A stretch of DNA of 64,000 bases, from NCBI RefSeq assembly GCF_022761115.1, contig NZ_JAKWJS010000001.1, positions 620,001 through 684,000 of the forward strand, written 5' to 3'. The notes under the pieces were generated by a model. It saw only the letters and a program-made list of their open reading frames with translations. It ran no database searches and was not told the DNA's origin. Position 1 is the stretch's first letter; each line of letters starts with the position of its first letter. Below are positions 1-64,000 of the stretch, piece after piece. The translations under genes and the position numbers were made by a program. The stretch is from Dyella sp. RRB7 (GTDB lineage Bacteria > Pseudomonadota > Gammaproteobacteria > Xanthomonadales > Rhodanobacteraceae).

Positions 1-934
<934 letters not shown>

Positions 935-2254
935 TCGTCCACCGTGCACGGCAGCCACAGGCGCGCCAGCGCGCCGCTGCCGTCCGCACGCGGGGCAAGT
1001 ACCACGCCGCCGTCGTGCGCTTCGGCAATCTGTCGCGTCAGTGCCAGTCCGATGCCGGAACCGCCCGGCTTGGTGGTGAAGAACGGCACGAACAGGTTGT
1101 CGCTGGTCGGTAGCCCCGGGCCATCGTCCTCCACTTCGATCACCGCCTGGCCACCCTCGCGTCGCCAGCGCACGCTTACCTTGCCCGCGGGCGCCGCCTC
1201 CACCGCATTGCGCATCAGGTTGATCAGCGCCTGTTCGAGCTGGTCCGGATCGGCCTGCACCCACAGCACATCGCCCTGTTCCACCTGCAACACAAGCCGC
1301 TGCTCCAGGCGCGCCGCCTTGCGCACAAGCTCGCCCAGCTCGACTGGCTGCTGCTGCGGCGCGGGCAGCCGCGCCAATCGGCTGTAGCTGGCCAGGAAGC
1401 GGCCCAGCGATTCGGCGCGGTGCGCGATGATCTCCACGCCGTCCCGGAAATCTCCACGCCAATCCTCGGGCATGGGATCGCGCGCGAGCAGCGAGGCCAG
1501 AGTGCCAGCCATGGAACGAATCGGCGCCAGCGAGTTGTTCAACTCGTGGCCCAGCACACGCAGCAGGCGCTGCCAGGCCTGGCGTTCTTCCTCGCGCAGT
1601 ACGCGCCCCACATCGTTGATCACCAACAGTTGTCCGCCGCGACCGCCGCTGCGCAGCGGCGCATGGCGAACCTCGTAGCGCCCCGCGCCTCCCGCAAAGC
1701 TGTGGTTGACGATCCGTAGGGTGGGCGGTGCCAGCCATTCGCCCAATCCGAGCGCGTCGGCGCTGCGGCCGAACACATCGTCGCGTGCGCGTCCCAGCAA
1801 CCGCTGGCCGGCCGGGTTCACCAACCGCAACTTGCCCGTCCCGTCGAAGGCGAACACAGCGCTGTCCAGCGCCGCCAGGGTCTTGCCCAGCAGGTGGGAG
1901 GATTCCTCGAAGGTGAGCCGTTCCTGCTGCAGCCGTTCGGCCAGCGCATTGATGTCGTAGATCACATCACCCAGTACGCCACCCTGCACGCCGCGCAGGC
2001 TGTAGTCACCCTCGCGCAACGCCTCCAGCAGGCCCGATAGCGTATACAGCGGATAGCTGACGCGCCGCACCTGCCAGCGCGAAAGCAGCACGGTCAGTAC
2101 CAGCGCTGCGCTCCACAAGGCCAGCCGCGGCTGTGTCCCAGCAACCGGGATGCCCAGCATCACGCCCAACGCCAGCCATGCGGGCAGCGCCACCAGCAGG
2201 CTGCCCCAGCCGACGCGCCGCTCGAATCGCAGTAAGCGCCCGCCGCACGATGGA

Positions 2255-3685
2255 TCAGTCGAGCCCGGGTTCATCGATCCCATCGCGCAGCTCATGTTTC
2301 TCCAGCCGCCGGTACAGCGACTGACGGGTGATGCCCAGCGCATCGGCGGCGCGCTGCAGGTTGCCCTGGTAGCGCTGCAGTGCGCGCTTCACCAGCCAGC
2401 CTTCGGCCTGCTCCAGGGTCATGCCGTCAAGCTCCGGCGCCGATGCCATCGGCGTGCCGAAGGCCAGCGCAGCGGCACTCACCTGGTCGTTGTCGGCCAG
2501 CAGTGCGGCACGTTCCATCAGGTGCTGCAACTCGCGCACATTGCCTGGCCACGCCCAGGCCAGCAGCGCGCGCTCTGCCGATGGCGCCAACCGCAGCGTG
2601 GCGCGTCCATAGCGCTGCCCGCTGCGCGCAAGGAACTGGCGAGCCAGCGGCAGGATGTCCTCGTTGCGCTCGCGCAACGGCGGCAGATGGATCTCCAGCG
2701 TGTTGAGGCGATAAAGCAGATCCTTGCGGAAGCGCCCGGCCGCAACCTCGGCCGACAAGTCGGCATTGGTGGCCGAGACCAGCCGCACGTCCACGCGCTG
2801 TGTCCGCGAGGAACCCAGTCGCTCGAACTCGCCATCCTCCAGCACGCGCAGCAATTTGGGTTGCTGCGCGGGCGGCACGTTGCCTACCTCGTCGAGGAAC
2901 AGCGTGCCGCCGTCGGCCAGCTCGAAACGCCCGATGCGCTCCCCCTTGGCGTCGGTATAGGCGCCGCGCACGTGACCGAACATCTCCGATTCGAACACGC
3001 TCTCGGCGATGCCGCCCATGTTTACCTTGACCAGCGAACGCTCCGCCCGCGCGGACAACCGATGGATGCGTTGCGCGATCACGCCCTTGCCGGTGCCATT
3101 CTCACCGAGCACCAGCACATTCGCCTCGCTGGGTGCCACGCGATCCACCAGCGCCCCCACGCGACGCATGGCGGTCGACTCGGCAATGAAGCCGTCGCCC
3201 TGGTCGCCACGCAGCAAGGCGTTCTCCGCCTCCAGCCGGCGTTGGCGGCGCGCGCCGGCGCGCAGTGCGACCTGCGCGCGCAGCACCGCCAGCAACCGTG
3301 CGTTGTCCCATGGCTTCTCCACGAAATCGGCGGCACCGCGACGCATGGCTTCTACCGTCAACGGCACATTGCCCCAGGCGGTCATCACCACTACCGGCAA
3401 CTCCGGTGTCTGCTGGCGCAGGCGCTCCAGCAACAGCAGGCCCTCTTCGCCGGAGGTGGTGTCACGCCGGTAATTGCAGTCGATCAGTGCACAGGCGAAA
3501 TCCTGGCGCCGCGTGGCGTCCACCGCCGCCTCGGGATCGCCGACGCCCACGCTGGCCAGCCCTTCGGACTTGAGCAGCAGGCGCAGGGCTTCGCGCACGT
3601 CGGCCTGGTCGTCGGCCAGCAGGATGATCGGAGCGGTTTCGCGTGCCATGGGGCGTTCCATCCGGCGAGTGTAACGGTCACTCAT
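2255..3685 (-). CDS. NtrC-family response regulator with altered GAFTGA loop
   Basis: A 476-residue regulator with receiver, AAA+ and Fis-type helix-turn-helix domains in order. The receiver shows the acidic pair in LLADDQAD and a phosphoacceptor Asp in ALIDCNY. The AAA+ domain has Walker A GENGTGKG, Walker [14 protein letters not shown] and the arginine-finger region LRERNED. The C-terminal HTH reads [16 protein letters not shown]. The loop that normally reads GAFTGA and contacts sigma-54 reads GAYTDA here. The start ATG overlaps the permease stop (ATGAGTGA), pointing to translational coupling; Met13 is a possible alternative start. With the downstream kinase it forms a two-component system that probably controls the exporter operon. 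Confidence 0.88.
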
Positions 3686-6101
3686 CGCGCAGGGCGATGG
3701 CCGGATCGACCCGCAACGCGCGATGCAGCGGCAGCAGCGCAGCCAGCGCCGCCACCACGATCACCAATAGCGCCACTGGCGCGAATACGGCCGGATCATG
3801 GGCCCGCGTGCGCAACCCCGGATCGGCAAGCACGCTCGACCACGGCAACGCGAGCAGCACGCCCAGCGATAAACCGATGCCAAGCTGCCATGCAAGCTGG
3901 CGCCCCGCTTCGCGCAGGATCGCCGCATGGCCCGCACCGACGGCGCGGCGGATACCGATCTCGCGCGTCCGCTGCGCCACGGAGAACGCGAGCACGCCGT
4001 ACAACCCGGCCGCTGCCAACAGCAACGCCACCAATCCCAGCGTGGCGAATACTTGGGTCAGCACGGCCAGCCCCACGCGACTCTTCGCCATGCTGCGTGC
4101 CTGGCTCAGGGTGCCGTATACCGCGGCCTGCGGATCGATGCTGCGCACCATGTTGATCAGGCGCCGCACGAACACCTGGGCATCGGCAGGCGTACGTATC
4201 GCCACGCCAACGCTGGCCAGCGGCGACTGTCGCGCCGATTGCGTCAACGGCATCAGCAGGCCGGGCAAAGGCCGTTCCAACATGCCGTCCAGTTGCAAGG
4301 GCTCGATCACGCCGACCACGGTGACCGTGCGCGCCCACGCATTACCCGGATACAGCAGCAGCGACTGCCCCACTGCCTCGGTGCCTGGCCAGAAGGCCTG
4401 CGCCATCTTGCGGTCGACCACCACTACCGCGGTGCTGTCGGCACGGTCGCGCGTATCGAAGAAGCGCCCCGACAACAGGTGCACGCCATAGGTGGCGAGG
4501 AAATGCGCGTCCACAATGCCCATCTGTGCCTGCGGCCAGCCCGCGTTCGGACGTGGCTGACCGGGCAAGGCCACGTATTCGTGACTACCGAGCACCGCGC
4601 TGGGCACGGTGTTGGAAGCGGTCGCCTCGGTAACGCCCGCCTCCACGCGCAGCCGTTCGACCAGGGTCTCGAAGAATTGGATGCGTTGTTCGTCGCGCGT
4701 ATACAGGGCCGGGGGTAGCGCCACCTGTGCGGTCAACACTTGCGTCGCATGGGTCGCACCGACCGGTGGCTGCACCAGCAGGGCGTTGAGCGCGCGCACG
4801 AAAGTACCCGAGCCAACCAGCAGCACCACGGTCAGCGCCACTTCGGCCACCACCATCACGCGTGCGAAGCGGGCGAAACCGCCACTACTGCCACGTGTAC
4901 CCTCGCGCAGGTTGTCCTGCAGGTCGCGGCCCGAAGCACGCCAGGCAGGCACGCCACCGGCCAGCGCCGTGCTGGCCAAGGCCATGACCAACGCAAACGC
5001 GAGCACGCTGCCATCGATGTCGAACTGATGCAAGTGCGAGGTCTCCGGCGCATTCTCGAAATACATCGACACGATCCAGCGCTGTCCAGCATGCACGATG
5101 GGCAAGGCCACTGCGAGCGCCGCCAGGCTGAGCAGCCATGCCTCCATCAACGCACCCAGCACCAGGCGTCCACGCGTACTACCCAGCGCGCTGCGCAAGG
5201 CCAGCTCGCGACCACGTTGCAGGCTCTGCACCAGTTGCAGGTTGGCCACGTTGAGGCAGGCGAGCAACAGCACCAGGCTACCTGCACCAAACATCAGCCA
5301 GACCCAACGGCGCATGTCCTCGGGCACGAAGCTCAGCGCCAGCGGCTTCACCGTCAACGCCTGCACGCGCCACCCCGTGGGCAACAGCTGCTGCAGCTCG
5401 TCGTTGCGCGCTGCCAGTTCGGCACGTGCCTGCGCCAATCCTTCCGGCGCACGCAGCCTCCCCACGCCCGATAGCGCACGGTGCGCACCCGGCGACAGAC
5501 GCAACGGCATCCACAATTCGCCGTCATTGGGGAAACCGAATGATGCCGGCATCACCCCCACCACCGTGACCCATTCGCCATCGACGCGCACGACACGCCC
5601 GACGATGTGCGGATCGGCCTGGAACGCGCGGCGCCACAAGCTCTCGCCGAGCAACGCCACGCGCGAGGCGGTGGCGTCCTGGTCTGCCGCGACCAGCGAG
5701 CGGCCCAGCAATGGCTTTACCGCAAACAGGTCCAGCAGGCTCGCGCTGAGTTCGGTCGCATCGACATAGATGGCCCCGGCATCGCCCAGCACGCTGACGC
5801 CGGAGGACGCGTACGCGCCCAGTCCATCGAGCTGATGTAGTCCGCCCTGCAGGCGCAGGTACTGGTCACTGTCGATATCGCCGATGCCGTTGTCCGCCAT
5901 CCGGCCGATCGCCACCAGCCGATCCGACTGCGGATACGGCAACGGCTTCAGCACCAGCGTGTGCACCAGGCTGAACAGGAACACCACCACGCCCAGGCCT
6001 ACGCCTAGCACGATCACCGACAAGCCGGTGTAACCCGGCCGCCGCGACAGGCGGCGCCACGCATCGCGGCCCTCCCTCCACGGCATTTGCCAACCCTTCA
6101 T
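3678..6101 (-). CDS. ABC transporter permease, duplicated MacB/FtsX type
   Basis: About 807 residues with two copies of the MacB periplasmic-domain plus FtsX arrangement, the layout of ADOP-type permeases. A first transmembrane helix (TGLSVIVLGVGLGVVVFLFS) precedes a periplasmic region with the SVNVP-like and ALLGESLWRR segments. A three-helix FtsX block begins at MFGAGSLVLLLACLNVANL, then a second periplasmic domain, then a C-terminal FtsX block (LGLVALLLAAAGLYGVLAF, TREIGIRRAVGA). The frame could be extended to 6176, but ATG at 6101 has a strong ribosome site (GGGGAGAG) about six bases upstream and is preferred. It forms the membrane part of the exporter with the ATPase and fusion protein upstream. 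No substrate can be read from the sequence. Confidence 0.88.
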   Translation of the reverse strand: MKGWQMPWREGRDAWRRLSRRPGYTGLSVIVLGVGLGVVVFLFSLVHTLVLKPLPYPQSDRLVAIGRMADNGIGDIDSDQYLRLQGGLHQLDGLGAYASSGVSVLGDAGAIYVDATELSASLLDLFAVKPLLGRSLVAADQDATASRVALLGESLWRRAFQADPHIVGRVVRVDGEWVTVVGVMPASFGFPNDGELWMPLRLSPGAHRALSGVGRLRAPEGLAQARAELAARNDELQQLLPTGWRVQALTVKPLALSFVPEDMRRWVWLMFGAGSLVLLLACLNVANLQLVQSLQRGRELALRSALGSTRGRLVLGALMEAWLLSLAALAVALPIVHAGQRWIVSMYFENAPETSHLHQFDIDGSVLAFALVMALASTALAGGVPAWRASGRDLQDNLREGTRGSSGGFARFARVMVVAEVALTVVLLVGSGTFVRALNALLVQPPVGATHATQVLTAQVALPPALYTRDEQRIQFFETLVERLRVEAGVTEATASNTVPSAVLGSHEYVALPGQPRPNAGWPQAQMGIVDAHFLATYGVHLLSGRFFDTRDRADSTAVVVVDRKMAQAFWPGTEAVGQSLLLYPGNAWARTVTVVGVIEPLQLDGMLERPLPGLLMPLTQSARQSPLASVGVAIRTPADAQVFVRRLINMVRSIDPQAAVYGTLSQARSMAKSRVGLAVLTQVFATLGLVALLLAAAGLYGVLAFSVAQRTREIGIRRAVGAGHAAILREAGRQLAWQLGIGLSLGVLLALPWSSVLADPGLRTRAHDPAVFAPVALLVIVVAALAALLPLHRALRVDPAIALRDE

Positions 6102-6180
6102 GCACGCTCTCCCCTCGAGGCTTGTATCGTCGTTGCCCGCGCAGCTTGTAACGCAAGCCACATCCCATCCGGCCATGCGC

Positions 6181-6945
6181 TCATGCGCCGGCCCCGACGC
6201 GACGCCCGATCAGCGCGTCCATGCGGCGCTCGTCCTCGCGCCGCAGCCGATCGAAGGTTTCCTCGTCGACCACGCGGCCATCGAACAGCCGCACCTTGCG
6301 CTGGGCCAGCTCGGCGTAGCGCGCGTCATGCGTCACCATGCAGATGGTGGCGCCGCCACGATGCAGCTCGTCCAGCAACGCCATCACCGCTTCGCCGTTG
6401 CGCGAATCGAGGTTGCCGGTCGGCTCGTCGGCCAGCAGGATCGCGGGCTGCCCCACCAAGGCACGCGCCACCGCGACACGCTGCTGCTGGCCGCCGGACA
6501 GTTGCGCCGGGTAGTGCCGCATACGATGTGCCATACCCACGCGCTCCAGCGACTCCTGCACTCGCCGCTGGCGCTCTGCCTTGCCCAAGCCGCCACGGTA
6601 CGTCAGCGGCAACTCGACGTTCTCCTGCACGCTGAGGTCGCCGATCAGGTTGAACGCCTGGAAGATGAAGCCGATCTCCGCATTGCGGATGCGCGCGCGC
6701 TGCGCCGCGCCCAGTCCGGCGACGTCGTGCCCATTCAGCACGTAGCTGCCCGCGCTGGCGCTATCGAGCAGGCCGAGGATCGACAGCAAGGTGGTCTTGC
6801 CGCAACCGGACGGGCCGGAGATCGACACGTACTCGCCACGCGAGACGGCCAAGTGCACCTCGCTGAGCGCATGGGTCTCCACCTCGTCGGCCTGGAACAC
6901 CTTGCGGATGCCGTTGAGCGTGATCACGTTGTTCGCTGCTGCCAC
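6181..6945 (-). CDS. MacB/LolD-type ABC transporter ATP-binding protein
   Basis: A 254-residue cytoplasmic ATPase with Walker [11 protein letters not shown]-loop in [11 protein letters not shown], signature [10 protein letters not shown], Walker [14 protein letters not shown] and switch VTHDARYA. These are the hallmarks of the MacB/LolD family that drives mechanotransmission exporters. The start is chosen at GTG 6945, because AAGGAG lies seven bases before it; the longer frame from GTG 6969 would overlap the fusion-protein stop at 6966 and bury that ribosome site. The tail after the NBD (about 35 residues, charged, ending IGRRVGAGA) is longer than in LolD. It sits between the fusion protein and the permease in one operon. 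Confidence 0.9.
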
Positions 6946-6965
6946 GTTGAAGCTCCTTGTAAGGA

Positions 6966-8219
6966 TCACCGCACCCGGATGCGGGCGTATTTATCCCATG
7001 CCGAGGTGTCGGACAGGATCACCTGGTCGCCCTGCGCCAGTCCGCGCAAGACCTGAATGCGATCGACGGAGGCCACGCCCACCTGCACCGGCACGCGCAC
7101 GGCCACGCCGCTGGCGGGGTCGAGACGAAACAGCGACACCGCGCCGTCGCCCTGCGCCTGCACCGGCCGGCCCACTGATAGGGCGTCGTCCAGCCGCGCC
7201 AGCAGGATGCGGCCATCGACCGACAGGTCGGGCCGCGCGCCGGAAGGCAGCGCGCCCCGCAAACCCACATCCACCTGCACGCTGCCATCGCGCACGGCGG
7301 GATCGATACGCTCGACCCGCCCGTCCACCACGCCGTTATGCGTATCCACGTTCACCGGCATGCCGATCGCCACGTCCTTGGCCTGCACTTCCGGCACGCG
7401 CAGGCGGGCCAGCAGTCGCTCCGGCTTGGCCACCCGGGCCAGACTGGCGCCTTCGGCCACCTGCGCGCCCTCCTGCACCGCCACTTCCTGCAGCACGCCG
7501 GCCACGCCCGCACGCACCTTGAGGTTGTCGATCTGGCGTTGGCGCAGTTCCAGGTTGCTGCGCTGCTGCTGCAGGCGTGCGTCCACCGCGGACTGCTGCG
7601 CATGCATGCTCGCCTCGAAGGCCGCCACGCGCTGCTGGTTGATCTCCACCCGGTACTTCAGCTGGCCCAGCGCAATCTGGCCCTGCTCGTACAGCACGTG
7701 CGGAATCAGGTGCCGGGCATCGGCCTTGCCATCGGCCACGGCCTTCACCCCGGCGGCGGCGTATTCGGACTGCGCCTGCGCCAGCTGGACCTTCTGGTCC
7801 AGCCATTGCGACTGCAGTTCAGCGCGCTTGGCCTGCACGTCGGCCTCGGCGGCCGTCACCTGCGCCTGCGCGTTGCGCAGCGCGTCTTCCACGCTGGGAT
7901 TGGACAGTTCCATCAGCACGGTATCGGGCTGCACCTGTGCGCCCGGCCAGACCAGGATGTGCTCGACCTGGGCGGCGGTGCCCGCCGCCAGCCAGCGGAA
8001 CTCGCGGGGGACCAGCACGCCGGTGGCGCGCACCTCGCGCAGCATCGGCCCGCGCTGCACGGTATCGATCCACAGGCTGCCACGCTCCGCTTCGGGTAGC
8101 GCCGGCCCCAGCCGCGCCAGTGCCAGCGCCGCCAGCAAGGTGGCGGCGAGCGCGCCTGCGGTCAGCCACCAGCGGCGGCGACGGCGGCGAAGCTTGAGTT
8201 GCGGGTTGGCGATATCCAT
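6966..8219 (-). CDS. HlyD/MacA-family membrane fusion protein
   Basis: About 417 residues. A basic stretch (LKLRRRRRRWW) precedes one N-terminal membrane helix, followed by the first half of a lipoyl-like domain, a long alpha-helical hairpin rich in Gln and Ala (residues about 110-240), the second lipoyl half (VRAGVAGVLQEVAVQEGAQV) and a beta-barrel domain. This is the periplasmic adaptor of a tripartite exporter, linking the inner-membrane ABC permease to an outer-membrane channel. No TolC-like gene is visible nearby. ATG at 8219 is preferred over the longer frame because the protein then begins MDIANPQLK just before the helix. It is the first gene of the five-gene operon. Confidence 0.88.
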   Translation of the reverse strand: MDIANPQLKLRRRRRRWWLTAGALAATLLAALALARLGPALPEAERGSLWIDTVQRGPMLREVRATGVLVPREFRWLAAGTAAQVEHILVWPGAQVQPDTVLMELSNPSVEDALRNAQAQVTAAEADVQAKRAELQSQWLDQKVQLAQAQSEYAAAGVKAVADGKADARHLIPHVLYEQGQIALGQLKYRVEINQQRVAAFEASMHAQQSAVDARLQQQRSNLELRQRQIDNLKVRAGVAGVLQEVAVQEGAQVAEGASLARVAKPERLLARLRVPEVQAKDVAIGMPVNVDTHNGVVDGRVERIDPAVRDGSVQVDVGLRGALPSGARPDLSVDGRILLARLDDALSVGRPVQAQGDGAVSLFRLDPASGVAVRVPVQVGVASVDRIQVLRGLAQGDQVILSDTSAWDKYARIRVR

Positions 8220-8349
8220 GTGCTGGCCATCGCAATCCCCGTGCCAATCGAGACACCCAAGGGGCATCAATTACTTAGGGCCACGATGGGGGGCCGGCAG
8301 GCCAGCGATCCATCCGGATGCGGACGCCGCTGTCCGTTGGCGTACGGGC
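8220..8349 (-). promoter_or_regulatory. Intergenic region ahead of the exporter operon
   Basis: These 130 bases separate the ppc stop from the exporter operon and should hold its promoter. A short hairpin (TACGGGC, loop TCA, GCCCGTA) covers the ppc stop codon at 8343-8359 but has no T-run on either strand. I see no convincing -35/-10 pair, so readthrough from ppc remains possible. Confidence 0.3.
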
Positions 8350-11055
8350 TCAGCCCGTATTCTGCAAACCCTGCGACACGCCGTTGACGCAGGCCACCAA
8401 GGCACTGAGCAAGGCATCGTCGCTTTCGGCGCCCTCGCGCCAGCGCTTGAGCAGGTCGACCTGCAGCAGGCTCATCGGGTCGATGTAGGGGTTGCGCAGG
8501 TCGATCGATACCTTCAGCCGCGGCTCGTTCTGCAACAGGTTGTCGCTGCGTCGCAGGCGCAACAGCCAGTGATGCGTGCGCTCGAATTCCTCGCGTATCA
8601 GCGCGAAGAACGGCTCGTGCAGCGGGCCGGCCAGGCGCGAGAACGCCTCGGCAATCCCCAAGTCGCACTTGGCCAGCACCATCGACACGTCATCGAGCAT
8701 ATTGGCGAAGAACGGCCACTCGCTGGCCATCTCGATCATGTCGTCGACGCCAAACTCCGCCGCGCCGAATTCCAGCGCCGTGCCCAGGCCATACCAGCCC
8801 GGCAGGATCGAGCGGCTCTGTGTCCAGGCGAACACCCAGGGGATCGCGCGCAGATCCTGCACGCCGCGCATGCTGCGGCGACGCGATGGGCGCGAGCCCA
8901 GCGTCATGCGTTCGATCACGTCGATGGGCGTCGCCGCGCGGAAGTAGTCCACGAAGTGCTCGCGGTCGACGAAGTCGCGATAGTGCTGCCGGCTGCGCGC
9001 TGCCAGTCGACCCATGCGCTCACGCCACAGCGGTTCCCGCGGCTCCTGCGTACGTGGCCGCAATGATGCGCGCAAGACCGCGCCCACGGTCTGCTCAAGA
9101 TTGCGCAGGGCCAGCGCGCGGATGCCGTACTTGCGGTGAATCACCTCGCCCTGCTCGGTGATGCGCAACACGCCCGCCACCGAACCGCGTGGCGAGGACA
9201 TCAATGCGGGCGCGATGCGTGCGCCGCCACGGCTGGCCGAACCACCGCGGCCATGGAAGAACGACAGCTGGATGCCGGCGGCCGATGCCACTTCCAGCAA
9301 TTCCACCTGCGCACGCTGCAAACCCCAGCGCGAAGCCAGCGTGCCGCCGTCCTTGCCGCTATCCGAATAGCCCAGCATCACCCACTGACGACCGCCGCGC
9401 GAGGCCAGGTGATCGCGATACACCGGATCGTCCAGCAAGGCGCGCAGGGTATCCGGCGCGTTGGCGAGGTCATCGACGGTTTCGAACAGCGGCGCGATAT
9501 CCAGCGGCACGCGCCCTGCGTGTTCGAGTCCGCCGTAGCGCGCCAGCGCCAGCACGGCCAGCACATCGGCGGCGGAGCGCGCCATGCTGATGATGTACAG
9601 ACCGATGGCCTCGGCGCCGTAACGTGTGCGGGCATCGCCCAGTGTGGCGAATACGTCGTGCAAGGCGACCACTGCGGGTTCGCCATGGGCCGCCAGCGAT
9701 TGCTCGCCACCGGCGTAAGGCCGCAGGATCTGCGCGCGCGCGGCGGCATCGCGTCCTGCCCAGTCGCCATCGCCCAGCAGCAGGGCAAGCGCATCGTCGT
9801 GCATGCGCGAGTCCTGCCGCACATCGAGCCGCGCCAGATGAAAGCCGAACGTGCGCACGCGCCAGATCAGGCGCTGTACCGCATAGGCGCCCGCATGCAG
9901 GCCACGATGATCGACCAGGCTGGCGGCAATCAGATGCAGGTCGTCCAGCAACTCGGCGGCGGAAATATAGCCTTCCGGATGATCGTCCTCGTGCGTCGCT
10001 TCCAGTCGCGCGCCGATCACGGTGAGCAGGCTGCGGTAGGGCATGTCGGCATGGCGGGGCCGCACTTTCGCCGCCGCCTCGGGAAAACGCACGCGGTAGT
10101 CGAACAGCCGGCGCGCGAGCGCGCTGTCGACCTCCACGCGGTCCTCGGTCTGGCTGAGCAGACGTGCCAGCCCCGCGATGTCTTCCATGTAGTGCTCAAG
10201 CACATGGGCCCGCTGCGCGGACAGGCTGGCGGCAATAGTGGCGGCGCCCACATTGGGGTTGCCGTCCATGTCGCCGCCGACCCAGGTGGCGAAACTGAGC
10301 AGTCGCGGCAGCGGCACGGCCACGCCGTACACCGCCTGCAGGGCATTGGCCAGCGATTCGTACAGGGCCGGCACGATGCGATAGATCGGGTTGGCCAAGT
10401 AGAAGCCGACATGGTGATGCTCGTCCTGCACGCTGGGACTGATCGGCGAGGCCTCGGCCGTCTGCCAGCCGGCGTTGAGCGCCATGCAGATGCGATCGTC
10501 GTCTTCCTTGCGCTCCTGCGGCGTGCGCGTGGGGTCGAAGTTGTCGACCAGCGCGCGCACGATGGATTGCTCCTTCTCCAGCAGCGAGCGCCGCACGGCT
10601 TCGGTAGGGTGCGCGGTAAAAACCGGCTCCACTTGCAACCGTTCCAGCCACTCGATCAGCTCGCCCGCTTCCACGCCCTGCTCCTTCAATCGCAGCAGTG
10701 CATCGAGCAGGGATTCGGGTTGCGGCGCACCGCCTTCGCGCTGGTAGTCGCGGCGACGGCGAATGCGATGGATACGCTCGGCAATGTTCACCGCCTGGAA
10801 ATAGGTGGCAAAAGCCCGCGCCAGCGCTTCGGCTTGATCGGCTCCCAGGCCGGTCAGCAACCCTGACAGCACGTCCAGCGGCGCCTGCTCCAGGCGACGC
10901 TCGATGGCGGCGGTGCGAATGCGCTCCACCTCATCGAGGAAGGCGGGAGACACCTGCTCGGCGAGCATGTTGCCGACCAGGGTGCCGAGGCGGCGGACGT
11001 CTTCGCGCAGGGGCGCGTCGTGCGGAGCGAACTCAGGACTGCGGTGCTGGTTCAT
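8350..11055 (-). CDS. ppc: Phosphoenolpyruvate carboxylase
   Basis: About 901 residues, normal for bacterial PEPC. It converts phosphoenolpyruvate and bicarbonate to oxaloacetate, refilling the TCA cycle in the cytoplasm. Diagnostic motifs are present: VFTAHPTEA with the catalytic His near residue 149, the phosphate/PEP-binding [11 protein letters not shown], and the Gly-rich [13 protein letters not shown] loop. The C-terminus ends in QNTG, the conserved ending of the enzyme. The start is set at ATG 11055 (MNQHRSPEF); the frame stays open further upstream, but those residues do not look like PEPC. It stands alone, divergent from ahcY across a 400-base gap. Confidence 0.97.
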
Positions 11056-11300
11056 CAATGCCACGTTGCAGATGTCTGGACGTCCAAGACTAACCGAAGC
11101 CCGTTCGATTTGTGCGCCGCCGCAACGGAACGCGCCAAGCCGATGCCATGGGCTTACGTGCACCATCTGGCCCCGGCATCGATGCGCCCGATCCCGATCG
11201 GGTCCATGACCGGCCGTCCGGCGGGATCGGTTTGCAGCCGGGCCGGCCCTGGCGCCAGACCCACCTGAACGCTCCCCCGCGAAACTACGGGCCGCCTGCC
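11056..11300. other. ppc-ahcY divergent intergenic region, ppc side
   Basis: No gene is recognised in this part of the 400-base gap. Open frames extend into it from ppc but lack family similarity. It should contain the ppc promoter on the minus strand, yet I cannot pick a convincing -10/-35 pair. The ahcY-proximal 155 bases hold the promoter and riboswitch listed separately. Confidence 0.4.
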
Positions 11301-11302
11301 GT

Positions 11303-11308
11303 TATACT
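11303..11308 (+). promoter_or_regulatory. -10 box of the ahcY promoter
   Basis: TATACT here would start transcription near 11315, immediately before the first pairing strand of the SAH riboswitch. The -35 region 17 bases upstream is poorly conserved. The fit between predicted start and riboswitch boundary is the main support. Confidence 0.55.
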
Positions 11309-11316
11309 CAACGGCC

Positions 11317-11411
11317 CGTCGAGGGGCGCTGCGACCGTGGGTTCGGTGAACGCCGATGTTTTCGTTCATCTTCCCGGCCAGGCTCGGCGGATTCTTCCTG
11401 TAACGGCGCCC
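11317..11411 (+). ncRNA. SAH riboswitch upstream of ahcY
   Basis: The leader contains the conserved blocks of the S-adenosylhomocysteine riboswitch: GAGGGGCGCTGCGAC at 11321-11335, CCAGGCTCG around 11379-11386 and AACGGCGCCC at 11402-11411. P1 can form between 11317-11323 (CGTCGAG) and 11383-11389 (CTCGGCG) with one G-U pair. The pseudoknot can form between GGGCGC at 11324-11329 and GCGCCC at 11406-11411. This RNA class turns on SAH hydrolase expression when SAH accumulates, and it lies 45 bases before the ahcY start, its usual target. The assignment is from motif and pairing only. Confidence 0.88.
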
Positions 11412-11455
11412 GGTCAACGATGCGGCTTCCCCGTCGCAACACCCGGAGCTACGCC

Positions 11456-12889
<1,434 letters not shown>

Positions 12890-12922
12890 GCAAGCGCCGG
12901 TTCGGTCTGCGCGACAAGCAAA

Positions 12923-12949
12923 GGGGCCGCCTCAGGGCGGCCCTTTTTT
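12923..12949 (+). terminator. Intrinsic terminator of ahcY
   Basis: The stem GGGCCGCC / GGCGGCCC with loop TCAG is followed by six T residues, 34 bases after the ahcY stop. On the opposite strand the hairpin is followed only by TTTG, so it would stop the converging cco transcripts less well. Confidence 0.92.
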
Positions 12950-12985
12950 ATGCAAAATGGTGAGCACGCGACCCGCCTCCACGCA

Positions 12986-13711
12986 TCAGTGCGATAGCGG
13001 CCCGCACCCCATGGCCCCCATCAAGCCATGCAAGGCCGGCACGTGCATCAACCACGGCGAGGTCATCGTCAGCACGCCAGCCAGCAGAATAAACATCGCC
13101 GCGACACGTCGCGGCGCGGGCTGCTGCAACCAACGTCCCACCCGCGCGCCCGACCACGTCAGCGGCAACATCACCGGCAAGGTACCGAGTCCGAACACCG
13201 CCATGGTCAGCGCGCCGTTGCGCGCACTCGCCTGCAGCCAGGCCGCCGCCAGCACGGTCGTGCTCAAGCCGCACGGCAACCAACCCCACAACATGCCTGC
13301 CGCCAGCCGGCGCCCTACCGTGTTGGCCGGCAGCAATCGCTGCTGCAATGGCCGCAGCCAGCGCCATACCCGCGCGCCGGGACGCGCCAACACGTCGAGC
13401 CGGCCACGCCGATCGAGCAGGCGCAGCGCGGCGATCACCAGCACTGCTCCCACCGCCATGCGCATGACCGTCGCCAACGCGCTGAATTCGAACAAACGCA
13501 GCAGCCCATCGCCAACGCCTCCCACGATGGCGCCCGCCAGCACATAGCCGCCTACCCGCCCAAGATTGAGCTGCAACGCCGGACCCCAGCCGGCGCGCGG
13601 CGACCACACCGAGAAGCCCGTGGCGATGCCGCCGCACATCGCCGCGCAATGCACGCCGCCAAGCAGGCCGGTGAGCAGTACAGCCGGAAGCGCCAGCGCA
13701 TTAATCGCCAT
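12986..13711 (-). CDS. SafE/TauE-like membrane protein of the cbb3 cluster
   Basis: A 241-residue polytopic protein of the sulfite-exporter TauE/SafE (UreH/DsbD-like) family. It opens with a helix containing GGVHCAAMCGG, the Cys-bearing motif typical of cbb3-linked family members, and has about six further hydrophobic segments with conserved Gly/Pro positions (LPCGLSTTVLAAAWL, PVMLPLTWSG). In many proteobacteria this gene closes the ccoGHIS operon, and the family is thought to help metal or cofactor supply to the oxidase; the exact role is not known. The start is set at ATG 13711, where GGAGG sits six bases upstream; ATG 13717 abuts the ribosome site. It overlaps the ccoS end by 11 bases. Confidence 0.8.
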   Translation of the reverse strand: MAINALALPAVLLTGLLGGVHCAAMCGGIATGFSVWSPRAGWGPALQLNLGRVGGYVLAGAIVGGVGDGLLRLFEFSALATVMRMAVGAVLVIAALRLLDRRGRLDVLARPGARVWRWLRPLQQRLLPANTVGRRLAAGMLWGWLPCGLSTTVLAAAWLQASARNGALTMAVFGLGTLPVMLPLTWSGARVGRWLQQPAPRRVAAMFILLAGVLTMTSPWLMHVPALHGLMGAMGCGPLSH

Positions 13712-13898
13712 GGCCATCCTCCACCGAACCGCCCTGGGCCACGGGCGACTCGCGTACCGGCGGATCATCGCTAAGGATGTCCAGTGCCGGCGTTTCCATG
13801 TCGTCGAACTGCCCCTTGCGCACGGCCCATACAAACGCACCGATGGCAGCGACAAGCAACATCAGGCTCAACGGGATAAGCATCAGCAGGATGATCAT
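13701..13898 (-). CDS. ccoS: cbb3 oxidase maturation protein CcoS
   Basis: A 65-residue protein with one N-terminal membrane helix (IILLMLIPLSLMLLVAAIGAFVWAV), followed by the RKGQFDD motif typical of CcoS and a short acidic tail. CcoS is needed for inserting heme and copper into the CcoN subunit. The ATG overlaps the ccoI stop codon by four bases (ATGA), so the two are translationally coupled. Confidence 0.93.
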   Translation of the reverse strand: MIILLMLIPLSLMLLVAAIGAFVWAVRKGQFDDMETPALDILSDDPPVRESPVAQGGSVEDGHGD

Positions 13899-16300
13899 GC
13901 GGCGGACTCCGGCACGGCCACGCGCATCAACCGCAAGGCATTGGCGGTGACGATCAGGGAGGACACCGCCATGCCCAGCGCGGCCACGGCCGGCGTCACC
14001 TGCCCCGCGATCGCCAGCGGCAACGCCAGCAGGTTGTAGCCGACGGCCCAGGCGAAGTTCTGCCGGATGATCCGCTGCGTGCGCCGGGCCAGCCCTATGG
14101 CGGCGGGAATGCGCAGCAGCGAGGGCGCGGTCAGCACCATGTCGGCCGCGCGCTGCGCCAGCGAAGCGCCTTCGCCCATGGCCAGCGAAACATCCGCACC
14201 CGCCAGCACCGGCGCGTCATTGAGGCCGTCGCCCACCATGGCCACGACACGCCCCTGCGCCTGCAACCGGCGCACCAGGGCGAGCTTGTCTTCCGAACTC
14301 TGCCGCGCATGCGCCTCGCCGATGTCCAGCTCCCGCATCAGTCGCTGCACCGGCTCCGGCGCATCGCCGCTGGCCAGGTGAATATGCAACCCGAGCTGGC
14401 GTAGTTCCGCTATCGCATCCCGCGCATCGGGCCGCGAGCTTTCCTGCACGCGGAAGCGTGCGACTGCGCGCTCGCCATCACCCAGCCACAGCTGGCCGTC
14501 GTCCTCGCGTTTCGCCGCGAAAGTGGCGCGGCCTAGCTTCCACGTCTTGCCGTCCACGCAACCGACCACGCCTTGCCCGCTCACGGCACGCACCTCGCTG
14601 GCTTGCAGCGATGTGTGCACACCGGCAAACGCCGCGGCAATCGGATGGCCGCTATCGCGCTCCAACGCTGCGGCAATCGCCTGTGCGTCGGCCGTGGTCA
14701 CGTCACCGAACGACTGCACTTCACGCAAAGCGGGCTGCACCCGGGTCAGCGTGCCCGTCTTGTCGAACACCACGTCGGTGGCCTTGGCCAGGCTGTCGAG
14801 CCCGTCCGCACGAATGGACAACACCCCAAGCCGCGCCAGCGCGCCATGCGTGGCGGCGAGCGCGGCCGGCACCGCCAGCGACAAGGCGCAAGGACAACTG
14901 ATCACCAACAGCGACAACGTGACCTCGAAGGCACGTGCCGGATCATGCACACGCCAGCCCAGGTAGACCAGCACGGCGGCAAACAGCAAGGTCATCACGA
15001 ACCAACTGCCGACCCGATCCGCCACCCGCGCGATCGGCGGCCGGTGCGCCTGGGCCTGCTCCACCAGCCGCGCCAGTTGCGACAGCCGCGTGGCGCTGCC
15101 CACCTGGGTCACTTCGAGGCGCGCCGGCATCTCGCGACACACCGTACCTGCAAAGATCGCGGCCCCCTGTCGCTTGCTTACCGGATGCGACTCACCGGTA
15201 AGCAAGGCCTCCTCGAACAGCGCCTCAGCGTCCAACAGGCGACCGTCCGCCGGCACCGCCTCGCCCGCCGCGACACAGGCGATGTCGCCCACCTGCAAGG
15301 CGGTCAGCGGTACCGATTCGCGGCTGCCATCGCTGCGCTCGCGCACGGCCAGGGTTGGCCGCGCCCGCGCCAGCGTATCCACCTGCGAACTGGCGATGCG
15401 CCGCGCCCGCTGTTCCAGCATGCGCGCGCCCAGCAACAGGAAAACGAACATCGCCGCCGCGTCGTACCACACCAGCGCGCCGCCCCGTACGGTTTCGACC
15501 GCGCTCGCCAGATAGGCCAGCAAGGTGGAGCTGGCGATCAGGGTATCCATGCCGAGGTGGCGCTGGCGCAGCTCGCGCCAGCAACCCGCCAGGAACGGCC
15601 AGCCGGAGTAGAACACCACCGGCGTGCAGACCAGAAAGGTGACCCAGCGGAAAAAATCGCGGGTGGAGATCGCCATGTGGTGGCCGAAATCCAGATACAG
15701 CGCTTCGGACAGCATCATCGTCTGCATCGCGCCGAGCCCGGCGATGCCCAGCCGCAACAGCCAGCGTCGCCGCTCGGCGACACGCTCGCGCTCGCGCACG
15801 GCGCCACCGGCCAGGTATGGCCGATACCCCAGCATGGCCAGCCGCTGCAGCAGCTGCGACAGGCGCACCCGTGAGGGGTCCCAGCCGATGCGGATACGCC
15901 CCGTGACCGCGTTGGCGCTGCTATCGAACACGCCGGGCTCGCGCTGCAGCGCGCGATCGATCAGCCATGCACAGGCGGCGCAGCGCATGCCATCGGTGAG
16001 CAAGGTGATCTCAAGGCCACCTTCCACCGGAAAAGCGTGTTCGCGCAACAGATCATCGCGATCCCAGCCTTCAAGATCCGGCGCATCGCCCACACGCGTG
16101 GCGGCGACGCTGCGCAGGCGATAGTAGTCGCCCAGGTCGGACTGACCGATCCATTGCGCCGCCGCCGCGCATCCATGACAACAAAATCCCTGCAGGCATC
16201 CTTCGATATCCTGCAGCACCGGAGTGGCAGGCAAGGCTTCGCCGCAGTGATAACAGGCCCGCAGTTCGGGCCTGTTGGCGGCATCCACAGCGCAGTCCAT
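13895..16300 (-). CDS. ccoI: Copper-exporting P1B-type ATPase CcoI/FixI
   Basis: About 801 residues. The N-terminus has Cys-rich segments (CYHCGEA, FCCHGCAAAA) and a heavy-metal domain with CAAC. Eight hydrophobic helices include the transport motif ISCPCALSLAVP. Cytoplasmic domains carry TGES, the phosphorylation motif DKTGTLT and the hinge VGDGLNDAP. CcoI moves copper across the inner membrane for assembly of the heme-copper centre of cbb3 oxidase rather than for detoxification; its position between ccoH and ccoS supports that over a CopA role. It starts directly after the ccoH stop. Confidence 0.95.
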   Translation of the reverse strand: MDCAVDAANRPELRACYHCGEALPATPVLQDIEGCLQGFCCHGCAAAAQWIGQSDLGDYYRLRSVAATRVGDAPDLEGWDRDDLLREHAFPVEGGLEITLLTDGMRCAACAWLIDRALQREPGVFDSSANAVTGRIRIGWDPSRVRLSQLLQRLAMLGYRPYLAGGAVRERERVAERRRWLLRLGIAGLGAMQTMMLSEALYLDFGHHMAISTRDFFRWVTFLVCTPVVFYSGWPFLAGCWRELRQRHLGMDTLIASSTLLAYLASAVETVRGGALVWYDAAAMFVFLLLGARMLEQRARRIASSQVDTLARARPTLAVRERSDGSRESVPLTALQVGDIACVAAGEAVPADGRLLDAEALFEEALLTGESHPVSKRQGAAIFAGTVCREMPARLEVTQVGSATRLSQLARLVEQAQAHRPPIARVADRVGSWFVMTLLFAAVLVYLGWRVHDPARAFEVTLSLLVISCPCALSLAVPAALAATHGALARLGVLSIRADGLDSLAKATDVVFDKTGTLTRVQPALREVQSFGDVTTADAQAIAAALERDSGHPIAAAFAGVHTSLQASEVRAVSGQGVVGCVDGKTWKLGRATFAAKREDDGQLWLGDGERAVARFRVQESSRPDARDAIAELRQLGLHIHLASGDAPEPVQRLMRELDIGEAHARQSSEDKLALVRRLQAQGRVVAMVGDGLNDAPVLAGADVSLAMGEGASLAQRAADMVLTAPSLLRIPAAIGLARRTQRIIRQNFAWAVGYNLLALPLAIAGQVTPAVAALGMAVSSLIVTANALRLMRVAVPESAA

Positions 16301-16786
16301 CTACGGATTCAGGCGGATGGAGCGCGCCTGTGGCATCCAGCGTCCATGCAGCAGCCACGCCGCGTTATCGGGTGCCAGTTGCACCACCCAGCCGCGGTCG
16401 CCATCCAGCGACCCGACGCCACGCCAGCCAAGCTCACTGGGAGCGAGCTGATAGGTACGGCTGCCGCCGGCCGCATCGGGTGAGGTGAGGGTTAGCGTGA
16501 GCTTGCCACCCCGCGGGAATTCGCCATCCATCGGCAACGCCTCGATCATGTCGCCCTTGATCCGCAGCACCAGGCCCTGCGTGGCCACTTCGGTGGCGCC
16601 GCCCTGCGGCTCTGCCGATACCAGCATCTTGCCCACATGGGTCGTCTTGCCGACGGTCTCCATGTCCTCCGGCCCGGGGCGGACGGCCGCAAACAACAGG
16701 GCGAAGCCAATTACCACCGATGCCAGCGGCAAACCCACCAGCATCCACACCATGGGCTCACGCCAGATACTGCTTGTCCGATTCAT
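16301..16786 (-). CDS. ccoH: CcoH/FixH-family cbb3 assembly protein
   Basis: A 161-residue protein with a single N-terminal membrane helix (MVWMLVGLPLASVVIGFALLF) and a periplasmic domain. It ends with the FixH-like segment WVVQLAPDNAAWLLHGRW. CcoH is a stable partner in cbb3 oxidase assembly. The ATG overlaps the ccoG stop by four bases, and the stop is immediately followed by ccoI, so position and topology both fit. Confidence 0.88.
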   Translation of the reverse strand: MNRTSSIWREPMVWMLVGLPLASVVIGFALLFAAVRPGPEDMETVGKTTHVGKMLVSAEPQGGATEVATQGLVLRIKGDMIEALPMDGEFPRGGKLTLTLTSPDAAGGSRTYQLAPSELGWRGVGSLDGDRGWVVQLAPDNAAWLLHGRWMPQARSIRLNP

Positions 16787-18336
16787 AGGCTTGGTCCAAA
16801 GAAGCTGCTGTTGACGGTGGCCTGGGCATCCACGTCGACGCCCCGGACCTTGAATTGCACATCGTGGCGGCCCGACACCTCGGACGAGGCGCTCACCGTG
16901 ACAGGCACCGATACAACCTCCCCGCCCTGCGCCTCGATGGCCCGGGAACCATCACGCAGACTGATGCCTGGCATGTCAGCCGAACTGACCTCGATCACAA
17001 AGTGATGCGGCTGCTGATCCTTGTTCACCAGCTTCAAGGTGTAGCTGTTCTCAATGCCCCCGTCGCTCGCCTGGCTGTACATGGCATTGCGGTCACGCAG
17101 CACTTCGGCGATCAGCGGACTGCGATGCGTGACGCCGTAGATCCAGCCGCCGATGAACGCCAGCAGCAGGCAGCCGTAGACCAGGATGCGCGGGCGAAGC
17201 ACCCGCGCGGGCTTGCCGTCGATATGGTTCTGCGTGGTATAGCGGATCAGCCCCTTGGGATAACCCACCTTGTTCATCACCGCATCGCAGGCATCGATAC
17301 AGGCACCGCAGGCAATGCACTCGTATTGCAGGCCGTTGCGGATATCGATGCCGGTGGGACACACCTGCACGCAGATGGTGCAGTCGATGCAGTCGCCCAT
17401 TTGCTCCAGCGAGAATTTCGGCAACGGCTCGGCGGACACGCCCGCGCCGGCAAGCACGATCGTGCCACCGGCTTGCGCGCGATTGTCCGCGGCCGATGGG
17501 TGCTGGCTGGCGCGAAATACATAATCGTAGGCCGTCACCTTGTCGAGCAGGCCGCGAGCCCTCGCCAGTACGCTCGCCAGCGCCCGCTTGCGCGGGCCGC
17601 GCGGTTCGCCGCGCATCGGATCGTAGGCGATGATCAGCGTATTACGATCGAACATCGCGCTCTGGAAACGCGCATACGGACACATGTACTTGCATACCTG
17701 CTGGCGCAGAAAACCCGCATTGCCCCAGGTGGCAAACGCATAGAACAGGATCCAGAACGCCTCCCATCCGCCCCAGCCGAACGGCGTGCGCCGGGCCAGA
17801 TCGGTGATCGGGCTGAAGAAGCCGACGAAGGTAAAGCCGGTCCATAACGCGAACAACGCCCAAAGCAGATGGCGCGCCCCCTTGCGCAGGATCTTCTCGC
17901 GATTCCACGGCGAAGCGTCGAGCTTCATGCGCTTGTTGCGATCCCCCTCGCACCAGCGCTCGATCCAGATCGCCACCTCGGTCCATACCGTCTGCGGGCA
18001 GGCATAACCACAGAACAGGCGCCCCGCCAAGGCGGTAAAGAAGAACAGTGCCAGCGCCGCGATGATCAGCAGCGTGGACAGGAACAGGAAGTCCTGTGGC
18101 AGGAACATCAACCCGAAGATATGGAATTGGCGCGCCGGCAAGTCCAGCAACACTGCCTGCCGCCCGTTCCAGCGCAGCCAGGGGAACAGATAGAACATGC
18201 CGAGCAGCCACACCACCGCAGCCACACGAAGGCGATCGAAGCGCCCCGATACTTCGCGGGGATACACCTTGCGTTCGCTGACGTAGTAGGAACTGCTCTC
18301 GTCGTCGACGACGTGCAGCGGGATGCGACGACTCAT
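16783..18336 (-). CDS. ccoG: Cytochrome c oxidase accessory protein CcoG
   Basis: About 517 residues. Several membrane helices lie in the first 200 residues, including the conserved FCGYACPQTVWTE. A ferredoxin-like domain carries two four-Cys clusters (CIDCTICVQVCP and CIACGACIDAC) for two 4Fe-4S centres. A further helix leads to a periplasmic Ig-like C-terminal domain. CcoG is a cupric reductase that supplies Cu(I) during cbb3 assembly, acting with CcoI. The start overlaps the small upstream gene by four bases. Confidence 0.95.
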   Translation of the reverse strand: MSRRIPLHVVDDESSSYYVSERKVYPREVSGRFDRLRVAAVVWLLGMFYLFPWLRWNGRQAVLLDLPARQFHIFGLMFLPQDFLFLSTLLIIAALALFFFTALAGRLFCGYACPQTVWTEVAIWIERWCEGDRNKRMKLDASPWNREKILRKGARHLLWALFALWTGFTFVGFFSPITDLARRTPFGWGGWEAFWILFYAFATWGNAGFLRQQVCKYMCPYARFQSAMFDRNTLIIAYDPMRGEPRGPRKRALASVLARARGLLDKVTAYDYVFRASQHPSAADNRAQAGGTIVLAGAGVSAEPLPKFSLEQMGDCIDCTICVQVCPTGIDIRNGLQYECIACGACIDACDAVMNKVGYPKGLIRYTTQNHIDGKPARVLRPRILVYGCLLLAFIGGWIYGVTHRSPLIAEVLRDRNAMYSQASDGGIENSYTLKLVNKDQQPHHFVIEVSSADMPGISLRDGSRAIEAQGGEVVSVPVTVSASSEVSGRHDVQFKVRGVDVDAQATVNSSFFGPSL

Positions 18337-18641
18337 GACTTGCTACCGGGGTGGAATCCTCGCCGCACTTGCCGGGAAGGCCGCAACAGGATCCAGGTGA
18401 ACAGGCTGGCCGAGGCCGTGGCCAACCAGATAAGGAAGAAGCCCAGGGAATAGCCGAGTTCACGACTGAGCTTCAACGAGGGGAAGGTCATTTGCTGCAG
18501 GGCTTCAGGATCGACGTAGGCAAAGAACACCATGGTCACCACGCCCGCCACGAAGAAGCTGGGCCACAAGATGGCGCCGACGCGCTGCAGGGATGCAGGC
18601 GTCGGCTCCTGTTCTGGAGGATGGGTGGTCCGCCGGCTCAT
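18333..18641 (-). CDS. Unnamed small membrane protein between ccoP and ccoG
   Basis: A 102-residue protein that I do not recognise as a named Cco subunit. A polar N-terminus of about 25 residues is followed by two membrane helices (around PSFFVAGVVTMVFFAYV and LGYSLGFFLIWLATASASLFTWILL) and a basic tail (RPSRQVRRGF). A longer frame from 18821 exists, but ATG 18641 shares one base with the ccoP stop (TAATG) and the gene ends in a four-base overlap with ccoG. It is therefore locked into the operon at both ends. A role in oxidase assembly or stability is inferred from position only. Confidence 0.75.
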   Translation of the reverse strand: MSRRTTHPPEQEPTPASLQRVGAILWPSFFVAGVVTMVFFAYVDPEALQQMTFPSLKLSRELGYSLGFFLIWLATASASLFTWILLRPSRQVRRGFHPGSKS

Positions 18642-19576
18642 TATTCGGCGATGACCGCGCCTGCCGGGGGCGGTTCCTTGTGCGGCGACAGGGTCCATAC
18701 GTAAGCACCCAGCAGTCGCGTGCGGGTATCGCCGAGCACCGGCTTCCACGCGGGCATCACGCCCTGGCGCCCTTCGTTGAGGGTTTTGTGCAACGAGGCC
18801 AGGCTGTTGCCATATAGCCAATAGCTGTCAGTCAGGTCCGGCGCGCCCACCACCTGGTTGCCCTTGCCCTGAGGGCCATGGCAGGCCACGCAGATGGTGG
18901 CGAAGAGCTTCTCGCCGCGCTCCGCCGCCGCATCCAAGGGCTGCTTGGGTTTGGATAGCGACAACACATACGCAATGGTGTCATCCACGGCGGTTGGCCC
19001 ACCCTGCGCAACAAGCGTCGGAGCCCAGGCAGGCATCACCGCCTGGCGACCATTCTGGATGGTGTCGAGAATGCGATTGGGCGTACCGCCCCAGTGCCAG
19101 ATGTCGTCGGTGAGATCGGGGAAACCGATGGCACCCTTGCCGGTCGAACCATGGCACGCGGCACAGCGATTGATGAAGATCGCACGCCCGATCGATACCG
19201 CCGCAGGATCCTTGGCCAGCACGTCGATCGGCTTGCCCGCATAGAGCTTGAGCGTGTCGTCGAGGCGTGCGTCTTCGGCCGCCGTTTCCAGCGCCCACTC
19301 GGACTTCGAACTCCAATGACCATAGCCCTTCAGGCTACCCACGCCGTACCAGACCAGATAGCCGACGGCAAAAAAGATGGTGATGTAGAAAAGGTTGATC
19401 CACCAACGAGGCAGCGGCTTGTTGTACTCCGTGAGATCGCCGTCCCACACGTGCCCGGTTTCGTCCGGTTTCGGATCGGTGGGTTTGCGGCGGGTGTTGG
19501 CCCGCAGCAACCAGACGCAGCCCAGCAGGTTCAGCACCGCCAAGGAAACTACGTACCACGTCCATGCGGAAGTCAT
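18641..19576 (-). CDS. ccoP: cbb3 oxidase diheme cytochrome c subunit CcoP
   Basis: About 311 residues. N-terminal helices, the second at WWINLFYITIFFAVGYLVWY, anchor a periplasmic part with two cytochrome c domains whose heme sites are CAACH and CVACH. Met axial ligands are likely in the VMPAW segments of each domain. CcoP passes electrons from soluble or membrane cytochromes to CcoO and CcoN. The start ATG overlaps the ccoQ stop (ATGA). Confidence 0.95.
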   Translation of the reverse strand: MTSAWTWYVVSLAVLNLLGCVWLLRANTRRKPTDPKPDETGHVWDGDLTEYNKPLPRWWINLFYITIFFAVGYLVWYGVGSLKGYGHWSSKSEWALETAAEDARLDDTLKLYAGKPIDVLAKDPAAVSIGRAIFINRCAACHGSTGKGAIGFPDLTDDIWHWGGTPNRILDTIQNGRQAVMPAWAPTLVAQGGPTAVDDTIAYVLSLSKPKQPLDAAAERGEKLFATICVACHGPQGKGNQVVGAPDLTDSYWLYGNSLASLHKTLNEGRQGVMPAWKPVLGDTRTRLLGAYVWTLSPHKEPPPAGAVIAE

Positions 19577-19713
19577 GCCTGTTCCTCCCTATCGTCGTCC
19601 AGGGGCATCTGTGCCGCCTCATCCAGCGCGGGCTTGTGCCGAGGCAGCCACAGCCAAATGCAGCCCACGACGAAGATCAGCAACAAGGCAGCGGTAATCA
19701 GTCCAGGCACCAT
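19573..19713 (-). CDS. ccoQ: cbb3 oxidase small subunit CcoQ
   Basis: A 46-residue reading frame beginning MVPGLITAALLLIFV, with one membrane helix, a short WLPRHKPALDEAA stretch and an acidic tail. Size, topology and location between ccoO and ccoP match CcoQ, which stabilises the CcoP-CcoNO interaction. The ATG starts one base after the ccoO stop and the stop overlaps the ccoP start, so it is certainly part of the operon. Confidence 0.88.
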   Translation of the reverse strand: MVPGLITAALLLIFVVGCIWLWLPRHKPALDEAAQMPLDDDREEQA

Positions 19714-19714
19714 G

Positions 19715-20356
19715 TCACTCGGCTCCCTCGGCTACTTTCATGTCCGCCTGCGACACATGCGTGCCCAGGGCCTGGAGGTAGGCGATCACCGCGTCGAGTT
19801 CGGTCTTGCCATCGACGGCCGCCGGTGCGGCGGCGATGTCGGCATCGGTGTATGGATCGCCGATGCGCTTGAGTGCACGCATGTGTTGCGCGACTTCCGC
19901 ACCGTCGAGCTTGGCCTTAGCCAGCCAGGGATACGCCGGCATGTTCGATTCGGGCACCACATCGCGCGGGTTGTTCAGATGCGCGCGATGCCAGTCGTCC
20001 GAATACCCGCGCAGGCCCACGCGGGCGAGATCCGGCCCGGTGCGCTTGCTGCCCCATTGGAACGGATGGTCATAGACCGATTCCCCGGCCAGGGAGTAGT
20101 GGCCATAGCGTTCGGTCTCGAAACGCAGGGTGCGCACCATCTGCGAATGGCAGTTGTAGCAGCCCTCGCGGATGTAGACGTCGCGTCCGGCCAACTCCAG
20201 GGCGGGATACGGCTTGATGCCCGGCAGCGGCTTGATGGTTTCGGCCTGGAACATCAGCGGCACGATTTCCGCCAGGCCACCAAAGGACACGGCCACGGCG
20301 ACGAGGATGGCCATGAGGCCGATGTTCTTTTCGATCTTTGCGTGTGTATGGCTCAT
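19715..20356 (-). CDS. ccoO: cbb3 oxidase monoheme cytochrome c subunit CcoO
   Basis: About 213 residues with one N-terminal membrane helix ([23 protein letters not shown]) and a periplasmic cytochrome c domain with heme site [10 protein letters not shown]. The axial Met is likely in NMPAYPWL. It carries electrons from CcoP to the binuclear centre in CcoN. ATG 20356 is chosen because GAGGGA lies six bases upstream; the frame could extend to 20389. It begins ten bases after the ccoN stop. Confidence 0.95.
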
Positions 20357-20366
20357 GTCTGTTCCC

Positions 20367-21812
20367 TCAGGCACGCGCGTCGGCAGCATCGGGCGGCAGC
20401 AGCGGCTGTGGCGCGGTGCTGGCAGCGGCGAGGCGGAAGGTCTTGAATACGTTCCAGCCCATCACCAGCATGCCGGACAGAACGATCAGCCCGCCGCCCA
20501 GGCGGAACAGGTAGTACGGCTTGGTGGCGTTGAGCGCTTCGACGAAGGAATAGACCAGCGTGCCGTTCTCCGGATCGGTGGCACGCCACATCAGGCCCTG
20601 CGTCACGCCGGCGATCCACATCGAGGCGATATAGACGACCAGGCCGATGGTGTGCAGCCAGAAGTGCGTGTCGATCAACTTGATCGAGTACATCTTGGGA
20701 AGATTCAGCAGGCGCGGAAGCATCGCGTAGATCGAGCCGATCGAGATCATCGCGACCCAGCCGAGCGCGCCGGAATGCACATGTCCGATGGTCCAGTCGG
20801 TGTAGTGACTGAGCGAGTTGACCGTCTTGATCGACATCATCGGCCCCTCGAACGTGCTCATCATGTAGAACGAGAGCGAGACGATGAGGAACTTCAGGAT
20901 CGGATCGGTGCGCAGCTTGTACCAGACACCGGACAGGGTAAGGATGCCGTTGATGGCACCGCCCCACGATGGCGCCAGCAGCACCAGCGAGAACACCATG
21001 CCCAGCGATTGCGCCCAGTCGGGCAGCGCCGTGTACTGCAGGTGATGCGGACCGGCCCACATGTACACCGCGATCAGCGCCCAGAAATGCACGATGGACA
21101 AGCGGTACGAATAGATCGGCCGGCCCGCCTGCTTAGGCACGAAGTAGTACATCATGCCGAGGAACGCGGTGGTCAGGAAAAAGCCCACCGCGTTATGGCC
21201 GTACCACCACTGCACCATGGCGTCGACCGACCCCGAGTAGATCGAGTACGACTTGAACCAGCCGGCGGGAATCGCGAGGTTGTTGACCACGTGCAGCAAG
21301 GCAATGGTGATGATGTACGCGCCGTAGAACCAGTTGGCGACGTAGATGTGCTTCACCTTGCGCTTGGCGATGGTGCCGAAGAACAGCACCGCGTAGGCGA
21401 CCCAGACAATGGTGATGAGGATGTCGATCGGCCATTCCAGCTCGGCGTACTCCTTGCCCTGAGTGAGGCCCAGCGGCAGGGTGATCGCGGCGGCCACGAT
21501 GACCAGTTGCCAACCCCAGAATATGAACGATGCCAGCTTGTCGGATAGCAGCCGGACATGGCAGGTGCGCTGCACCGTATAGAGGCTGGTGGCGAACAGG
21601 GCCGAACCACCAAACGCGAAAATCACGGCGTTGGTGTGCAAGGGCCGCAGGCGACCGTAGCTGAGCCACGGCAAGTCAAAATCGAGGCCTGGCCAGTACA
21701 GCTGGGCGGCGATGATCACGCCTACCAGCATGCCGACCACGCCCCAAACCACGGTCATGACGGCGAATTGCCGTATGACCTTATCGTTGTAACTCCCCTC
21801 GACGCCTACCAT
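20367..21812 (-). CDS. ccoN: cbb3-type cytochrome c oxidase catalytic subunit CcoN
   Basis: About 481 residues and twelve hydrophobic segments. It is the heme-copper subunit that reduces oxygen at low tension and pumps protons. Metal-ligand regions are visible: [13 protein letters not shown] for low-spin heme, [19 protein letters not shown] with the CuB His, the [13 protein letters not shown] pair and HVHSGALGW for the hemes. The start is set at ATG 21812, where AGGAG stands eight bases upstream, rather than GTG 21821. It heads the ccoNOQP operon and has an ANR/FNR-type box upstream. Confidence 0.97.
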
Positions 21813-21873
21813 GAGGCCCACTCCTAGGCATGACTGAACGGAGGAAGTCTGGTGGGGCCCCCGGGAAAGCCGC

Positions 21874-21887
21874 TTGATCTAGATCAT
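21874..21887 (-). promoter_or_regulatory. ANR/FNR box upstream of ccoN
   Basis: TTGATCTAGATCAT matches the FNR/ANR consensus TTGAT-N4-ATCAA with one mismatch. It lies about 62 bases upstream of the ccoN start, a distance suited to class II activation with transcription starting near 21839. This predicts oxygen-limited induction of the oxidase, as in other cbb3 operons. No strong -10 box is visible. Confidence 0.78.
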
Positions 21888-21930
21888 CTGGAGGTGGGTA
21901 GGCGTCTGTCGCGGTTTGTCGCAGGCCGGT

Positions 21931-21950
21931 ATCTCACATCATGGTGAGAT
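21931..21950. repeat. Inverted repeat in the ccoN-metF intergenic region
   Basis: ATCTCAC / GTGAGAT around a six-base centre forms a perfect seven-pair dyad, followed by TTTT on the plus strand. No plus-strand gene ends here, so it is more likely an operator for ccoN or metF than a terminator. Its owner is unknown. Confidence 0.4.
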
Positions 21951-21965
21951 TTTGCCAATCACCAG

Positions 21966-21998
21966 ATATCTCTATATCGCGAGAAAGAGATATATAAT
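21966..21998 (+). promoter_or_regulatory. metF promoter with overlapping inverted repeat
   Basis: A perfect TATAAT (21993-21998) lies 29 bases before the metF start. ATATCTCT (21966-21973) and AGAGATAT (21986-21993) form an eight-base inverted repeat with a 12-base spacer, covering the -35 position and touching the -10 box. A nested GATAT-CTCT-ATATC dyad lies at 21965-21978. The placement suits a repressor. ArsR-family regulators of SAH/methionine metabolism (SahR type) are candidates, but no such gene is in the window. Confidence 0.55.
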
Positions 21999-22027
21999 TG
22001 GACCACTGCCACCCAGGGACCGTTGCG

Positions 22028-22855
22028 ATGCCGTCCATCAGCTTTGAATTCTTTCCACCCAAGACCGACGAACAACGCGCGCAGCTCGATCAGGCCGCCA
22101 CCATCCTCAAACCGCTTTCACCGGAATACGTGTCGGTGACCTTCGGTGCCGGCGGATCGACCTTGAGTTACACCGGCGAGACCGTGCACCGGCTGCATAG
22201 CACGCATGGCTTGAACGTCGCGCCGCACCTGTCCTGCGTGGGTGGCACCAAGGCCGAATTGGCCGAGCTGCTGGACAGTTACCGGGCGGCCGGCTATCGG
22301 CGCATCGTGGCGCTGCGCGGCGACCTGCCGTCGGGCATGGCCACCCCGGGCGACTTCCGCTATGCGGCTGAGCTGGTGCGTTTCATTCGCGAACATTCCG
22401 GCGATCACTTCCACATCGAAGTGGCGGCCTACCCCGAAACCCACCCCCAGGCGGACGACGCCCTGGCCGACCTGCGCCACTTCAAGGCCAAGGTCGACGC
22501 CGGCGCGAACGGGGCGATCACCCAATACTTTTTCAACGCGGATGCCTATTTCCGCTTCGTCGACGATGTCCGTCGCCTGGGCGTCACGGTGCCGATCGTG
22601 CCGGGCATCATGCCGATCTCCAATTTCTCGCAGCTCAAGCGCTTCTCCGATACGTGCGGCGCCGAGATCCCGCGCTGGATCGTCAAGCGCATGCAGGCTC
22701 ATGGTGACGATGCCGCTTCGATCCGCGAACTGGGCGCCGATGTGGTGGCGCAACTTTGTCGCCGCCTGCTCGACGGCGGAGCGCCGGGGCTGCATTTCTA
22801 TACCTTGAACCGCGCCCACGCGACGCGCTTGATCCTCGACCGGCTGCACGGTTAA
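22028..22855 (+). CDS. metF: Methylenetetrahydrofolate reductase
   Basis: About 275 residues. It reduces 5,10-methylenetetrahydrofolate to 5-methyltetrahydrofolate with FAD, supplying methyl groups for methionine synthesis in the cytoplasm. Typical segments are SFEFFPPKTDEQ at the start, VTFGAGGST, the folate/FAD region VALRGDLP, ITQYFFN and PGIMPISNF. ATG 22028 follows GGGAC at a reasonable distance. Together with ahcY it serves the methionine/SAM cycle, but here the cco cluster lies between them. Confidence 0.96.
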   Translation: MPSISFEFFPPKTDEQRAQLDQAATILKPLSPEYVSVTFGAGGSTLSYTGETVHRLHSTHGLNVAPHLSCVGGTKAELAELLDSYRAAGYRRIVALRGDLPSGMATPGDFRYAAELVRFIREHSGDHFHIEVAAYPETHPQADDALADLRHFKAKVDAGANGAITQYFFNADAYFRFVDDVRRLGVTVPIVPGIMPISNFSQLKRFSDTCGAEIPRWIVKRMQAHGDDAASIRELGADVVAQLCRRLLDGGAPGLHFYTLNRAHATRLILDRLHG

Positions 22856-22883
22856 GCGACACGGGCGAGCGTAAGCTCGTCCG

Positions 22884-23480
22884 ATGATTCGCCACTGGCT
22901 GCCACTATTGCTGTTCGTGTTGCCGCTGGGCGCACTGGCCCAGGACGGTATCCACCGCTGCATCGGGCCCGACGGCAATCCGTTGTTCACGGATCAGCCC
23001 TGCGCGGTACTTCAGGCGACGCCCGTGACGACGCCCCCTGCAGGTGCACAGCCACCGCAGGGAGACCTCGCCCCCACGATGACCGCGCCCGCGCCGGTGT
23101 CATGCGCCACCACGGTGGCCGAGCTGCGCCAGGGCATGCTGCAGGCATTCGCCGCCCGCAACCCGAACCGGCTGGCCGGCTTGATGCTGTGGAACGGGTA
23201 CGGCCGTGATGCCGTGGTGGCCGATATCCGCGCCTTGGGCAGCCTGATGCAACGGCCATTGCTGGACATTGGCGAGGCCGGGGACGAGTCGGGCGAGCCC
23301 GCTCACGCCAACGATATCGACAGCCCGGGCCTCACACCGGCCGTTCCATCTGCAACGCCAGCCGGGAGTGGGCAATTGGTGGTGCGTACCGCCACCGACG
23401 ATGGCAGTGGTGCTTCGCGCGAGACCCGCTTCGACGTGGTACGCCGGTCTGGCTGCCTGTGGCTGCGGGGTTCAGGCTGA
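22884..23480 (+). CDS. DUF4124-type secreted protein
   Basis: A 198-residue protein with a clear signal peptide (HWLPLLLFVLPLGALAQ) and then a DUF4124-like segment, IHRCIGPDGNPLFTDQPC, the pattern found in many small proteobacterial envelope proteins. A Pro-rich linker and a domain of about 130 residues starting SCATTVAELRQGM follow; I do not recognise that domain. Four mature Cys suggest two disulfides. It begins 28 bases after metF and may be cotranscribed. Function is unknown. Confidence 0.75.
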   Translation: MIRHWLPLLLFVLPLGALAQDGIHRCIGPDGNPLFTDQPCAVLQATPVTTPPAGAQPPQGDLAPTMTAPAPVSCATTVAELRQGMLQAFAARNPNRLAGLMLWNGYGRDAVVADIRALGSLMQRPLLDIGEAGDESGEPAHANDIDSPGLTPAVPSATPAGSGQLVVRTATDDGSGASRETRFDVVRRSGCLWLRGSG

Positions 23481-23574
23481 CATCGCCCGTCGCTATGCTC
23501 TCACGTCCGGGCGTGTGAGCTGTCGCCAGCGCCTCCGGGTTATCATGTCGCGATTTTGTCCCCGGAGAATCGAC

Positions 23575-24492
23575 ATGGCGCAGCAATACCCCGACTGGAT
23601 CTGGCAGAACGGTGCCATCAAGCCCTGGCAGGAAGCGACCACCCATGTGATGGCGCATGCGCTGCACTACGGTTCGTCGGTGTTCGAAGGCATCCGCAGC
23701 TACGCCACGCCCGATGGCGCGGCGATCTTCCGCCTGACGGACCACCTCAAGCGCCTGTACCAGTCGGCCAAGATCTACGACATGGCGCTGCCCTATTCGC
23801 AGGACGAGCTGGCCGCCGCCTGCCGCGAAGTGGTGCGCAAGAACGGCCTGAGCGCCGCCTATCTGCGCCCGGTGGCCTACCGTGGCCTCGGCGGTTTCGG
23901 CCTGTCGGCCGAGACGCCGATCGATGTGGCCGTGGCCGCCTGGCCGATGGGCCCTTATCTCGGTCCCGAGGCGCTGGAGAACGGCATCGACGCCTGCGTG
24001 TCGAGCTGGCAGCGCTTTGCGCCCAACACCATCCCGGCGGGCGCCAAGGCCGGCGGCAACTATCTTTCGGGTCAGCTGATCGCGCGCGAAGCGCGTCGCC
24101 TGGGCTTCGGCGAGGGCATCGCGCTGGCATCGAGCGGCCTGCTCAGCGAAGGCGCTGGCGAGAACCTGTTCCTGGTGTTCGATGGCGTGCTGCATACCAC
24201 GCCGGCCAGCGCATCGATCCTCGCCGGCATTACGCGTGACACGCTCAAGGTGCTCGCGCAGGAAGACGGCATCGAAGTGGTCGAGCGGGATATTCCGCGC
24301 GAGTACCTGTACCTGGCCGACGAACTGCTGATGTGCGGCACCGCGGCCGAAATCACGCCGATCCGCTCGGTGGACGGCAAGCAGATCGGCAGTGGCAAGG
24401 CCGGCCGCGTCACCCGTCGCCTGCAGGAGCTGTTCTTCGGCCTGTTCAGCGGCAAGACCAACGACCAGTGGGGCTGGCTGGAACCGCTCTAA
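23575..24492 (+). CDS. ilvE: Branched-chain amino acid aminotransferase
   Basis: About 305 residues of the fold-type IV PLP aminotransferase family. It makes the last transfer in leucine, isoleucine and valine synthesis. The PLP Lys is K158 in AGAKAGGNYL. SSGLLSEGAGENLFLV, ILAGITRDT and CGTAAEITPIRSVDG are conserved in IlvE and separate it from D-amino acid transaminase and PabC. The start follows GGAG at seven bases; the open frame further upstream overlaps the DUF4124 gene and is not family-like. Confidence 0.95.
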   Translation: MAQQYPDWIWQNGAIKPWQEATTHVMAHALHYGSSVFEGIRSYATPDGAAIFRLTDHLKRLYQSAKIYDMALPYSQDELAAACREVVRKNGLSAAYLRPVAYRGLGGFGLSAETPIDVAVAAWPMGPYLGPEALENGIDACVSSWQRFAPNTIPAGAKAGGNYLSGQLIAREARRLGFGEGIALASSGLLSEGAGENLFLVFDGVLHTTPASASILAGITRDTLKVLAQEDGIEVVERDIPREYLYLADELLMCGTAAEITPIRSVDGKQIGSGKAGRVTRRLQELFFGLFSGKTNDQWGWLEPL

Positions 24493-24507
24493 GCCCGCGC
24501 CATCGCG

Positions 24508-24535
24508 CATCCTCCCGGTGGAAGCCGGGAGGATG
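24508..24535. terminator. Hairpin between ilvE and the convergent kinase gene
   Basis: An 11-pair perfect stem (CATCCTCCCGG / CCGGGAGGATG) with a six-base loop lies midway between two convergent stop codons. It lacks a T-run on either strand, so it is a likely bidirectional terminator or transcript-end stabiliser rather than a classic intrinsic terminator. Confidence 0.65.
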
Positions 24536-24541
24536 ACCGCC

Positions 24542-25825
24542 TCAGGCAAACACGATGCTGGCAATCGCGCCGTTGGCGTCGGTGCGCGGCCGCATCGATA
24601 CATCCCAGCCATAGAGCTCGCACAGGCGGCGCACGATCGCCAGGCCCAGGCCGGCACCGCTGCCACCGGCGCCCTCGCCGCGCACGCCGCGCTGGAACAG
24701 GCGCTCCGCATCTTCCGGCTTGATGCCCGGGCCGGTATCGATGATCTCGATACGCTTGTCGCCCACGACGACGGTGACCTTGCCTTCGAGGGTGTACTTG
24801 ATGGCGTTGCCAATCAGGTTGGTCAGCGCCACCGACAGCACCGAGGCCGGCGCATTCACGTTGACCGGCTGCTTGACCACCAGTTCCACTTCCAGCGGCT
24901 TGTCGCGCATCTGTGGGCGTTGGCTCTCGATCACATCGCCGGCCACCTTGCCCACATCCGTGCTTTCGCCGCGCGTGGGGCCGCGCCGTTCCGCGCGCGA
25001 CAGCAGCAGCAGCGCCTCGATCAGCTCGGTCGCCTGGCGCGAGGCGCGCTCGATGCGCTTGAGCCGCTCACGCAACTTGTCGGTGAGGTCGGGCGAGCCC
25101 TGCAGCAATTCGGTGGTGCTGGAAATCACCGCCAGCGGCGTGCGCAGTTCGTGGCTTACATCGGAGTTGAATTCGCGGTCGCGCTCGACCATGGCGGTGA
25201 GCCGCTGCGAATACTCATCCAGCGCGAGCGCCAGCTCGCCGACTTCGTCGTCGGCAAAATGGGGAGCCAGCGGCTCGGCCTTGCCGCTCTTGCGGAAATC
25301 GCGCAAACGACGCGCCAGGTCGCTGACTGGCTTGAGCACCTTGCGCGATAGCCACAAGCCCAGCGCGAGCGACAGCAGGCCGAACAGGAATACCGCGCCG
25401 ATCACGCTGACCAGAAGTTGCTGCTTGCCCAGCTCCTCGCGTGAAACGTCATAGCGGATGAAGCTGATGATGCCGTTCTCGTGGAAAACCGCCAGCTTGT
25501 AGTGATGGCGCTGGCCATCCTGGTCGGTCTCGTAGATGTCGTGCACGCCGTTGGACAGGTTCTGCCAGGACAGCGGCGCCTTGTACAAGGTGCGATCGCT
25601 GAGCACGGTGCCGGTGAGCAGGCGCGAGCCGGCCGGCTCGCCCGGGTGGTCGTGGGCCTGCTGGTTGGCCCAGTGCGCATCGTCCATCAGGCTGGCGTTG
25701 ACCAGCTGATCCTCCACCCGCGCGCGGATGTTGAGCGCCGCGAACGCAAACAACGCGCTGAGGCCGAAGCCGAACAGCGCGAAGGAGACGACCAGGCGAA
25801 ACCTGAGCTTACGCCTGGACCGCAT
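24542..25825 (-). CDS. Membrane sensor histidine kinase (OmpR-system partner)
   Basis: About 427 residues. One helix near the N-terminus (LVVSFALFGFGLSALFAFAAL), a periplasmic sensor of about 110 residues, and a second helix (LLVSVIGAVFLFGLLSLALGLWL) lead into HAMP and the kinase core. Core motifs are H-box SHELRTPLAV, N-box NLIGNAIKYT, G1 DTGPGI and G2 GAGLGLAI. ATG 25825 is used; the longer frame begins with TTG. It overlaps the regulator gene by 17 bases. The pair resembles the ColRS/VgrRS group of xanthomonads, which responds to metals or envelope stress, but this is a loose likeness and the signal is unknown. Confidence 0.88.
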   Translation of the reverse strand: MRSRRKLRFRLVVSFALFGFGLSALFAFAALNIRARVEDQLVNASLMDDAHWANQQAHDHPGEPAGSRLLTGTVLSDRTLYKAPLSWQNLSNGVHDIYETDQDGQRHHYKLAVFHENGIISFIRYDVSREELGKQQLLVSVIGAVFLFGLLSLALGLWLSRKVLKPVSDLARRLRDFRKSGKAEPLAPHFADDEVGELALALDEYSQRLTAMVERDREFNSDVSHELRTPLAVISSTTELLQGSPDLTDKLRERLKRIERASRQATELIEALLLLSRAERRGPTRGESTDVGKVAGDVIESQRPQMRDKPLEVELVVKQPVNVNAPASVLSVALTNLIGNAIKYTLEGKVTVVVGDKRIEIIDTGPGIKPEDAERLFQRGVRGEGAGGSGAGLGLAIVRRLCELYGWDVSMRPRTDANGAIASIVFA

Positions 25826-26495
25826 CCGGTTCGACCATCCGATATCCAATACCGTGCCGCGTGTGGATCAGCGGCTTGTCAAACGGCTTGTCGATGGCTG
25901 CGCGCAGGCCATGGATATGCACGCGCAACGAATCGCTGTCGGGCAGCTCCTCGCCCCATACGCGCTGCTCCAGGTCCTGGCGGGTCACCACCGACGGGCT
26001 CGCCTCCATCAAGGCCTGCAGCAGCTTGAGGCCAATCGGGTTGAGCTGGATCGACTTGCCCTCGCGGGTCACCGTAAGCGTGTCCAGGTTGTAGGTGAGA
26101 TCGCCCACCTTCAGCACGCGGCTCTGCGGCCCCTTGCCGCGACGAGCCAGCACTTCCAGGCGCGCGGAAAGCTCCTGCAAGGCAAAAGGCTTGGTCATGT
26201 AGTCATCGGCGCCCGACTCGAACCCGGTCAGCTTCTGCTCCAGCGCGTCGCGCGCGGTGAGCATCAGGATGGGGGTCTGCTTGTGCGCCTCATGACGCAG
26301 CTTGCGCGCCACGTCCAGGCCATCCATGCCGGGCAGGGTCAGATCGAGCACGATCACGTCGAAGTCATGCACCACAGCCAAGTGCAGGCCGGTGACGCCG
26401 TCGCCGGCGAAATCGACCACGTGGCCTCGATCTTCCAGATAATCGCCGATGTTGGTCGCGATATCGCTGTTGTCTTCGATCACCAGTACGCGCAT
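25809..26495 (-). CDS. OmpR/PhoP-family response regulator
   Basis: A 228-residue DNA-binding regulator. The receiver domain has acidic residues in VIEDNSD, the phosphoacceptor in VIVLDLTLPGMDG, the Thr of MLTARD and the Lys of MTKPF. The C-terminal winged helix contains the recognition segment DSLRVHIHGLRAAIDKPF and the RHGIGYRMV wing. ATG 26495 is preceded by GGAGG at four bases; residues further upstream are not family-like. It is cotranscribed with the overlapping kinase gene and is probably the PhoP- or ColR-like half of the system. Confidence 0.92.
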   Translation of the reverse strand: MRVLVIEDNSDIATNIGDYLEDRGHVVDFAGDGVTGLHLAVVHDFDVIVLDLTLPGMDGLDVARKLRHEAHKQTPILMLTARDALEQKLTGFESGADDYMTKPFALQELSARLEVLARRGKGPQSRVLKVGDLTYNLDTLTVTREGKSIQLNPIGLKLLQALMEASPSVVTRQDLEQRVWGEELPDSDSLRVHIHGLRAAIDKPFDKPLIHTRHGIGYRMVEPDAVQA

Positions 26496-26612
26496 GCGTC
26501 CTCCATACGCAGCCGGCATAGGGGCCGGCTGAGGTGGCAAGCTTAACAAGCTTGCGCGGTGGAAAGGGGCCCCGCCAGCCCCAAAGATGAACGGACGCGG
26601 GCGTTGGGCAAG

Positions 26613-26654
26613 AAAAAAGCCCAGGCGCGCCGACTCGTCGTCGTTCGCCTGGGC
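26613..26654 (-). terminator. Intrinsic terminator (minus strand)
   Basis: On the minus strand GCCCAGGCG and CGCCTGGGC form a nine-pair stem with an 18-base loop, followed by TTTTTTCTT. It ends transcripts of the small secreted-protein gene upstream and separates it from the two-component operon. Confidence 0.85.
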
Positions 26655-26787
26655 CCAAGCTACTGCCCCGATACCGTAATCTGCTGTCACCAGACCTTGC
26701 GGTTGAAGTGCCAAGCAAATTGCAGTGAAACCTTTATAGGGGTGTCACGGTTAGACCGCAGTTAACCCGTACTGACATCGACGTTAA

Positions 26788-27276
26788 CTAATTCCTGCCA
26801 CCCTTGGGAGTCTGTACCTGCTGCATGTCTTGCATATATCGCTGTGCCGAGCCGTTTTCTTGCTGGACCTCACGGTTAGTCCTGCACACCGTCTTGGGAA
26901 TATTGGAACCCATTGGCTTGACCTGCTCGCAAATCTCGCGATCAGCGTCATTCTTGGTCAGGATCGCGTTGACTTCGGACTGGTTGTTGTAAAGCTGGAT
27001 TTTGGATGGTGCATCCATGGCATCAACCGTGCCGAATTTGTCGTATAGCGATTGCATATTGCTCAGATCGCGACTGACCGTCTCTTGCTCGCTCTTATCA
27101 ACGAACTCAAAGCGCCCACCCGGTGCCATCTGCTGACGAACGTGATCCGCTACAGCGGCAAATTCGTCCTTGGTTTCAGCCTTTACATCAGGCTTGGCTT
27201 CCTTCGCTTGCGCCGTCGCCACTTGCAACAAAACCAACGTCGCCGTCATAAATGACAGCCAAAGTTTACGCTTCAT
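26788..27276 (-). CDS. Small secreted protein of unknown function
   Basis: A 162-residue protein with a Sec signal peptide (MKRKLWLSFMTATLVLLQVATAQA). The mature part is polar and helix-rich, with a pair of Cys in the segment ICEQVKPMGSNIPKTVCRT. That C...GSxxPxxxC pattern is shared by many uncharacterised small envelope proteins of xanthomonads. ATG 27276 has GGGAGG seven bases upstream. Codon use is noticeably less GC-rich than in the neighbours. It is monocistronic, with palindromes before it and a terminator after it. Confidence 0.7.
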   Translation of the reverse strand: MKRKLWLSFMTATLVLLQVATAQAKEAKPDVKAETKDEFAAVADHVRQQMAPGGRFEFVDKSEQETVSRDLSNMQSLYDKFGTVDAMDAPSKIQLYNNQSEVNAILTKNDADREICEQVKPMGSNIPKTVCRTNREVQQENGSAQRYMQDMQQVQTPKGGRN

Positions 27277-27315
27277 GCCTTTCCTCCCAACCTGCTCGTA
27301 CCCCCCCTCGGGGCA

Positions 27316-27350
27316 CATCCTGCAGGATGCCTTGGATACTAAACCCAAGG
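27316..27350 (-). promoter_or_regulatory. Tandem palindromes upstream of the small secreted-protein gene
   Basis: A perfect 14-base palindrome CATCCTGCAGGATG (27316-27329) lies directly next to an inverted repeat CCTTGG / CCAAGG (27330-27335 and 27345-27350). On the minus strand a TAGTAT that could serve as a -10 box lies within the second dyad. They could be operators or 5'-UTR hairpins. No family is recognised. Confidence 0.45.
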
Positions 27351-27377
27351 AATTGCAGGGTGAAAGTACCGATGGTT

Positions 27378-28298
27378 CTAGTCGACGCGCTTCGCCCGGC
27401 GGCGCACTTTGCTGGCTGTTACGCCGCTTGCCTCGGTCTCGAGAAGCTGAATGATCGACCCGGCCACATCTACACCGGTAGCGGCCTCGATGCCTTCCAG
27501 GCCTGGCGAGGCGTTGACTTCAAGGATGAGAGGACCACGCTTGGAGCGCAGCATGTCGACACCCGCCACGCCCAGGCCCAGGGCGGCCGCGGCTTCAACG
27601 GCGATACGGCGCTCCTCCGCGCTCAGCGTGGCCGCGCTGGCCGTGCCGCCACGATGCAAATTGGCGCGGAACTCGCCGGGGCTGGCCTCGCGCTGCATGG
27701 CCGCAACCACTTTCTTGCCGACCACGAAACAACGCAGGTCGCTGCCCTTGGCTTCGGCGATGAATTCCTGAACGAGGAAATTGGCGTAAAGCCCGCGGAA
27801 TGCCTCGATGACACTCTGCGAGGCGCTCTTCTTCTCAGCCAGCACCACGCCGGTGCCTTGGCTGCCCTCGTTGAGCTTGATCACATGCGGCGGATCGCCA
27901 AGCATGGCCAGCACATCGGCAGTGTCGTCGGGATTGTCACCAAACACGGTCGCGGGCATATCCAGGCCCTGGGCCGAGAGGATTTGCAGGCAGCGTAGTT
28001 TATCGCGCGCACGCAATACCGCGTCGGACGAATTGGGGGTGTACACGCCCATCATTTCCAGCTGACGCAACACGGCTGTGCCATAGAACGTACTGGTGAC
28101 GCCAATGCGCGGAATCACCGCGTCGATGCCCTTGAGCGCCTTGCCCTTGTAGCGGATGGACATGTTGCCCGGCGCAATGCGCACGTAGCAGCGCAGGGGA
28201 TCGAGCACGCGCACCACATGGCCACGCTCGCGTGCCACATCGATGAGACGCTGGGTGGAATAAAGGCGGGCGTTACGGGAAAGGATGGCGATCTTCAT
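27378..28298 (-). CDS. rimK: Ribosomal protein S6 glutamate ligase RimK
   Basis: A 306-residue ATP-grasp enzyme that adds glutamates to the C-terminus of ribosomal protein S6. Visible features are [15 protein letters not shown] at the start, the central ATP-grasp motifs [17 protein letters not shown] and FLVQEFI, and the metal-binding [15 protein letters not shown] near the end. The true start is ATG 28298, which overlaps the rimB stop by four bases. The basic tail ([10 protein letters not shown]) is common in RimK. Confidence 0.94.
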
Positions 28299-28750
28299 GA
28301 AACACCCAGGGCCCCGACCGTCAACGGTCGCGGCTGTGTATAGGAAAGCGCAGGATCCACGGCGAAACGGCCATGTAGCGCAGTGCGGCCCAGCAACATG
28401 GGAAACAGCATATGTCGCCGATCGGTCAGATTGATGTCCACCGGGAAATGGTGCCCCGCCAGTAGCACCTCGGTACGGATGAACCAGCGCAAGGTACGTC
28501 GGCCGCCGGTATCGGTCACCGCGCGTCGATCCAGCGCCGGCGACTCGCACGATACGTTGACGCGGTGACGTCCACCCACGTTCACATCAAAACGCAACCA
28601 CGTTTCACCGTCACGCTCAAAGGTCTCCAGCGTATCCACATGCAGCGAGCTGCTGCGCGCACCGGTGTCGAGCTTGACCTTGAGCAGGGGGATGCCGAGT
28701 GTCGGCAAAGCCAGCCGCTCCCGCCAGCCGAGGGTGATCACATCCGCCAT
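28295..28750 (-). CDS. rimB: Retropepsin-like aspartic protease RimB (ATP-dependent zinc protease family)
   Basis: A 151-residue protein of the COG4067 family. The retropepsin-type active site [12 protein letters not shown] lies near residue 26, and RMTDRxx/[10 protein letters not shown]-like segments ([18 protein letters not shown]) follow. The same pair occurs in pseudomonads, where RimB modulates RimK-dependent S6 modification. The four-base overlap with rimK supports joint function here. No rimA gene is visible next to it. Confidence 0.85.
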
Positions 28751-28808
28751 TATCAGCGCACGCCGCAGGGTTACGTGAAAGGGAGCTCGGTGGGGTGGGG
28801 AGCCGGGT

Positions 28809-28882
28809 TGGAGCGGGTGAAGGGAATCGAACCCTCGTCAGTAGCTTGGGAAGCTACAGCTCTACCATTGAGCTACACCCGC
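28809..28882 (-). tRNA. tRNA-Gly (anticodon CCC)
   Basis: The minus strand folds as a complete cloverleaf: acceptor GCGGGTG/CACCCGC, D-arm around AGCTCAATGGTAGAGCT, anticodon arm GTAGC-TTCCCAA-GCTAC with anticodon CCC, and a T-arm with GGTTCGATTC. The 3' CCA is encoded at 28811-28809. It reads GGG glycine codons. Confidence 0.97.
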
Positions 28883-28893
28883 AGCGCCCGGCG

Positions 28894-28923
28894 ATGGTAA
28901 CCCGGGACTGCGGACTTTTGAAA
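28894..28923 (-). promoter_or_regulatory. Likely tRNA-Gly promoter
   Basis: On the minus strand TTTCAA (28923-28918) and TACCAT (28899-28894) are 18 bases apart. Transcription would begin about five bases before the tRNA 5' end. The boxes match the consensus only in part. Confidence 0.45.
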
Positions 28924-29002
28924 CCGTCCGCGCAACCCAACACCGGATGAACCGGACATGGCGGCCCGCTGAATCATCCGGGGCAACCGGCCGCCCGGGT
29001 TA

Positions 29003-29033
29003 TTGCCCAGGGAGGATCGCCGGTCCGCATAAT
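29003..29033 (+). promoter_or_regulatory. Possible promoter of the FecR/DUF6600 gene
   Basis: TTGCCC (29003-29008) and CATAAT (29028-29033) are separated by 19 bases, about 90 bases upstream of the start codon. The spacing is longer than ideal. Confidence 0.35.
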
Positions 29034-29124
29034 GCGCCCGTCGGCGCCCCATGGCGCCCAAGCGTTTTAATGGACGACGAAACTTGCCCGCGCGACGTCG
29101 TCGCGCCCTGCCCCGGAGAACTCG

Positions 29125-31233
29125 ATGCGTGTGTTTCCTGCTTCCCTGACGTCGCCACGTTGCTGGCGATGGCTGGCGGCGGCCCTGCTGGTCGGTGCCT
29201 GCTCCCTGGTACAGGCACAGGACCAGCCTGCACCGGGCGACAACGGCGCGGGTGACCCGCCCTCCCGCGTGGCGCGACTGTCCTATCGCGAGGGCGATGT
29301 CGGCCTGCTGCCGGCCGGCCAGAAGGATTGGGGCGATGCCAGCCTCAACCGACCGCTGACCACCGGCGATCGACTCTCCACCGGACAAAATGCGCGCGCC
29401 GAGCTGGAACTGGGCGGCGGCACGTTGCGCATCGCCGACGATTCGGACTTTGGCTTCCTCACGCTCAACGACCAGTTGGCCCAGGTCGAGCTGACCCAGG
29501 GCACGCTCAACCTCAACGTGCGCGGACTGGCCGAAGGCCAGAGCTACGAGATCGATACGCCGACCGTGGCCCTGGTGGTAGACCAGCCCGGCACCTATCG
29601 CGTGGACATCAGCGACGACGGCAAGTCGACCCGCGTCATCGCGTTCAATGGCCGTGCATCGGTCTATGGCGAAGGCGGCGCCCAGCGCACCGTCGCTGGC
29701 GGTCGCAGCTACGAGTTTGCCGATTCCTCGCTCAACAACGTGACCATCAGCGACATCGACGGCGGCGACGATTTCGATGCCTGGTGCAACAGCCGCGATC
29801 AGCGCTACGAGCGCCCGCAGTCGGGCCAGTACGTTTCCGATGACGTGGTCGGTTACCAGGATCTGGACCAGTACGGCGACTGGCAGGCGGACCCCGAATA
29901 CGGGCAGGTCTGGTACCCCTCCAACGTGGCCGCGGACTGGGCGCCGTATCGCGACGGCAACTGGACCTATATCGCGCCCTGGGGCTGGACCTGGGTGGAT
30001 GCGTCGCCATGGGGCTTCGCGCCATACCACTACGGCCGCTGGGCCTATATGCGCGGGCGCTGGGGCTGGGTGCCGGGCCCGGTATCAGTGCGTCCGGTGT
30101 ATGCGCCCGCGCTGGTCGCTTTTGTGGGCGGTGCCGGCTTCGGCGTATCGGTGGGCGTGGGCGGCGCACCGGTGGGCTGGTTCCCGCTGGGCCCAGGTGA
30201 AATCTACAACCCGTGGTATCGCGCCAGCCGTGGTTACTACACCAACGTCAACATCGCCAACATCTACGCGCGCGGCGGTCGCGAGGTGGTGATCAACAAC
30301 ATCAACAACCACTACAGCTATTTCCAGAGCGGTCGCCCGGTGCCCAACGAGCGCTACTTCAACCAGAACGCACCGCATGCCTTTACGGCGATGTCCGGCC
30401 AGGACTTTGCCGCTGCCCGCAACGCGCAAAACCACATGGTGGCGGTGGATCCCCGCCGTTTCTCGCCCGCGGCGGTGATGCCGCGCGGTGCCGGCGTGCC
30501 GCCGGCGCGTGCCAGCTTTGCCACGCCGCGCCCGGCCACGGCCCGCGCCTTGCCGGCGGGTGGCTTCCAGCGTGAGGTGGTGGCGCGCAATGCCCCGGCG
30601 GCCGCTTACGCCGGCCGCCAGCCGGCAGGCGGGGTGCGCGGCCCCCAGGGCCCGGGCAATGTGCGCATGTTGAATGCCCAGCCTCCGGGCAACCGCCAAG
30701 CCGGCATGCCGACGGCCGAGCGCGCCGCGCAGATCGAGCGGAACCCGGCGCCAGCCCCCTCCATGCGCCAGCCAGCTGCCCAGGACAATGAGCGCGCCGC
30801 GATGCGCCCGGGTGAGTTGCCCTCCTCCCACTTCGCACGTCCGGCCGGCAACGCCACTGAGGGCAATCGTCCGGCGTCCGGCAACCAGCCGCGCCCGGGG
30901 GTGAGCTACATCCCCAGTGCCGAATCCGATCGCGCCCGGAGCCAGCCTTCGACGGGCACGCTGCCCCCGACCCCGCGCTTCGAACGCGCCCCGGCTCGGC
31001 AGCCGCAGGACAACCCGCAGCGATTCGAGCGCGACAATGCCGCGCCGCGCCCGGCGGAAGTCCAGCAGCCGCGCAATGTCCAGCCACAGCAGGGCTACGA
31101 GCCGCCCCGTGGTTATGAACCGCCGCGTGGCAACCAGGCGCCAGAGCCGCGCCCAGCCCAGAATGGCGACAAACCGCGTGAATCGTCCGAGCACCGGGCT
31201 CCGCCGCCGCGCAGGGACGATCAGCACAACTGA
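29125..31233 (+). CDS. FecR-domain/DUF6600 large secreted protein
   Basis: A 702-residue exported protein with signal peptide WLAAALLVGACSLVQAQ. Residues about 50-210 form a FecR-like beta domain (LSTGQNARAELELGGGTLRI, NGRASVYG). A Trp/Tyr-rich segment follows at about 270-330 (WAPYRDGNWTYI, WGWTWVDASPWGFAPYHYGRW, RWGWVPGP), which is typical of DUF6600. After residue 430 the protein is a long low-complexity Pro/Arg/Ala/Gln region with repeated EPPRG units near the end. The C-terminus suggests an extended, perhaps cell-wall- or polymer-contacting tail. Function is unknown. CGGAG lies about eight bases before the ATG. Confidence 0.8.
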   Translation: MRVFPASLTSPRCWRWLAAALLVGACSLVQAQDQPAPGDNGAGDPPSRVARLSYREGDVGLLPAGQKDWGDASLNRPLTTGDRLSTGQNARAELELGGGTLRIADDSDFGFLTLNDQLAQVELTQGTLNLNVRGLAEGQSYEIDTPTVALVVDQPGTYRVDISDDGKSTRVIAFNGRASVYGEGGAQRTVAGGRSYEFADSSLNNVTISDIDGGDDFDAWCNSRDQRYERPQSGQYVSDDVVGYQDLDQYGDWQADPEYGQVWYPSNVAADWAPYRDGNWTYIAPWGWTWVDASPWGFAPYHYGRWAYMRGRWGWVPGPVSVRPVYAPALVAFVGGAGFGVSVGVGGAPVGWFPLGPGEIYNPWYRASRGYYTNVNIANIYARGGREVVINNINNHYSYFQSGRPVPNERYFNQNAPHAFTAMSGQDFAAARNAQNHMVAVDPRRFSPAAVMPRGAGVPPARASFATPRPATARALPAGGFQREVVARNAPAAAYAGRQPAGGVRGPQGPGNVRMLNAQPPGNRQAGMPTAERAAQIERNPAPAPSMRQPAAQDNERAAMRPGELPSSHFARPAGNATEGNRPASGNQPRPGVSYIPSAESDRARSQPSTGTLPPTPRFERAPARQPQDNPQRFERDNAAPRPAEVQQPRNVQPQQGYEPPRGYEPPRGNQAPEPRPAQNGDKPRESSEHRAPPPRRDDQHN

Positions 31234-31260
31234 CGCAGCAGAGCCACGTCGGCAGCAGCA

Positions 31261-31287
31261 AGGCCCGGCCCGCGCCGGGCCTTTTTT
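31261..31287 (+). terminator. Intrinsic terminator after the FecR/DUF6600 gene
   Basis: AGGCCCGGC / GCCGGGCCT form a nine-pair stem with a CCGC loop, followed by six T residues, 28 bases after the stop codon. Confidence 0.92.
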
Positions 31288-31318
31288 ATGGGCTGCCGGC
31301 ATCCGCAGTCATAGCCGC

Positions 31319-31324
31319 TACAAT
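31319..31324 (+). promoter_or_regulatory. -10 box immediately before thiS
   Basis: TACAAT ends seven bases before the thiS ATG, so transcription would begin at or next to the start codon. No ribosome site precedes the ATG. No clear -35 box is present. Confidence 0.45.
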
Positions 31325-31330
31325 GGTCGA

Positions 31331-31531
31331 ATGCATATCACGCTCAATGGCAGTCCGCGCGACTGCGCCCCCGCCACGACGGTGACCCAATTGCTGCAGG
31401 ACGCCGGCTACGGCATCCGCCGCGTCGCTGTGGAAGTGAATCACGAGATCGTCCCGCGCAGCCAGCACGCCAGCCACGTGCTGGCCGAGGGCGACCAGGT
31501 GGAGATCGTTCACGCCATCGGCGGCGGTTGA
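31331..31531 (+). CDS. thiS: Thiamine sulfur-carrier protein ThiS
   Basis: A 66-residue ubiquitin-fold protein ending in HAIGGG. The C-terminal Gly-Gly is converted to a thiocarboxylate that donates sulfur for the thiazole ring of thiamine. MHITLNG at the start and VEIVHAIGGG at the end are typical. It lies 57 bases before thiG, its partner. No TPP riboswitch is visible upstream; the terminator of the previous gene ends only about 44 bases before the ATG. Confidence 0.94.
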   Translation: MHITLNGSPRDCAPATTVTQLLQDAGYGIRRVAVEVNHEIVPRSQHASHVLAEGDQVEIVHAIGGG

Positions 31532-31588
31532 TCGCCGCGCTATCCGTTTCCATGCGGCGCCGGCAAGGCGTCGCCCGCAGACCAAGAC

Positions 31589-32395
31589 ATGACGATGAAT
31601 ATCAAGACGTTCGACTCCGCCGATCCGCTCGTCATTGCCGGCCAGAGCTATGGCTCGCGCCTGCTGACCGGTACCGGCAAATACAGGGATTTCGACGAAA
31701 CCCGCCGCGCCACCCAGGCCGCCGGCGCCGAGATCGTCACGGTGGCGATCCGCCGCGTGAACATCGGCCAGGACGCCGGCCAGCCCAACCTGCTGGATGC
31801 GCTGCCGCCCGAGGAATTCACCCTGCTGCCCAACACCGCCGGCTGCTACAACGCGGTGGATGCGGTACGCACCTGCAAGCTCGCCCGCGAGCTGCTGGAT
31901 GGCCGCAAGCTGGTCAAGCTGGAGGTGCTGGGCGACCAGCGCACGCTGTTCCCGGACGTGGTGGAAACGCTCAAGGCCGCCGAAACGCTGGTGGCCGATG
32001 GCTTCGACGTGATGGTGTACACCAGCGACGACCCGATCCTGGCCAAGCGCCTGGAAGAAATCGGCTGCGTGGCGGTAATGCCGCTGGCCGCGCCGATCGG
32101 CTCGGGCCTGGGGATACAGAATCGCTACAACCTGCTGGAAATCATCGAGAACGCCAAGGTGCCGATCATCGTCGATGCCGGCGTGGGTACCGCCTCCGAT
32201 GCGGCCATCGCGATGGAGCTGGGCTGCGACGGCGTGCTGATGAATACCGCCATCGCCGGGGCCAAGGACCCGGTGCTGATGGCGCATGCGATGAAGCTGG
32301 CGATCCAGGCCGGTCGCGCAGCGTTCAAGGCCGGTCGCATTCCGCGCAAGCGCTTTGCCTCCGCGTCGAGCCCGATCGACGGCACCATCGGCTGA
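31589..32395 (+). CDS. thiG: Thiazole synthase ThiG
   Basis: A 268-residue TIM-barrel enzyme that condenses deoxyxylulose phosphate, dehydroglycine and ThiS-thiocarboxylate sulfur into the thiazole phosphate. Features include [10 protein letters not shown], the Schiff-base Lys in LVKLEVLGD, the phosphate-binding [23 protein letters not shown] and the ending SSPIDGTIG. ThiS-ThiG complex formation is well known, and the adjacent order fits. Confidence 0.97.
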
Positions 32396-32421
32396 TCGCC
32401 GAGACAAGAAAACCGCTACTC

Positions 32422-32518
32422 ATCCCCCTGCAACGCAGGGGGAGGTTGGGAGGGGGGTGAAGCTCTAAAAGTGAAGAGCACCCCTCCCCAACCCTCCCCT
32501 GCTTTGCAGGGGAGGGAG
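32422..32518. repeat. Paired-hairpin intergenic repeat between thiG and trmB
   Basis: Two short hairpins flank a long imperfect inverted repeat. The left arm has CCCCCTGC-AAC-GCAGGGGG and the right arm has CCCTCCCCTGC-TTT-GCAGGGGAGGG. The inner G-rich stretch (GGAGGTTGGGAGGGG) is roughly complementary to the inner right stretch (CCCCTCCCCAACCCTCC). This is the layout of a REP-pair/BIME-like element. I did not find a second copy in the window. Confidence 0.75.
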
Positions 32519-32540
32519 CTATTACGCTTTCGGAATTCCC

Positions 32541-33245
32541 ATGACTGACCACGACGACGCTCACAAGCCCGAGTACCTGCGCCGGATCCGCAGCTTCGTC
32601 CTGCGCGAAGGCCGCATGACGCCGGCCCAGCAGCGCGCGTTCGACGAGCACTGGGCCCGCTATGGCATCGACTACACCGGCGCCCCGCAGGACTACGCGG
32701 CCCGCTTCGGCCGCACGGCGCCGCTGGTGCTGGAAATCGGCTTCGGCAACGGCGAGGCGCTGGCCTGGGCCAGCGAGCACGACCTGGCGCGCGATTTCAT
32801 CGGCGTGGAAGTGCACGGCCCCGGCGTCGGACGCCTGATGAACGCCCTGGCCGCACGCGCTGCGGGCAATGTGCGCCTGTACAAGCACGACGCCGTGGAA
32901 GTGCTTGAGCAGGAGATTCCACCGGGCTCGCTGGCCGAGGCGCGCATCTGGTTCCCCGACCCGTGGCACAAGAAGCGCCATAACAAGCGCCGCATCATCC
33001 AGCCCGAATTCGTGGCCCTGCTGGCCTCGCGCATGGCCCCCGATGGCCTGCTGCACCTGGCCACCGACTGGCAAGCCTATGCCGAGCACATGCTCGAAGT
33101 GATGGAGGCCGCCCCCGGCTGGCGCAATGCGATAGCACCCGGCCACTTCGCGGAAAAACCCGAGTGGCGCATCGAAACCCACTTCGAGCGGCGCGGGCTC
33201 AAGCTCGGGCATGGCGTGTGGGACCTGCTGTACCGCAAAGCCTGA
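32541..33245 (+). CDS. trmB: tRNA (guanine-N7-)-methyltransferase TrmB
   Basis: A 234-residue Rossmann methyltransferase that makes m7G46 in the variable loop of tRNAs. The SAM-binding motif is [11 protein letters not shown], with the conserved [12 protein letters not shown]. The tRNA-binding and catalytic [14 protein letters not shown] is diagnostic, and THFERRG near the C-terminus is also typical. It follows thiG across the repeat element, an order common in xanthomonads. Confidence 0.96.
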
Positions 33246-33250
33246 GCTTG

Positions 33251-33281
33251 CTTCCATTCCCTCACCCACGGGGAAAGGAAG
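33251..33281 (+). terminator. Hairpin after trmB without T-run
   Basis: CTTCC-A-TTCCC and GGGGAA-A-GGAAG can pair around a short loop just after the trmB stop codon. The absence of a T-run makes this a weak terminator call. Confidence 0.3.
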
Positions 33282-33437
33282 TAGACACGCCGCTTCATAC
33301 TGACGACGCGGTTCACCAGTCGTCGTAGTGACCCGCTTATACTTCCGGCTCAAACAGGGACGAGTCATCGCAGGCGTGAAGCTCCCACTGCCCATTCCTA
33401 TGCATCGCCAGGGCGCCCGGCCAAGGGACGTCCGCTA

Positions 33438-35279
33438 GTGGGTCTGTCGCTCACCCCCGAAATGATCCTGGTGCTCGGGCTGGTGGGCTTCACCATGCTG
33501 ATGCTGGTGCTGGAGTGGATCCGCGCCGACATGGTGGCGCTGCTGGTGGTGGTGGTGATCGGCCTCACCGGCCTGATTCCCTCCGATCGCGTGTTCAACG
33601 GCTTTGCCGGTAACGCGGTCATCGCGATCATCGCGATCATGATCATGGGCGCCGGGCTCGACCGCGCCGGCGTACTGACGCTTACCGCCAGCTTCGTGAT
33701 GCGCATGGCGCGTGGCGTGGAGTCGCGACTGGGCCTGGTCATCAACCTCGTCACCAGCCTGTTCAGCGCGGTCATTCCCAGCCAGGCTCTGGCCGCCTTG
33801 ATGATCCCGGTGACCAGCCGCCTCGCCGCGCGCACCGGCGTGCCGATCTCGCGGCTGCTGTTGCCGATGGCGTTCTGCATTCTCACCGCCACCAACACCA
33901 CGCTGATCGCCAACTCGCCGCTGATCGTGCTCAACGACCTGGTGGCCAGCGCCAACGCCAACCTGCCCGCCGGCGCGCACACCATTCCCAAGTTCGGCCT
34001 GTTCAGCGTGACCCCGGTGGGCCTGGTGCTGGCGCTGATGGGCGTGGGCTTCTTCTATTTCTTCGGCAAGAAGCTGTTGCCCGAGCGCGAGGACGAGCGC
34101 CTCAAGGTGACGCCGGGACGCACCGAGAGTTATTTCGCCGACACCTATGGCATCGCTGGCGAAACCGCCGAGCTCACGGTGACGGCGGAAAGCCCGCTGG
34201 TGGGCATGAGCATCGGCGAGGTGGAGCAGCTCTATGGGGCGCCGCTGATCCTCGCCATCAAGAGCGGCAACGACGCACGCATGGCGCCACCGGCCGACCA
34301 TGTGATCTGGGTGGGCTCCGTGCTGGGCGTGCTGGGCTCGCGCGAACAGCTCAACCAGTTCGCCAACAACCAGCTGTGCAAGCTGTCGCCGCGCATGCGC
34401 CAGCTGGGCGAGCTGTTCAACCCCACCCGCGCGGGTATTTCCGAAGCGGTGATTCCCCCGAGCTCGCGCTTCCTCAAGCAGACCGTGGGCGACCTGCGCC
34501 TGCGCAAGCGCTACGGCATTTCGGTGCTAGCAGTCACCCGTGGCGACCACGTGTACCGCGACGATGTACGTTCGGTGAGCCTGCGCGCCGGCGACACGCT
34601 GGTACTGCATTCGAGCTGGCGCGACCTGGCGCTGGCCAGCGAGGACAAGGACCTCGTCGTCGTCACCGACATCCCCAAGGAAGAGCAGCGCCCCGGCAAG
34701 ATCTGGCAGGCGGTGGGCTTCTTCCTGCTGGCCAAGTGCCTGGCCCTGTTCACCCATCTCGACCTTTCGGTCGCCATGATGACCGGCGCCGTCGGCATGC
34801 TGCTCACCGGCGTGCTGAACATGGACGAGGCGTACAAGGCGATCAACTGGAAGACCATCTTCGTCACCGCCTGCCTGATTCCGCTGGGCTGGTCGATGGA
34901 CGCCACCGGCGCCGCCGCGTGGCTGGCGCAGGAAGTGCTGCAGCACCTGGGCCATACCTCGCATTGGGTCCTGCAGCTGTCGCTGGCGATCCTCACGCTG
35001 CTGTTCTCGCAGGTCATGTCCAACGTCGGCGCCACCGTGATGATGGTGCCCATCGCCATCAGCGTCGCCGTCGCCACCGGCGGCAACCCATCCGCCTACG
35101 CGCTGATCGTCGCGGTATCGTCCTCCAACACCTTCCTGCTCAGCTCCGGCCATCCCGCCCTGATGATGGTGGCCGGCCCCGGCGGCTACCGCGGCAAGGA
35201 TTTCCTGCGCGTGGGCCTGCCGCTTACCGGGCTGGTGCTGGTGATTACGTTGGTGGCGATCAATTTGATGTACCACTGA
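33438..35279 (+). CDS. SLC13/DASS-type transporter with two TrkA-C domains
   Basis: A 613-residue inner-membrane protein of the divalent anion:sodium symporter superfamily (YfbS/SdcS-like). The N-terminal hydrophobic half (residues 1-210) contains the SNT-like motif ATNTTLIANSPL. Two cytosolic RCK-C/TrkA-C domains are inserted at about 230-400 (LVGMSIGEVEQLYGAPLILAI and LRLRKRYGISVLAVTRGD). A second hydrophobic half carries the pseudo-symmetric SSNTFLLSSGHP motif. Substrates in the family include sulfate and dicarboxylates; none can be assigned here. The start is GTG 33438 with AAGGGA nine bases before. A TATACT at 33338-33343 may be its -10 box. Confidence 0.88.
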   Translation: MGLSLTPEMILVLGLVGFTMLMLVLEWIRADMVALLVVVVIGLTGLIPSDRVFNGFAGNAVIAIIAIMIMGAGLDRAGVLTLTASFVMRMARGVESRLGLVINLVTSLFSAVIPSQALAALMIPVTSRLAARTGVPISRLLLPMAFCILTATNTTLIANSPLIVLNDLVASANANLPAGAHTIPKFGLFSVTPVGLVLALMGVGFFYFFGKKLLPEREDERLKVTPGRTESYFADTYGIAGETAELTVTAESPLVGMSIGEVEQLYGAPLILAIKSGNDARMAPPADHVIWVGSVLGVLGSREQLNQFANNQLCKLSPRMRQLGELFNPTRAGISEAVIPPSSRFLKQTVGDLRLRKRYGISVLAVTRGDHVYRDDVRSVSLRAGDTLVLHSSWRDLALASEDKDLVVVTDIPKEEQRPGKIWQAVGFFLLAKCLALFTHLDLSVAMMTGAVGMLLTGVLNMDEAYKAINWKTIFVTACLIPLGWSMDATGAAAWLAQEVLQHLGHTSHWVLQLSLAILTLLFSQVMSNVGATVMMVPIAISVAVATGGNPSAYALIVAVSSSNTFLLSSGHPALMMVAGPGGYRGKDFLRVGLPLTGLVLVITLVAINLMYH

Positions 35280-35301
35280 GGCGGAAACCAACAGTGCACG
35301 G

Positions 35302-35928
35302 CTAGGGCTCGCCCCTCAGATCGCGTCTCGCGTAGATCGTGTGGTGAAGACTCATGAACTGAGCCATCGACCTCAGCCATCGCTCGGACGGAAAGCGGCC
35401 GCCGATGACCAGCAGAATCAAGACGACCATCGCCAGTACGGCGCCATAAGTACGCGCCGGAAACCGCCAGACTGGCCCCATATGACGTACGTAGGCCAGG
35501 GCCGCACACCCGCCAAAAGCCAGGCCCGACAGCACCTCGGCCATCGAGTGAACGCCCAGTTCGATCCTCGACCACGCGACCCATGCAGCCAGCCCCCAAC
35601 CAAGGGCGAATCCGGGCCACCGATGGGTCCGGGGGACCAACGCGCTGAACAAACAGGGCCAGATGGTGGCGGCCATGGTCGAATGGCCGCTCAGGCCAGT
35701 GAAGTCCCATGCCCTGATTCCGATGCCCCAGGCCATGTAGAGCAGCTTGCTACCCACCACGACAGCAACGATAGACAGTTGGAACAGCAGCCACGTCCCT
35801 GCAAGCCTGCGTGTTTCGGTCTTGGCGGCCAGCCATGCCGCCGTAATCAATACGCATGGCAGGAGGACCGCCAGATCACCCAGCGCGGTCAGGCGCTGCC
35901 AGATCGGAGATAGATCTCCCGTTGTCAC
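35302..35928 (-). CDS. PAP2-family phosphatase with variant motifs, last gene of the EPS operon
   Basis: A 208-residue protein with about six membrane helices. The PAP2 core is recognisable: FTGLSGHST in place of PSGH, and SRIELGVHSMAE in place of SR-x5-H-x3-D, with Glu where Asp is usual. The first motif is loose (KLLYMAWGIGIR instead of K-x6-RP). The catalytic His residues remain. Such variants are common in exopolysaccharide clusters of beta- and gammaproteobacteria. A role in undecaprenyl-diphosphate recycling is inferred. The ATG overlaps the stop of the upstream Wzy-like gene by four bases. Confidence 0.78.
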   Translation of the reverse strand: MTTGDLSPIWQRLTALGDLAVLLPCVLITAAWLAAKTETRRLAGTWLLFQLSIVAVVVGSKLLYMAWGIGIRAWDFTGLSGHSTMAATIWPCLFSALVPRTHRWPGFALGWGLAAWVAWSRIELGVHSMAEVLSGLAFGGCAALAYVRHMGPVWRFPARTYGAVLAMVVLILLVIGGRFPSERWLRSMAQFMSLHHTIYARRDLRGEP

Positions 35929-37052
35929 GCGGCCGATCCATTGGCGACAAGGGGCGAGGTCTTGCGTCGTCGCGTCGCGAGCCCATCGCCCCGGGGCACA
36001 TGGGAAAACCGGCAGAGCACCAGCAGCATGAACAGCAACAACCCCACCCGATGACGGAAATACGATCCATAGTCGGGCTCAAACAACGCCTGCACCAGCG
36101 TAAACGCCAGCACGGTGTGGCAGGAAAAACCCACCACGCCGGTAACGCCGGCCCTCAGATTCGCGATCAGCCTGATACTGAGCCATACCTGCAGGAACAC
36201 GAACGGAGCGTATGCGGGAGAGCGGGCGAGCAAATTGAGGGGAAACATCATGGTGACGAAAGCCAGCAATCGATTCCCCAAGAAACCGGCGACATGGCCA
36301 TCCGAAAGGTAATACTCGATACGACTCGCGGACACGCCCTCCAAGTAATCGGCTCGTCCCTTATTGAGCAGCTCCCAAGGCAGCCGCTTGAACAACAGCA
36401 AGACCAACAGCAAGGCGCAGCCATACACGAGGATGCCCACCCAGGCGCGACGCAACGCCATCAGGTTCACGCTGAGGACGACGGCGAACAGCAAGTAATA
36501 GGCGCGAAAATAGACACCCAGGAAGACCATGGAAGCCACATAGCAGGCAAGACCCAGCCATCCCCTGCCCGGTCGCCTGGCCCAGATAGCCAGTGGCAGC
36601 ACCGAGGCCAGGAAGGTGATGAGTTCTTTGGTGACGCAGAAATAGAACGGGGCCAGCAATACCGTGGCCGCCACCAGGGAAAAAACGTTGATCCAGCCAA
36701 GCACCGGCGCATAGGTAACGATGAACCAGACCAGGACCAGGAGAAAGCTCAGCCCGAAAACGGCGTTTGTTATGAGTAAGCCGTCCTCGTACTTCGAGCC
36801 ATAAGAAGACACCTGTCCCCCGAGCGCGTCGGCCAGCGCGATCCATGGACGCAACAAAAAGGCGGATGAATTGAACGAACTGCCGAACGCATCAAAACTT
36901 GGTTGACTGCGGATGATGGTCAGTCCGTCGACATAGAACTTCTCGTGCCAAAGCAGCGGCACTATCGCGGAAAAAGCCAGGGAAAGCAGGACTGCCACGA
37001 ACGCCACGAGGAAGGTGGTTATCAGGCGATCGCTGGCGGTCAGTTGTCCCAT
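35925..37052 (-). CDS. Polytopic membrane protein, candidate EPS polymerase (Wzy-like)
   Basis: A 375-residue protein with about ten hydrophobic segments and no strong similarity that I can name. It has the topology expected of a Wzy-type polymerase: many helices and a larger soluble loop around residues 230-270 (GRADYLEGVSASRIEYYLSDGH). Position in the operon, after flippase and glycosyltransferase genes and before the PAP2 gene, fits. No other polymerase candidate is present in the cluster. ATG 37052 is used instead of TTG 37061, which overlaps the glycosyltransferase stop. Function is inferred from topology and context. Confidence 0.6.
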   Translation of the reverse strand: MGQLTASDRLITTFLVAFVAVLLSLAFSAIVPLLWHEKFYVDGLTIIRSQPSFDAFGSSFNSSAFLLRPWIALADALGGQVSSYGSKYEDGLLITNAVFGLSFLLVLVWFIVTYAPVLGWINVFSLVAATVLLAPFYFCVTKELITFLASVLPLAIWARRPGRGWLGLACYVASMVFLGVYFRAYYLLFAVVLSVNLMALRRAWVGILVYGCALLLVLLLFKRLPWELLNKGRADYLEGVSASRIEYYLSDGHVAGFLGNRLLAFVTMMFPLNLLARSPAYAPFVFLQVWLSIRLIANLRAGVTGVVGFSCHTVLAFTLVQALFEPDYGSYFRHRVGLLLFMLLVLCRFSHVPRGDGLATRRRKTSPLVANGSAA

Positions 37053-37057
37053 CGACG

Positions 37058-38200
37058 TCAATCCCGCAGCAAGCGGCCATGTTGCCGCCCCGGCACAAGC
37101 GTTTCGAAGAGTTCGCGATAGGCCAGGTACAGGCGATCGATATGGAACCGCGTTTCGAAGGTGGCACGCGCATTGCCTCGCATGCGAACGAGTTCATCAA
37201 GACGCAATCGCTTCAGCGCACTGCAAAGCGCCTCCGCTTCACCGTCATACAGATAGCCATCATGGCCGTGTGAAACGATCTCGCCAAGCGCCCCCACTCG
37301 TCGCGCGAGCACGGGCGTGCCCGCGCGGAAGGCCTCTACTGCGCACAGGCCAAAGCCTTCCCACCGCGACGGCATCACCACCAGATCCGCCTCGGCATAG
37401 AGCGCGGTGATGGCCTCCCGCGCGAGCCACCCGTGACGCCTCACGTTGGACCAATCCGGAAAATCCGCCAGCCCGGCCTGCTCCACCACGCTCTCGCCCA
37501 CAAGATCGAACTCGATCCCGGGACATGGACCCAGTTCTCGAATGGCTTTCGCGAGCATGTCCACCCCTTTCTGCCGATCGAACCGCCCCACGTAGAGCAC
37601 CCTGATCGACCGCCGGCCGCTCGGCGGTTCCAGGCGAAATCGCCCCGTATCCTGCACCGCATTGGGTATCAGGATGCACCGAGGGGAATAGCCCATCCTC
37701 GATACCTGCCGATGTTCGTAGGACGAAATATTCACCACCGCGGATGGCAACTGCGACATCGCCCGCTCGATCATGGCCACTACGCGCCGCGACCTCTCCT
37801 TCATCTCCCGAAATACCGCCCAGCCATGGGGGCAATAAATGGTCTTTACGCCTGTTCCGAGAAACGGCGTGGCAAGACACAACGCGAAGCCGGCGAACGT
37901 GCTGTGCGCGAACACCACGTCGGCTCGTATCTCACGGCGCACGGCCACCATTCGCCTGGCAAGACCGAGGATGCCCCACAAGGATCTCCGGGCCGAATGA
38001 AGATGGAGATGCTCCGCCTCGAACTCCGCCTGCTGAGATGCGGGGATCAGATAAGAGAACCGGCAGCCCATGCGCCCGGCACCCGCATCCAACGAGGCCA
38101 GATAGGTCGCCACGCCGCCCTTGATGGTTTCCGCCACATGAAGGACGCGCAGCGGCGAAGCAGGCGCTTGCGCGATCGGTCGGCAACGATCTACCACCAC
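37058..38200 (-). CDS. GT4-family glycosyltransferase
   Basis: About 380 residues with a GT-B fold. The N-terminal acceptor domain starts LRVLHVAETIKGGVATYL. The C-terminal nucleotide-sugar domain contains VLYVGRFDRQKGVDML and the E-x7-E motif in PSRWEGFGLCAVEAFRAGTPV. It is the only ordinary sugar transferase in the biosynthetic arm besides the initiating enzyme, and should add one sugar to the lipid-linked primer. The sugar is unknown. The start is GTG 38200 with a weak ribosome site, so it is uncertain. Confidence 0.88.
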   Translation of the reverse strand: MVVDRCRPIAQAPASPLRVLHVAETIKGGVATYLASLDAGAGRMGCRFSYLIPASQQAEFEAEHLHLHSARRSLWGILGLARRMVAVRREIRADVVFAHSTFAGFALCLATPFLGTGVKTIYCPHGWAVFREMKERSRRVVAMIERAMSQLPSAVVNISSYEHRQVSRMGYSPRCILIPNAVQDTGRFRLEPPSGRRSIRVLYVGRFDRQKGVDMLAKAIRELGPCPGIEFDLVGESVVEQAGLADFPDWSNVRRHGWLAREAITALYAEADLVVMPSRWEGFGLCAVEAFRAGTPVLARRVGALGEIVSHGHDGYLYDGEAEALCSALKRLRLDELVRMRGNARATFETRFHIDRLYLAYRELFETLVPGRQHGRLLRD

Positions 38201-38282
38201 GACTCACCCATTGATGGAGCCGGAAGAAGGCGCGTGTGTGGCCAGGAGATGCCACGAACGGCAACCGCAACCGCGTCGATAG

Positions 38283-39524
38283 TCATCGTGCGGCTCCCAG
38301 CAAGGACACCAACCGGACAGCGGCTTCCCCGTCGAAAAAATCGTGATGCCGCTGCTTGAGCCGCCGCGTTCGATCACATCGCCGCTGATGGGACGACGCA
38401 TGGGTGGCGTCCTCGAGGATGGCCGCGATCACCTCCGGCCAGCCGCTGGACCAGTCGCCCTCCGTAAATCGTTCATAGGGTTCGTAGAGGCCCCTGCTAC
38501 TCGCGTAGTCGGCAAGATCCGCGGCCAGGAAGTAGATCGGTCGTTCCAGCAAGGCGTAGTCAATCGCGATGGCCGAATAATCGGTGACCAGGCCGTCGAA
38601 GGCATGCAGCAACGGGGTAATGTCGCCCGCCAGGCTCGACGGCAGGAACTTGATGCAGTCCGGCCATCGCTCGGCTCCCCCGCTGTCGAGTCCGTAGCCC
38701 CATGGGTGGGAGCGGATGACGACCCATGCGTCCAATCGATCGCAGGCGCGTGCAAGTTCAGCCAGCTCCACGCCACCTGGCGCGGCTGGATCGGGCTCGC
38801 CGTCACGCCAGGTCGGTGCGTACAGCAGCAAACGGCTGGGTGATCCCGGCTCGGCCCACAGCTCGCGCAGGCGTCGCCTCGCCAGACATCGCGTTCGTGA
38901 TAGATCCGGCACCTGCAGGCAGTCGCATCGGGGATCGCCGATCTTGAGGATCTTTCGGCGAGAGAGAGCAAAGGCACTTCGGAATCGGCTGGCGCACAGG
39001 TCGGACGGCACCACGTACCAGCTCGGCATACGAAAAGCAGCCTCGTATACCCTCCGCATGCACGCGCCTGCCAGGCGACCCAATAGGCCGCCGGAGACAC
39101 GATAAGTGGATGGCGAGTCGAGGCTTATGAGCTTTAGCGGCGTGCCGTGCCAAAGCTGGACGATCCTGGCCCCCGGCGCCGCGGGGCGGCAGACGTCACC
39201 AAGTCCATGCGTGATGATGATCGCCGATGCGCGGATCGTCACCAGCAATCCGCGCCACGAAGCACGCGGCACGCATGTCACGCCGGCGTCGCTGGCAAGC
39301 CTCATGTCATGGGCATCCTGGGCGAGCCACACAAGGCGAAGGTCAGGTCGCCGCGCCCGCGCCGTCTCCAGCACCCGCAGGGGCCCTTCGCCGAAACCCG
39401 CTCGCCGGCCGAACACCCATAGCTTGTTGTTGCGCGGCGCCACCCGGGCCAACAACCCCACCAGCGCGTAGGCCGGGAGCAAAGCGATCTTGATGGCGTT
39501 AGCCTTGACGAAGCTGAACTTCAT
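38283..39524 (-). CDS. CDP-glycerol:poly(glycerophosphate) glycerophosphotransferase family (TagB/TagF-like)
   Basis: About 413 residues. A membrane-binding N-terminus (AIKIALLPAYALVGLLARVAPRNNKLWVFG) is followed by the family core: QLWHGTPLKLI with the catalytic His, YAPTWRDG, a VIRSHPW segment and the second His/Asp region LVTDYSAIAIDYAL. These are the signature blocks of TagB/TagF, which transfer glycerol phosphate from CDP-glycerol. The family is best known from Gram-positive teichoic acids, with some examples in Gram-negative capsules. A TagD-type CDP-glycerol enzyme lies two genes upstream, which makes glycerol phosphate the likely donor. Start ATG 39524 overlaps the flippase end by 26 bases. 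Confidence 0.87.
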   Translation of the reverse strand: MKFSFVKANAIKIALLPAYALVGLLARVAPRNNKLWVFGRRAGFGEGPLRVLETARARRPDLRLVWLAQDAHDMRLASDAGVTCVPRASWRGLLVTIRASAIIITHGLGDVCRPAAPGARIVQLWHGTPLKLISLDSPSTYRVSGGLLGRLAGACMRRVYEAAFRMPSWYVVPSDLCASRFRSAFALSRRKILKIGDPRCDCLQVPDLSRTRCLARRRLRELWAEPGSPSRLLLYAPTWRDGEPDPAAPGGVELAELARACDRLDAWVVIRSHPWGYGLDSGGAERWPDCIKFLPSSLAGDITPLLHAFDGLVTDYSAIAIDYALLERPIYFLAADLADYASSRGLYEPYERFTEGDWSSGWPEVIAAILEDATHASSHQRRCDRTRRLKQRHHDFFDGEAAVRLVSLLGAAR

Positions 39525-40767
39525 GACTCGACCTCGTCATTGCAGCAAACCGATGGACAAAACCCAGCACGACGATCAACTGGGTAATCGCCACGCCGAT
39601 GACAGCACGCGATGCTCCCGCGCGGCTCAACACCACCATCAAGGTGACACCGACCGGACATAGCGCGAAAAAGTAGACCTTGAAGAGCCCGAAGGACTCA
39701 CCCATGGCGCGGATCGACGTCCGGTAAACCACGGCAACGCCCCAAAGCGCGGGAAGCACCGAGGCCAGTTGCAAGGCCAAGGCGAATTCGCCGAAGCCCG
39801 GCCCGTAGACAAAGGAAAGCACCTTGGCGCTCATGGGCACCATGATCAATGCGAACAACGCGGTACCACCCAGGACCACCAGAGCGAGGCGATGAGTGAA
39901 AACCAGCAAATCGTGACGTCCGCCAACCCGGAACGTATCCGCCAGCAAGGGCAACAAGGCTGCAGAGGCTCCGACCAATAGCGTATTGATGGGGGCCAGC
40001 AGGTTGAGCACGGCCCGCAACCCCGCCGTCTGCCGCAGATCGCTGCCAGCGGGCATCATGAGGTAGTAGCCGTTGTTTGCAAACCAGATAAGCGCGGCAG
40101 CCGGAACCGACCACTTCGCGTACCGCCATGCCGCCTTGCCAAATGCGTTCAGTTCGCCACGCGATAATCCTTGGATCCGAAGCTCGGGAAGCAGAAATAG
40201 CAGGCACAACGAAGCACCCAGCGCCATTCCGGAAAACGGCGACGCCATCTGGCCGCTGTAGTGGTAGTCGGCAAAGGTGGTGAACAGCATCGATGCCGCA
40301 TACACCAGGGTGACCGAGACCGACTTTCCAGCACTGGCGTTGCAGTAGAAGTAGATCTTGCCCGACCAAAGGCACATGCTCGAGCCGAGCGCCAGCATGA
40401 ACGGCATTGAGCTGACGACATCGCCATAGCTTCCCCAAAAGCGCAAGGACTGCGACAACACGATCATGAGGATCGCCATCGCCAACGTCGGAACCAACAG
40501 GAATCCGAAACCGGCCTTCCGTTCGCCCGAGCGAGCAGCATCGTCCACGCTGTAGATCTCGCCAAGGATCGCACCATGGAGCATGTTGGCGAGCACCACG
40601 AGAGTGTAGGCAAAGGCAAAGCCGCCAAGTGCCGCGATACCGCCGTACCTCGCGACCATCACGCCAAGCAGGAAATGGGCGGCGGCCATGATCGCCTGAT
40701 CGATGGCGCCCAACAGCGCACGAGAATGGATGGACATGTCTTGTCTTTGGATATCGGCTGAGGACAT
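39499..40767 (-). CDS. Wzx-like polysaccharide flippase
   Basis: About 422 residues with roughly twelve hydrophobic helices, in the style of MOP-superfamily O-antigen/EPS flippases. The N-terminal FLLGVMVARYGGIAALGGFAFAYTL pattern and the central SVPAAALIWFANNGYYLM segment fit. It should move the undecaprenyl-linked repeat unit across the inner membrane. Starts at ATG 40767 and 40737 are both possible; the first overlaps the tagD gap less well, and neither has a strong ribosome site. Its stop lies inside the TagB-like gene. Confidence 0.8.
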   Translation of the reverse strand: MSSADIQRQDMSIHSRALLGAIDQAIMAAAHFLLGVMVARYGGIAALGGFAFAYTLVVLANMLHGAILGEIYSVDDAARSGERKAGFGFLLVPTLAMAILMIVLSQSLRFWGSYGDVVSSMPFMLALGSSMCLWSGKIYFYCNASAGKSVSVTLVYAASMLFTTFADYHYSGQMASPFSGMALGASLCLLFLLPELRIQGLSRGELNAFGKAAWRYAKWSVPAAALIWFANNGYYLMMPAGSDLRQTAGLRAVLNLLAPINTLLVGASAALLPLLADTFRVGGRHDLLVFTHRLALVVLGGTALFALIMVPMSAKVLSFVYGPGFGEFALALQLASVLPALWGVAVVYRTSIRAMGESFGLFKVYFFALCPVGVTLMVVLSRAGASRAVIGVAITQLIVVLGFVHRFAAMTRSSHEVQLRQG

Positions 40768-40780
40768 GAAGCCCAAGGCC

Positions 40781-41242
40781 TCAGTCGAAGCGCTCAACAA
40801 TCGAACCGATAAGGTCCAGCGCTTTCTTCAGGTCAGCCACATGCGACCGGTCGAGAATCTTCAACATGCGCTTCAGGTCCGTACTCGATACACCTTCCGT
40901 CCGCGGCAGGTAAACGACCTCGCAATCCTCGCTCAAGTGATCGAACTTGCCCGTCCAGTCATCGCCCATGCCGAAGATGGAGACACCGTGCGTGTGGATA
41001 TCCTCGACTTTCTGATCCCACGACGACTCGGGGATAGCGAGGTCAACGCAACCCACGTTCTGAAGAATCTCGATCCGCTCGGGAAAGCCGATGATGGTCT
41101 GCTTGCCCTTGCTTCGGTTGAACTCATCCGTTGAGACGCCAACGATCAGGCGGTCACCCAGGCCACGCAGGCGCTTCAGAAGGCGCAAATGGCCCACGTG
41201 AAACAGATCGAACGTGCCGTAGGTTAGAACTACTTTTGTCAT
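40781..41242 (-). CDS. tagD: Glycerol-3-phosphate cytidylyltransferase (TagD type)
   Basis: A 153-residue nucleotidyltransferase. TYGTFDLFHVGHLRLL holds the HxGH motif, and GVSTDEFN, the R of PERIEIL, MGDDWTGKFD and RTEGVSSTDLK follow. These match TagD closely, down to the WxGKFD block that sets it apart from HldE/RfaE and FAD-synthase relatives. It makes CDP-glycerol from CTP and sn-glycerol 3-phosphate. With the TagB/TagF-like enzyme downstream it forms a make-and-transfer pair. ATG 41242 is used; the upstream extension of the frame is not family-like. Confidence 0.9.
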   Translation of the reverse strand: MTKVVLTYGTFDLFHVGHLRLLKRLRGLGDRLIVGVSTDEFNRSKGKQTIIGFPERIEILQNVGCVDLAIPESSWDQKVEDIHTHGVSIFGMGDDWTGKFDHLSEDCEVVYLPRTEGVSSTDLKRMLKILDRSHVADLKKALDLIGSIVERFD

Positions 41243-41274
41243 CGACTCCGATATCCTTTCGCTCGACGCATGAA

Positions 41275-42711
41275 TCAGTACGCGTTCGTTCGCTTCAACA
41301 AGACGAATGGCGTAAACAGGATGATTTTCAAATCCAGCCAGAGCGACCATTCCCTGATGTACGAGATGTCGCATTCCACACGTTGCGCCATCTTTTCGAG
41401 CGTGTCGGTTTCGCCTCGAAACCCTCTGATCTGTGCCAGGCCGGTCATCCCAGGCTTTACTCCGTGGCGCTGCATATACCCCCGCAGGCACTCGCTGAAA
41501 TGATGGTTGTGCTCGACGGCGTGCGGCCTTGGCCCAACGATTGACATATTTCCCTTGAGCACATTGATGAGCTGGGGAAGTTCGTCGAGGCTGGTCGCCC
41601 GGAGGAAGCGGCCAAAGCGGGTAACACGTGAATCACCCCGCGTTGCCTGCGTCACCGCGCCGGCCTGCTCGGCATGCACCCGCATGGACCTGAATTTCCA
41701 TACGTCGAACTCCTTGCCGCCCAGTCCATGGCGCTTTTGCCGGTAGATCACAGGGCCGGGCGAGCTCCACTTCACTCCGATGGCAATCGCGACCATCACC
41801 GGACCGAGCAGAAGCAAAAGCATCAGAGCAACCAGTCGATCCTCCAGCGCCTTCACCAGCCCGGCGTGCCCATCGACCCGGCTGCCCCGCAACGTGATGA
41901 CGGGAACGCCGGCAAGCAGTGCGGCGTGATGATTGATCATTTCGTAGCCAAAGAAGTCCGGCACCAGGCGGACGATGGTCGGCTTGTCCAGGGTCATCTG
42001 AAGCACGCGCTGGATCATCGTCTCCGCGCGCAGCGGCAGCGCGATCCAAACCTGATCCAGCGACCACGACTCGCAACCTTCGCCCAGGCTGTCAAAGTCG
42101 CCCAGGCACGGCGCGCCCTGGATGTCCTGATGGTCATACGGCGTGCGCAGATAGCCCACCACCGTCAAACCCATCCAGGGATTTTTCCGGGCCGCGGTCA
42201 CGATGCGTTGACCTGCCTGGGTGGCGCCCACAAGAAGCACGCGCCGCGCATCGATGCCGCGCGTGCGAAAACGTCCCAACGCCCAGCGCATGACAAGGCG
42301 ATCGATGGACAACACGACTCCGGTGACAACGAACCAGACGGCGGCGCCCTGCCGCGAATACTCGCCCGTCGTTCTGGACGCCCACTCCAAGGCAAGCAAT
42401 AGCAGCATGACAGCCAACCAAGCGGCCCACAGCCGGGCGATTTCGGCCCACGGCCTTTCGCCGCGCCAGCTGCGATACAGGCCTATCGCGGGAAAAACCA
42501 GCAAGGTGAGGAGCACGGTCCGGACCAAGCCGGCCGGATAGGGATCTCGCAAACCATAGTCGCCGGCCTGCAGCCAATGGGTAACGAAGGCCACGGCCAC
42601 GATAACAAGGACATCGCTGAGTCGAAGCGCGACATCAAGCAAGGCGCCATGCTTGGACAGAAAGTGCGAGTCAACCCGCCGCTGACGGGAAAGAGATGAC
42701 ATGGTCAACAT
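41275..42711 (-). CDS. Undecaprenyl-phosphate sugar phosphotransferase (WcaJ/GumD type)
   Basis: About 478 residues of the polyprenyl glycosylphosphotransferase family. Four N-terminal helices and a Rossmann-like CoA-binding-type domain (VLLVGATQAGQRIV) are followed by one helix and the catalytic C-terminal domain with SSPGPVIYRQKRHG, KFRSMRVHAE, RATSLDELPQLINVLKGNMSIVGPRPH and GMTGLAQIRGFRG. It starts the repeat unit by putting a sugar phosphate, most often glucose-1-phosphate, on the lipid carrier. ATG 42711 has GAGG at eight bases. Confidence 0.93.
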   Translation of the reverse strand: MLTMSSLSRQRRVDSHFLSKHGALLDVALRLSDVLVIVAVAFVTHWLQAGDYGLRDPYPAGLVRTVLLTLLVFPAIGLYRSWRGERPWAEIARLWAAWLAVMLLLLALEWASRTTGEYSRQGAAVWFVVTGVVLSIDRLVMRWALGRFRTRGIDARRVLLVGATQAGQRIVTAARKNPWMGLTVVGYLRTPYDHQDIQGAPCLGDFDSLGEGCESWSLDQVWIALPLRAETMIQRVLQMTLDKPTIVRLVPDFFGYEMINHHAALLAGVPVITLRGSRVDGHAGLVKALEDRLVALMLLLLLGPVMVAIAIGVKWSSPGPVIYRQKRHGLGGKEFDVWKFRSMRVHAEQAGAVTQATRGDSRVTRFGRFLRATSLDELPQLINVLKGNMSIVGPRPHAVEHNHHFSECLRGYMQRHGVKPGMTGLAQIRGFRGETDTLEKMAQRVECDISYIREWSLWLDLKIILFTPFVLLKRTNAY

Positions 42712-42836
42712 ACGATTTACCTCATCCTTGACCGTTGTGCCGGCAATCCGCCAGGTCATATGCAGGGAGCGTCGATAGCCGCCTACCAGGACGCCGATGT
42801 CCCATTACGACCTTTATCGATGCCTTGACCGTCGCG

Positions 42837-45038
42837 TCAGGCGGTGCGGCTCCCGTATTCGTAGTAGCCGTAGGAGTAATAGCCGGCATTGCGGCGCTCC
42901 ACGGCATTGAACACGGCGCCCTTGATCTTCACGCCGTTCTGCTCGAAGCGCTGTTTGGCGAGCGCGATCTCGCGCAGCTGATTCATGCCAAAGCGCACCA
43001 CCATCAGACTTGTGCCGACGTGATGTCCAAGAATCGCCGCGTCGGTTACCGCCAGGATGGGCGGGGTATCGATGATGACGAGGTCGTAGTTCGACCGCAG
43101 GCGATCCAGCAACATCGGGAAGCTGTCGTGCATCAGCAGCTCGGATGGATTCGGCGGTACCTTTCCGCGCGGTATGAAATGAAGATTCTCGACCTGGGGA
43201 ACGGCGCGAATGGCGTCATCCATCGACAGCTGACCGGATATCAACTCCGACAAACCGCCCTCGGGTCGCCCACCGATGACGGTGTGCAAGGCGCCCTTTC
43301 GCATATCGCCGTCGACGAGCAATACACGCTGCCCGCTTCCGGCGATAACCGCCGCCAGATTGGACGAGACGAAGGTCTTGCCCGCGCCCGGGCTGGCGCC
43401 GGAAATCATGAGGATATTGGTCTTGGCCTCCATTCGCGCGAAATGGAGACTGGTGCGCAAGCTGCGCAGCGCCTCGACGGCGAGATCCGCCGGCGCGTTC
43501 ACCGCGAGCAGCTGCTGGCTTTCGTCATTGCGTCCACGGCGCCCTTGCAGGAAGCTCTTCTGCTCTGTGAGGCTGTTTGGAATGGAGGCGTAGACCGGCA
43601 GGCCAAGCTCTTCGAGCATGGCTGGATCCTCCAGCCCCCGGCGCAGCATTTGCCGCAGGAAGACGAAGCCGAGCGCGAACAGTGCACCGAGCCATGTGCT
43701 ACCCAAGATGACCAATAGCCTTTTTGGCTTGGCCGGCATCGACGTATCCACGGCGGCGGCGTCGATCACGCGGACATTGCCCACGGTGCCGGCACGCGCT
43801 ATGTCCAGCTGCTGCGCCTGATTGAGGAGGTTGACGTAGGTGGCGTTGCTGACCTCGACGTCACGGGTAAGACGAAGCAGCTCCTGCTGCGTGTCCGGCA
43901 AGTCACCCACTTGCTTGTCTATGCCGCTGCGCTGGGCCTGAAGCTCGCCGATCTGGTTGAGCAATGCCTTGTACGCCGGATGCTCAACCGTATAACGGCG
44001 CTCCATATCCGCCTGCTGCAGGCGCAACTGCTGGATGCTTGTCTCAATGGCCACGACCTGATCGAGCAGCCCCTTGGTCTGCATGGTGATGTCGACCGAA
44101 TGCGCCTTGGTCTGGAAGGCGTTCAGCGCACCCTGCGCGCCATCCAGCTCTTTGCGTACCTTGGGCAACTGTTCCTTGACGAAGGCAAGGCTGTTGGCCG
44201 CTTCCGCGGAATTGCGGTCGACGTTTTGCCGAACATAGGCTCCACTGACCTGATCGAGGACCCGAGTCGCCAGCTCGGCGTCCCGGTGGTCGTAGGTGAG
44301 CTGGATGATGCCCGAATCCTTGCCCTGTTCCGCCGCGTTGATGTCGCGCTGCAGCTCGCTGATGACCGCAAGTGCACTGCGATGGACCACGCGGAATCGC
44401 GTGCCCGGATTGGCCCTTAAAGCACGCACCTGCAGGGTCACGCCATTGCCGGCGACCGCTTCACCCACCGCCCCCGCCAGCAGGCGATTGCTGCCGTCGT
44501 ACAAGGTGAATGCGCCATGTTCGCCGGCTACGAGCGTCAGCGGCTCCCCCTCCAGCGAGGCGGGCACGCTCATCCTATAGATGTCCAGGCGCGAGCCGCC
44601 CCAGTCGTACCGGCCCAATCCCAGCACCGGCGTCGCCACGTCGGTGGGCTCGTCGGGCGTGAAGCGACGCGCTGCAAAACCTCCGAACAGGGGAAAGCGC
44701 AACGGCTCCACTTCGACCTGCAAATTCAGCTCATCCACCGCCTTGCCGATGACAGCGCGCGAGGTGATCAGCGCAATCTCCGTCGTCGCCTCGGAGCTGG
44801 AAGCGCCAAGGGTTTGCGAGATGGCGCTCAGGCCAGGCAGATTGGGGACTTTCTGCTCTACCTGGACGACAGCGTCAGCGCGATAGACCGGCGTTGCCAG
44901 CACGGCGTAGCCGACCCCGAGCACAAAGCACACGCCGGTGACGATACCGATCAACCAGCGGTGGTCGACCAAGGTACCAAGCAGCTCCCGCAGGTCGATT
45001 TCCTTGTCCTGTGGCGCGTTGTCTTTTGTAGCGGTCAT
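42837..45038 (-). CDS. wzc: Polysaccharide co-polymerase and tyrosine autokinase (Wzc/Etk type)
   Basis: A 733-residue inner-membrane protein. The N-terminal helix (WLIGIVTGVCFVLGVGYAVLA) and Wzz domain lead to a long periplasmic coiled-coil region (residues about 270-400), then a second helix (LLVILGSTWLGALFALGFVFL). The cytoplasmic BY-kinase domain has Walker A SGASPGAGKT, A' LVDGDMRKG and Walker B LVIIDTPP. It ends in a Tyr-rich tail (YYSYGYYEYG) for autophosphorylation. It controls polymer length and export together with Wza; its phosphatase is encoded just upstream. Confidence 0.94.
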   Translation of the reverse strand: MTATKDNAPQDKEIDLRELLGTLVDHRWLIGIVTGVCFVLGVGYAVLATPVYRADAVVQVEQKVPNLPGLSAISQTLGASSSEATTEIALITSRAVIGKAVDELNLQVEVEPLRFPLFGGFAARRFTPDEPTDVATPVLGLGRYDWGGSRLDIYRMSVPASLEGEPLTLVAGEHGAFTLYDGSNRLLAGAVGEAVAGNGVTLQVRALRANPGTRFRVVHRSALAVISELQRDINAAEQGKDSGIIQLTYDHRDAELATRVLDQVSGAYVRQNVDRNSAEAANSLAFVKEQLPKVRKELDGAQGALNAFQTKAHSVDITMQTKGLLDQVVAIETSIQQLRLQQADMERRYTVEHPAYKALLNQIGELQAQRSGIDKQVGDLPDTQQELLRLTRDVEVSNATYVNLLNQAQQLDIARAGTVGNVRVIDAAAVDTSMPAKPKRLLVILGSTWLGALFALGFVFLRQMLRRGLEDPAMLEELGLPVYASIPNSLTEQKSFLQGRRGRNDESQQLLAVNAPADLAVEALRSLRTSLHFARMEAKTNILMISGASPGAGKTFVSSNLAAVIAGSGQRVLLVDGDMRKGALHTVIGGRPEGGLSELISGQLSMDDAIRAVPQVENLHFIPRGKVPPNPSELLMHDSFPMLLDRLRSNYDLVIIDTPPILAVTDAAILGHHVGTSLMVVRFGMNQLREIALAKQRFEQNGVKIKGAVFNAVERRNAGYYSYGYYEYGSRTA

Positions 45039-45139
45039 GCCGGGAGTGCCAAATGCAAGCCCGCCATGTTGACCAAATGTCTTCTAATGCAGCATCGGCG
45101 AGCGTTGCCCACTCGCGTAAGCCTTCCCTTATGAAGCAA

Positions 45140-45589
45140 TCAGGAAGCGGAACGCGTTAAGTAGGGCAACCAGCTGGCTACGCTTCGATCGATCACGCCA
45201 TAAACATGCTCGAACGCTTCCCGGCTTTGCCCAAAGGGATCAGCGATATCCGCGCCAGCCCCCCAGTGATCGAGCAACATCACCTTGCCGCTGGCCTCCG
45301 GCGCCAGCCGCCTGACGCAGGCGACGTGATCGTGTTCCATCGCCAACACCAGATCGGCTTCACGGAGCATGGCACCGCTCAGTTGGCGCGCCCGATGCGC
45401 ACCGCCATCGATGCCATGCTCGGCGAGCAGCGTTCGCGCCATGGCATCCATCGGTTTGCCCACGAGCGCACCCAGGCCCGCGCTGTGAACGCAAATACCG
45501 CGACTGGCCAGGTGATGATGAAACAGATACTCCGCCGTCGGACTGCGGCAAATGTTTCCAATGCAGACGGTCAAAATCCTTTTGAACAC
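45140..45589 (-). CDS. wzb: Low-molecular-weight protein tyrosine phosphatase (Wzb/Etp type)
   Basis: About 149 residues, the usual size. The P-loop CIGNICRS has catalytic Cys9 and Arg15, and the general-acid Asp lies in DIADPFG. It dephosphorylates the Tyr tail of the autokinase encoded 101 bases downstream, so that polymer assembly can cycle. The frame extends to ATG 45643, but GTG 45589 gives the canonical N-terminus FKRILTVCIGNICRS and has GGAG four bases upstream. Confidence 0.9.
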   Translation of the reverse strand: MFKRILTVCIGNICRSPTAEYLFHHHLASRGICVHSAGLGALVGKPMDAMARTLLAEHGIDGGAHRARQLSGAMLREADLVLAMEHDHVACVRRLAPEASGKVMLLDHWGAGADIADPFGQSREAFEHVYGVIDRSVASWLPYLTRSAS

Positions 45590-45618
45590 GGCGCTCCATG
45601 TTTTTTCGCCATAGAAAC

Positions 45619-45638
45619 TCGCCAAGGCGCGCTGGCGA
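45619..45638. promoter_or_regulatory. Inverted repeat in the divergent EPS promoter region
   Basis: TCGCCA and TGGCGA flank an eight-base spacer, about 30 bases upstream of the phosphatase GTG. It may be an operator or a leader hairpin. Its location upstream of the start agrees with the shorter phosphatase. Confidence 0.35.
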
Positions 45639-45654
45639 TCCATCCAAACGATAT

Positions 45655-45665
45655 CCGCTACGGCG
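45655..45665 (-). promoter_or_regulatory. ops-like element in the EPS operon leader
   Basis: On the minus strand CGCCGTAGCGG matches 8 of 11 positions of the ops consensus GGCGGTAGCGT that recruits RfaH to long polysaccharide operons. It lies in the expected leader position. The match is partial and no RfaH gene is visible. Confidence 0.25.
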
Positions 45666-45761
45666 ATGGATCAGGAAAATCCGGTCTGCGCACTTATCCC
45701 GTTTTTCTGTCGTCCTTCGCCGCGCCAGCGATTTGACGCGTCGCAATTCGCCTCGCCAGCC

Positions 45762-45767
45762 TACAAT
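45762..45767 (+). promoter_or_regulatory. Possible -10 box of the plus-strand EPS export arm
   Basis: TACAAT lies about 113 bases before the GfcA-like start. TTGACG at 45733-45738 is 23 bases upstream, too far for a standard sigma-70 promoter unless an activator helps. The call is weak. Confidence 0.3.
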
Positions 45768-45879
45768 CGCCCGATCAACGAGTCGCCGACGGCGCAGCGC
45801 CTAGCCGCGAACCCCGCCTTCTCAACGCCAGGCAACGCAGCGTCGCGACACGGACGAATTCTCATTGAATGGAGCTCAT

Positions 45880-46179
45880 ATGAAGAAGTTGCTCGCCGCA
45901 ATCATGATGACGGGCCTGGCTGGATCGGCCCTCGCCCAATCCTCCACCATGACGGATGCCAACGCCCCGAAGGCCGCTGGCTCCACCGCCGCCGCCGAGG
46001 CCTCCATGGGCAGCCTGACCCCGCTCTACATTGGCGCAAGCCTGGTCGGCGCGGCGGTCATCAGCGCGGGCGTGTCCGGTGGCGGCAGCAACCATGGCAA
46101 CTCGAACACGTCCCCGGGCACGGGTGGTGGCGGCAACGGCGGTACCGGTGGCACCACCGGCACCACCGGCACGCACTGA
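45880..46179 (+). CDS. GfcA/YjbE-like small secreted protein
   Basis: A 99-residue protein with a signal peptide (MKKLLAAIMMTGLAGSALA). A short Ala/Ser-rich stretch, one hydrophobic segment (LTPLYIGASLVGAAVISAGVS) and a Gly/Thr/Asn-rich tail of alternating GG and TG units follow. The composition and size resemble E. coli YjbE/GfcA, the first gene of the yjbEFGH and gfc operons. GGAG lies six bases upstream of the ATG. It heads the export arm, and a terminator-like hairpin follows it. Sequence alone is too simple for a firm homology claim. Confidence 0.65.
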   Translation: MKKLLAAIMMTGLAGSALAQSSTMTDANAPKAAGSTAAAEASMGSLTPLYIGASLVGAAVISAGVSGGGSNHGNSNTSPGTGGGGNGGTGGTTGTTGTH

Positions 46180-46203
46180 GTTTCTCCCAACGCGTTTGCC
46201 TGA

Positions 46204-46237
46204 TCCGTGCTGGATTTATCCGGCACGGACGGTTTTT
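46204..46237 (+). terminator. Terminator or attenuator between the GfcA-like gene and wza
   Basis: TCCGTGC (46204-46210) and GCACGGA (46223-46229) pair, with further GGA/TCC pairing inside, and CGG plus five T residues follow. It lies 24 bases after the GfcA-like stop and 26 bases before wza. It would cut most transcripts after the first small gene. Confidence 0.75.
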
Positions 46238-46262
46238 GCCCGAAGCACACAAAGCCCATCTC

Positions 46263-47363
46263 ATGAATGTACGCCAGACCCTAGCCCTGGTCGCGGCGAT
46301 CTCGCTGCTGCAAGGCTGCATCTGGTCGCCAGGTCAACACATGTCGACCAGCCGCCTGCTGCATGAAGAAGACCAAGGCAGCCGCGTCGAGCTCGTTCCC
46401 ATCACGCCCAAGCTGATCGCCATGGACAAGGCAGCGGCTACAACCGCGGCGATCCCGCCGGAGCTACTCTCCTACCGGCCCGAGTCTTACCGCATTGGCG
46501 CGGGCGACACGCTGTACATCACCGTCTGGGAACACCCCGAGCTGACCTCCCCCGCCGGGCCGCAACAGCAGTCGCTGGCCAACGGTCGCCTCGTGCGCCC
46601 GGACGGCACGCTGTTCTATCCCTACGTGGGCGAGCTGAAAGTATCCAGCATGACCGTGGAAGACCTGCGCAAGGCCATCAGCGACAAGCTGGCCCGTTAC
46701 GTGGAGTCGCCCCAGGTCGATGTGAACGTGATCGGTTACGGCAGCCAGCGCATCACCGTGCAGGGCGCCTTCACCAAGACCGATCCACAGCCCGTCACCA
46801 CGACGCCGGTGACGCTGGCCCAAGCACTTGGTGCCGCCACCATCAACACGGAACAGGCCAATCTCTCCGGCCTGGTGCTGACCCGCGACGGCCGTGACTA
46901 CCCGATCGATCTCGATGCCCTGAGCAACGGCGCGGCCATGGCGAAGGACATCTACCTGAAGCCTCGGGACCGCCTGTACCTGCCGTACAACGACCGCCAG
47001 GAAGCCTATGTGGTGGGTGAGGTGAATCGTCCGCTCGCACTCAGCTTCAAGACCACCGACATCACCCTTTCCCAGGCGCTCGGCCGCGCCGGCGGCCTGA
47101 ACCAGACCACCTCCAAGGGCAAGGCCGTCTATGTGATACGTGGCATCGCGGATCTCGAAAAGAGCAAGGGCACCGTGTATCGGCTGGATGCGCGTTCGCC
47201 CGATGCCTTCATCCTCGCAGGGCAATTCAAGGTGAAGCCTGGCGACGTGGTTTTCGTGGGCCCGGCAGGCGTGACACGCTGGAACCGCTTCCTGTCCCAG
47301 TTGCTGCCGCTGACCAGCATCATCAGCAACGCAGCGAGTGCCCAGTACAACTTCGACCGCTGA
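46263..47363 (+). CDS. wza: Outer-membrane polysaccharide export lipoprotein Wza
   Basis: About 366 residues. The signal peptide ends in lipobox LLQGC with the lipidated Cys at position 19. The poly_export domain follows (YRIGAGDTLYITVWEHPEL, VRPDGTLFYPYVGELKVSSMTVEDL), then SLBB domains (ITVQGAFTKTDPQPVTTTPVTLAQAL, AYVVGEVNRPLALSF). It forms the octameric outer-membrane channel that works with the Wzc co-polymerase encoded on the other arm. The frame is open far upstream, but ATG 46263 precedes the signal peptide directly. Confidence 0.94.
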   Translation: MNVRQTLALVAAISLLQGCIWSPGQHMSTSRLLHEEDQGSRVELVPITPKLIAMDKAAATTAAIPPELLSYRPESYRIGAGDTLYITVWEHPELTSPAGPQQQSLANGRLVRPDGTLFYPYVGELKVSSMTVEDLRKAISDKLARYVESPQVDVNVIGYGSQRITVQGAFTKTDPQPVTTTPVTLAQALGAATINTEQANLSGLVLTRDGRDYPIDLDALSNGAAMAKDIYLKPRDRLYLPYNDRQEAYVVGEVNRPLALSFKTTDITLSQALGRAGGLNQTTSKGKAVYVIRGIADLEKSKGTVYRLDARSPDAFILAGQFKVKPGDVVFVGPAGVTRWNRFLSQLLPLTSIISNAASAQYNFDR

Positions 47364-47406
47364 TGAGCCCGTACAAGCTTTTTCCGTTTCGGGTCCTGCC
47401 GATGGC

Positions 47407-48090
47407 ATGCCGCGCATGAATCGCCTGCATGCACGAATCGCCGGCGCCATGGTCGGTTGTGCGCTGTTGGGCATCGCCGGCTGTACCGAGGTGTCGCGTG
47501 GCAGCCTCGAATCCGTACGCCTGTTATGGCGTGGAAAGCCGACGCTGGCTCCCACGGCGGAACAAGTGGCCGCCAGGCCCTTTTACCAAATGCGCGCCAC
47601 CACGGCGGCTGGCGATGCCGTGCTGATCCTTGGCAACGTCGATGGGCCACGCGAATTCTGGTACGGCACCCAGGGCGTGCTGGTGGTTCTACAGCATGGC
47701 CGCGTCGTCATGACGGCGGGACTCGATCGCAATCTCGACGGCAACCGGCTGTCGTCTCCAGGTGACCCCTTCGCGACCGGCCTGCACCGGCTCGGCACGC
47801 GTCTCGCCTATGAACGTGTCGACGACTGGTCGCCCGGTTACCGCTATGGCGTTCCCGTACATGCCGTGCTGAGGCCGACAGGCAGCGCCGAGATCGACAT
47901 TCTTGGAGCGAGTCGCCACACGTTGCTGATAACCGAGGAAATAACAGCCACAAGTGCCGGCTACCACGTCACCAATCGCTACTGGGTGGACCCGTCGGAT
48001 GGCTTCGTGTGGATGAGCGAGCAGCACGTCATGCCGGGTTTGACGATGAAGCTCGTGCAATTGCGCCCCTATCGCGGGGGAGCGTCGTGA
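47407..48090 (+). CDS. gfcB: GfcB/YjbF-family capsule lipoprotein
   Basis: About 227 residues with a lipoprotein signal (AGAMVGCALLGIAGC, lipidated Cys at about 26). The mature part is a beta-rich domain with conserved Trp/Tyr/Arg segments (YQMRATTAAGDAVLILGNVDGPREFWYG, SPGYRYGVP, NRYWVDPSDGFVWMSEQHVMPG), as in YjbF/GfcB proteins. These belong to group-4-capsule-like operons and sit in the outer membrane; the biochemical role is unknown. Starts at ATG 47407 and 47416 are both possible. Confidence 0.82.
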   Translation: MPRMNRLHARIAGAMVGCALLGIAGCTEVSRGSLESVRLLWRGKPTLAPTAEQVAARPFYQMRATTAAGDAVLILGNVDGPREFWYGTQGVLVVLQHGRVVMTAGLDRNLDGNRLSSPGDPFATGLHRLGTRLAYERVDDWSPGYRYGVPVHAVLRPTGSAEIDILGASRHTLLITEEITATSAGYHVTNRYWVDPSDGFVWMSEQHVMPGLTMKLVQLRPYRGGAS

Positions 48091-48875
48091 GGCATCTGCT
48101 CCTGCTCGCTGCCGGCGCCTTGCTGCCATCGCTTGTGTTGTGGCCGCCCGCCGCAGCGGCCACGCAGTTTTTCGCGAGCGGCGCGGTGGAACATGCCGGC
48201 GTGCATGAGCTTGCTCGACCTGCCCGGTTGAGCGACGCGGCGCTCGCCGCTGGCGTGCGGGAGGATGCCTACGTACTGGGCGCCGCCTGGCTGCGCCCGG
48301 GCCTGCGCATGGAGCAGCAACGGCAGCAGGCCGGCATCCTGTTCGACCTGGACCACGTGCGGCGGCAGGCGCTGGCGTCCGATCGCATCGCACTGGCCGA
48401 ATTTTGCGCATCGCTGAGCGCGTGGTTGGGGTCCATGCCAAGTACAGGGCGACAGGCGGCTCCGCTCGATCCTCGCGTGGTCGATGTCATGCCATCGGCG
48501 AACCGTCCGGTAGCGCAGGGCGACGTCCTGTATTACCCGACACGCCCCAGCACCATCCGTATCGTCGGTGCGGTATCGCGCACCTGCGAACTGCCGCAGG
48601 TGGCGCTGCAGGATGCCCGTCGCTACCTCGATGCCTGCCCCGCCCTGCCGCTGGCCGACGCCGACTGGATCTTCGTCATCCAGCCGGACGGGCAAGTCTT
48701 TCGGCAGGGTATCGGCCTGTGGAACCGCAGCACGCCCTTGCCGCTGGCACCGGGCGCCGTGGTCTACGTGCCGCTGGGCGACCGGCTCGTGCGTGACGTG
48801 GCCCCGGACCTGAATCGCGAAATCGCCACCTTCCTGGCAACGCAGCCGCTCGCCGATCCGGAAGCGCACCCATGA
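48087..48875 (+). CDS. gfcC: GfcC/YjbG-family capsule protein
   Basis: About 262 residues with a signal peptide (HLLLLAAGALLPSLVLWPPAAAA) and the periplasmic GfcC fold: a ubiquitin-like domain pair (TFFASGAVEHAG-like start, RPSTIRIVGAVSR) with an amphipathic C-terminal helix (LNREIATFLATQP). The last 55 residues contain GAVVYVPLGDRL, similar to SLBB modules. GTG 48087 overlaps the gfcB stop (GTGA) and has GGGGGAG upstream, deciding the start. It is probably a periplasmic partner of Wza and GfcD. Confidence 0.83.
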   Translation: MRHLLLLAAGALLPSLVLWPPAAAATQFFASGAVEHAGVHELARPARLSDAALAAGVREDAYVLGAAWLRPGLRMEQQRQQAGILFDLDHVRRQALASDRIALAEFCASLSAWLGSMPSTGRQAAPLDPRVVDVMPSANRPVAQGDVLYYPTRPSTIRIVGAVSRTCELPQVALQDARRYLDACPALPLADADWIFVIQPDGQVFRQGIGLWNRSTPLPLAPGAVVYVPLGDRLVRDVAPDLNREIATFLATQPLADPEAHP

Positions 48876-51013
48876 CGCATCACCGGACAGGACGTCCTGG
48901 CGCAAGGTCGACCCAAACGCCCAACCAGCACCCTCGCCTGGCACCGCTGCTCGGCTGCCTGTTGATCGGGTTGGCCCATGCGGACAGCGCCCCGACGCAA
49001 AGCGACTTCGGCGGCGCGGGCCTATGGCAGACACCTACCGCACGCATGGCGGAGGAAGGTGAGCTGGCGTTCACTGTCAGCAATGTGCACCCCTATGACC
49101 GCTACAACGTCTCGTTGCAGCCGCTACCCTGGCTGGAAGGCATTTTTCGTTATACCGCGATTGGCAACCGCCTCTATGGGCCCCAGGCGCTCAGTGGCCA
49201 CCAGAGCTACAAGGACAAGTCCATCGACGTGAAGCTGCGCATATGGACCGAGAGTCGTTGTCTGCCGGACATCAGCATCGGCGCGCGCGACATCGGCGGC
49301 ACCGGGCTTTTTTCCGGCGAGTACGTGGTCGCCAACAAACGCTTGGGACCGATCGATGCGAGCCTCGGCATGGGTTGGGGCTATGTGGGTGGACGGGGCA
49401 ATATCCGGAATCCGCTATCCCTCTTCAGTGACAGGTTCGACCATCGTCCGGGCAGCTCCGGCACGGGCGACTTCAGCAGCAACCATTATTTCCGTGGCCC
49501 GGTGGCGCTGTTTGGTGGCATCGCCTACCAGACGCCGTGGAACTGGCTGGTGCTGAAGGCCGAGTACGACGGCAACAATTACCAGCACGAGTCGCAACGC
49601 AATAACCAGAAACAGAGTTCGCCGATCAACTTTGGCGCAGTGCTCCGCCCGGCTCGCAACCTCGACCTCAGTCTCGCGCTCGAGCGCGGCAATACGGTGA
49701 TGTTCGGGTTCACGCTGCATGCCAACGCGGCCACCGGCACCGGCCCGGTGAAGCTGCTCGATCCGCCCCGGCCCGCGCGCAACACCGAGGCCGCTGCGCC
49801 TGCTCCCGAACAGGTCGACTGGGCCGAAGTGGCACGCAACCTGCGCGACAACGCAGGCATCCAGGTATCCACCATCACGCGCCGCGGCAGCGAGGTGATC
49901 GTCACTGGCGAACAAGAGCGTTACTACTATTCGGCCAAGGCGATGGGTCGGGCAGCGCGCGTGCTCGACAACCAGCTTGGTCCCGGCATCGACTGGTTTA
50001 CCGTGGTGTCGCAGCAGGAGGGCTTGTCGACGGCTGAGACCAGCGTGCATCGCCAGCGCTTCGGGCAACTAATCGATCACGACATCGATCTCGCCGAGTT
50101 CAGTCGCAGCGTGGAACACAACGCGCCGATGCCACGCCATGAGAGCGTGCTGTATCGCGCCCCCATCGAACGGGTCGACCAATCGTTCGCCCTGAGCTAT
50201 GGCCAAAACGTGGGCGGACCTGATGCGTTCCTGCTGTACCAGATCGCCGCCACCTACAACATCGACTATCACTTCACGCCTAACCTGTGGTGGAGCGGCG
50301 TGGCCAGCGTGGATCTGATCGACAACTACGAGAAGTTCAAGTACGACGCGCCCAGCCGCTTGCCGCGCGTACGCACGGATGTGCGCAGGTACATCACCCG
50401 CTCCGACCTCACCCTGCCGATCTTCCAGCTCACCGGCACGCGCCAGCTGGGCAACGACCTGTATGGCCTTGCCTATGCCGGCATGCTCGAAAGCATGTTC
50501 GGCGGCATGGGTGGCGAAGTGCTGTATCGCCCGTTCGGCGAACGCTGGGCCATCGGTACCGACGTCAACTGGGTCAGGCAGCGCGGCTACGACCAGGATT
50601 TCTCGTTCCGTGGCTATCACGTGGTCACCGGCCACGTCACCGGCTATTTCGACCTGGGCTACAAGGACGTGACGGTCGCCCTGAGCGCGGGCCGCTTCCT
50701 CGCAGGCGACTGGGGCGCCACGCTCGACGTGTCGCGCGAGTTCCGCAACGGCGTGCGCATGGGCGCCTATGCCACGCGCACCAACGTCTCGGCGCAACAG
50801 TTTGGTGAGGGCAGTTTCGACAAGGGCATCTATGTGTCGATTCCATTCGACCTGATGCTGCCCCGCTCCACCATCAGTCGCGCCACCTTCGTGTGGGACC
50901 CGCTGATCCGCGATGGCGGCGCCCGCCTCAGCAGGCGCTACAGCCTGTATTCGCTCACCAGCGACCGCGACTTCGACAATTTCAGCGGCAATCTCGACCA
51001 GATCATGCAGTGA
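48872..51013 (+). CDS. gfcD: GfcD/YjbH-family outer-membrane protein
   Basis: A 713-residue exported protein. After a signal segment (LAPLLGCLLIGLAHA) comes the YjbH hallmark QSDFGGAGLWQTPTARM and a repeated beta-strand architecture with alternating aromatic residues, predicted to form one or two barrels. Conserved blocks include GNRLYG and a C-terminal GDRDFDNFSGNLDQI-like end (here SDRDFDNFSG). YjbH/GfcD proteins are thought to form a porin-like part of polysaccharide secretion. ATG overlaps the gfcC stop. The 3' end overlaps the convergent Rieske gene by 11 bases. Confidence 0.88.
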   Translation: MTHHRTGRPGARSTQTPNQHPRLAPLLGCLLIGLAHADSAPTQSDFGGAGLWQTPTARMAEEGELAFTVSNVHPYDRYNVSLQPLPWLEGIFRYTAIGNRLYGPQALSGHQSYKDKSIDVKLRIWTESRCLPDISIGARDIGGTGLFSGEYVVANKRLGPIDASLGMGWGYVGGRGNIRNPLSLFSDRFDHRPGSSGTGDFSSNHYFRGPVALFGGIAYQTPWNWLVLKAEYDGNNYQHESQRNNQKQSSPINFGAVLRPARNLDLSLALERGNTVMFGFTLHANAATGTGPVKLLDPPRPARNTEAAAPAPEQVDWAEVARNLRDNAGIQVSTITRRGSEVIVTGEQERYYYSAKAMGRAARVLDNQLGPGIDWFTVVSQQEGLSTAETSVHRQRFGQLIDHDIDLAEFSRSVEHNAPMPRHESVLYRAPIERVDQSFALSYGQNVGGPDAFLLYQIAATYNIDYHFTPNLWWSGVASVDLIDNYEKFKYDAPSRLPRVRTDVRRYITRSDLTLPIFQLTGTRQLGNDLYGLAYAGMLESMFGGMGGEVLYRPFGERWAIGTDVNWVRQRGYDQDFSFRGYHVVTGHVTGYFDLGYKDVTVALSAGRFLAGDWGATLDVSREFRNGVRMGAYATRTNVSAQQFGEGSFDKGIYVSIPFDLMLPRSTISRATFVWDPLIRDGGARLSRRYSLYSLTSDRDFDNFSGNLDQIMQ

Positions 51014-51365
51014 GGCCGTCGCCCTGCGCCAGATAGACGTGCTCGCCATCCAGCCGCAACGGCACCGCGCGCAGGTGCTCGCCGCGGCAAGGGCCGCCGA
51101 CGCACAGGCCATCGTCGTCGTTGAACGAGGCGCCGTGGGCGGCGCACACCAGCAGGTTGTCCTTGATCAGGAATTTGCCCGGCGCCCAGTCGAGCCGGCG
51201 GCCGGCATGCGGGCAGATATTCATGTAGGCCCGCACGCCGTCGAGGCGACGAAGCACGATCAGGTTTTCCTCGCCATCGCGCAGCACGGCATCGACGGCG
51301 ATCGCACCGCCTTCGGGAATGTCATCCAGTCGGCAAAGCGCCTGGTCGGGAGCAGTTGTATCCAT
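51003..51365 (-). CDS. Rieske [2Fe-2S] protein
   Basis: A 120-residue soluble protein with one Rieske domain. Cluster ligands are Cys51 and His53 in CPHAG and Cys74 and His77 in CAAHGA. An extra Cys pair (CVGGPC) near residue 90 may form a disulfide or be structural. The spacing fits small ferredoxin-type Rieske proteins of oxygenase systems rather than the bc1 type, and there is no membrane anchor. The redox partner is unknown. ATG 51365 gives the expected N-terminus. Confidence 0.87.
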   Translation of the reverse strand: MDTTAPDQALCRLDDIPEGGAIAVDAVLRDGEENLIVLRRLDGVRAYMNICPHAGRRLDWAPGKFLIKDNLLVCAAHGASFNDDDGLCVGGPCRGEHLRAVPLRLDGEHVYLAQGDGLTA

Positions 51366-51399
51366 CGGCACTTGCCTCTTCGGCCCTAAGGCCCCATCG

Positions 51400-51411
51400 T
51401 TACGCTTGTAA
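51400..51411. promoter_or_regulatory. Small dyad in the divergent Rieske/membrane-protein promoter region
   Basis: TTAC-GCTT-GTAA is centred in the 78-base gap between two divergent genes. It could be an operator for either; no regulator is recognised. Confidence 0.3.
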
Positions 51412-51443
51412 GTCCTTGATTTTACCACACGGATTTTTAACAC

Positions 51444-51716
51444 ATGCGTTTTTCGCTACCCATGCCGCGTCGTTCCCGCCATCCGCTCATCCGTGCGCTG
51501 TCGCTCGTCATCGGGCTGGCCCTGGTGGGCGTGCTGATGGTGTTCGGTCTGGTGGTGGCCAGCGTACTGCTGGTCGGTGGCGGCCTGGTGTTTGCCGTGC
51601 GCCAATGGTCGCGTAAGCGCGCCACGATGTCTTCCGCCGGTCGCCGCGCGCATCAGCCGGAAGTGATCGAAGGCGAGTTTGTGGTGCTACACCAGACGCG
51701 TCACGCCGCTCGCTGA
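51444..51716 (+). CDS. Small membrane protein of unknown function
   Basis: A 90-residue protein with a basic N-terminus (MRFSLPMPRRSRHP), one or two membrane helices (LVIGLALVGVLMVFGLVVASVLLVGGGLVFAV) and a basic cytoplasmic tail ending EGEFVVLHQTRH. Nothing else is recognised. It is divergent from the Rieske gene. Confidence 0.6.
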   Translation: MRFSLPMPRRSRHPLIRALSLVIGLALVGVLMVFGLVVASVLLVGGGLVFAVRQWSRKRATMSSAGRRAHQPEVIEGEFVVLHQTRHAAR

Positions 51717-51809
51717 GTGCCGCCTGCGCTGCCGCGTAGCACAATATCCGGATAGTCGTGAGTTGGGGCCGGTACTAGGCTGGCCTCATCGCATTCCGGA
51801 TGTCGTCCC

Positions 51810-52691
51810 ATGCATACCCGACAGCCTACCGAACTCGCCCTGGAACACGTCCGCTCGCTGGTCGAGCGCGCTGACGAGCCACCTACCCTGCAGGCATTGG
51901 CCGAAGCGGCCCAGCTGAGCCCCAGTCATTTGCAACGCGCCTTTCGGCGTCGCTATGGCATGAGTCCGGCCGAGTACCACCGTGCACGGCGCTTCGGCCA
52001 GCTGAAGACGGCATTGCGCCAGGGAGCCGCCGTGACCGATGCGGTATACGACGCCGGCTTCGGCTCTGGCAGCCGTGTCTATGAGCACAGTGATCGCCTG
52101 CTCGGCATGACCCCCGCCAGCTATCGCGCAGGCGGCGCGGGCGCGGATATTCGCTACACCACCACCGGCACGCCACTCGGCCGCCTGCTGGTGGCCACCA
52201 CCACACGCGGCATCTGCTCGGTGACGCTGGGTGATACGGACAAGCAATTGGAGGCACGCCTGGCGGACGAGTTTCCGAAGGCGACCCGCCAACGTGTGGA
52301 TGCCGGCCGCGAGGAATGGCTCGACGCCGTGATCGCGCGCATTGCCAGCGAACTGGGCTGGCGTGATGCGGATGCGCCCGCACTGCCCCCGCTCGACGTG
52401 GCGGCCACGGCCTTCCAGTGGCGTGTGTGGGAAGCGCTCACGCGCATACCCCATGGCGTTACCAAGAGCTATGGCGAACTGGCTGCCGAGCTGGGTGTGC
52501 CCAAGGCCGCGCGCGCGGTGGGCCGCGCCTGTGGCAGCAACCGGCTGGCACTGATCGTGCCGTGTCATCGCATCGTGCGCGAGGATGGTTCGCTGGGCGG
52601 CTGGCGCTGGGGCGTGGAACGCAAGCGCGAACTGCTGGCCAGCGAACACACGGGCGACATCGCGGAGTCGAGGCGCACCGCTGCCGCCTGA
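51810..52691 (+). CDS. Ada-like AraC-type HTH / O6-alkylguanine-DNA alkyltransferase fusion
   Basis: A 293-residue protein. Residues 10-105 form an AraC-type helix-turn-helix (LAEAAQLSPSHLQRAFRRRYG, VYDAGFGSGSRVYE). Residues 115-285 form the methyltransferase, with active-site Cys252 in IVPCHRIV and the helix RAVGRACGSNR. It lacks the N-terminal zinc domain that repairs methylphosphotriesters and switches E. coli Ada into an activator. It should still remove O6-alkyl groups from guanine; its control logic must differ from classical Ada. Confidence 0.9.
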   Translation: MHTRQPTELALEHVRSLVERADEPPTLQALAEAAQLSPSHLQRAFRRRYGMSPAEYHRARRFGQLKTALRQGAAVTDAVYDAGFGSGSRVYEHSDRLLGMTPASYRAGGAGADIRYTTTGTPLGRLLVATTTRGICSVTLGDTDKQLEARLADEFPKATRQRVDAGREEWLDAVIARIASELGWRDADAPALPPLDVAATAFQWRVWEALTRIPHGVTKSYGELAAELGVPKAARAVGRACGSNRLALIVPCHRIVREDGSLGGWRWGVERKRELLASEHTGDIAESRRTAAA

Positions 52692-52807
52692 GCGCATGGC
52701 GACTTGAGCGCGCCTCAACACTGCCTTGCACAAGCCTCGCTTCTGCCTGCGGCACGGCCGGATTATCGTCAGGCTGTCTGTAAACTATGCCGAGCATCCG
52801 CCCCGCG

Positions 52808-53761
52808 ATGTCTTCCCCCGCGCAGTCCATGACCGACACGACCAGCCCAACCGCCGTTGCCGCGGCGCCAACCCCTGTTGCCAACACGCATGTGATGGTG
52901 CCATTGGCCCTGTTCGCGCTGTACATCATCTGGGGCTCGACCTATCTGGGCATCCGCTATGCGCTGGAAAGCTACCCGCCCTTTCTGCTGGCAGGTATCC
53001 GCTTTCTCGGCGCGGGCATTGCGCTGTTTGCGTTCCTGCGTTTGCGCGGCGTAGCGCTGCCGACCGCGCGCCAGTGGCGCAACGCGGCAGTCACCGGCGT
53101 GCTGCTGCTGGGCTTTGGCAACGGGCTGGTGTGTTTTGCCGAACAACATGTCAGCTCGGGCATCGCCGCGGTGGCAGTGGCCAGCATGCCGCTGTTTGCC
53201 GCGCTGTTCTCGGGCATGTATGGCGAATGGCCGACGCGTCGCGAAACCGTGGGCCTCGTGATCGGCTTTGTCGGCGTGATCGTGCTGAACCTCGGTAGCG
53301 GCCTTTCCGGCTCGCGCCTGGGCGCCATCGCCTTGCTGGTGGCCGCGATGAGCTGGGCCTTCGGCTCGGCCTGGAGCCGCCGCCAGGACATGCCGGCCGG
53401 CCCGATGAATACCGCCGCGCAAATGCTGTGCGCCAGCGTGGCGTTGCTGCTCATCGGCTATGGCAGCGGCGAGCACCTGCCCGCGCATCCCACGGCACGC
53501 GCCACCGCCGCCGTGGTCTATCTGGCGGTGTTCGGCTCGATCATCGCGTTCAGCGCGTACCTGTATGTGCTCAAGCACGCGCGCCCCGCACTGGCGACCA
53601 GCTATGCCTATGTGAACCCGCCGGTGGCGGTGCTGTTCGGCGTGATGCTGGCGGGCGAAAGCGTCGGCCCGTATGACATCGCCGGCATGGCGATCATTCT
53701 GATCGGCGTGGGAGCGATCACCCTGGCCCGCATGAAGCGCCAGCCCGCCGGCGGCCGTTGA
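52808..53761 (+). CDS. EamA/DMT-family exporter (YedA-like)
   Basis: About 317 residues with ten membrane helices in two EamA repeats (LFALYIIWGSTYLGIRYALES in the first, ALLVAAMSWAFGSAWSRR in the second, and the YAYVNPPVAVLFGVMLAGE motif). It resembles YedA/RhaT-type drug and metabolite exporters; the substrate is unknown. The frame begins at ATG 52787, but a TAAACT that may be the -10 box lies directly before it, so ATG 52808 or 52829 is more likely. Confidence 0.85.
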   Translation: MSSPAQSMTDTTSPTAVAAAPTPVANTHVMVPLALFALYIIWGSTYLGIRYALESYPPFLLAGIRFLGAGIALFAFLRLRGVALPTARQWRNAAVTGVLLLGFGNGLVCFAEQHVSSGIAAVAVASMPLFAALFSGMYGEWPTRRETVGLVIGFVGVIVLNLGSGLSGSRLGAIALLVAAMSWAFGSAWSRRQDMPAGPMNTAAQMLCASVALLLIGYGSGEHLPAHPTARATAAVVYLAVFGSIIAFSAYLYVLKHARPALATSYAYVNPPVAVLFGVMLAGESVGPYDIAGMAIILIGVGAITLARMKRQPAGGR

Positions 53762-53786
53762 GTCGCAAGCGGGAGCGCAGTCGGCA

Positions 53787-55103
53787 TCACAACTCCCGCA
53801 GTGCTGTGGTGACTGGCAGTCGCGCGGCGCGCATGGCGGGAAACAGGCCGCCGATGAAGCCAATGGCCAGCGCCCACTTCAGCCCCGTCCACATCAATTC
53901 GGGCGACACCTTCAGTTCGAAACTCAGCTTGCCGACGGTGCCCGCAGCCAGCGTCGATGCGCTGTAGCCGTTGAACAGCAACCAGGCCAGCACGCCGCCC
54001 AGCACGCCGCCGATCAGCGCCAGCAGCATGGTTTCCAGCATCACCGCCACGACCACCGGCAGCCCCGGGAAACCGATCGCGCGCAGCGTGGCGATTTCCC
54101 GGGCGCGCGCCGCCACCGCGGCAAACATGGTGTTGAGCGCGCCGAACATCGCGCCGATGGCCATGATCAATCCCACCGTGATACCGATGACGCGGATCAC
54201 CTTGGTCATGCCCTCGGACTGCTTGCTGAAGTAATCGAGCGTGGTGCTCACGTCGATCTTGAGCTGGGGATTGGCTTCCAGTGCGGCCTTGAAACCGTCG
54301 TAGGCCTGCGCATTGGTGAGTCGCACCATCACCGACGTGCGACTGCTGCCGCGACGATACGTATCGGCCACGACGCTGGCGTCGCCCCACACTTCCGAAT
54401 CCATCGCATCGCCCGAAGAGAACACGCCCACTACGGTCCATTGCTGGTTGCCCAGCCTTATCGTATGGCCCGGCACCAGCCCGGCGAACTCCCTGGCCGC
54501 GCCCTTGCCGACAATCAGCTCGCGCATGCCCGGCTGGAAGTTGCGCCCTTCCACGATCTTGACGTTGGGACGCACCGCCCACGCCTGCTCGCTGACGCCG
54601 CGCAACTGCACGCTGCCTTCATCGTCCGCACTGCCGCCCTTGAGCGGAAGATTGGCCGCGACGACGATTTCGGGCGAAGCGATCGGCTGGTCCTTGGCAT
54701 CACGGGCAACGCCCGGCGCCTGCGGAATCAGCACGACGCTGTCGTGATCGAGCACGGACATCACCTCCGATGCCGATGAGCCGCGCATCACGATGGCGGT
54801 GTCGGCGCTGCCGGTCTTGCGCAGGGTTTCGGCATAACCGTCGCCCATGGCCAGCAGCGCCACCAGCACGCCGACCACGCCGGCAATGCCGATCACGATC
54901 ACCGCCGATGAGCCAAGGCGTTGCCCCAGCGTGCTGATGCCGACAGTGGTCACCGAAGCGGCCTGCCGACCGCGACGCGTGAACGCCATCCAGGCGGCAA
55001 AGACCACCAGCAAGGCCACCACTCCGTACCATGGCAGCACGATCCACACCGCGAGCACGGCGGCAATCAGGAGCAGCAGCAGGATATTGGTCAGTACCTT
55101 CAT
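53787..55103 (-). CDS. FtsX/MacB-type ABC permease (second of pair)
   Basis: About 438 residues. Two N-terminal helices come first, then a third leading into a MacB-type periplasmic domain (residues about 110-300), then the three-helix FtsX block (VIGITVGLIMAIGAMFGALNTMFAAVAARAREIATLRAIGF). ATG 55103 is preceded by GAGGAG. It pairs with the upstream permease and the ATPase and fusion protein of the same operon. The substrate is unknown. Confidence 0.86.
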   Translation of the reverse strand: MKVLTNILLLLLIAAVLAVWIVLPWYGVVALLVVFAAWMAFTRRGRQAASVTTVGISTLGQRLGSSAVIVIGIAGVVGVLVALLAMGDGYAETLRKTGSADTAIVMRGSSASEVMSVLDHDSVVLIPQAPGVARDAKDQPIASPEIVVAANLPLKGGSADDEGSVQLRGVSEQAWAVRPNVKIVEGRNFQPGMRELIVGKGAAREFAGLVPGHTIRLGNQQWTVVGVFSSGDAMDSEVWGDASVVADTYRRGSSRTSVMVRLTNAQAYDGFKAALEANPQLKIDVSTTLDYFSKQSEGMTKVIRVIGITVGLIMAIGAMFGALNTMFAAVAARAREIATLRAIGFPGLPVVVAVMLETMLLALIGGVLGGVLAWLLFNGYSASTLAAGTVGKLSFELKVSPELMWTGLKWALAIGFIGGLFPAMRAARLPVTTALREL

Positions 55104-55113
55104 GTCGCTCTCC

Positions 55114-56280
55114 TCAGCGTCCCGCCAATGCATCGACGATGTTCAGGCGCATCGCGCGCAGCGCCGGCAAGGTGCCCACCAGCAAACCGATGGCGATCAT
55201 CAGCACCACGCCCAGCAACCAGCTGTTGGCCCCCACGCTGGGCAGGTTCAGCATGCCGCCGCTGCCCGCGCTCACGACGGGAATGATCAAGGTCGCCAGC
55301 CCCAGCCCGATCACGCCACCGATCAACAGCAGCAACACGGACTCGGCGAGCACGATGGCCAGCACGGCATGATTGGAGAAACCGATGGTCTTGAGCACCG
55401 CCAGCTCGCTGGTGCGCTCGCGCACGGCCTGCATCATGGTGTTGCCCGAAAGCAGCAGCAGGGTGAAGAACACCGCGCCCATGATCGAGCCCACGATCAG
55501 GCCGATGTCGGCCAGCTGCTTCATCCAGTTGGCGGTGGCGGCTTGCTCGGTCTGCGTGCGTGTCTCGTGATCGGAGTTGGCCGAGATGGCGTCGATGGCC
55601 TTGGCCACCCGGTCGGCCTGGTTCACATCGGCCACTCGCGTTACATACCAGCCCACGGTGCCACGGTTGAACGGCGTGGTTTCGTCGAAATACTTCCAGT
55701 GCAGCAGCAACAGCTGGTCATAGAAGCCGCTGGTCTTCTTGTCCTTGGAATGCATGATGCCGACGACGTCGAAGGTCCAGTTCTTGCTGCCCTGGTGATT
55801 GGGGAAAATGGTCGACTGCAGGGGAATCTTGTCGCCCACTTTCCAGTTGAAGCGCTTGGCCAACGCCTCGCCGACCAGGATGCCGGTGCGCGTGTCGTCG
55901 AAGGCCTTGCGCTCGGCGGCACTCACTTCGATCTCCGGATACAGGTCGATGTAGTTCGGCTCCACCGCAAAGCTGAAGACCTGGTTGTGCGGATCCTGAT
56001 AGGCGCCGCCGAACCAGTTGGCATACGTCACCATCTTCACGCCCGGCACCTGGGCGATCTGCGCTTCCAGCGATTGCGGCAGGGTCTGGATGAAGGAGAG
56101 CCTGGAGCCGGTCTGCAGGCGTTGCGCACCATTGGCGCTCTGCCCCGCCTGGTTGAACGAGGTGCGCACGGCATCGAGCATGCCAAACAGCAGGAACGCG
56201 GCGATGATCGATATCAGGGTGAGTATCGTGCGGGCCTTGCGCCGGAACAGCGCGGCCCAGATGAGATGGAGATATTTCAT
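55114..56280 (-). CDS. FtsX/MacB-type ABC permease (first of pair)
   Basis: A 388-residue protein with an N-terminal helix after RRKARTIL, a MacB periplasmic domain and a C-terminal FtsX block ([37 protein letters not shown]). It lies ten bases after the ATPase gene and ten bases before the second permease. The two half-permeases probably form a heterodimer driven by the shared ATPase. Confidence 0.87.
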
Positions 56281-56290
56281 CGTCGCATCC

Positions 56291-56977
56291 TCACGCCAGC
56301 GCCTGTTCGACCAGGGTGCCCTTGTCCAGATGCAGGGTGTGGTTGGCGTACTCGGCCGCCTTGGGATCGTGCGTGACCATCACGATGGTCTTGCCGTGTT
56401 CGCGATTGAGCACGCGCAACAGGCCCAGCACGTCTTCGGCGGACTGGCGATCCAGGTCGCCGGTGGGCTCGTCGCACACCAGCAGGGTCGGGTCGGAAAC
56501 GATCGCGCGGGCAATCGCCACACGCTGCTGCTGCCCGCCGGAAAGCTCGCTCGGCTTGTGCGAGGCGCGATCGGCCAGTCCCACCAGCTGCAGCGCGATG
56601 CCTGCATTCTTGCGCCGCTGCGCGGCCGAGAGCTTGGTCAGCAGCAATGGCAACTCGACGTTGCGCTGCGCCGACAGCATCGGCATCAGGTTGTAGAACT
56701 GGAACACGAAACCCACATGCGACGCGCGCCATTTCGCCAGCGCGCCGCCGCTGAGCTGGTCGAGCCGCTGGCCGGCCACGGTGATGCTGCCGCCGGTGGG
56801 CGTGTCCAGTCCGCCGATAAGGTTGAGCAGGGTGGTCTTGCCCGAGCCCGAGGGGCCCATCAGAGCGAGGAAATCGCCCTCGGCGATGTCCAGGTTGATG
56901 TGGTGCAGCACTTCCACTTTCTGCTTGCCGCGTTCGTACACCTTGGAGAGGTCGCGGGTTTCGATCAACGTGCCCAT
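56291..56977 (-). CDS. ABC transporter ATP-binding protein (MacB/LolD type)
   Basis: A 228-residue ATPase with Walker [11 protein letters not shown]-loop [10 protein letters not shown], signature [10 protein letters not shown], Walker [13 protein letters not shown] and switch [10 protein letters not shown]. It is the energy source for the paired permeases downstream. No ribosome site odder than usual is seen; the start fits the family length. Confidence 0.92.
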
Positions 56978-57055
56978 GCTTGTGCTCCCGAGTTGTTTGG
57001 CCTGGCATCGCCCATGGCGATGCGCCCGATCACGCGCTGCGGTTGGACCACCCGC

Positions 57056-58303
57056 TCATTCCTTTGGCTTGGCTGGCAGCGCCACGCGCATGCCGTCCTT
57101 CAGTTCCGCCGGTGGCGACACCACCACCGTATCGCCCGCTTCCACGCCCGCAGGCAGCAGGCGCAGTTCGCCCTGGCCCGATCCGGCCGGCGCCACCGTG
57201 CGTTGCTGCACCGTGTCGTCACGCAGCACGAACACCACCGCATGTCCATCGCGCTGCGCGATGGCGGACGCCGGCACCAGCACGCCTTGCGGTGCCTGCA
57301 CCGACGGCTGCGCCTGCTTCTGCTCCAGGAACGACACGCGCACGCCCATGTCCGGCACGATGCGTGCGTCCTTGTGCTCCAGCGCCACGCGTACCTTCAC
57401 CGTGGCCTTGCCACGGTCGGCCGCCGGCACGATGGCGATGACATGCGCGGGAATCTTCCAGTCCGGGTAAGCGTCCAGGATCGCCTCGGCGGGCATGTCC
57501 GGCTTCACGCGACCGATATAGGCCTCGTTGACGTCCACGTCCACTTCCAGCGAATCCATGTCGACGATGGTGCCCACGCCGGTACGGGTGAAACCGCCGC
57601 CGGCCGAGAACGGCGAGATGATTTCGCCGATCTGTGCGTCCTTGGTGGTGATGACGCCATCGAATGGCGCGCGGATCACGCAGTAGTCGAAGTTCACCTG
57701 GGCCTCCACCACCTGGGCGTCGTCCGATGCCGCGGTGCGTTGCTGCGAGACCAGCTGCGCGCGGGTGGTGTCGACCAGGGTGCGTGCCTGTTCGGCATCC
57801 TGCTGCGGCACCAGACCCTTGGCAGCCAGCGTTTCCTCGCGCACGGCGTCGCGCTGGTTCTGCGCCAGCTGGGCCTGGTACTGCGCCACCAGCGCGTGCG
57901 CCGCAGCGGCCTGGGTACGCGCCGCATCCAGCGCGGCCTTGTATTGCGCATCGTCGAGACGAGCCACGATCTGGCCCTTCTTGACGTGGTCGCCTTCCTC
58001 GATCAGCACCTCGGTCAGGGTGCCGGTGATCTGCGCCGACACCGTGGCCTGTCGCCGCGCGGTCACATAGCCGGTGGCCTGCAACACCGCGCCCGCGGCC
58101 GCGCTCGATGCTGCCGACTGCGCCTGCGCGGTCTGCACCTCGACCGCGCGCTTGCCCAGCAGCAGCCAGCCGCCCAGGCCCGCCAGCACCAGCAGCCCCA
58201 GGATGCCGCCGACGATCCATGGCCAACGGCCGGTGCCCTGGCCATGATCTTCGCGCTGGTGCTTCTCGATGCGCAGTTCCTTCAGTAGGTCCGCATTCGC
58301 CAC
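57056..58303 (-). CDS. HlyD-family membrane fusion protein
   Basis: About 415 residues. A cytoplasmic N-terminus (ADLLKELRIEKHQ) and one helix (WPWIVGGILGLLVLAGLGGWLLLG) are followed by lipoyl (VSAQITGTLTEVLIEEGDHVKKGQ), coiled-coil (about 125-215), second lipoyl (IRAPFDGVITTKDAQIGEI) and beta-barrel domains. It is the first gene of a four-gene exporter operon. The start is set at GTG 58303, five bases after GGGAG; ATG 58345 is a possible longer start. Confidence 0.86.
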   Translation of the reverse strand: MANADLLKELRIEKHQREDHGQGTGRWPWIVGGILGLLVLAGLGGWLLLGKRAVEVQTAQAQSAASSAAAGAVLQATGYVTARRQATVSAQITGTLTEVLIEEGDHVKKGQIVARLDDAQYKAALDAARTQAAAAHALVAQYQAQLAQNQRDAVREETLAAKGLVPQQDAEQARTLVDTTRAQLVSQQRTAASDDAQVVEAQVNFDYCVIRAPFDGVITTKDAQIGEIISPFSAGGGFTRTGVGTIVDMDSLEVDVDVNEAYIGRVKPDMPAEAILDAYPDWKIPAHVIAIVPAADRGKATVKVRVALEHKDARIVPDMGVRVSFLEQKQAQPSVQAPQGVLVPASAIAQRDGHAVVFVLRDDTVQQRTVAPAGSGQGELRLLPAGVEAGDTVVVSPPAELKDGMRVALPAKPKE

Positions 58304-58528
58304 ACTCACTCCCTGCCGGCCCCAGCCGGTTGCACGATGCATCACACGATGAAGGCGGGGCCATCCTGCGGCCAGAGCGCCCCATCAGCCATTGGCAGTG
58401 ACAGCTGTCACCTGGCCTCCCCAGCACAGGTCTGCAGCCCGGCCGGTTGTACTCGCACGCTCCGGCGGAAAAAAGCTGACGCGGCAAGTGACTGGCGCGC
58501 TTGGCCCCGGGTGCTAATCTTTCGCCCC

Positions 58529-59215
58529 ATGTCATACGCCATCACACCCCCCACTATCCCGAGCCTGCCGATCATCGGCAGCGAGCAGCGCTTTCCGGTC
58601 CGTCGCATCTTCTGCATCGGCCGCAACTACGCCGAACACGCCCGCGAAATGGGCGCCACGGTGGACAAGGACACGCCGCTGTTCTTCTGCAAGCCCGCCG
58701 ATGCCGTCGTTACCGATGGTGCCGACGTGCCCTATCCGCAGGCCACCAGCGATCTCCATCACGAGGTGGAAATGGTGGTGGCGCTGGGCTCCGGTGGCCG
58801 CGATGTAAGCGTGGAGCAGGCGGCCGGGCTCATCTGGGGCTACGGCGTCGGCCTGGACCTTACCCGCCGCGACCTGCAGGCGGTGGCCAAGGCCAAGAGC
58901 CACCCATGGGATGTCGCCAAGGCCTTCGACCACTCCGCACCGGTGTCCGCCCTGCGCCCCGCCAGCCAGGCCAAGCTCGATGCCGGCACCGCCCTGACGC
59001 TAAGCATCAACGGCGAGCTGCGCCAGCAGGGCCGGCTGGGCGACATGGTGCATGGCGTGGCCGAGGTCATCGCGATCCTCTCCACCCTGTTCGAGCTGAA
59101 GGCGGGCGACCTGATCTTCACCGGTACGCCGGCAGGTGTTTCGGCGCTGCACCGCGGCGACCGCTTCCATGCCGAACTGGCCGGGGTGGCGACGCTGGAC
59201 GGCCGCGTCGCCTGA
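58529..59215 (+). CDS. Fumarylacetoacetate hydrolase-family protein
   Basis: A 228-residue single-domain FAH enzyme. The metal-binding E-x-E (Glu79 and Glu81 in [10 protein letters not shown]) and the Asp in [14 protein letters not shown] are present, as is the conserved GRNYAEHA near the start and [12 protein letters not shown] near the end. The group includes fumarylpyruvate hydrolase and oxaloacetate decarboxylase/tautomerase activities; the sequence alone cannot decide between them. The frame is open further upstream but the family N-terminus begins at ATG 58529. Confidence 0.9.
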
Positions 59216-59306
59216 TCCCGCGAAGACCTTGCGGACACGTCCGCCTGTCGCGTTCGGGCCAAGCTGCGTTAGAGTTCCACCGCCATCCAGCCTAAGGGAG
59301 AGAAGC

Positions 59307-59717
59307 GTGAGCATCCTCAAAGAGTTCAAAGAATTTGCCATGCGTGGCAACGTGATCGATCTGGCCGTCGGTGTGGTCATCGGCGGCGCATTCGGCAAGA
59401 TCGTCACTTCGCTGGTGGACCAGATCATCATGCCGCCCATCGGCCTGCTCACCGGCGGCATCGATTTCTCGCAGAAGAAGTGGGTGCTCAAGGCGGCCGA
59501 CAACAGCGACCCGGCGCACAAGGTGGCCGAGGTGGCGATTGGCTATGGCACCTTCATCAACACGTTGATCCAGTTCCTCATCATCGCGTTCGCCATCTTC
59601 CTGGTGGTCAAGGCGATCAACAAGCTCACCCGTCGCCAGGAGGCCGCGCCCGCACCGCCGCCGGCTGACGTGGTGCTGCTCACCGAGATCCGCGACCTGC
59701 TCAAGTCCAAGCCGTAA
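59307..59717 (+). CDS. mscL: Large-conductance mechanosensitive channel
   Basis: A 136-residue membrane protein, the usual MscL size. The N-terminal amphipathic helix and pore helix ([28 protein letters not shown]) are diagnostic. A periplasmic loop, a second helix ([19 protein letters not shown]) and a C-terminal helical bundle segment ([12 protein letters not shown]) follow. It opens under membrane tension during osmotic downshock. The start is GTG 59307, with AAGGGAGAG in front. Confidence 0.97.
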
Positions 59718-59727
59718 TCCGCCATCC

Positions 59728-59757
59728 ACGAGTGCGCCGCGCGCGTGGCGCCCTCGT
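59728..59757 (+). terminator. Stem-loop after mscL without T-run
   Basis: ACGAG-T-GCGCC pairs with GGCGC-C-CTCGT around an eight-base loop, ten bases after the mscL stop. It has one internal mismatch and no T-run, so termination by itself is doubtful. Confidence 0.4.
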
Positions 59758-59837
59758 ATCTCCCCTCCCGTGACTTCTGACCTAAGCGCATTCCCCTGGG
59801 CACGCGATAATCGCGGTTTCCGCCCAAGGAGTCTTCC

Positions 59838-61277
59838 ATGCGCCGCCTGCCGCTTTCCCTGCTCACCGCGAGCCTGATGCTCGCCATCGGCACCGCACAA
59901 GCCACCAGCCAGACCAGCATTCCCGCGGCGGCCGTAAAGACGGCCGAACAGTTGCGCGACAAGGCGATGAATGACGACACCGGCTACCAGATCGTCGAAT
60001 CGCTGACGACGGAAGTGGGCCCGCGCCTGGCCGGCAGCCCGGCGGACCAGCGCGGCCGCGAATGGGCCATCGCCAAGTTCAAGGCACTGGGCTTCGACAA
60101 GGTCTATACCGAACAGGTGAGTTATCCGCTGTGGGAACGCCGCAGCGAGCACGCCGAGATCGTCGCGCCGTTCCCGCAGCCGCTGGACCTGATCGCGCTG
60201 GGCTACTCGGCCGGTACGCCCAAGGGCGGCCTCACCGCCCAGGTAGTGAAGTTCGACAGCCTGGAGGCGTTGAAGAAGGCTGACCCGGCCAGCGTCAAGG
60301 GCAAGATCGTCTATATCGACGCACGCATGCAGCGCCACAAGGACGGCCATGACTACGGCATGGGCTCGGCCATTCGCATGGGCGGCCCGGTGATCGCCGC
60401 CAAGCTGGGCGCGGCGGCCTTCCTGCTGCGCTCGGCCGGCACCGACGCCAACAGCCGCACGCCGCATACCGGTGTCACCGGCTTCAAGGACCCGAAGGAG
60501 GCCATCCCGGCGGCTGCCCTGTCCAACCCGGATGCCGACCAGCTGTCGCGCGTGCTGGCTTATGGCAAGCCGGTGAGCATCAAGCTCGAACTCGATTGCG
60601 GTATCACCGGCACCTATACCGGCGCCAACGTGATCGGCGAATTCACCGGCAGAAAGTATCCGGACCAGGTGGTGGCCATTGGCGGCCATCTCGATTCGTG
60701 GGACCCGGGCACGGGCGCCATCGATGACGGCGCAGGCGTGGCCATCGCCATGGCCGCGGGCAAGCTGATCGGCGAACTGCCGCAACGCCCGGACCGCACC
60801 ATCCGCGTCATCGCCTTCGCCAACGAAGAGATGGGCCTGTGGGGTGGACGCGCCTATGCGGACAAGCACGCCGCCGAAGTGGGCAAGTTCCAGCTCGGCA
60901 CGGAATCGGACTTCGGCGCGCGCAAGGTGTGGCGCATGAGCGCCAGCGTGAAGCCGGAGGCACGTGGCGCCATCGAACAGATCGCGCAGGTGCTGTCGCC
61001 AATCGGCGTGGCCTATGACGCCGCCATGCCTGGCGGCGGCGGTTCGGACCTGTCGCAGATGCATGCCAAGGGCATGGCGGCGCTGTCGCTGACCCAGGAC
61101 GGCACCGACTACTTCGACTATCACCACAACGCCAACGACACGCTGGACAAGATCGATCCGAAGGAGCTGGCGCAGAACGTGGCCGTGTATGCGGCGTTCT
61201 CGTACATGGCCGCCCAGGCCAACGGCGATTTCGGCTCGGCACCGGGCGCATTTGCGAAGGACGGCGCGGAAGACTGA
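59838..61277 (+). CDS. Secreted M28-family zinc metallopeptidase
   Basis: A 479-residue peptidase with a signal peptide (LPLSLLTASLMLAIGTAQA). A PA-like insert (residues about 120-230) precedes or is inserted in the M28 catalytic domain. Zinc-site residues are visible: His284 in GGHLDSWDPG, the bridging Asp296 in AIDDGAG, catalytic Glu330 and Glu331 in ANEEMG, Asp358 in ESDFGA and a His in DYHHNANDTLDKI. It resembles carboxypeptidase Q/aminopeptidase members and probably acts in the periplasm or outside the cell. A GATAAT at 59806-59811 may be its -10 box. Confidence 0.92.
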   Translation: MRRLPLSLLTASLMLAIGTAQATSQTSIPAAAVKTAEQLRDKAMNDDTGYQIVESLTTEVGPRLAGSPADQRGREWAIAKFKALGFDKVYTEQVSYPLWERRSEHAEIVAPFPQPLDLIALGYSAGTPKGGLTAQVVKFDSLEALKKADPASVKGKIVYIDARMQRHKDGHDYGMGSAIRMGGPVIAAKLGAAAFLLRSAGTDANSRTPHTGVTGFKDPKEAIPAAALSNPDADQLSRVLAYGKPVSIKLELDCGITGTYTGANVIGEFTGRKYPDQVVAIGGHLDSWDPGTGAIDDGAGVAIAMAAGKLIGELPQRPDRTIRVIAFANEEMGLWGGRAYADKHAAEVGKFQLGTESDFGARKVWRMSASVKPEARGAIEQIAQVLSPIGVAYDAAMPGGGGSDLSQMHAKGMAALSLTQDGTDYFDYHHNANDTLDKIDPKELAQNVAVYAAFSYMAAQANGDFGSAPGAFAKDGAED

Positions 61278-61300
61278 TAGCGCCCTACGCTCCAAGCCAA

Positions 61301-61325
61301 AGGGCGGCCAGCTGGCCGCCCTTTT
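61301..61325 (+). terminator. Intrinsic terminator after the M28 peptidase
   Basis: GGGCGGCCAGCTGGCCGCCC is a perfect 20-base palindrome followed by TTTTC, 24 bases after the stop codon. On the minus strand it is followed by TTTGG, so it may also serve the convergent marR gene. Confidence 0.85.
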
Positions 61326-61356
61326 CGTTTCAACCCTGCAGCGATTCGTCAGCGCA

Positions 61357-61821
61357 TCAGGACTCGGCTTCGTCCGGCGCGTTGCCTTGGTCGAGCGCCT
61401 GCAGGTTTTCCTTCATGCGGTTGATCACGTCCAGCGCCTGCTGCAGCTCGGGCACGGTGATGCCCTGGGTGGCGTCCTTGCGCAGGCCCTGGGCGATCAG
61501 CTCCATATCGGCGATCACCGCGCGCGCCTGGTCGGTCACGTACAACCGCCAGGCGCGACGATCCTTCGGATCGGGCCGACGCTCGACAAAGCCGGCTGCC
61601 TGCAGGCGGTCGATCACCCGCCCCACGGCGATGGGCTCCATCTCCAGCAGCTCGGCCAGCTCGGTCTGGCGCAGCCCCTCGCGGTAATACAGCATCTTGG
61701 TGGCCCGCCATTGCGCGCGGGTCAACCCGAATTTCACGGCGCGTCTGTCGAAGTGCTTGCGGAACAGCAAGGTCACATCGTTGAGCAGATAGCCAAAGGA
61801 AATGTCTTCCGCCTTAGTCAT
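61357..61821 (-). CDS. MarR-family transcriptional regulator
   Basis: A 154-residue winged-helix regulator. The HTH reads LRQTELAELLEMEPIAVGRVIDRLQAAG, and the wing contains DPKDRRAWRLYVT. Flanking helices at both ends form the dimer interface. It is divergent from the macro-domain gene, with 67 bases between the starts, and may regulate it as well as itself. The ligand is unknown. Confidence 0.9.
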   Translation of the reverse strand: MTKAEDISFGYLLNDVTLLFRKHFDRRAVKFGLTRAQWRATKMLYYREGLRQTELAELLEMEPIAVGRVIDRLQAAGFVERRPDPKDRRAWRLYVTDQARAVIADMELIAQGLRKDATQGITVPELQQALDVINRMKENLQALDQGNAPDEAES

Positions 61822-61888
61822 AGATGTGCAGTCGGTCCGCGCAAGCCAGGAATAGGATCAAGCATATGTCGCAAAATCTCACGAAGCC

Positions 61889-62413
61889 ATGTCCATCGAA
61901 ATCGTCATTGCCGACATCACTCAGTTGAACACGGATGCCATCGTCAACGCCGCCAACCCCAGCCTGCTCGGCGGCGGCGGCGTGGATGGCGCCATCCATC
62001 GTGCCGCGGGCCCGGAACTAATGGAAGCCTGCCGCGCCCTGCCGCAGGTACGCCTGGGCGTGCGCTGTCCCACTGGCGAGGCACGCATCACCCCGGGCTT
62101 CCGGCTTCCGGCCCGCTACATCATCCATGCCGTGGGCCCTGTCTGGCACGGCGGCACGCATGACGAACCCACCCTGCTCGCCGGCTGCTACCGGCATAGC
62201 ATGACACTGGCGATCAAGCATGGGGTGGACTCCATCGCTTTTCCCGCCATCAGCTGCGGTGTCTATGGCTACCCGCCCGAACTCGCCGCGCCGGTGGCGC
62301 TGCGCAGCCTGCGCGACGCGCAACGGCCAGGGGCTCCGCTGCATGTCGTGTTGTGCTGCTTCGGCGAGGCCATGGCCGCGATCTGGCAGAACGCGCTCAA
62401 TGATGCAGCTTGA
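61889..62413 (+). CDS. Macro-domain protein, likely O-acetyl-ADP-ribose deacetylase
   Basis: A 174-residue single macro domain like E. coli YmdB. The ADP-ribose-binding loops are clear: [33 protein letters not shown], the catalytic-type Asp in VDGAIH, and [13 protein letters not shown]. It should hydrolyse O-acetyl-ADP-ribose or remove mono-ADP-ribose in the cytoplasm. The 3' end overlaps the convergent BatD-family gene by 17 bases. Confidence 0.93.
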
Positions 62414-64000
62414 ACGGGTACAACGGTGGCAGGGGTGACGGGTTCGGCTCGCCGTCCTGCGGTCGCCAGGCAAAGCCATCGCGGAACGCGGCCGCCAGCT
62501 GTTCGCCCAGGCCAGACTGATGCTGCCCCGCATAGTGCTGGCGCTGCAACGCGGCAATCGCCTCGCACTGCGGCGCCGATGCCAATGCACGGGACAGCTC
62601 ACCCAGATTCTGCAAGGCGGGCCGCTCGCTCCGTGCCCAGGCAAGCAGCGCGGCGGCCTGCCTTGCCGTGTCATCGCTCCTCTCTGCGGCAAGGAAAGCG
62701 GCGCGCAGCTGCGAGGGTGACGTGGTGCCTGGCTCCTTGCCCGCCGGGGGCGCCGCAACACGTGCGCCACGTCGACGCCAGCCGAACCACGCTGCCACGC
62801 TGATCACCCACAGGGCCAGGCTGCCCAGCGCCAGCCAGCGCCAGGGAATGCCCGGGGCGGCCACTCGGACGCTGGGGGAAGCGGTGGACGGCACCGTATT
62901 CGTCACGGGCGCGGGTGCGGCGGATACCTGGGCAGGCGTTACCGCCGCCGCGCCGATGGCGGGCAATACATGGAAGCTCTGCGCAGGAATGCGGGCAACT
63001 TCCATGCGGTCGGTCACCACGTTCCACCAGGTCAGCGTGGTTTCCGGAATGGTCAGCGTGCCGGCACGGCTGGGCACGATGGCAAAACCTTGCTGGCGAC
63101 GCCCGACCAGCCATTGGCCATCCACGCGGGTGCCATTGACCGGCTTGTCCGGGTAGACGGTGGCGCCATCAAGCGTCGGCAGGCTGAGTGCCGGCAATGC
63201 TTCATACGGCAAACCGGTGGCCTGTACGCTCATCACCACGTTGAGCGCCTGGCCCACGCGCAGATCGCCCGATGCCGGGCCACCATCGAGACTCAGCGTC
63301 AGCTCGCGTGCCGGCAGCCATGCAGTGCGGGCTGCCTGCGCAGGTGCCGGGCGCACATCGATGGATACCGCGGGCGAGGATGCCGACACCGGCGTGGCGC
63401 TGCCGAAGAAGGCATCGGGGTCGTTCATGTCGACCATGTCGCCCTGGAACGCCACCGGTGGAATCTCCAGGTGGCCTTCGCGCTGCGGCATGAGCGCGTA
63501 GCGACGTTCGATCACGTTGTAGCGGCGTCCGCCACGCTCGGCCTGGTAGTTGATCTCATCGCCCAGGCGATGCACGTCGACGCCAGCCAGTTGCGGATCT
63601 TCCAGCGCGCCATTGGTGAGGTTGGCAGCGAAATAGAGACGCTCGGTGTAGACCAGCTGCTGCCCGACATAGCCGCTGGCCGGCTCGACGGTCGCATCCA
63701 CGAAGACGTCTTTACGTCCGGCGGCCGATGCCTTGGGATCGGGCGCCACCACTTCGAGTTGCAACGGCTGCGTCACGCCACCCGCAAACGACAATGGCGG
63801 AATGATCAGCGTGCCCATATGCAGCGGCCGCAAGGCCACGCCGATGGTCAGCTGGGCCGAACGGCTGCCATTGATGATGCTGATGCTGGTGTTGCTCGAC
63901 GTGCCGAGTACGGCGAAGTCCTTCGACAGCGCGCCAAGGTCCGGCGCGGCGGCCATGCCGCCGCCGTTCACGCGCAGGTTCAAGGTCACTGTCTCGCCCA
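62397..64000 (-). CDS. BatD/oxygen-tolerance family protein (5' end outside window)
   Basis: The frame runs off the right edge; about 534 residues are visible. They contain beta-rich Ig-like repeats ([40 protein letters not shown]), one membrane helix ([22 protein letters not shown]) and a cytoplasmic helical domain. This matches BatD, a protein of the Bacteroides-aerotolerance-type operon usually next to MoxR and von Willebrand (BatA/BatB) genes. Those neighbours would lie beyond the window. The molecular role is not settled. Confidence 0.83.

Follow-up and report, generated by a model that had tools for sequence, protein, structure and literature searches.

Genes of the TagD and TagF types, and the CDP-glycerol chemistry that goes with them, are described in publications on Gram-negative capsules and O-antigens (PMC5974469, PMC8262930, PMC4869667). 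The earlier note on the DNA studied here framed this chemistry as that of Gram-positive wall teichoic acid; the enzyme families (TagD/TagB/TagF, TarD/TarF) are indeed the same, but with Gram-negative cases published the framing is dated. The group 2 capsule polymerases Cps3D and Cps7D are described as carrying a TagF-type domain with its catalytic histidine (PMC5974469), and Cps3B and Cps7B are presented as dedicated CDP-glycerol synthases encoded in the capsule locus (PMC8262930). The O-antigen cluster of Hafnia alvei PCM1220, according to its description in PMC4869667, contains whcT, which encodes a putative transferase of glycerol phosphate, together with tagD, and its O-unit contains glycerol. 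In Piscirickettsia salmonis, an LPS/EPS cluster of ~18 kb (KW89_2959-2973) is listed in Table 3 of PMC8972169 with wza, wzz (a tyrosine autokinase), wcaJ, wzx, wzy and GT4 genes and a PF04464-type gene; its 135-aa KW89_2968 is labelled 'hypothetical' in that table.

We compared these systems with a locus of Dyella sp. RRB7, found in a stretch of 64,000 nucleotides that is called the window below. The features are as follows.

33438..35279, plus strand: CitMHS-type transporter (PF03600), left boundary of the variable site, outside the polymer pathway
35302..35928, minus strand: PAP2-family phosphatase (PF01569, 3.3e-8)
35925..37061, minus strand: Wzy-like polymerase candidate, multi-pass, without known family
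37058..38200, minus strand: GT4-family glycosyltransferase (PF13692, 6.7e-27)
38283..39524, minus strand: PF04464 phosphotransferase of the TagF/TarF type, 413 aa, single GT-B domain
39499..40767, minus strand: Wzx-like flippase candidate, multi-pass, start at 40767 or 40737
40781..41242, minus strand: TagD-type CTP:glycerol-3-phosphate cytidylyltransferase (predicted), 153 aa, ATG at 41242
41275..42759, minus strand: WcaJ-type undecaprenyl-phosphate glucose phosphotransferase (TIGR03023, 510.9 bits, above the cut-off of 410.75)
42837..45038, minus strand: Wzc tyrosine autokinase and chain-length protein (PF23607, PF13807, PF02706, PF13614)
45140..45643, minus strand: Wzb low-molecular-weight tyrosine phosphatase (PF01451, 4.6e-35)
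45666..47363, plus strand: Wza-type outer-membrane export protein (PF02563, 5.2e-24; PF22461, 1.3e-28)
47338..48090, plus strand: GfcB/YjbF lipoprotein (PF11102, 4.3e-30)
48009..48875, plus strand: GfcC (PF06251, 1.8e-12)
48872..51013, plus strand: YjbH/GfcD-like outer-membrane protein (PF06082, 7.1e-246)
52787..53761, plus strand: right boundary gene of the variable site, outside the polymer pathway, present in 19/19 congeners

Pfam and NCBIfam searches recovered four hallmarks of a Wzx/Wzy-dependent locus: the WcaJ-type initiator, Wzc, Wzb and Wza. The wall teichoic acid pathway has an ABC exporter of the TagGH type; no ABC transporter was found by Pfam among the locus genes, which encode a Wza/Wzc export shell instead. 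Within the five-gene cassette, the GT4 gene is the sole ordinary glycosyltransferase according to Pfam. The arrangement differs from the multidomain Cps3D and Cps7D, with their built-in glycosyltransferase, in that the window has a single-domain transferase, a separate GT4 enzyme and Wzx and Wzy candidates; its TagD is the parallel to Cps3B and Cps7B. The Hafnia cluster, likened here by its published description, is unlike the window in making an O-antigen with more sugars. The Piscirickettsia cluster shares the gene order TagD-wzx-PF04464, but it has more glycosyltransferase and sugar-nucleotide genes and its transferase is just 27% identical. In the LF-89 locus (L087), frames of 334, 138 (135 from a GTG at 7722), 462, 390 and 284 aa fit the lengths of KW89_2969-2965 (PM15972), and the one that fits KW89_2968 is TagD-like (TIGR01518 1e-36, 125.8 bits, under the cut-off).

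The left boundary gene is 95-97% identical in all 19 congeners, and the best match of the right boundary gene 81-86% identical, again in 19/19. Between these boundaries the congeners are nearly empty or have a constant export shell around differing centres, hence a variable polysaccharide locus in the genus. The PAP2 phosphatase is part of the shell and not of the cassette; counterparts (40-45%) occur at five of the nine congener sites that have a locus or a remnant. Given this variability, the five genes at 35925-41242 appear to be a swapped centre, as in a capsule-type cassette. We propose, with a probability of about 0.78, that they form the exchangeable centre of a Wzx/Wzy-type locus that would make a glycerol-phosphate-bearing polymer.

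The assignment of 40781-41242 to TagD, with HxGH and WxGKFD blocks, and of 38283-39524 to TagB/TagF, with LWHGTP and TDYSA blocks, had been made in the earlier note, and both held. The first product matched TIGR01518 (152.9 bits, E 4e-45) and the Bacillus subtilis TagD structure 1coz (E 8e-43), its blocks reading HVGH and WTGKFD. Its score is under the NCBIfam equivalog cut-off of 165.4 bits, which was reached by none of the five proteobacterial TagD proteins scored (that of the window among them) and in none of 148 genomes in a profile search that included the own genome; we call it TagD-type, short of a certified equivalog, and predict it to be a CDP-glycerol synthase. The second product matched PF04464 with 153 bits (cut-off 22.1) over residues 32-408 of 413 and carries both blocks. 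Structure prediction, which had been suggested as a check, gave a model with a pLDDT of 94.1. In a structure search its best match was TagF (Z 35.8, rmsd 3.0, 363 aligned), followed by TarL and Cps3D, far above the remaining GT-B proteins; the best TagF matches include CDP-glycerol soaks. Profile comparison also tied the protein to TagF, TarL and Cps3D, and in the profile alignment His126 and His273 correspond to the TagF catalytic His444 and His584, both invariant in 40/40 aligned rows. As modelled, the transferase is a TagF-type enzyme in structure, with both catalytic histidines present. A second PF04464 match in the own genome (C1:1191418, E 2.1e-5) is partial, weak and of a type common in relatives, and was not counted as an enzyme.

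Co-occurrence was assessed in 148 related genomes, the own one included. PF04464 matches were present in 80 genomes and TIGR01518 matches in nine; strong matches (E<1e-40) to each were confined to three, own included, excluding 77 genomes for PF04464 (none better than 3.6e-18, the next best) and six for TagD (4.5e-11, the next best, or weaker). These were the identical three genomes, with the two genes ~1.5 kb apart, and the figure for this co-occurrence among the 148 genomes is 1.9e-6, with a strength cut picked after the scores had been seen. The order TagD-Wzx-TagB/F-GT4-Wzy was also present in Stenotrophomonas SY1, S. humi and Ralstonia sp. ASV6: the linked pair recurs beyond the window's own family and also beyond its class. 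Stenotrophomonas SY1 has counterparts of 12 of the 13 window locus genes, PAP2 being missing. In S. humi, the GT4 protein (frame L080:11206-12327) is 26.5% identical, with an E of 2e-23 when searched alone, and the shell is poor, with a YjbH piece of 40 aa only, GfcB in two pieces and GfcC at E 0.002. A plasmid search with the transferase gave 34 records, all below 60% identity, and the 15 rows listed are at 24-31%.

Because the pairing is linked and recurrent, the transferase is of the TagF type with catalytic histidines, and the genes lie in a variable polysaccharide centre, the best reading, and a well supported one, is that CDP-glycerol would be made for this polymer. This had been the central proposal of the earlier note, and linkage, synteny, the TagF fold and the variable centre now lend it support at the level of genes. 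In the proposed pathway, WcaJ would put a hexose phosphate onto undecaprenyl phosphate and the GT4 enzyme would add a second sugar; TagD would convert CTP and sn-glycerol 3-phosphate to CDP-glycerol, and from this, in the cytoplasm, the TagB/F-type enzyme would pass glycerol phosphate on to the lipid-linked sugar. The unit would then be flipped by the MATE-like protein and polymerised by the Wzy candidate, with length control and export by Wzc/Wzb, Wza and GfcBC/YjbH. Since the locus encodes only WcaJ, one glycosyltransferase and one phosphotransferase, the repeat unit probably consists of two sugars and one glycerol phosphate.

The membrane steps were assigned from conserved multi-pass proteins at the expected places, with family matches all below threshold. 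A flippase gene had been placed between the two CDP-glycerol genes; a multi-pass protein is indeed encoded there, at 39499-40767, and is likely, though only likely, a flippase. It has nine non-overlapping hydrophobic 19-mers and no Pfam match of its own, and one of three counterparts, that of Stenotrophomonas SY1 (L041), matched MatE (4.3e-5, 23.7 bits, under the cut-off of 24.9). The Wzy candidate, without Pfam or NCBIfam match, is retained in four loci, and its model from four sequences had a pLDDT of only 52. When profiles of both candidates were run against PDB sequences, no match with an E value of 10 or lower was obtained.

As for where the glycerol phosphate sits, we lean slightly, at about 60:40, towards a side group and away from a link in the backbone. 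If it were in the backbone, a serious though lesser possibility, the transferase would add it to the first sugar, and either the GT4 enzyme would glycosylate the glycerol or Wzy would join units through it; the product leaving via Wza would be a teichoic-acid-like poly(glycosylglycerol phosphate). The very few transferases of the cassette are in keeping with this, as is a fold shared with TagF, TarL and Cps3D, all backbone polymerases; such backbone polymers are described for Gram-negative capsules (PMC5974469, PMC8262930). However, the 413-aa transferase is a single GT-B domain, without the fused GT-A or GT-B domain typical of group 2 TagF-like capsule polymerases, and among NCBIfam models it scores best with TarF, which is not a polymerase (81.8 bits, missing the cut-off of 550; TarL 62 against 1000, TarB 36.2 against 500); the linkage itself is not fixed by sequence.

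The transferase tree contained 40 rows, namely the window, L041 and 38 of 80 loci; a pattern scan, with peptides of the window and of Stenotrophomonas as seeds, had kept these 80 out of 154 loci, and the set is therefore biased. The four proteobacterial transferases fell within a set holding 17 of the 18 actinobacterial rows (support 100/99), Kribbella being outside. They lie on one side of a branch with weak support (77/22), and with that support we do not claim a single origin. The TagD tree had 25 rows, duplicates, weak cytidylyltransferase matches (L035-L040) and the distant L097 being left out. The Ralstonia transferase grouped with that of the window (96/93), and the Ralstonia TagD with that of Piscirickettsia (99/99). 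Two TagD lineages in one slot point to a need for CDP-glycerol there. G+C content was not a clear-cut sign of transfer, since values of 56% for tagD and 58% for the Wzy candidate stand beside 65% for the PF04464 transferase, which equals the window. A bolder scenario, which we consider doubtful, is that a minimal mobile cassette makes a colanic/group-4-type export machine produce a teichoic-acid-like poly(glycosylglycerol phosphate) whose chain contains two sugars and glycerol phosphate, the transferase coming from actinobacterial wall teichoic acid genes and the block having moved between Gamma- and Betaproteobacteria.

Beside actinobacterial relatives of the transferase, TagD was found in 0/42 loci, within flanks that extended at most 10 kb to each side and were often shorter; elsewhere in such genomes, a TagD-like gene was present in eight of ten (above the TIGR01518 cut-off in five) and was not found anywhere in the two others. 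In Glaciihabitans, an ABC-2 pair adjoins the transferase relative. The absence of an adjoining TagD in these relatives would fit a transferase that moves another group, hexose phosphate or ribitol phosphate, with TagD degenerate or serving another product, and TagF-like domains are described as also able to transfer hexose phosphate (PMC5974469). Moreover, the RYVDEVI motif, given in section 5 of PMC8262930 as part of the dimer interface in TagD/GCT, is replaced by GCVDLAI in the window, the Arg-Tyr pair being absent. This other activity is nonetheless improbable in view of the TagD co-occurrence and slot conservation, the TagF structures with CDP-glycerol as best match, and the lack of a second nucleotidyltransferase among those genes of the locus that Pfam could identify. 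In addition, the aligned TagD retains HxGH, Lys44, Lys46, Trp74, Arg113 and the RT..SS block (RTEGVSST, for the RTxGxST-type block of GCT enzymes), with residue roles taken from the same section 5. Slightly less probable still is a decaying, silent cassette: having lost its RY pair, TagD would be inactive, and the other genes would go the way of those in congeners whose loci are broken (one with a stop in Wzc, one retaining only Wzc and Wza pieces). In its favour, of 18 full-length rows only that of the window has Gly at residue 63, against Arg or Lys in the 17 others (Ser, Gln and Ala in three partial, distant rows that cover it). Against it, the window locus genes read as open frames, several of which overlap at their ends, and the remaining TagD catalytic residues examined are intact.

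Literature searches on Dyella exopolysaccharide clusters and on CDP-glycerol in Stenotrophomonas or Xanthomonadales gave no such locus among the matches listed (titles and abstract starts). Set against the described systems, the cassette is less new than had been implied, a neat but fairly ordinary example. With a CDP-glycerol-dependent polymer as the preferred reading, one more Lysobacterales genome joins those whose surface chemistry involves CDP-glycerol. The genes appear to form a complete exchangeable cassette, of so few enzymes that the repeat unit should be easy to solve and the two enzymes easy to assay. The comparison also suggests that the 'hypothetical' gene of the published Piscirickettsia cluster encodes a CDP-glycerol synthase. 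For the cell, the phosphate group would give an acidic coat, which may alter metal binding and phage sensitivity.

The cassette is embedded in an export locus that occupies both strands, arranged as follows in window coordinates.

From 45643 downward, minus strand: Wzb, Wzc, WcaJ, TagD, Wzx-like protein, transferase, GT4, Wzy-like protein and PAP2, in this order
40781-41242, minus strand: tagD
38283-39524, minus strand: TagF/TarF-type PF04464 phosphotransferase of 413 aa
From 45666, plus strand: Wza, GfcB, GfcC and YjbH, in this order

The interval reported in the earlier note is exact, 38283 being the stop of the PF04464 gene and 41242 the ATG of tagD. The minus-strand genes overlap by a few bases or are separated by gaps within about 100 bases. 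WcaJ scored 510.9 bits against TIGR03023, above the cut-off. G+C content is 56% in tagD, 58% in the Wzy candidate and 65% in the transferase gene, the last being the window's value.

We examined this site in 20 genomes of the genus, including the window's own (4.08 Mb in 19 contigs). The flanking genes are conserved in all 19 congeners, at 95-97% identity on the left (33438-35279) and 81-86% on the right (52787-53761). Judged from coordinates, only about 2-5 kb separates them in 10/20 genomes, so that the site is nearly empty; nine genomes, the window's included, carry Wzc there (in one congener with an in-frame stop), and one (G007) retains pieces of Wzc and Wza plus PAP2. Ten congener stretches were fetched: all eight other Wzc-bearing sites, that of G007 with its leftover pieces, and a single near-empty site out of the ten. 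In the eight Wzc-bearing stretches Wzc is 71-77% identical to the window's; seven of them have a WcaJ at 60-69% identity and seven a more or less distant match to GT4. The window's TagD, transferase, Wzx and Wzy candidates found no match at E 1e-3 in any of the ten stretches, nor did TIGR01518 in any of the 19 congeners. In this comparison (window 35302-51013 against L134-L143, the fetched congener stretches), a site that is neither nearly empty nor reduced to the G007 pieces has a conserved export shell around a differing centre, which is how a capsule-type switching locus is laid out.

PF04464 covers residues 32-408 of the transferase (153 bits), and its best NCBIfam model is TarF. The earlier note had called this protein TagB/TagF-type. 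Its structure model (pLDDT 94.1, pTM 0.92, 40-row alignment) best matches TagF (Foldseek E 5e-24; VIA Z 35.8, rmsd 3.0, 363 residues aligned), followed by TarL (Z 32.3), Cps3D (31.0) and Bcs3 (30.3), then by UDP-GlcNAc 2-epimerases with Z below 20. In a profile alignment, His126 and His273 fall on TagF His444 and His584, which PMC5974469 names as catalytic. Together with Asp315 and Ser317, they are invariant in 40/40 rows.

TagD matched TIGR01518 with E 4e-45 and 152.9 bits, short of the curated cut-off of 165.4, and its residues 2-125 match B. subtilis TagD (PDB 1coz, E 8e-43). Numbered after 1coz, it retains HxGH, Asp11, Asp38, Lys44, Lys46, Asp66, Trp74, Asp94, Arg113, Thr114 and Ser118. 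Residues 63-64 (window 41048-41053) are Gly-Cys in place of the Arg-Tyr of RYVDEVI, a motif that PMC8262930 describes as part of the dimer interface. In the residue alignment (21 rows, 4 partial, one of which stops short of residue 63), Gly at position 63 occurs in the window's TagD alone among 18 full-length rows, the other 17/17 having Arg or Lys; three distant partial rows have Ser, Gln and Ala.

A profile search of 148 related genomes detected TagD at E<1e-40 in three, the window's own included, and PF04464 at E<1e-40 in the identical three (G000, G088 and G099), 1.4-1.6 kb apart in each. G099, Stenotrophomonas sp. SY1, belongs to the same order as the window's genome and to a different family; it has counterparts of 12/13 window genes at 29-61% identity, PAP2 being the exception. 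In G088, the cluster is of another kind, with transferase domains within frames over 1000 aa. This locus of a second Lysobacterales genome (L042, G088:C37) has TagD, two PF04464 domains in such frames and, by eye, a flagellin-like frame (L042:395-1219); it is perhaps a flagellin glycosylation island.

GTDB-species contigs were also scanned with a two-row profile, and the best 80 of 154 loci were kept. The order TagD-Wzx-transferase-GT4-Wzy occurs in three of these 80: Stenotrophomonas SY1, S. humi and Ralstonia sp. ASV6. TagD lies inside the fetched flank at 16 of the 80, and at 0/42 loci counted as actinobacterial; a whole-genome search of 10 actinobacterial genomes found a TagD-like gene somewhere in 8/10, above cut-off in 5/10. 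S. humi (L080:13442-15691) has the cassette, but the YjbH match has shrunk to 40 aa and GfcB is split in two, which may reflect a broken export shell or an error in the assembly. In Ralstonia sp. ASV6, a GH5-like glycoside hydrolase (L048:13457-14467, PF00150 1.2e-6) follows the Wzy candidate at the position of the window's PAP2, and may cut the polymer.

In the transferase tree (40 rows), the window grouped with Ralstonia (96/93) and the four cassette sequences with 17/18 actinobacterial rows (100/99); as a single group the four reached only 77/22. The TagD tree (25 rows) placed Ralstonia TagD in a group with one further row and two from Piscirickettsiaceae (99/99), to which the TagD proteins of the window and of Stenotrophomonas do not belong. 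Ralstonia TagD (L048:8304-8738) has Leu rather than Trp at position 74, as do the Piscirickettsia rows. It is of a different lineage in an equivalent cassette slot, and the two trees together suggest that this slot was probably refilled while the neighbouring genes stayed.

The analysis shows what the genes are, the fold and key residues of their products, how they are linked and how the site behaves; from this we infer the donor, the acceptor, the linkage in the polymer and the roles of the flippase and the polymerase. Glycerol phosphate as a side group is slightly favoured, since the transferase is single-domain with TarF as its best NCBIfam model, and since pneumococcus has Wzy-made capsules with glycerol phosphate side groups.

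TagF-like polymerases are established in Gram-negatives (PMC5974469), as are their CDP-glycerol synthases (PMC8262930). A Hafnia O-antigen cluster carries tagD and has glycerol in its structure (PMC4869667), and the P. salmonis cluster of PMC8972169 is closest in layout to the window locus. Frame lengths of the P. salmonis LF-89 locus (L087) fit Table 3 of that paper; L087:7713-8129 fits its 135-aa 'hypothetical protein' KW89_2968 and is TagD-like (TIGR01518 1e-36, below cut-off). The neighbours of this frame are a PF04464 gene and wzx; CDP-glycerol is thus probably a product of the published cluster. Given these published examples, the window locus is a further case of a kind of system already known from Gram-negative capsules and O-antigens; its interest lies in the small enzyme set, in a whole centre swapped in and in the TagD slot that was probably refilled.
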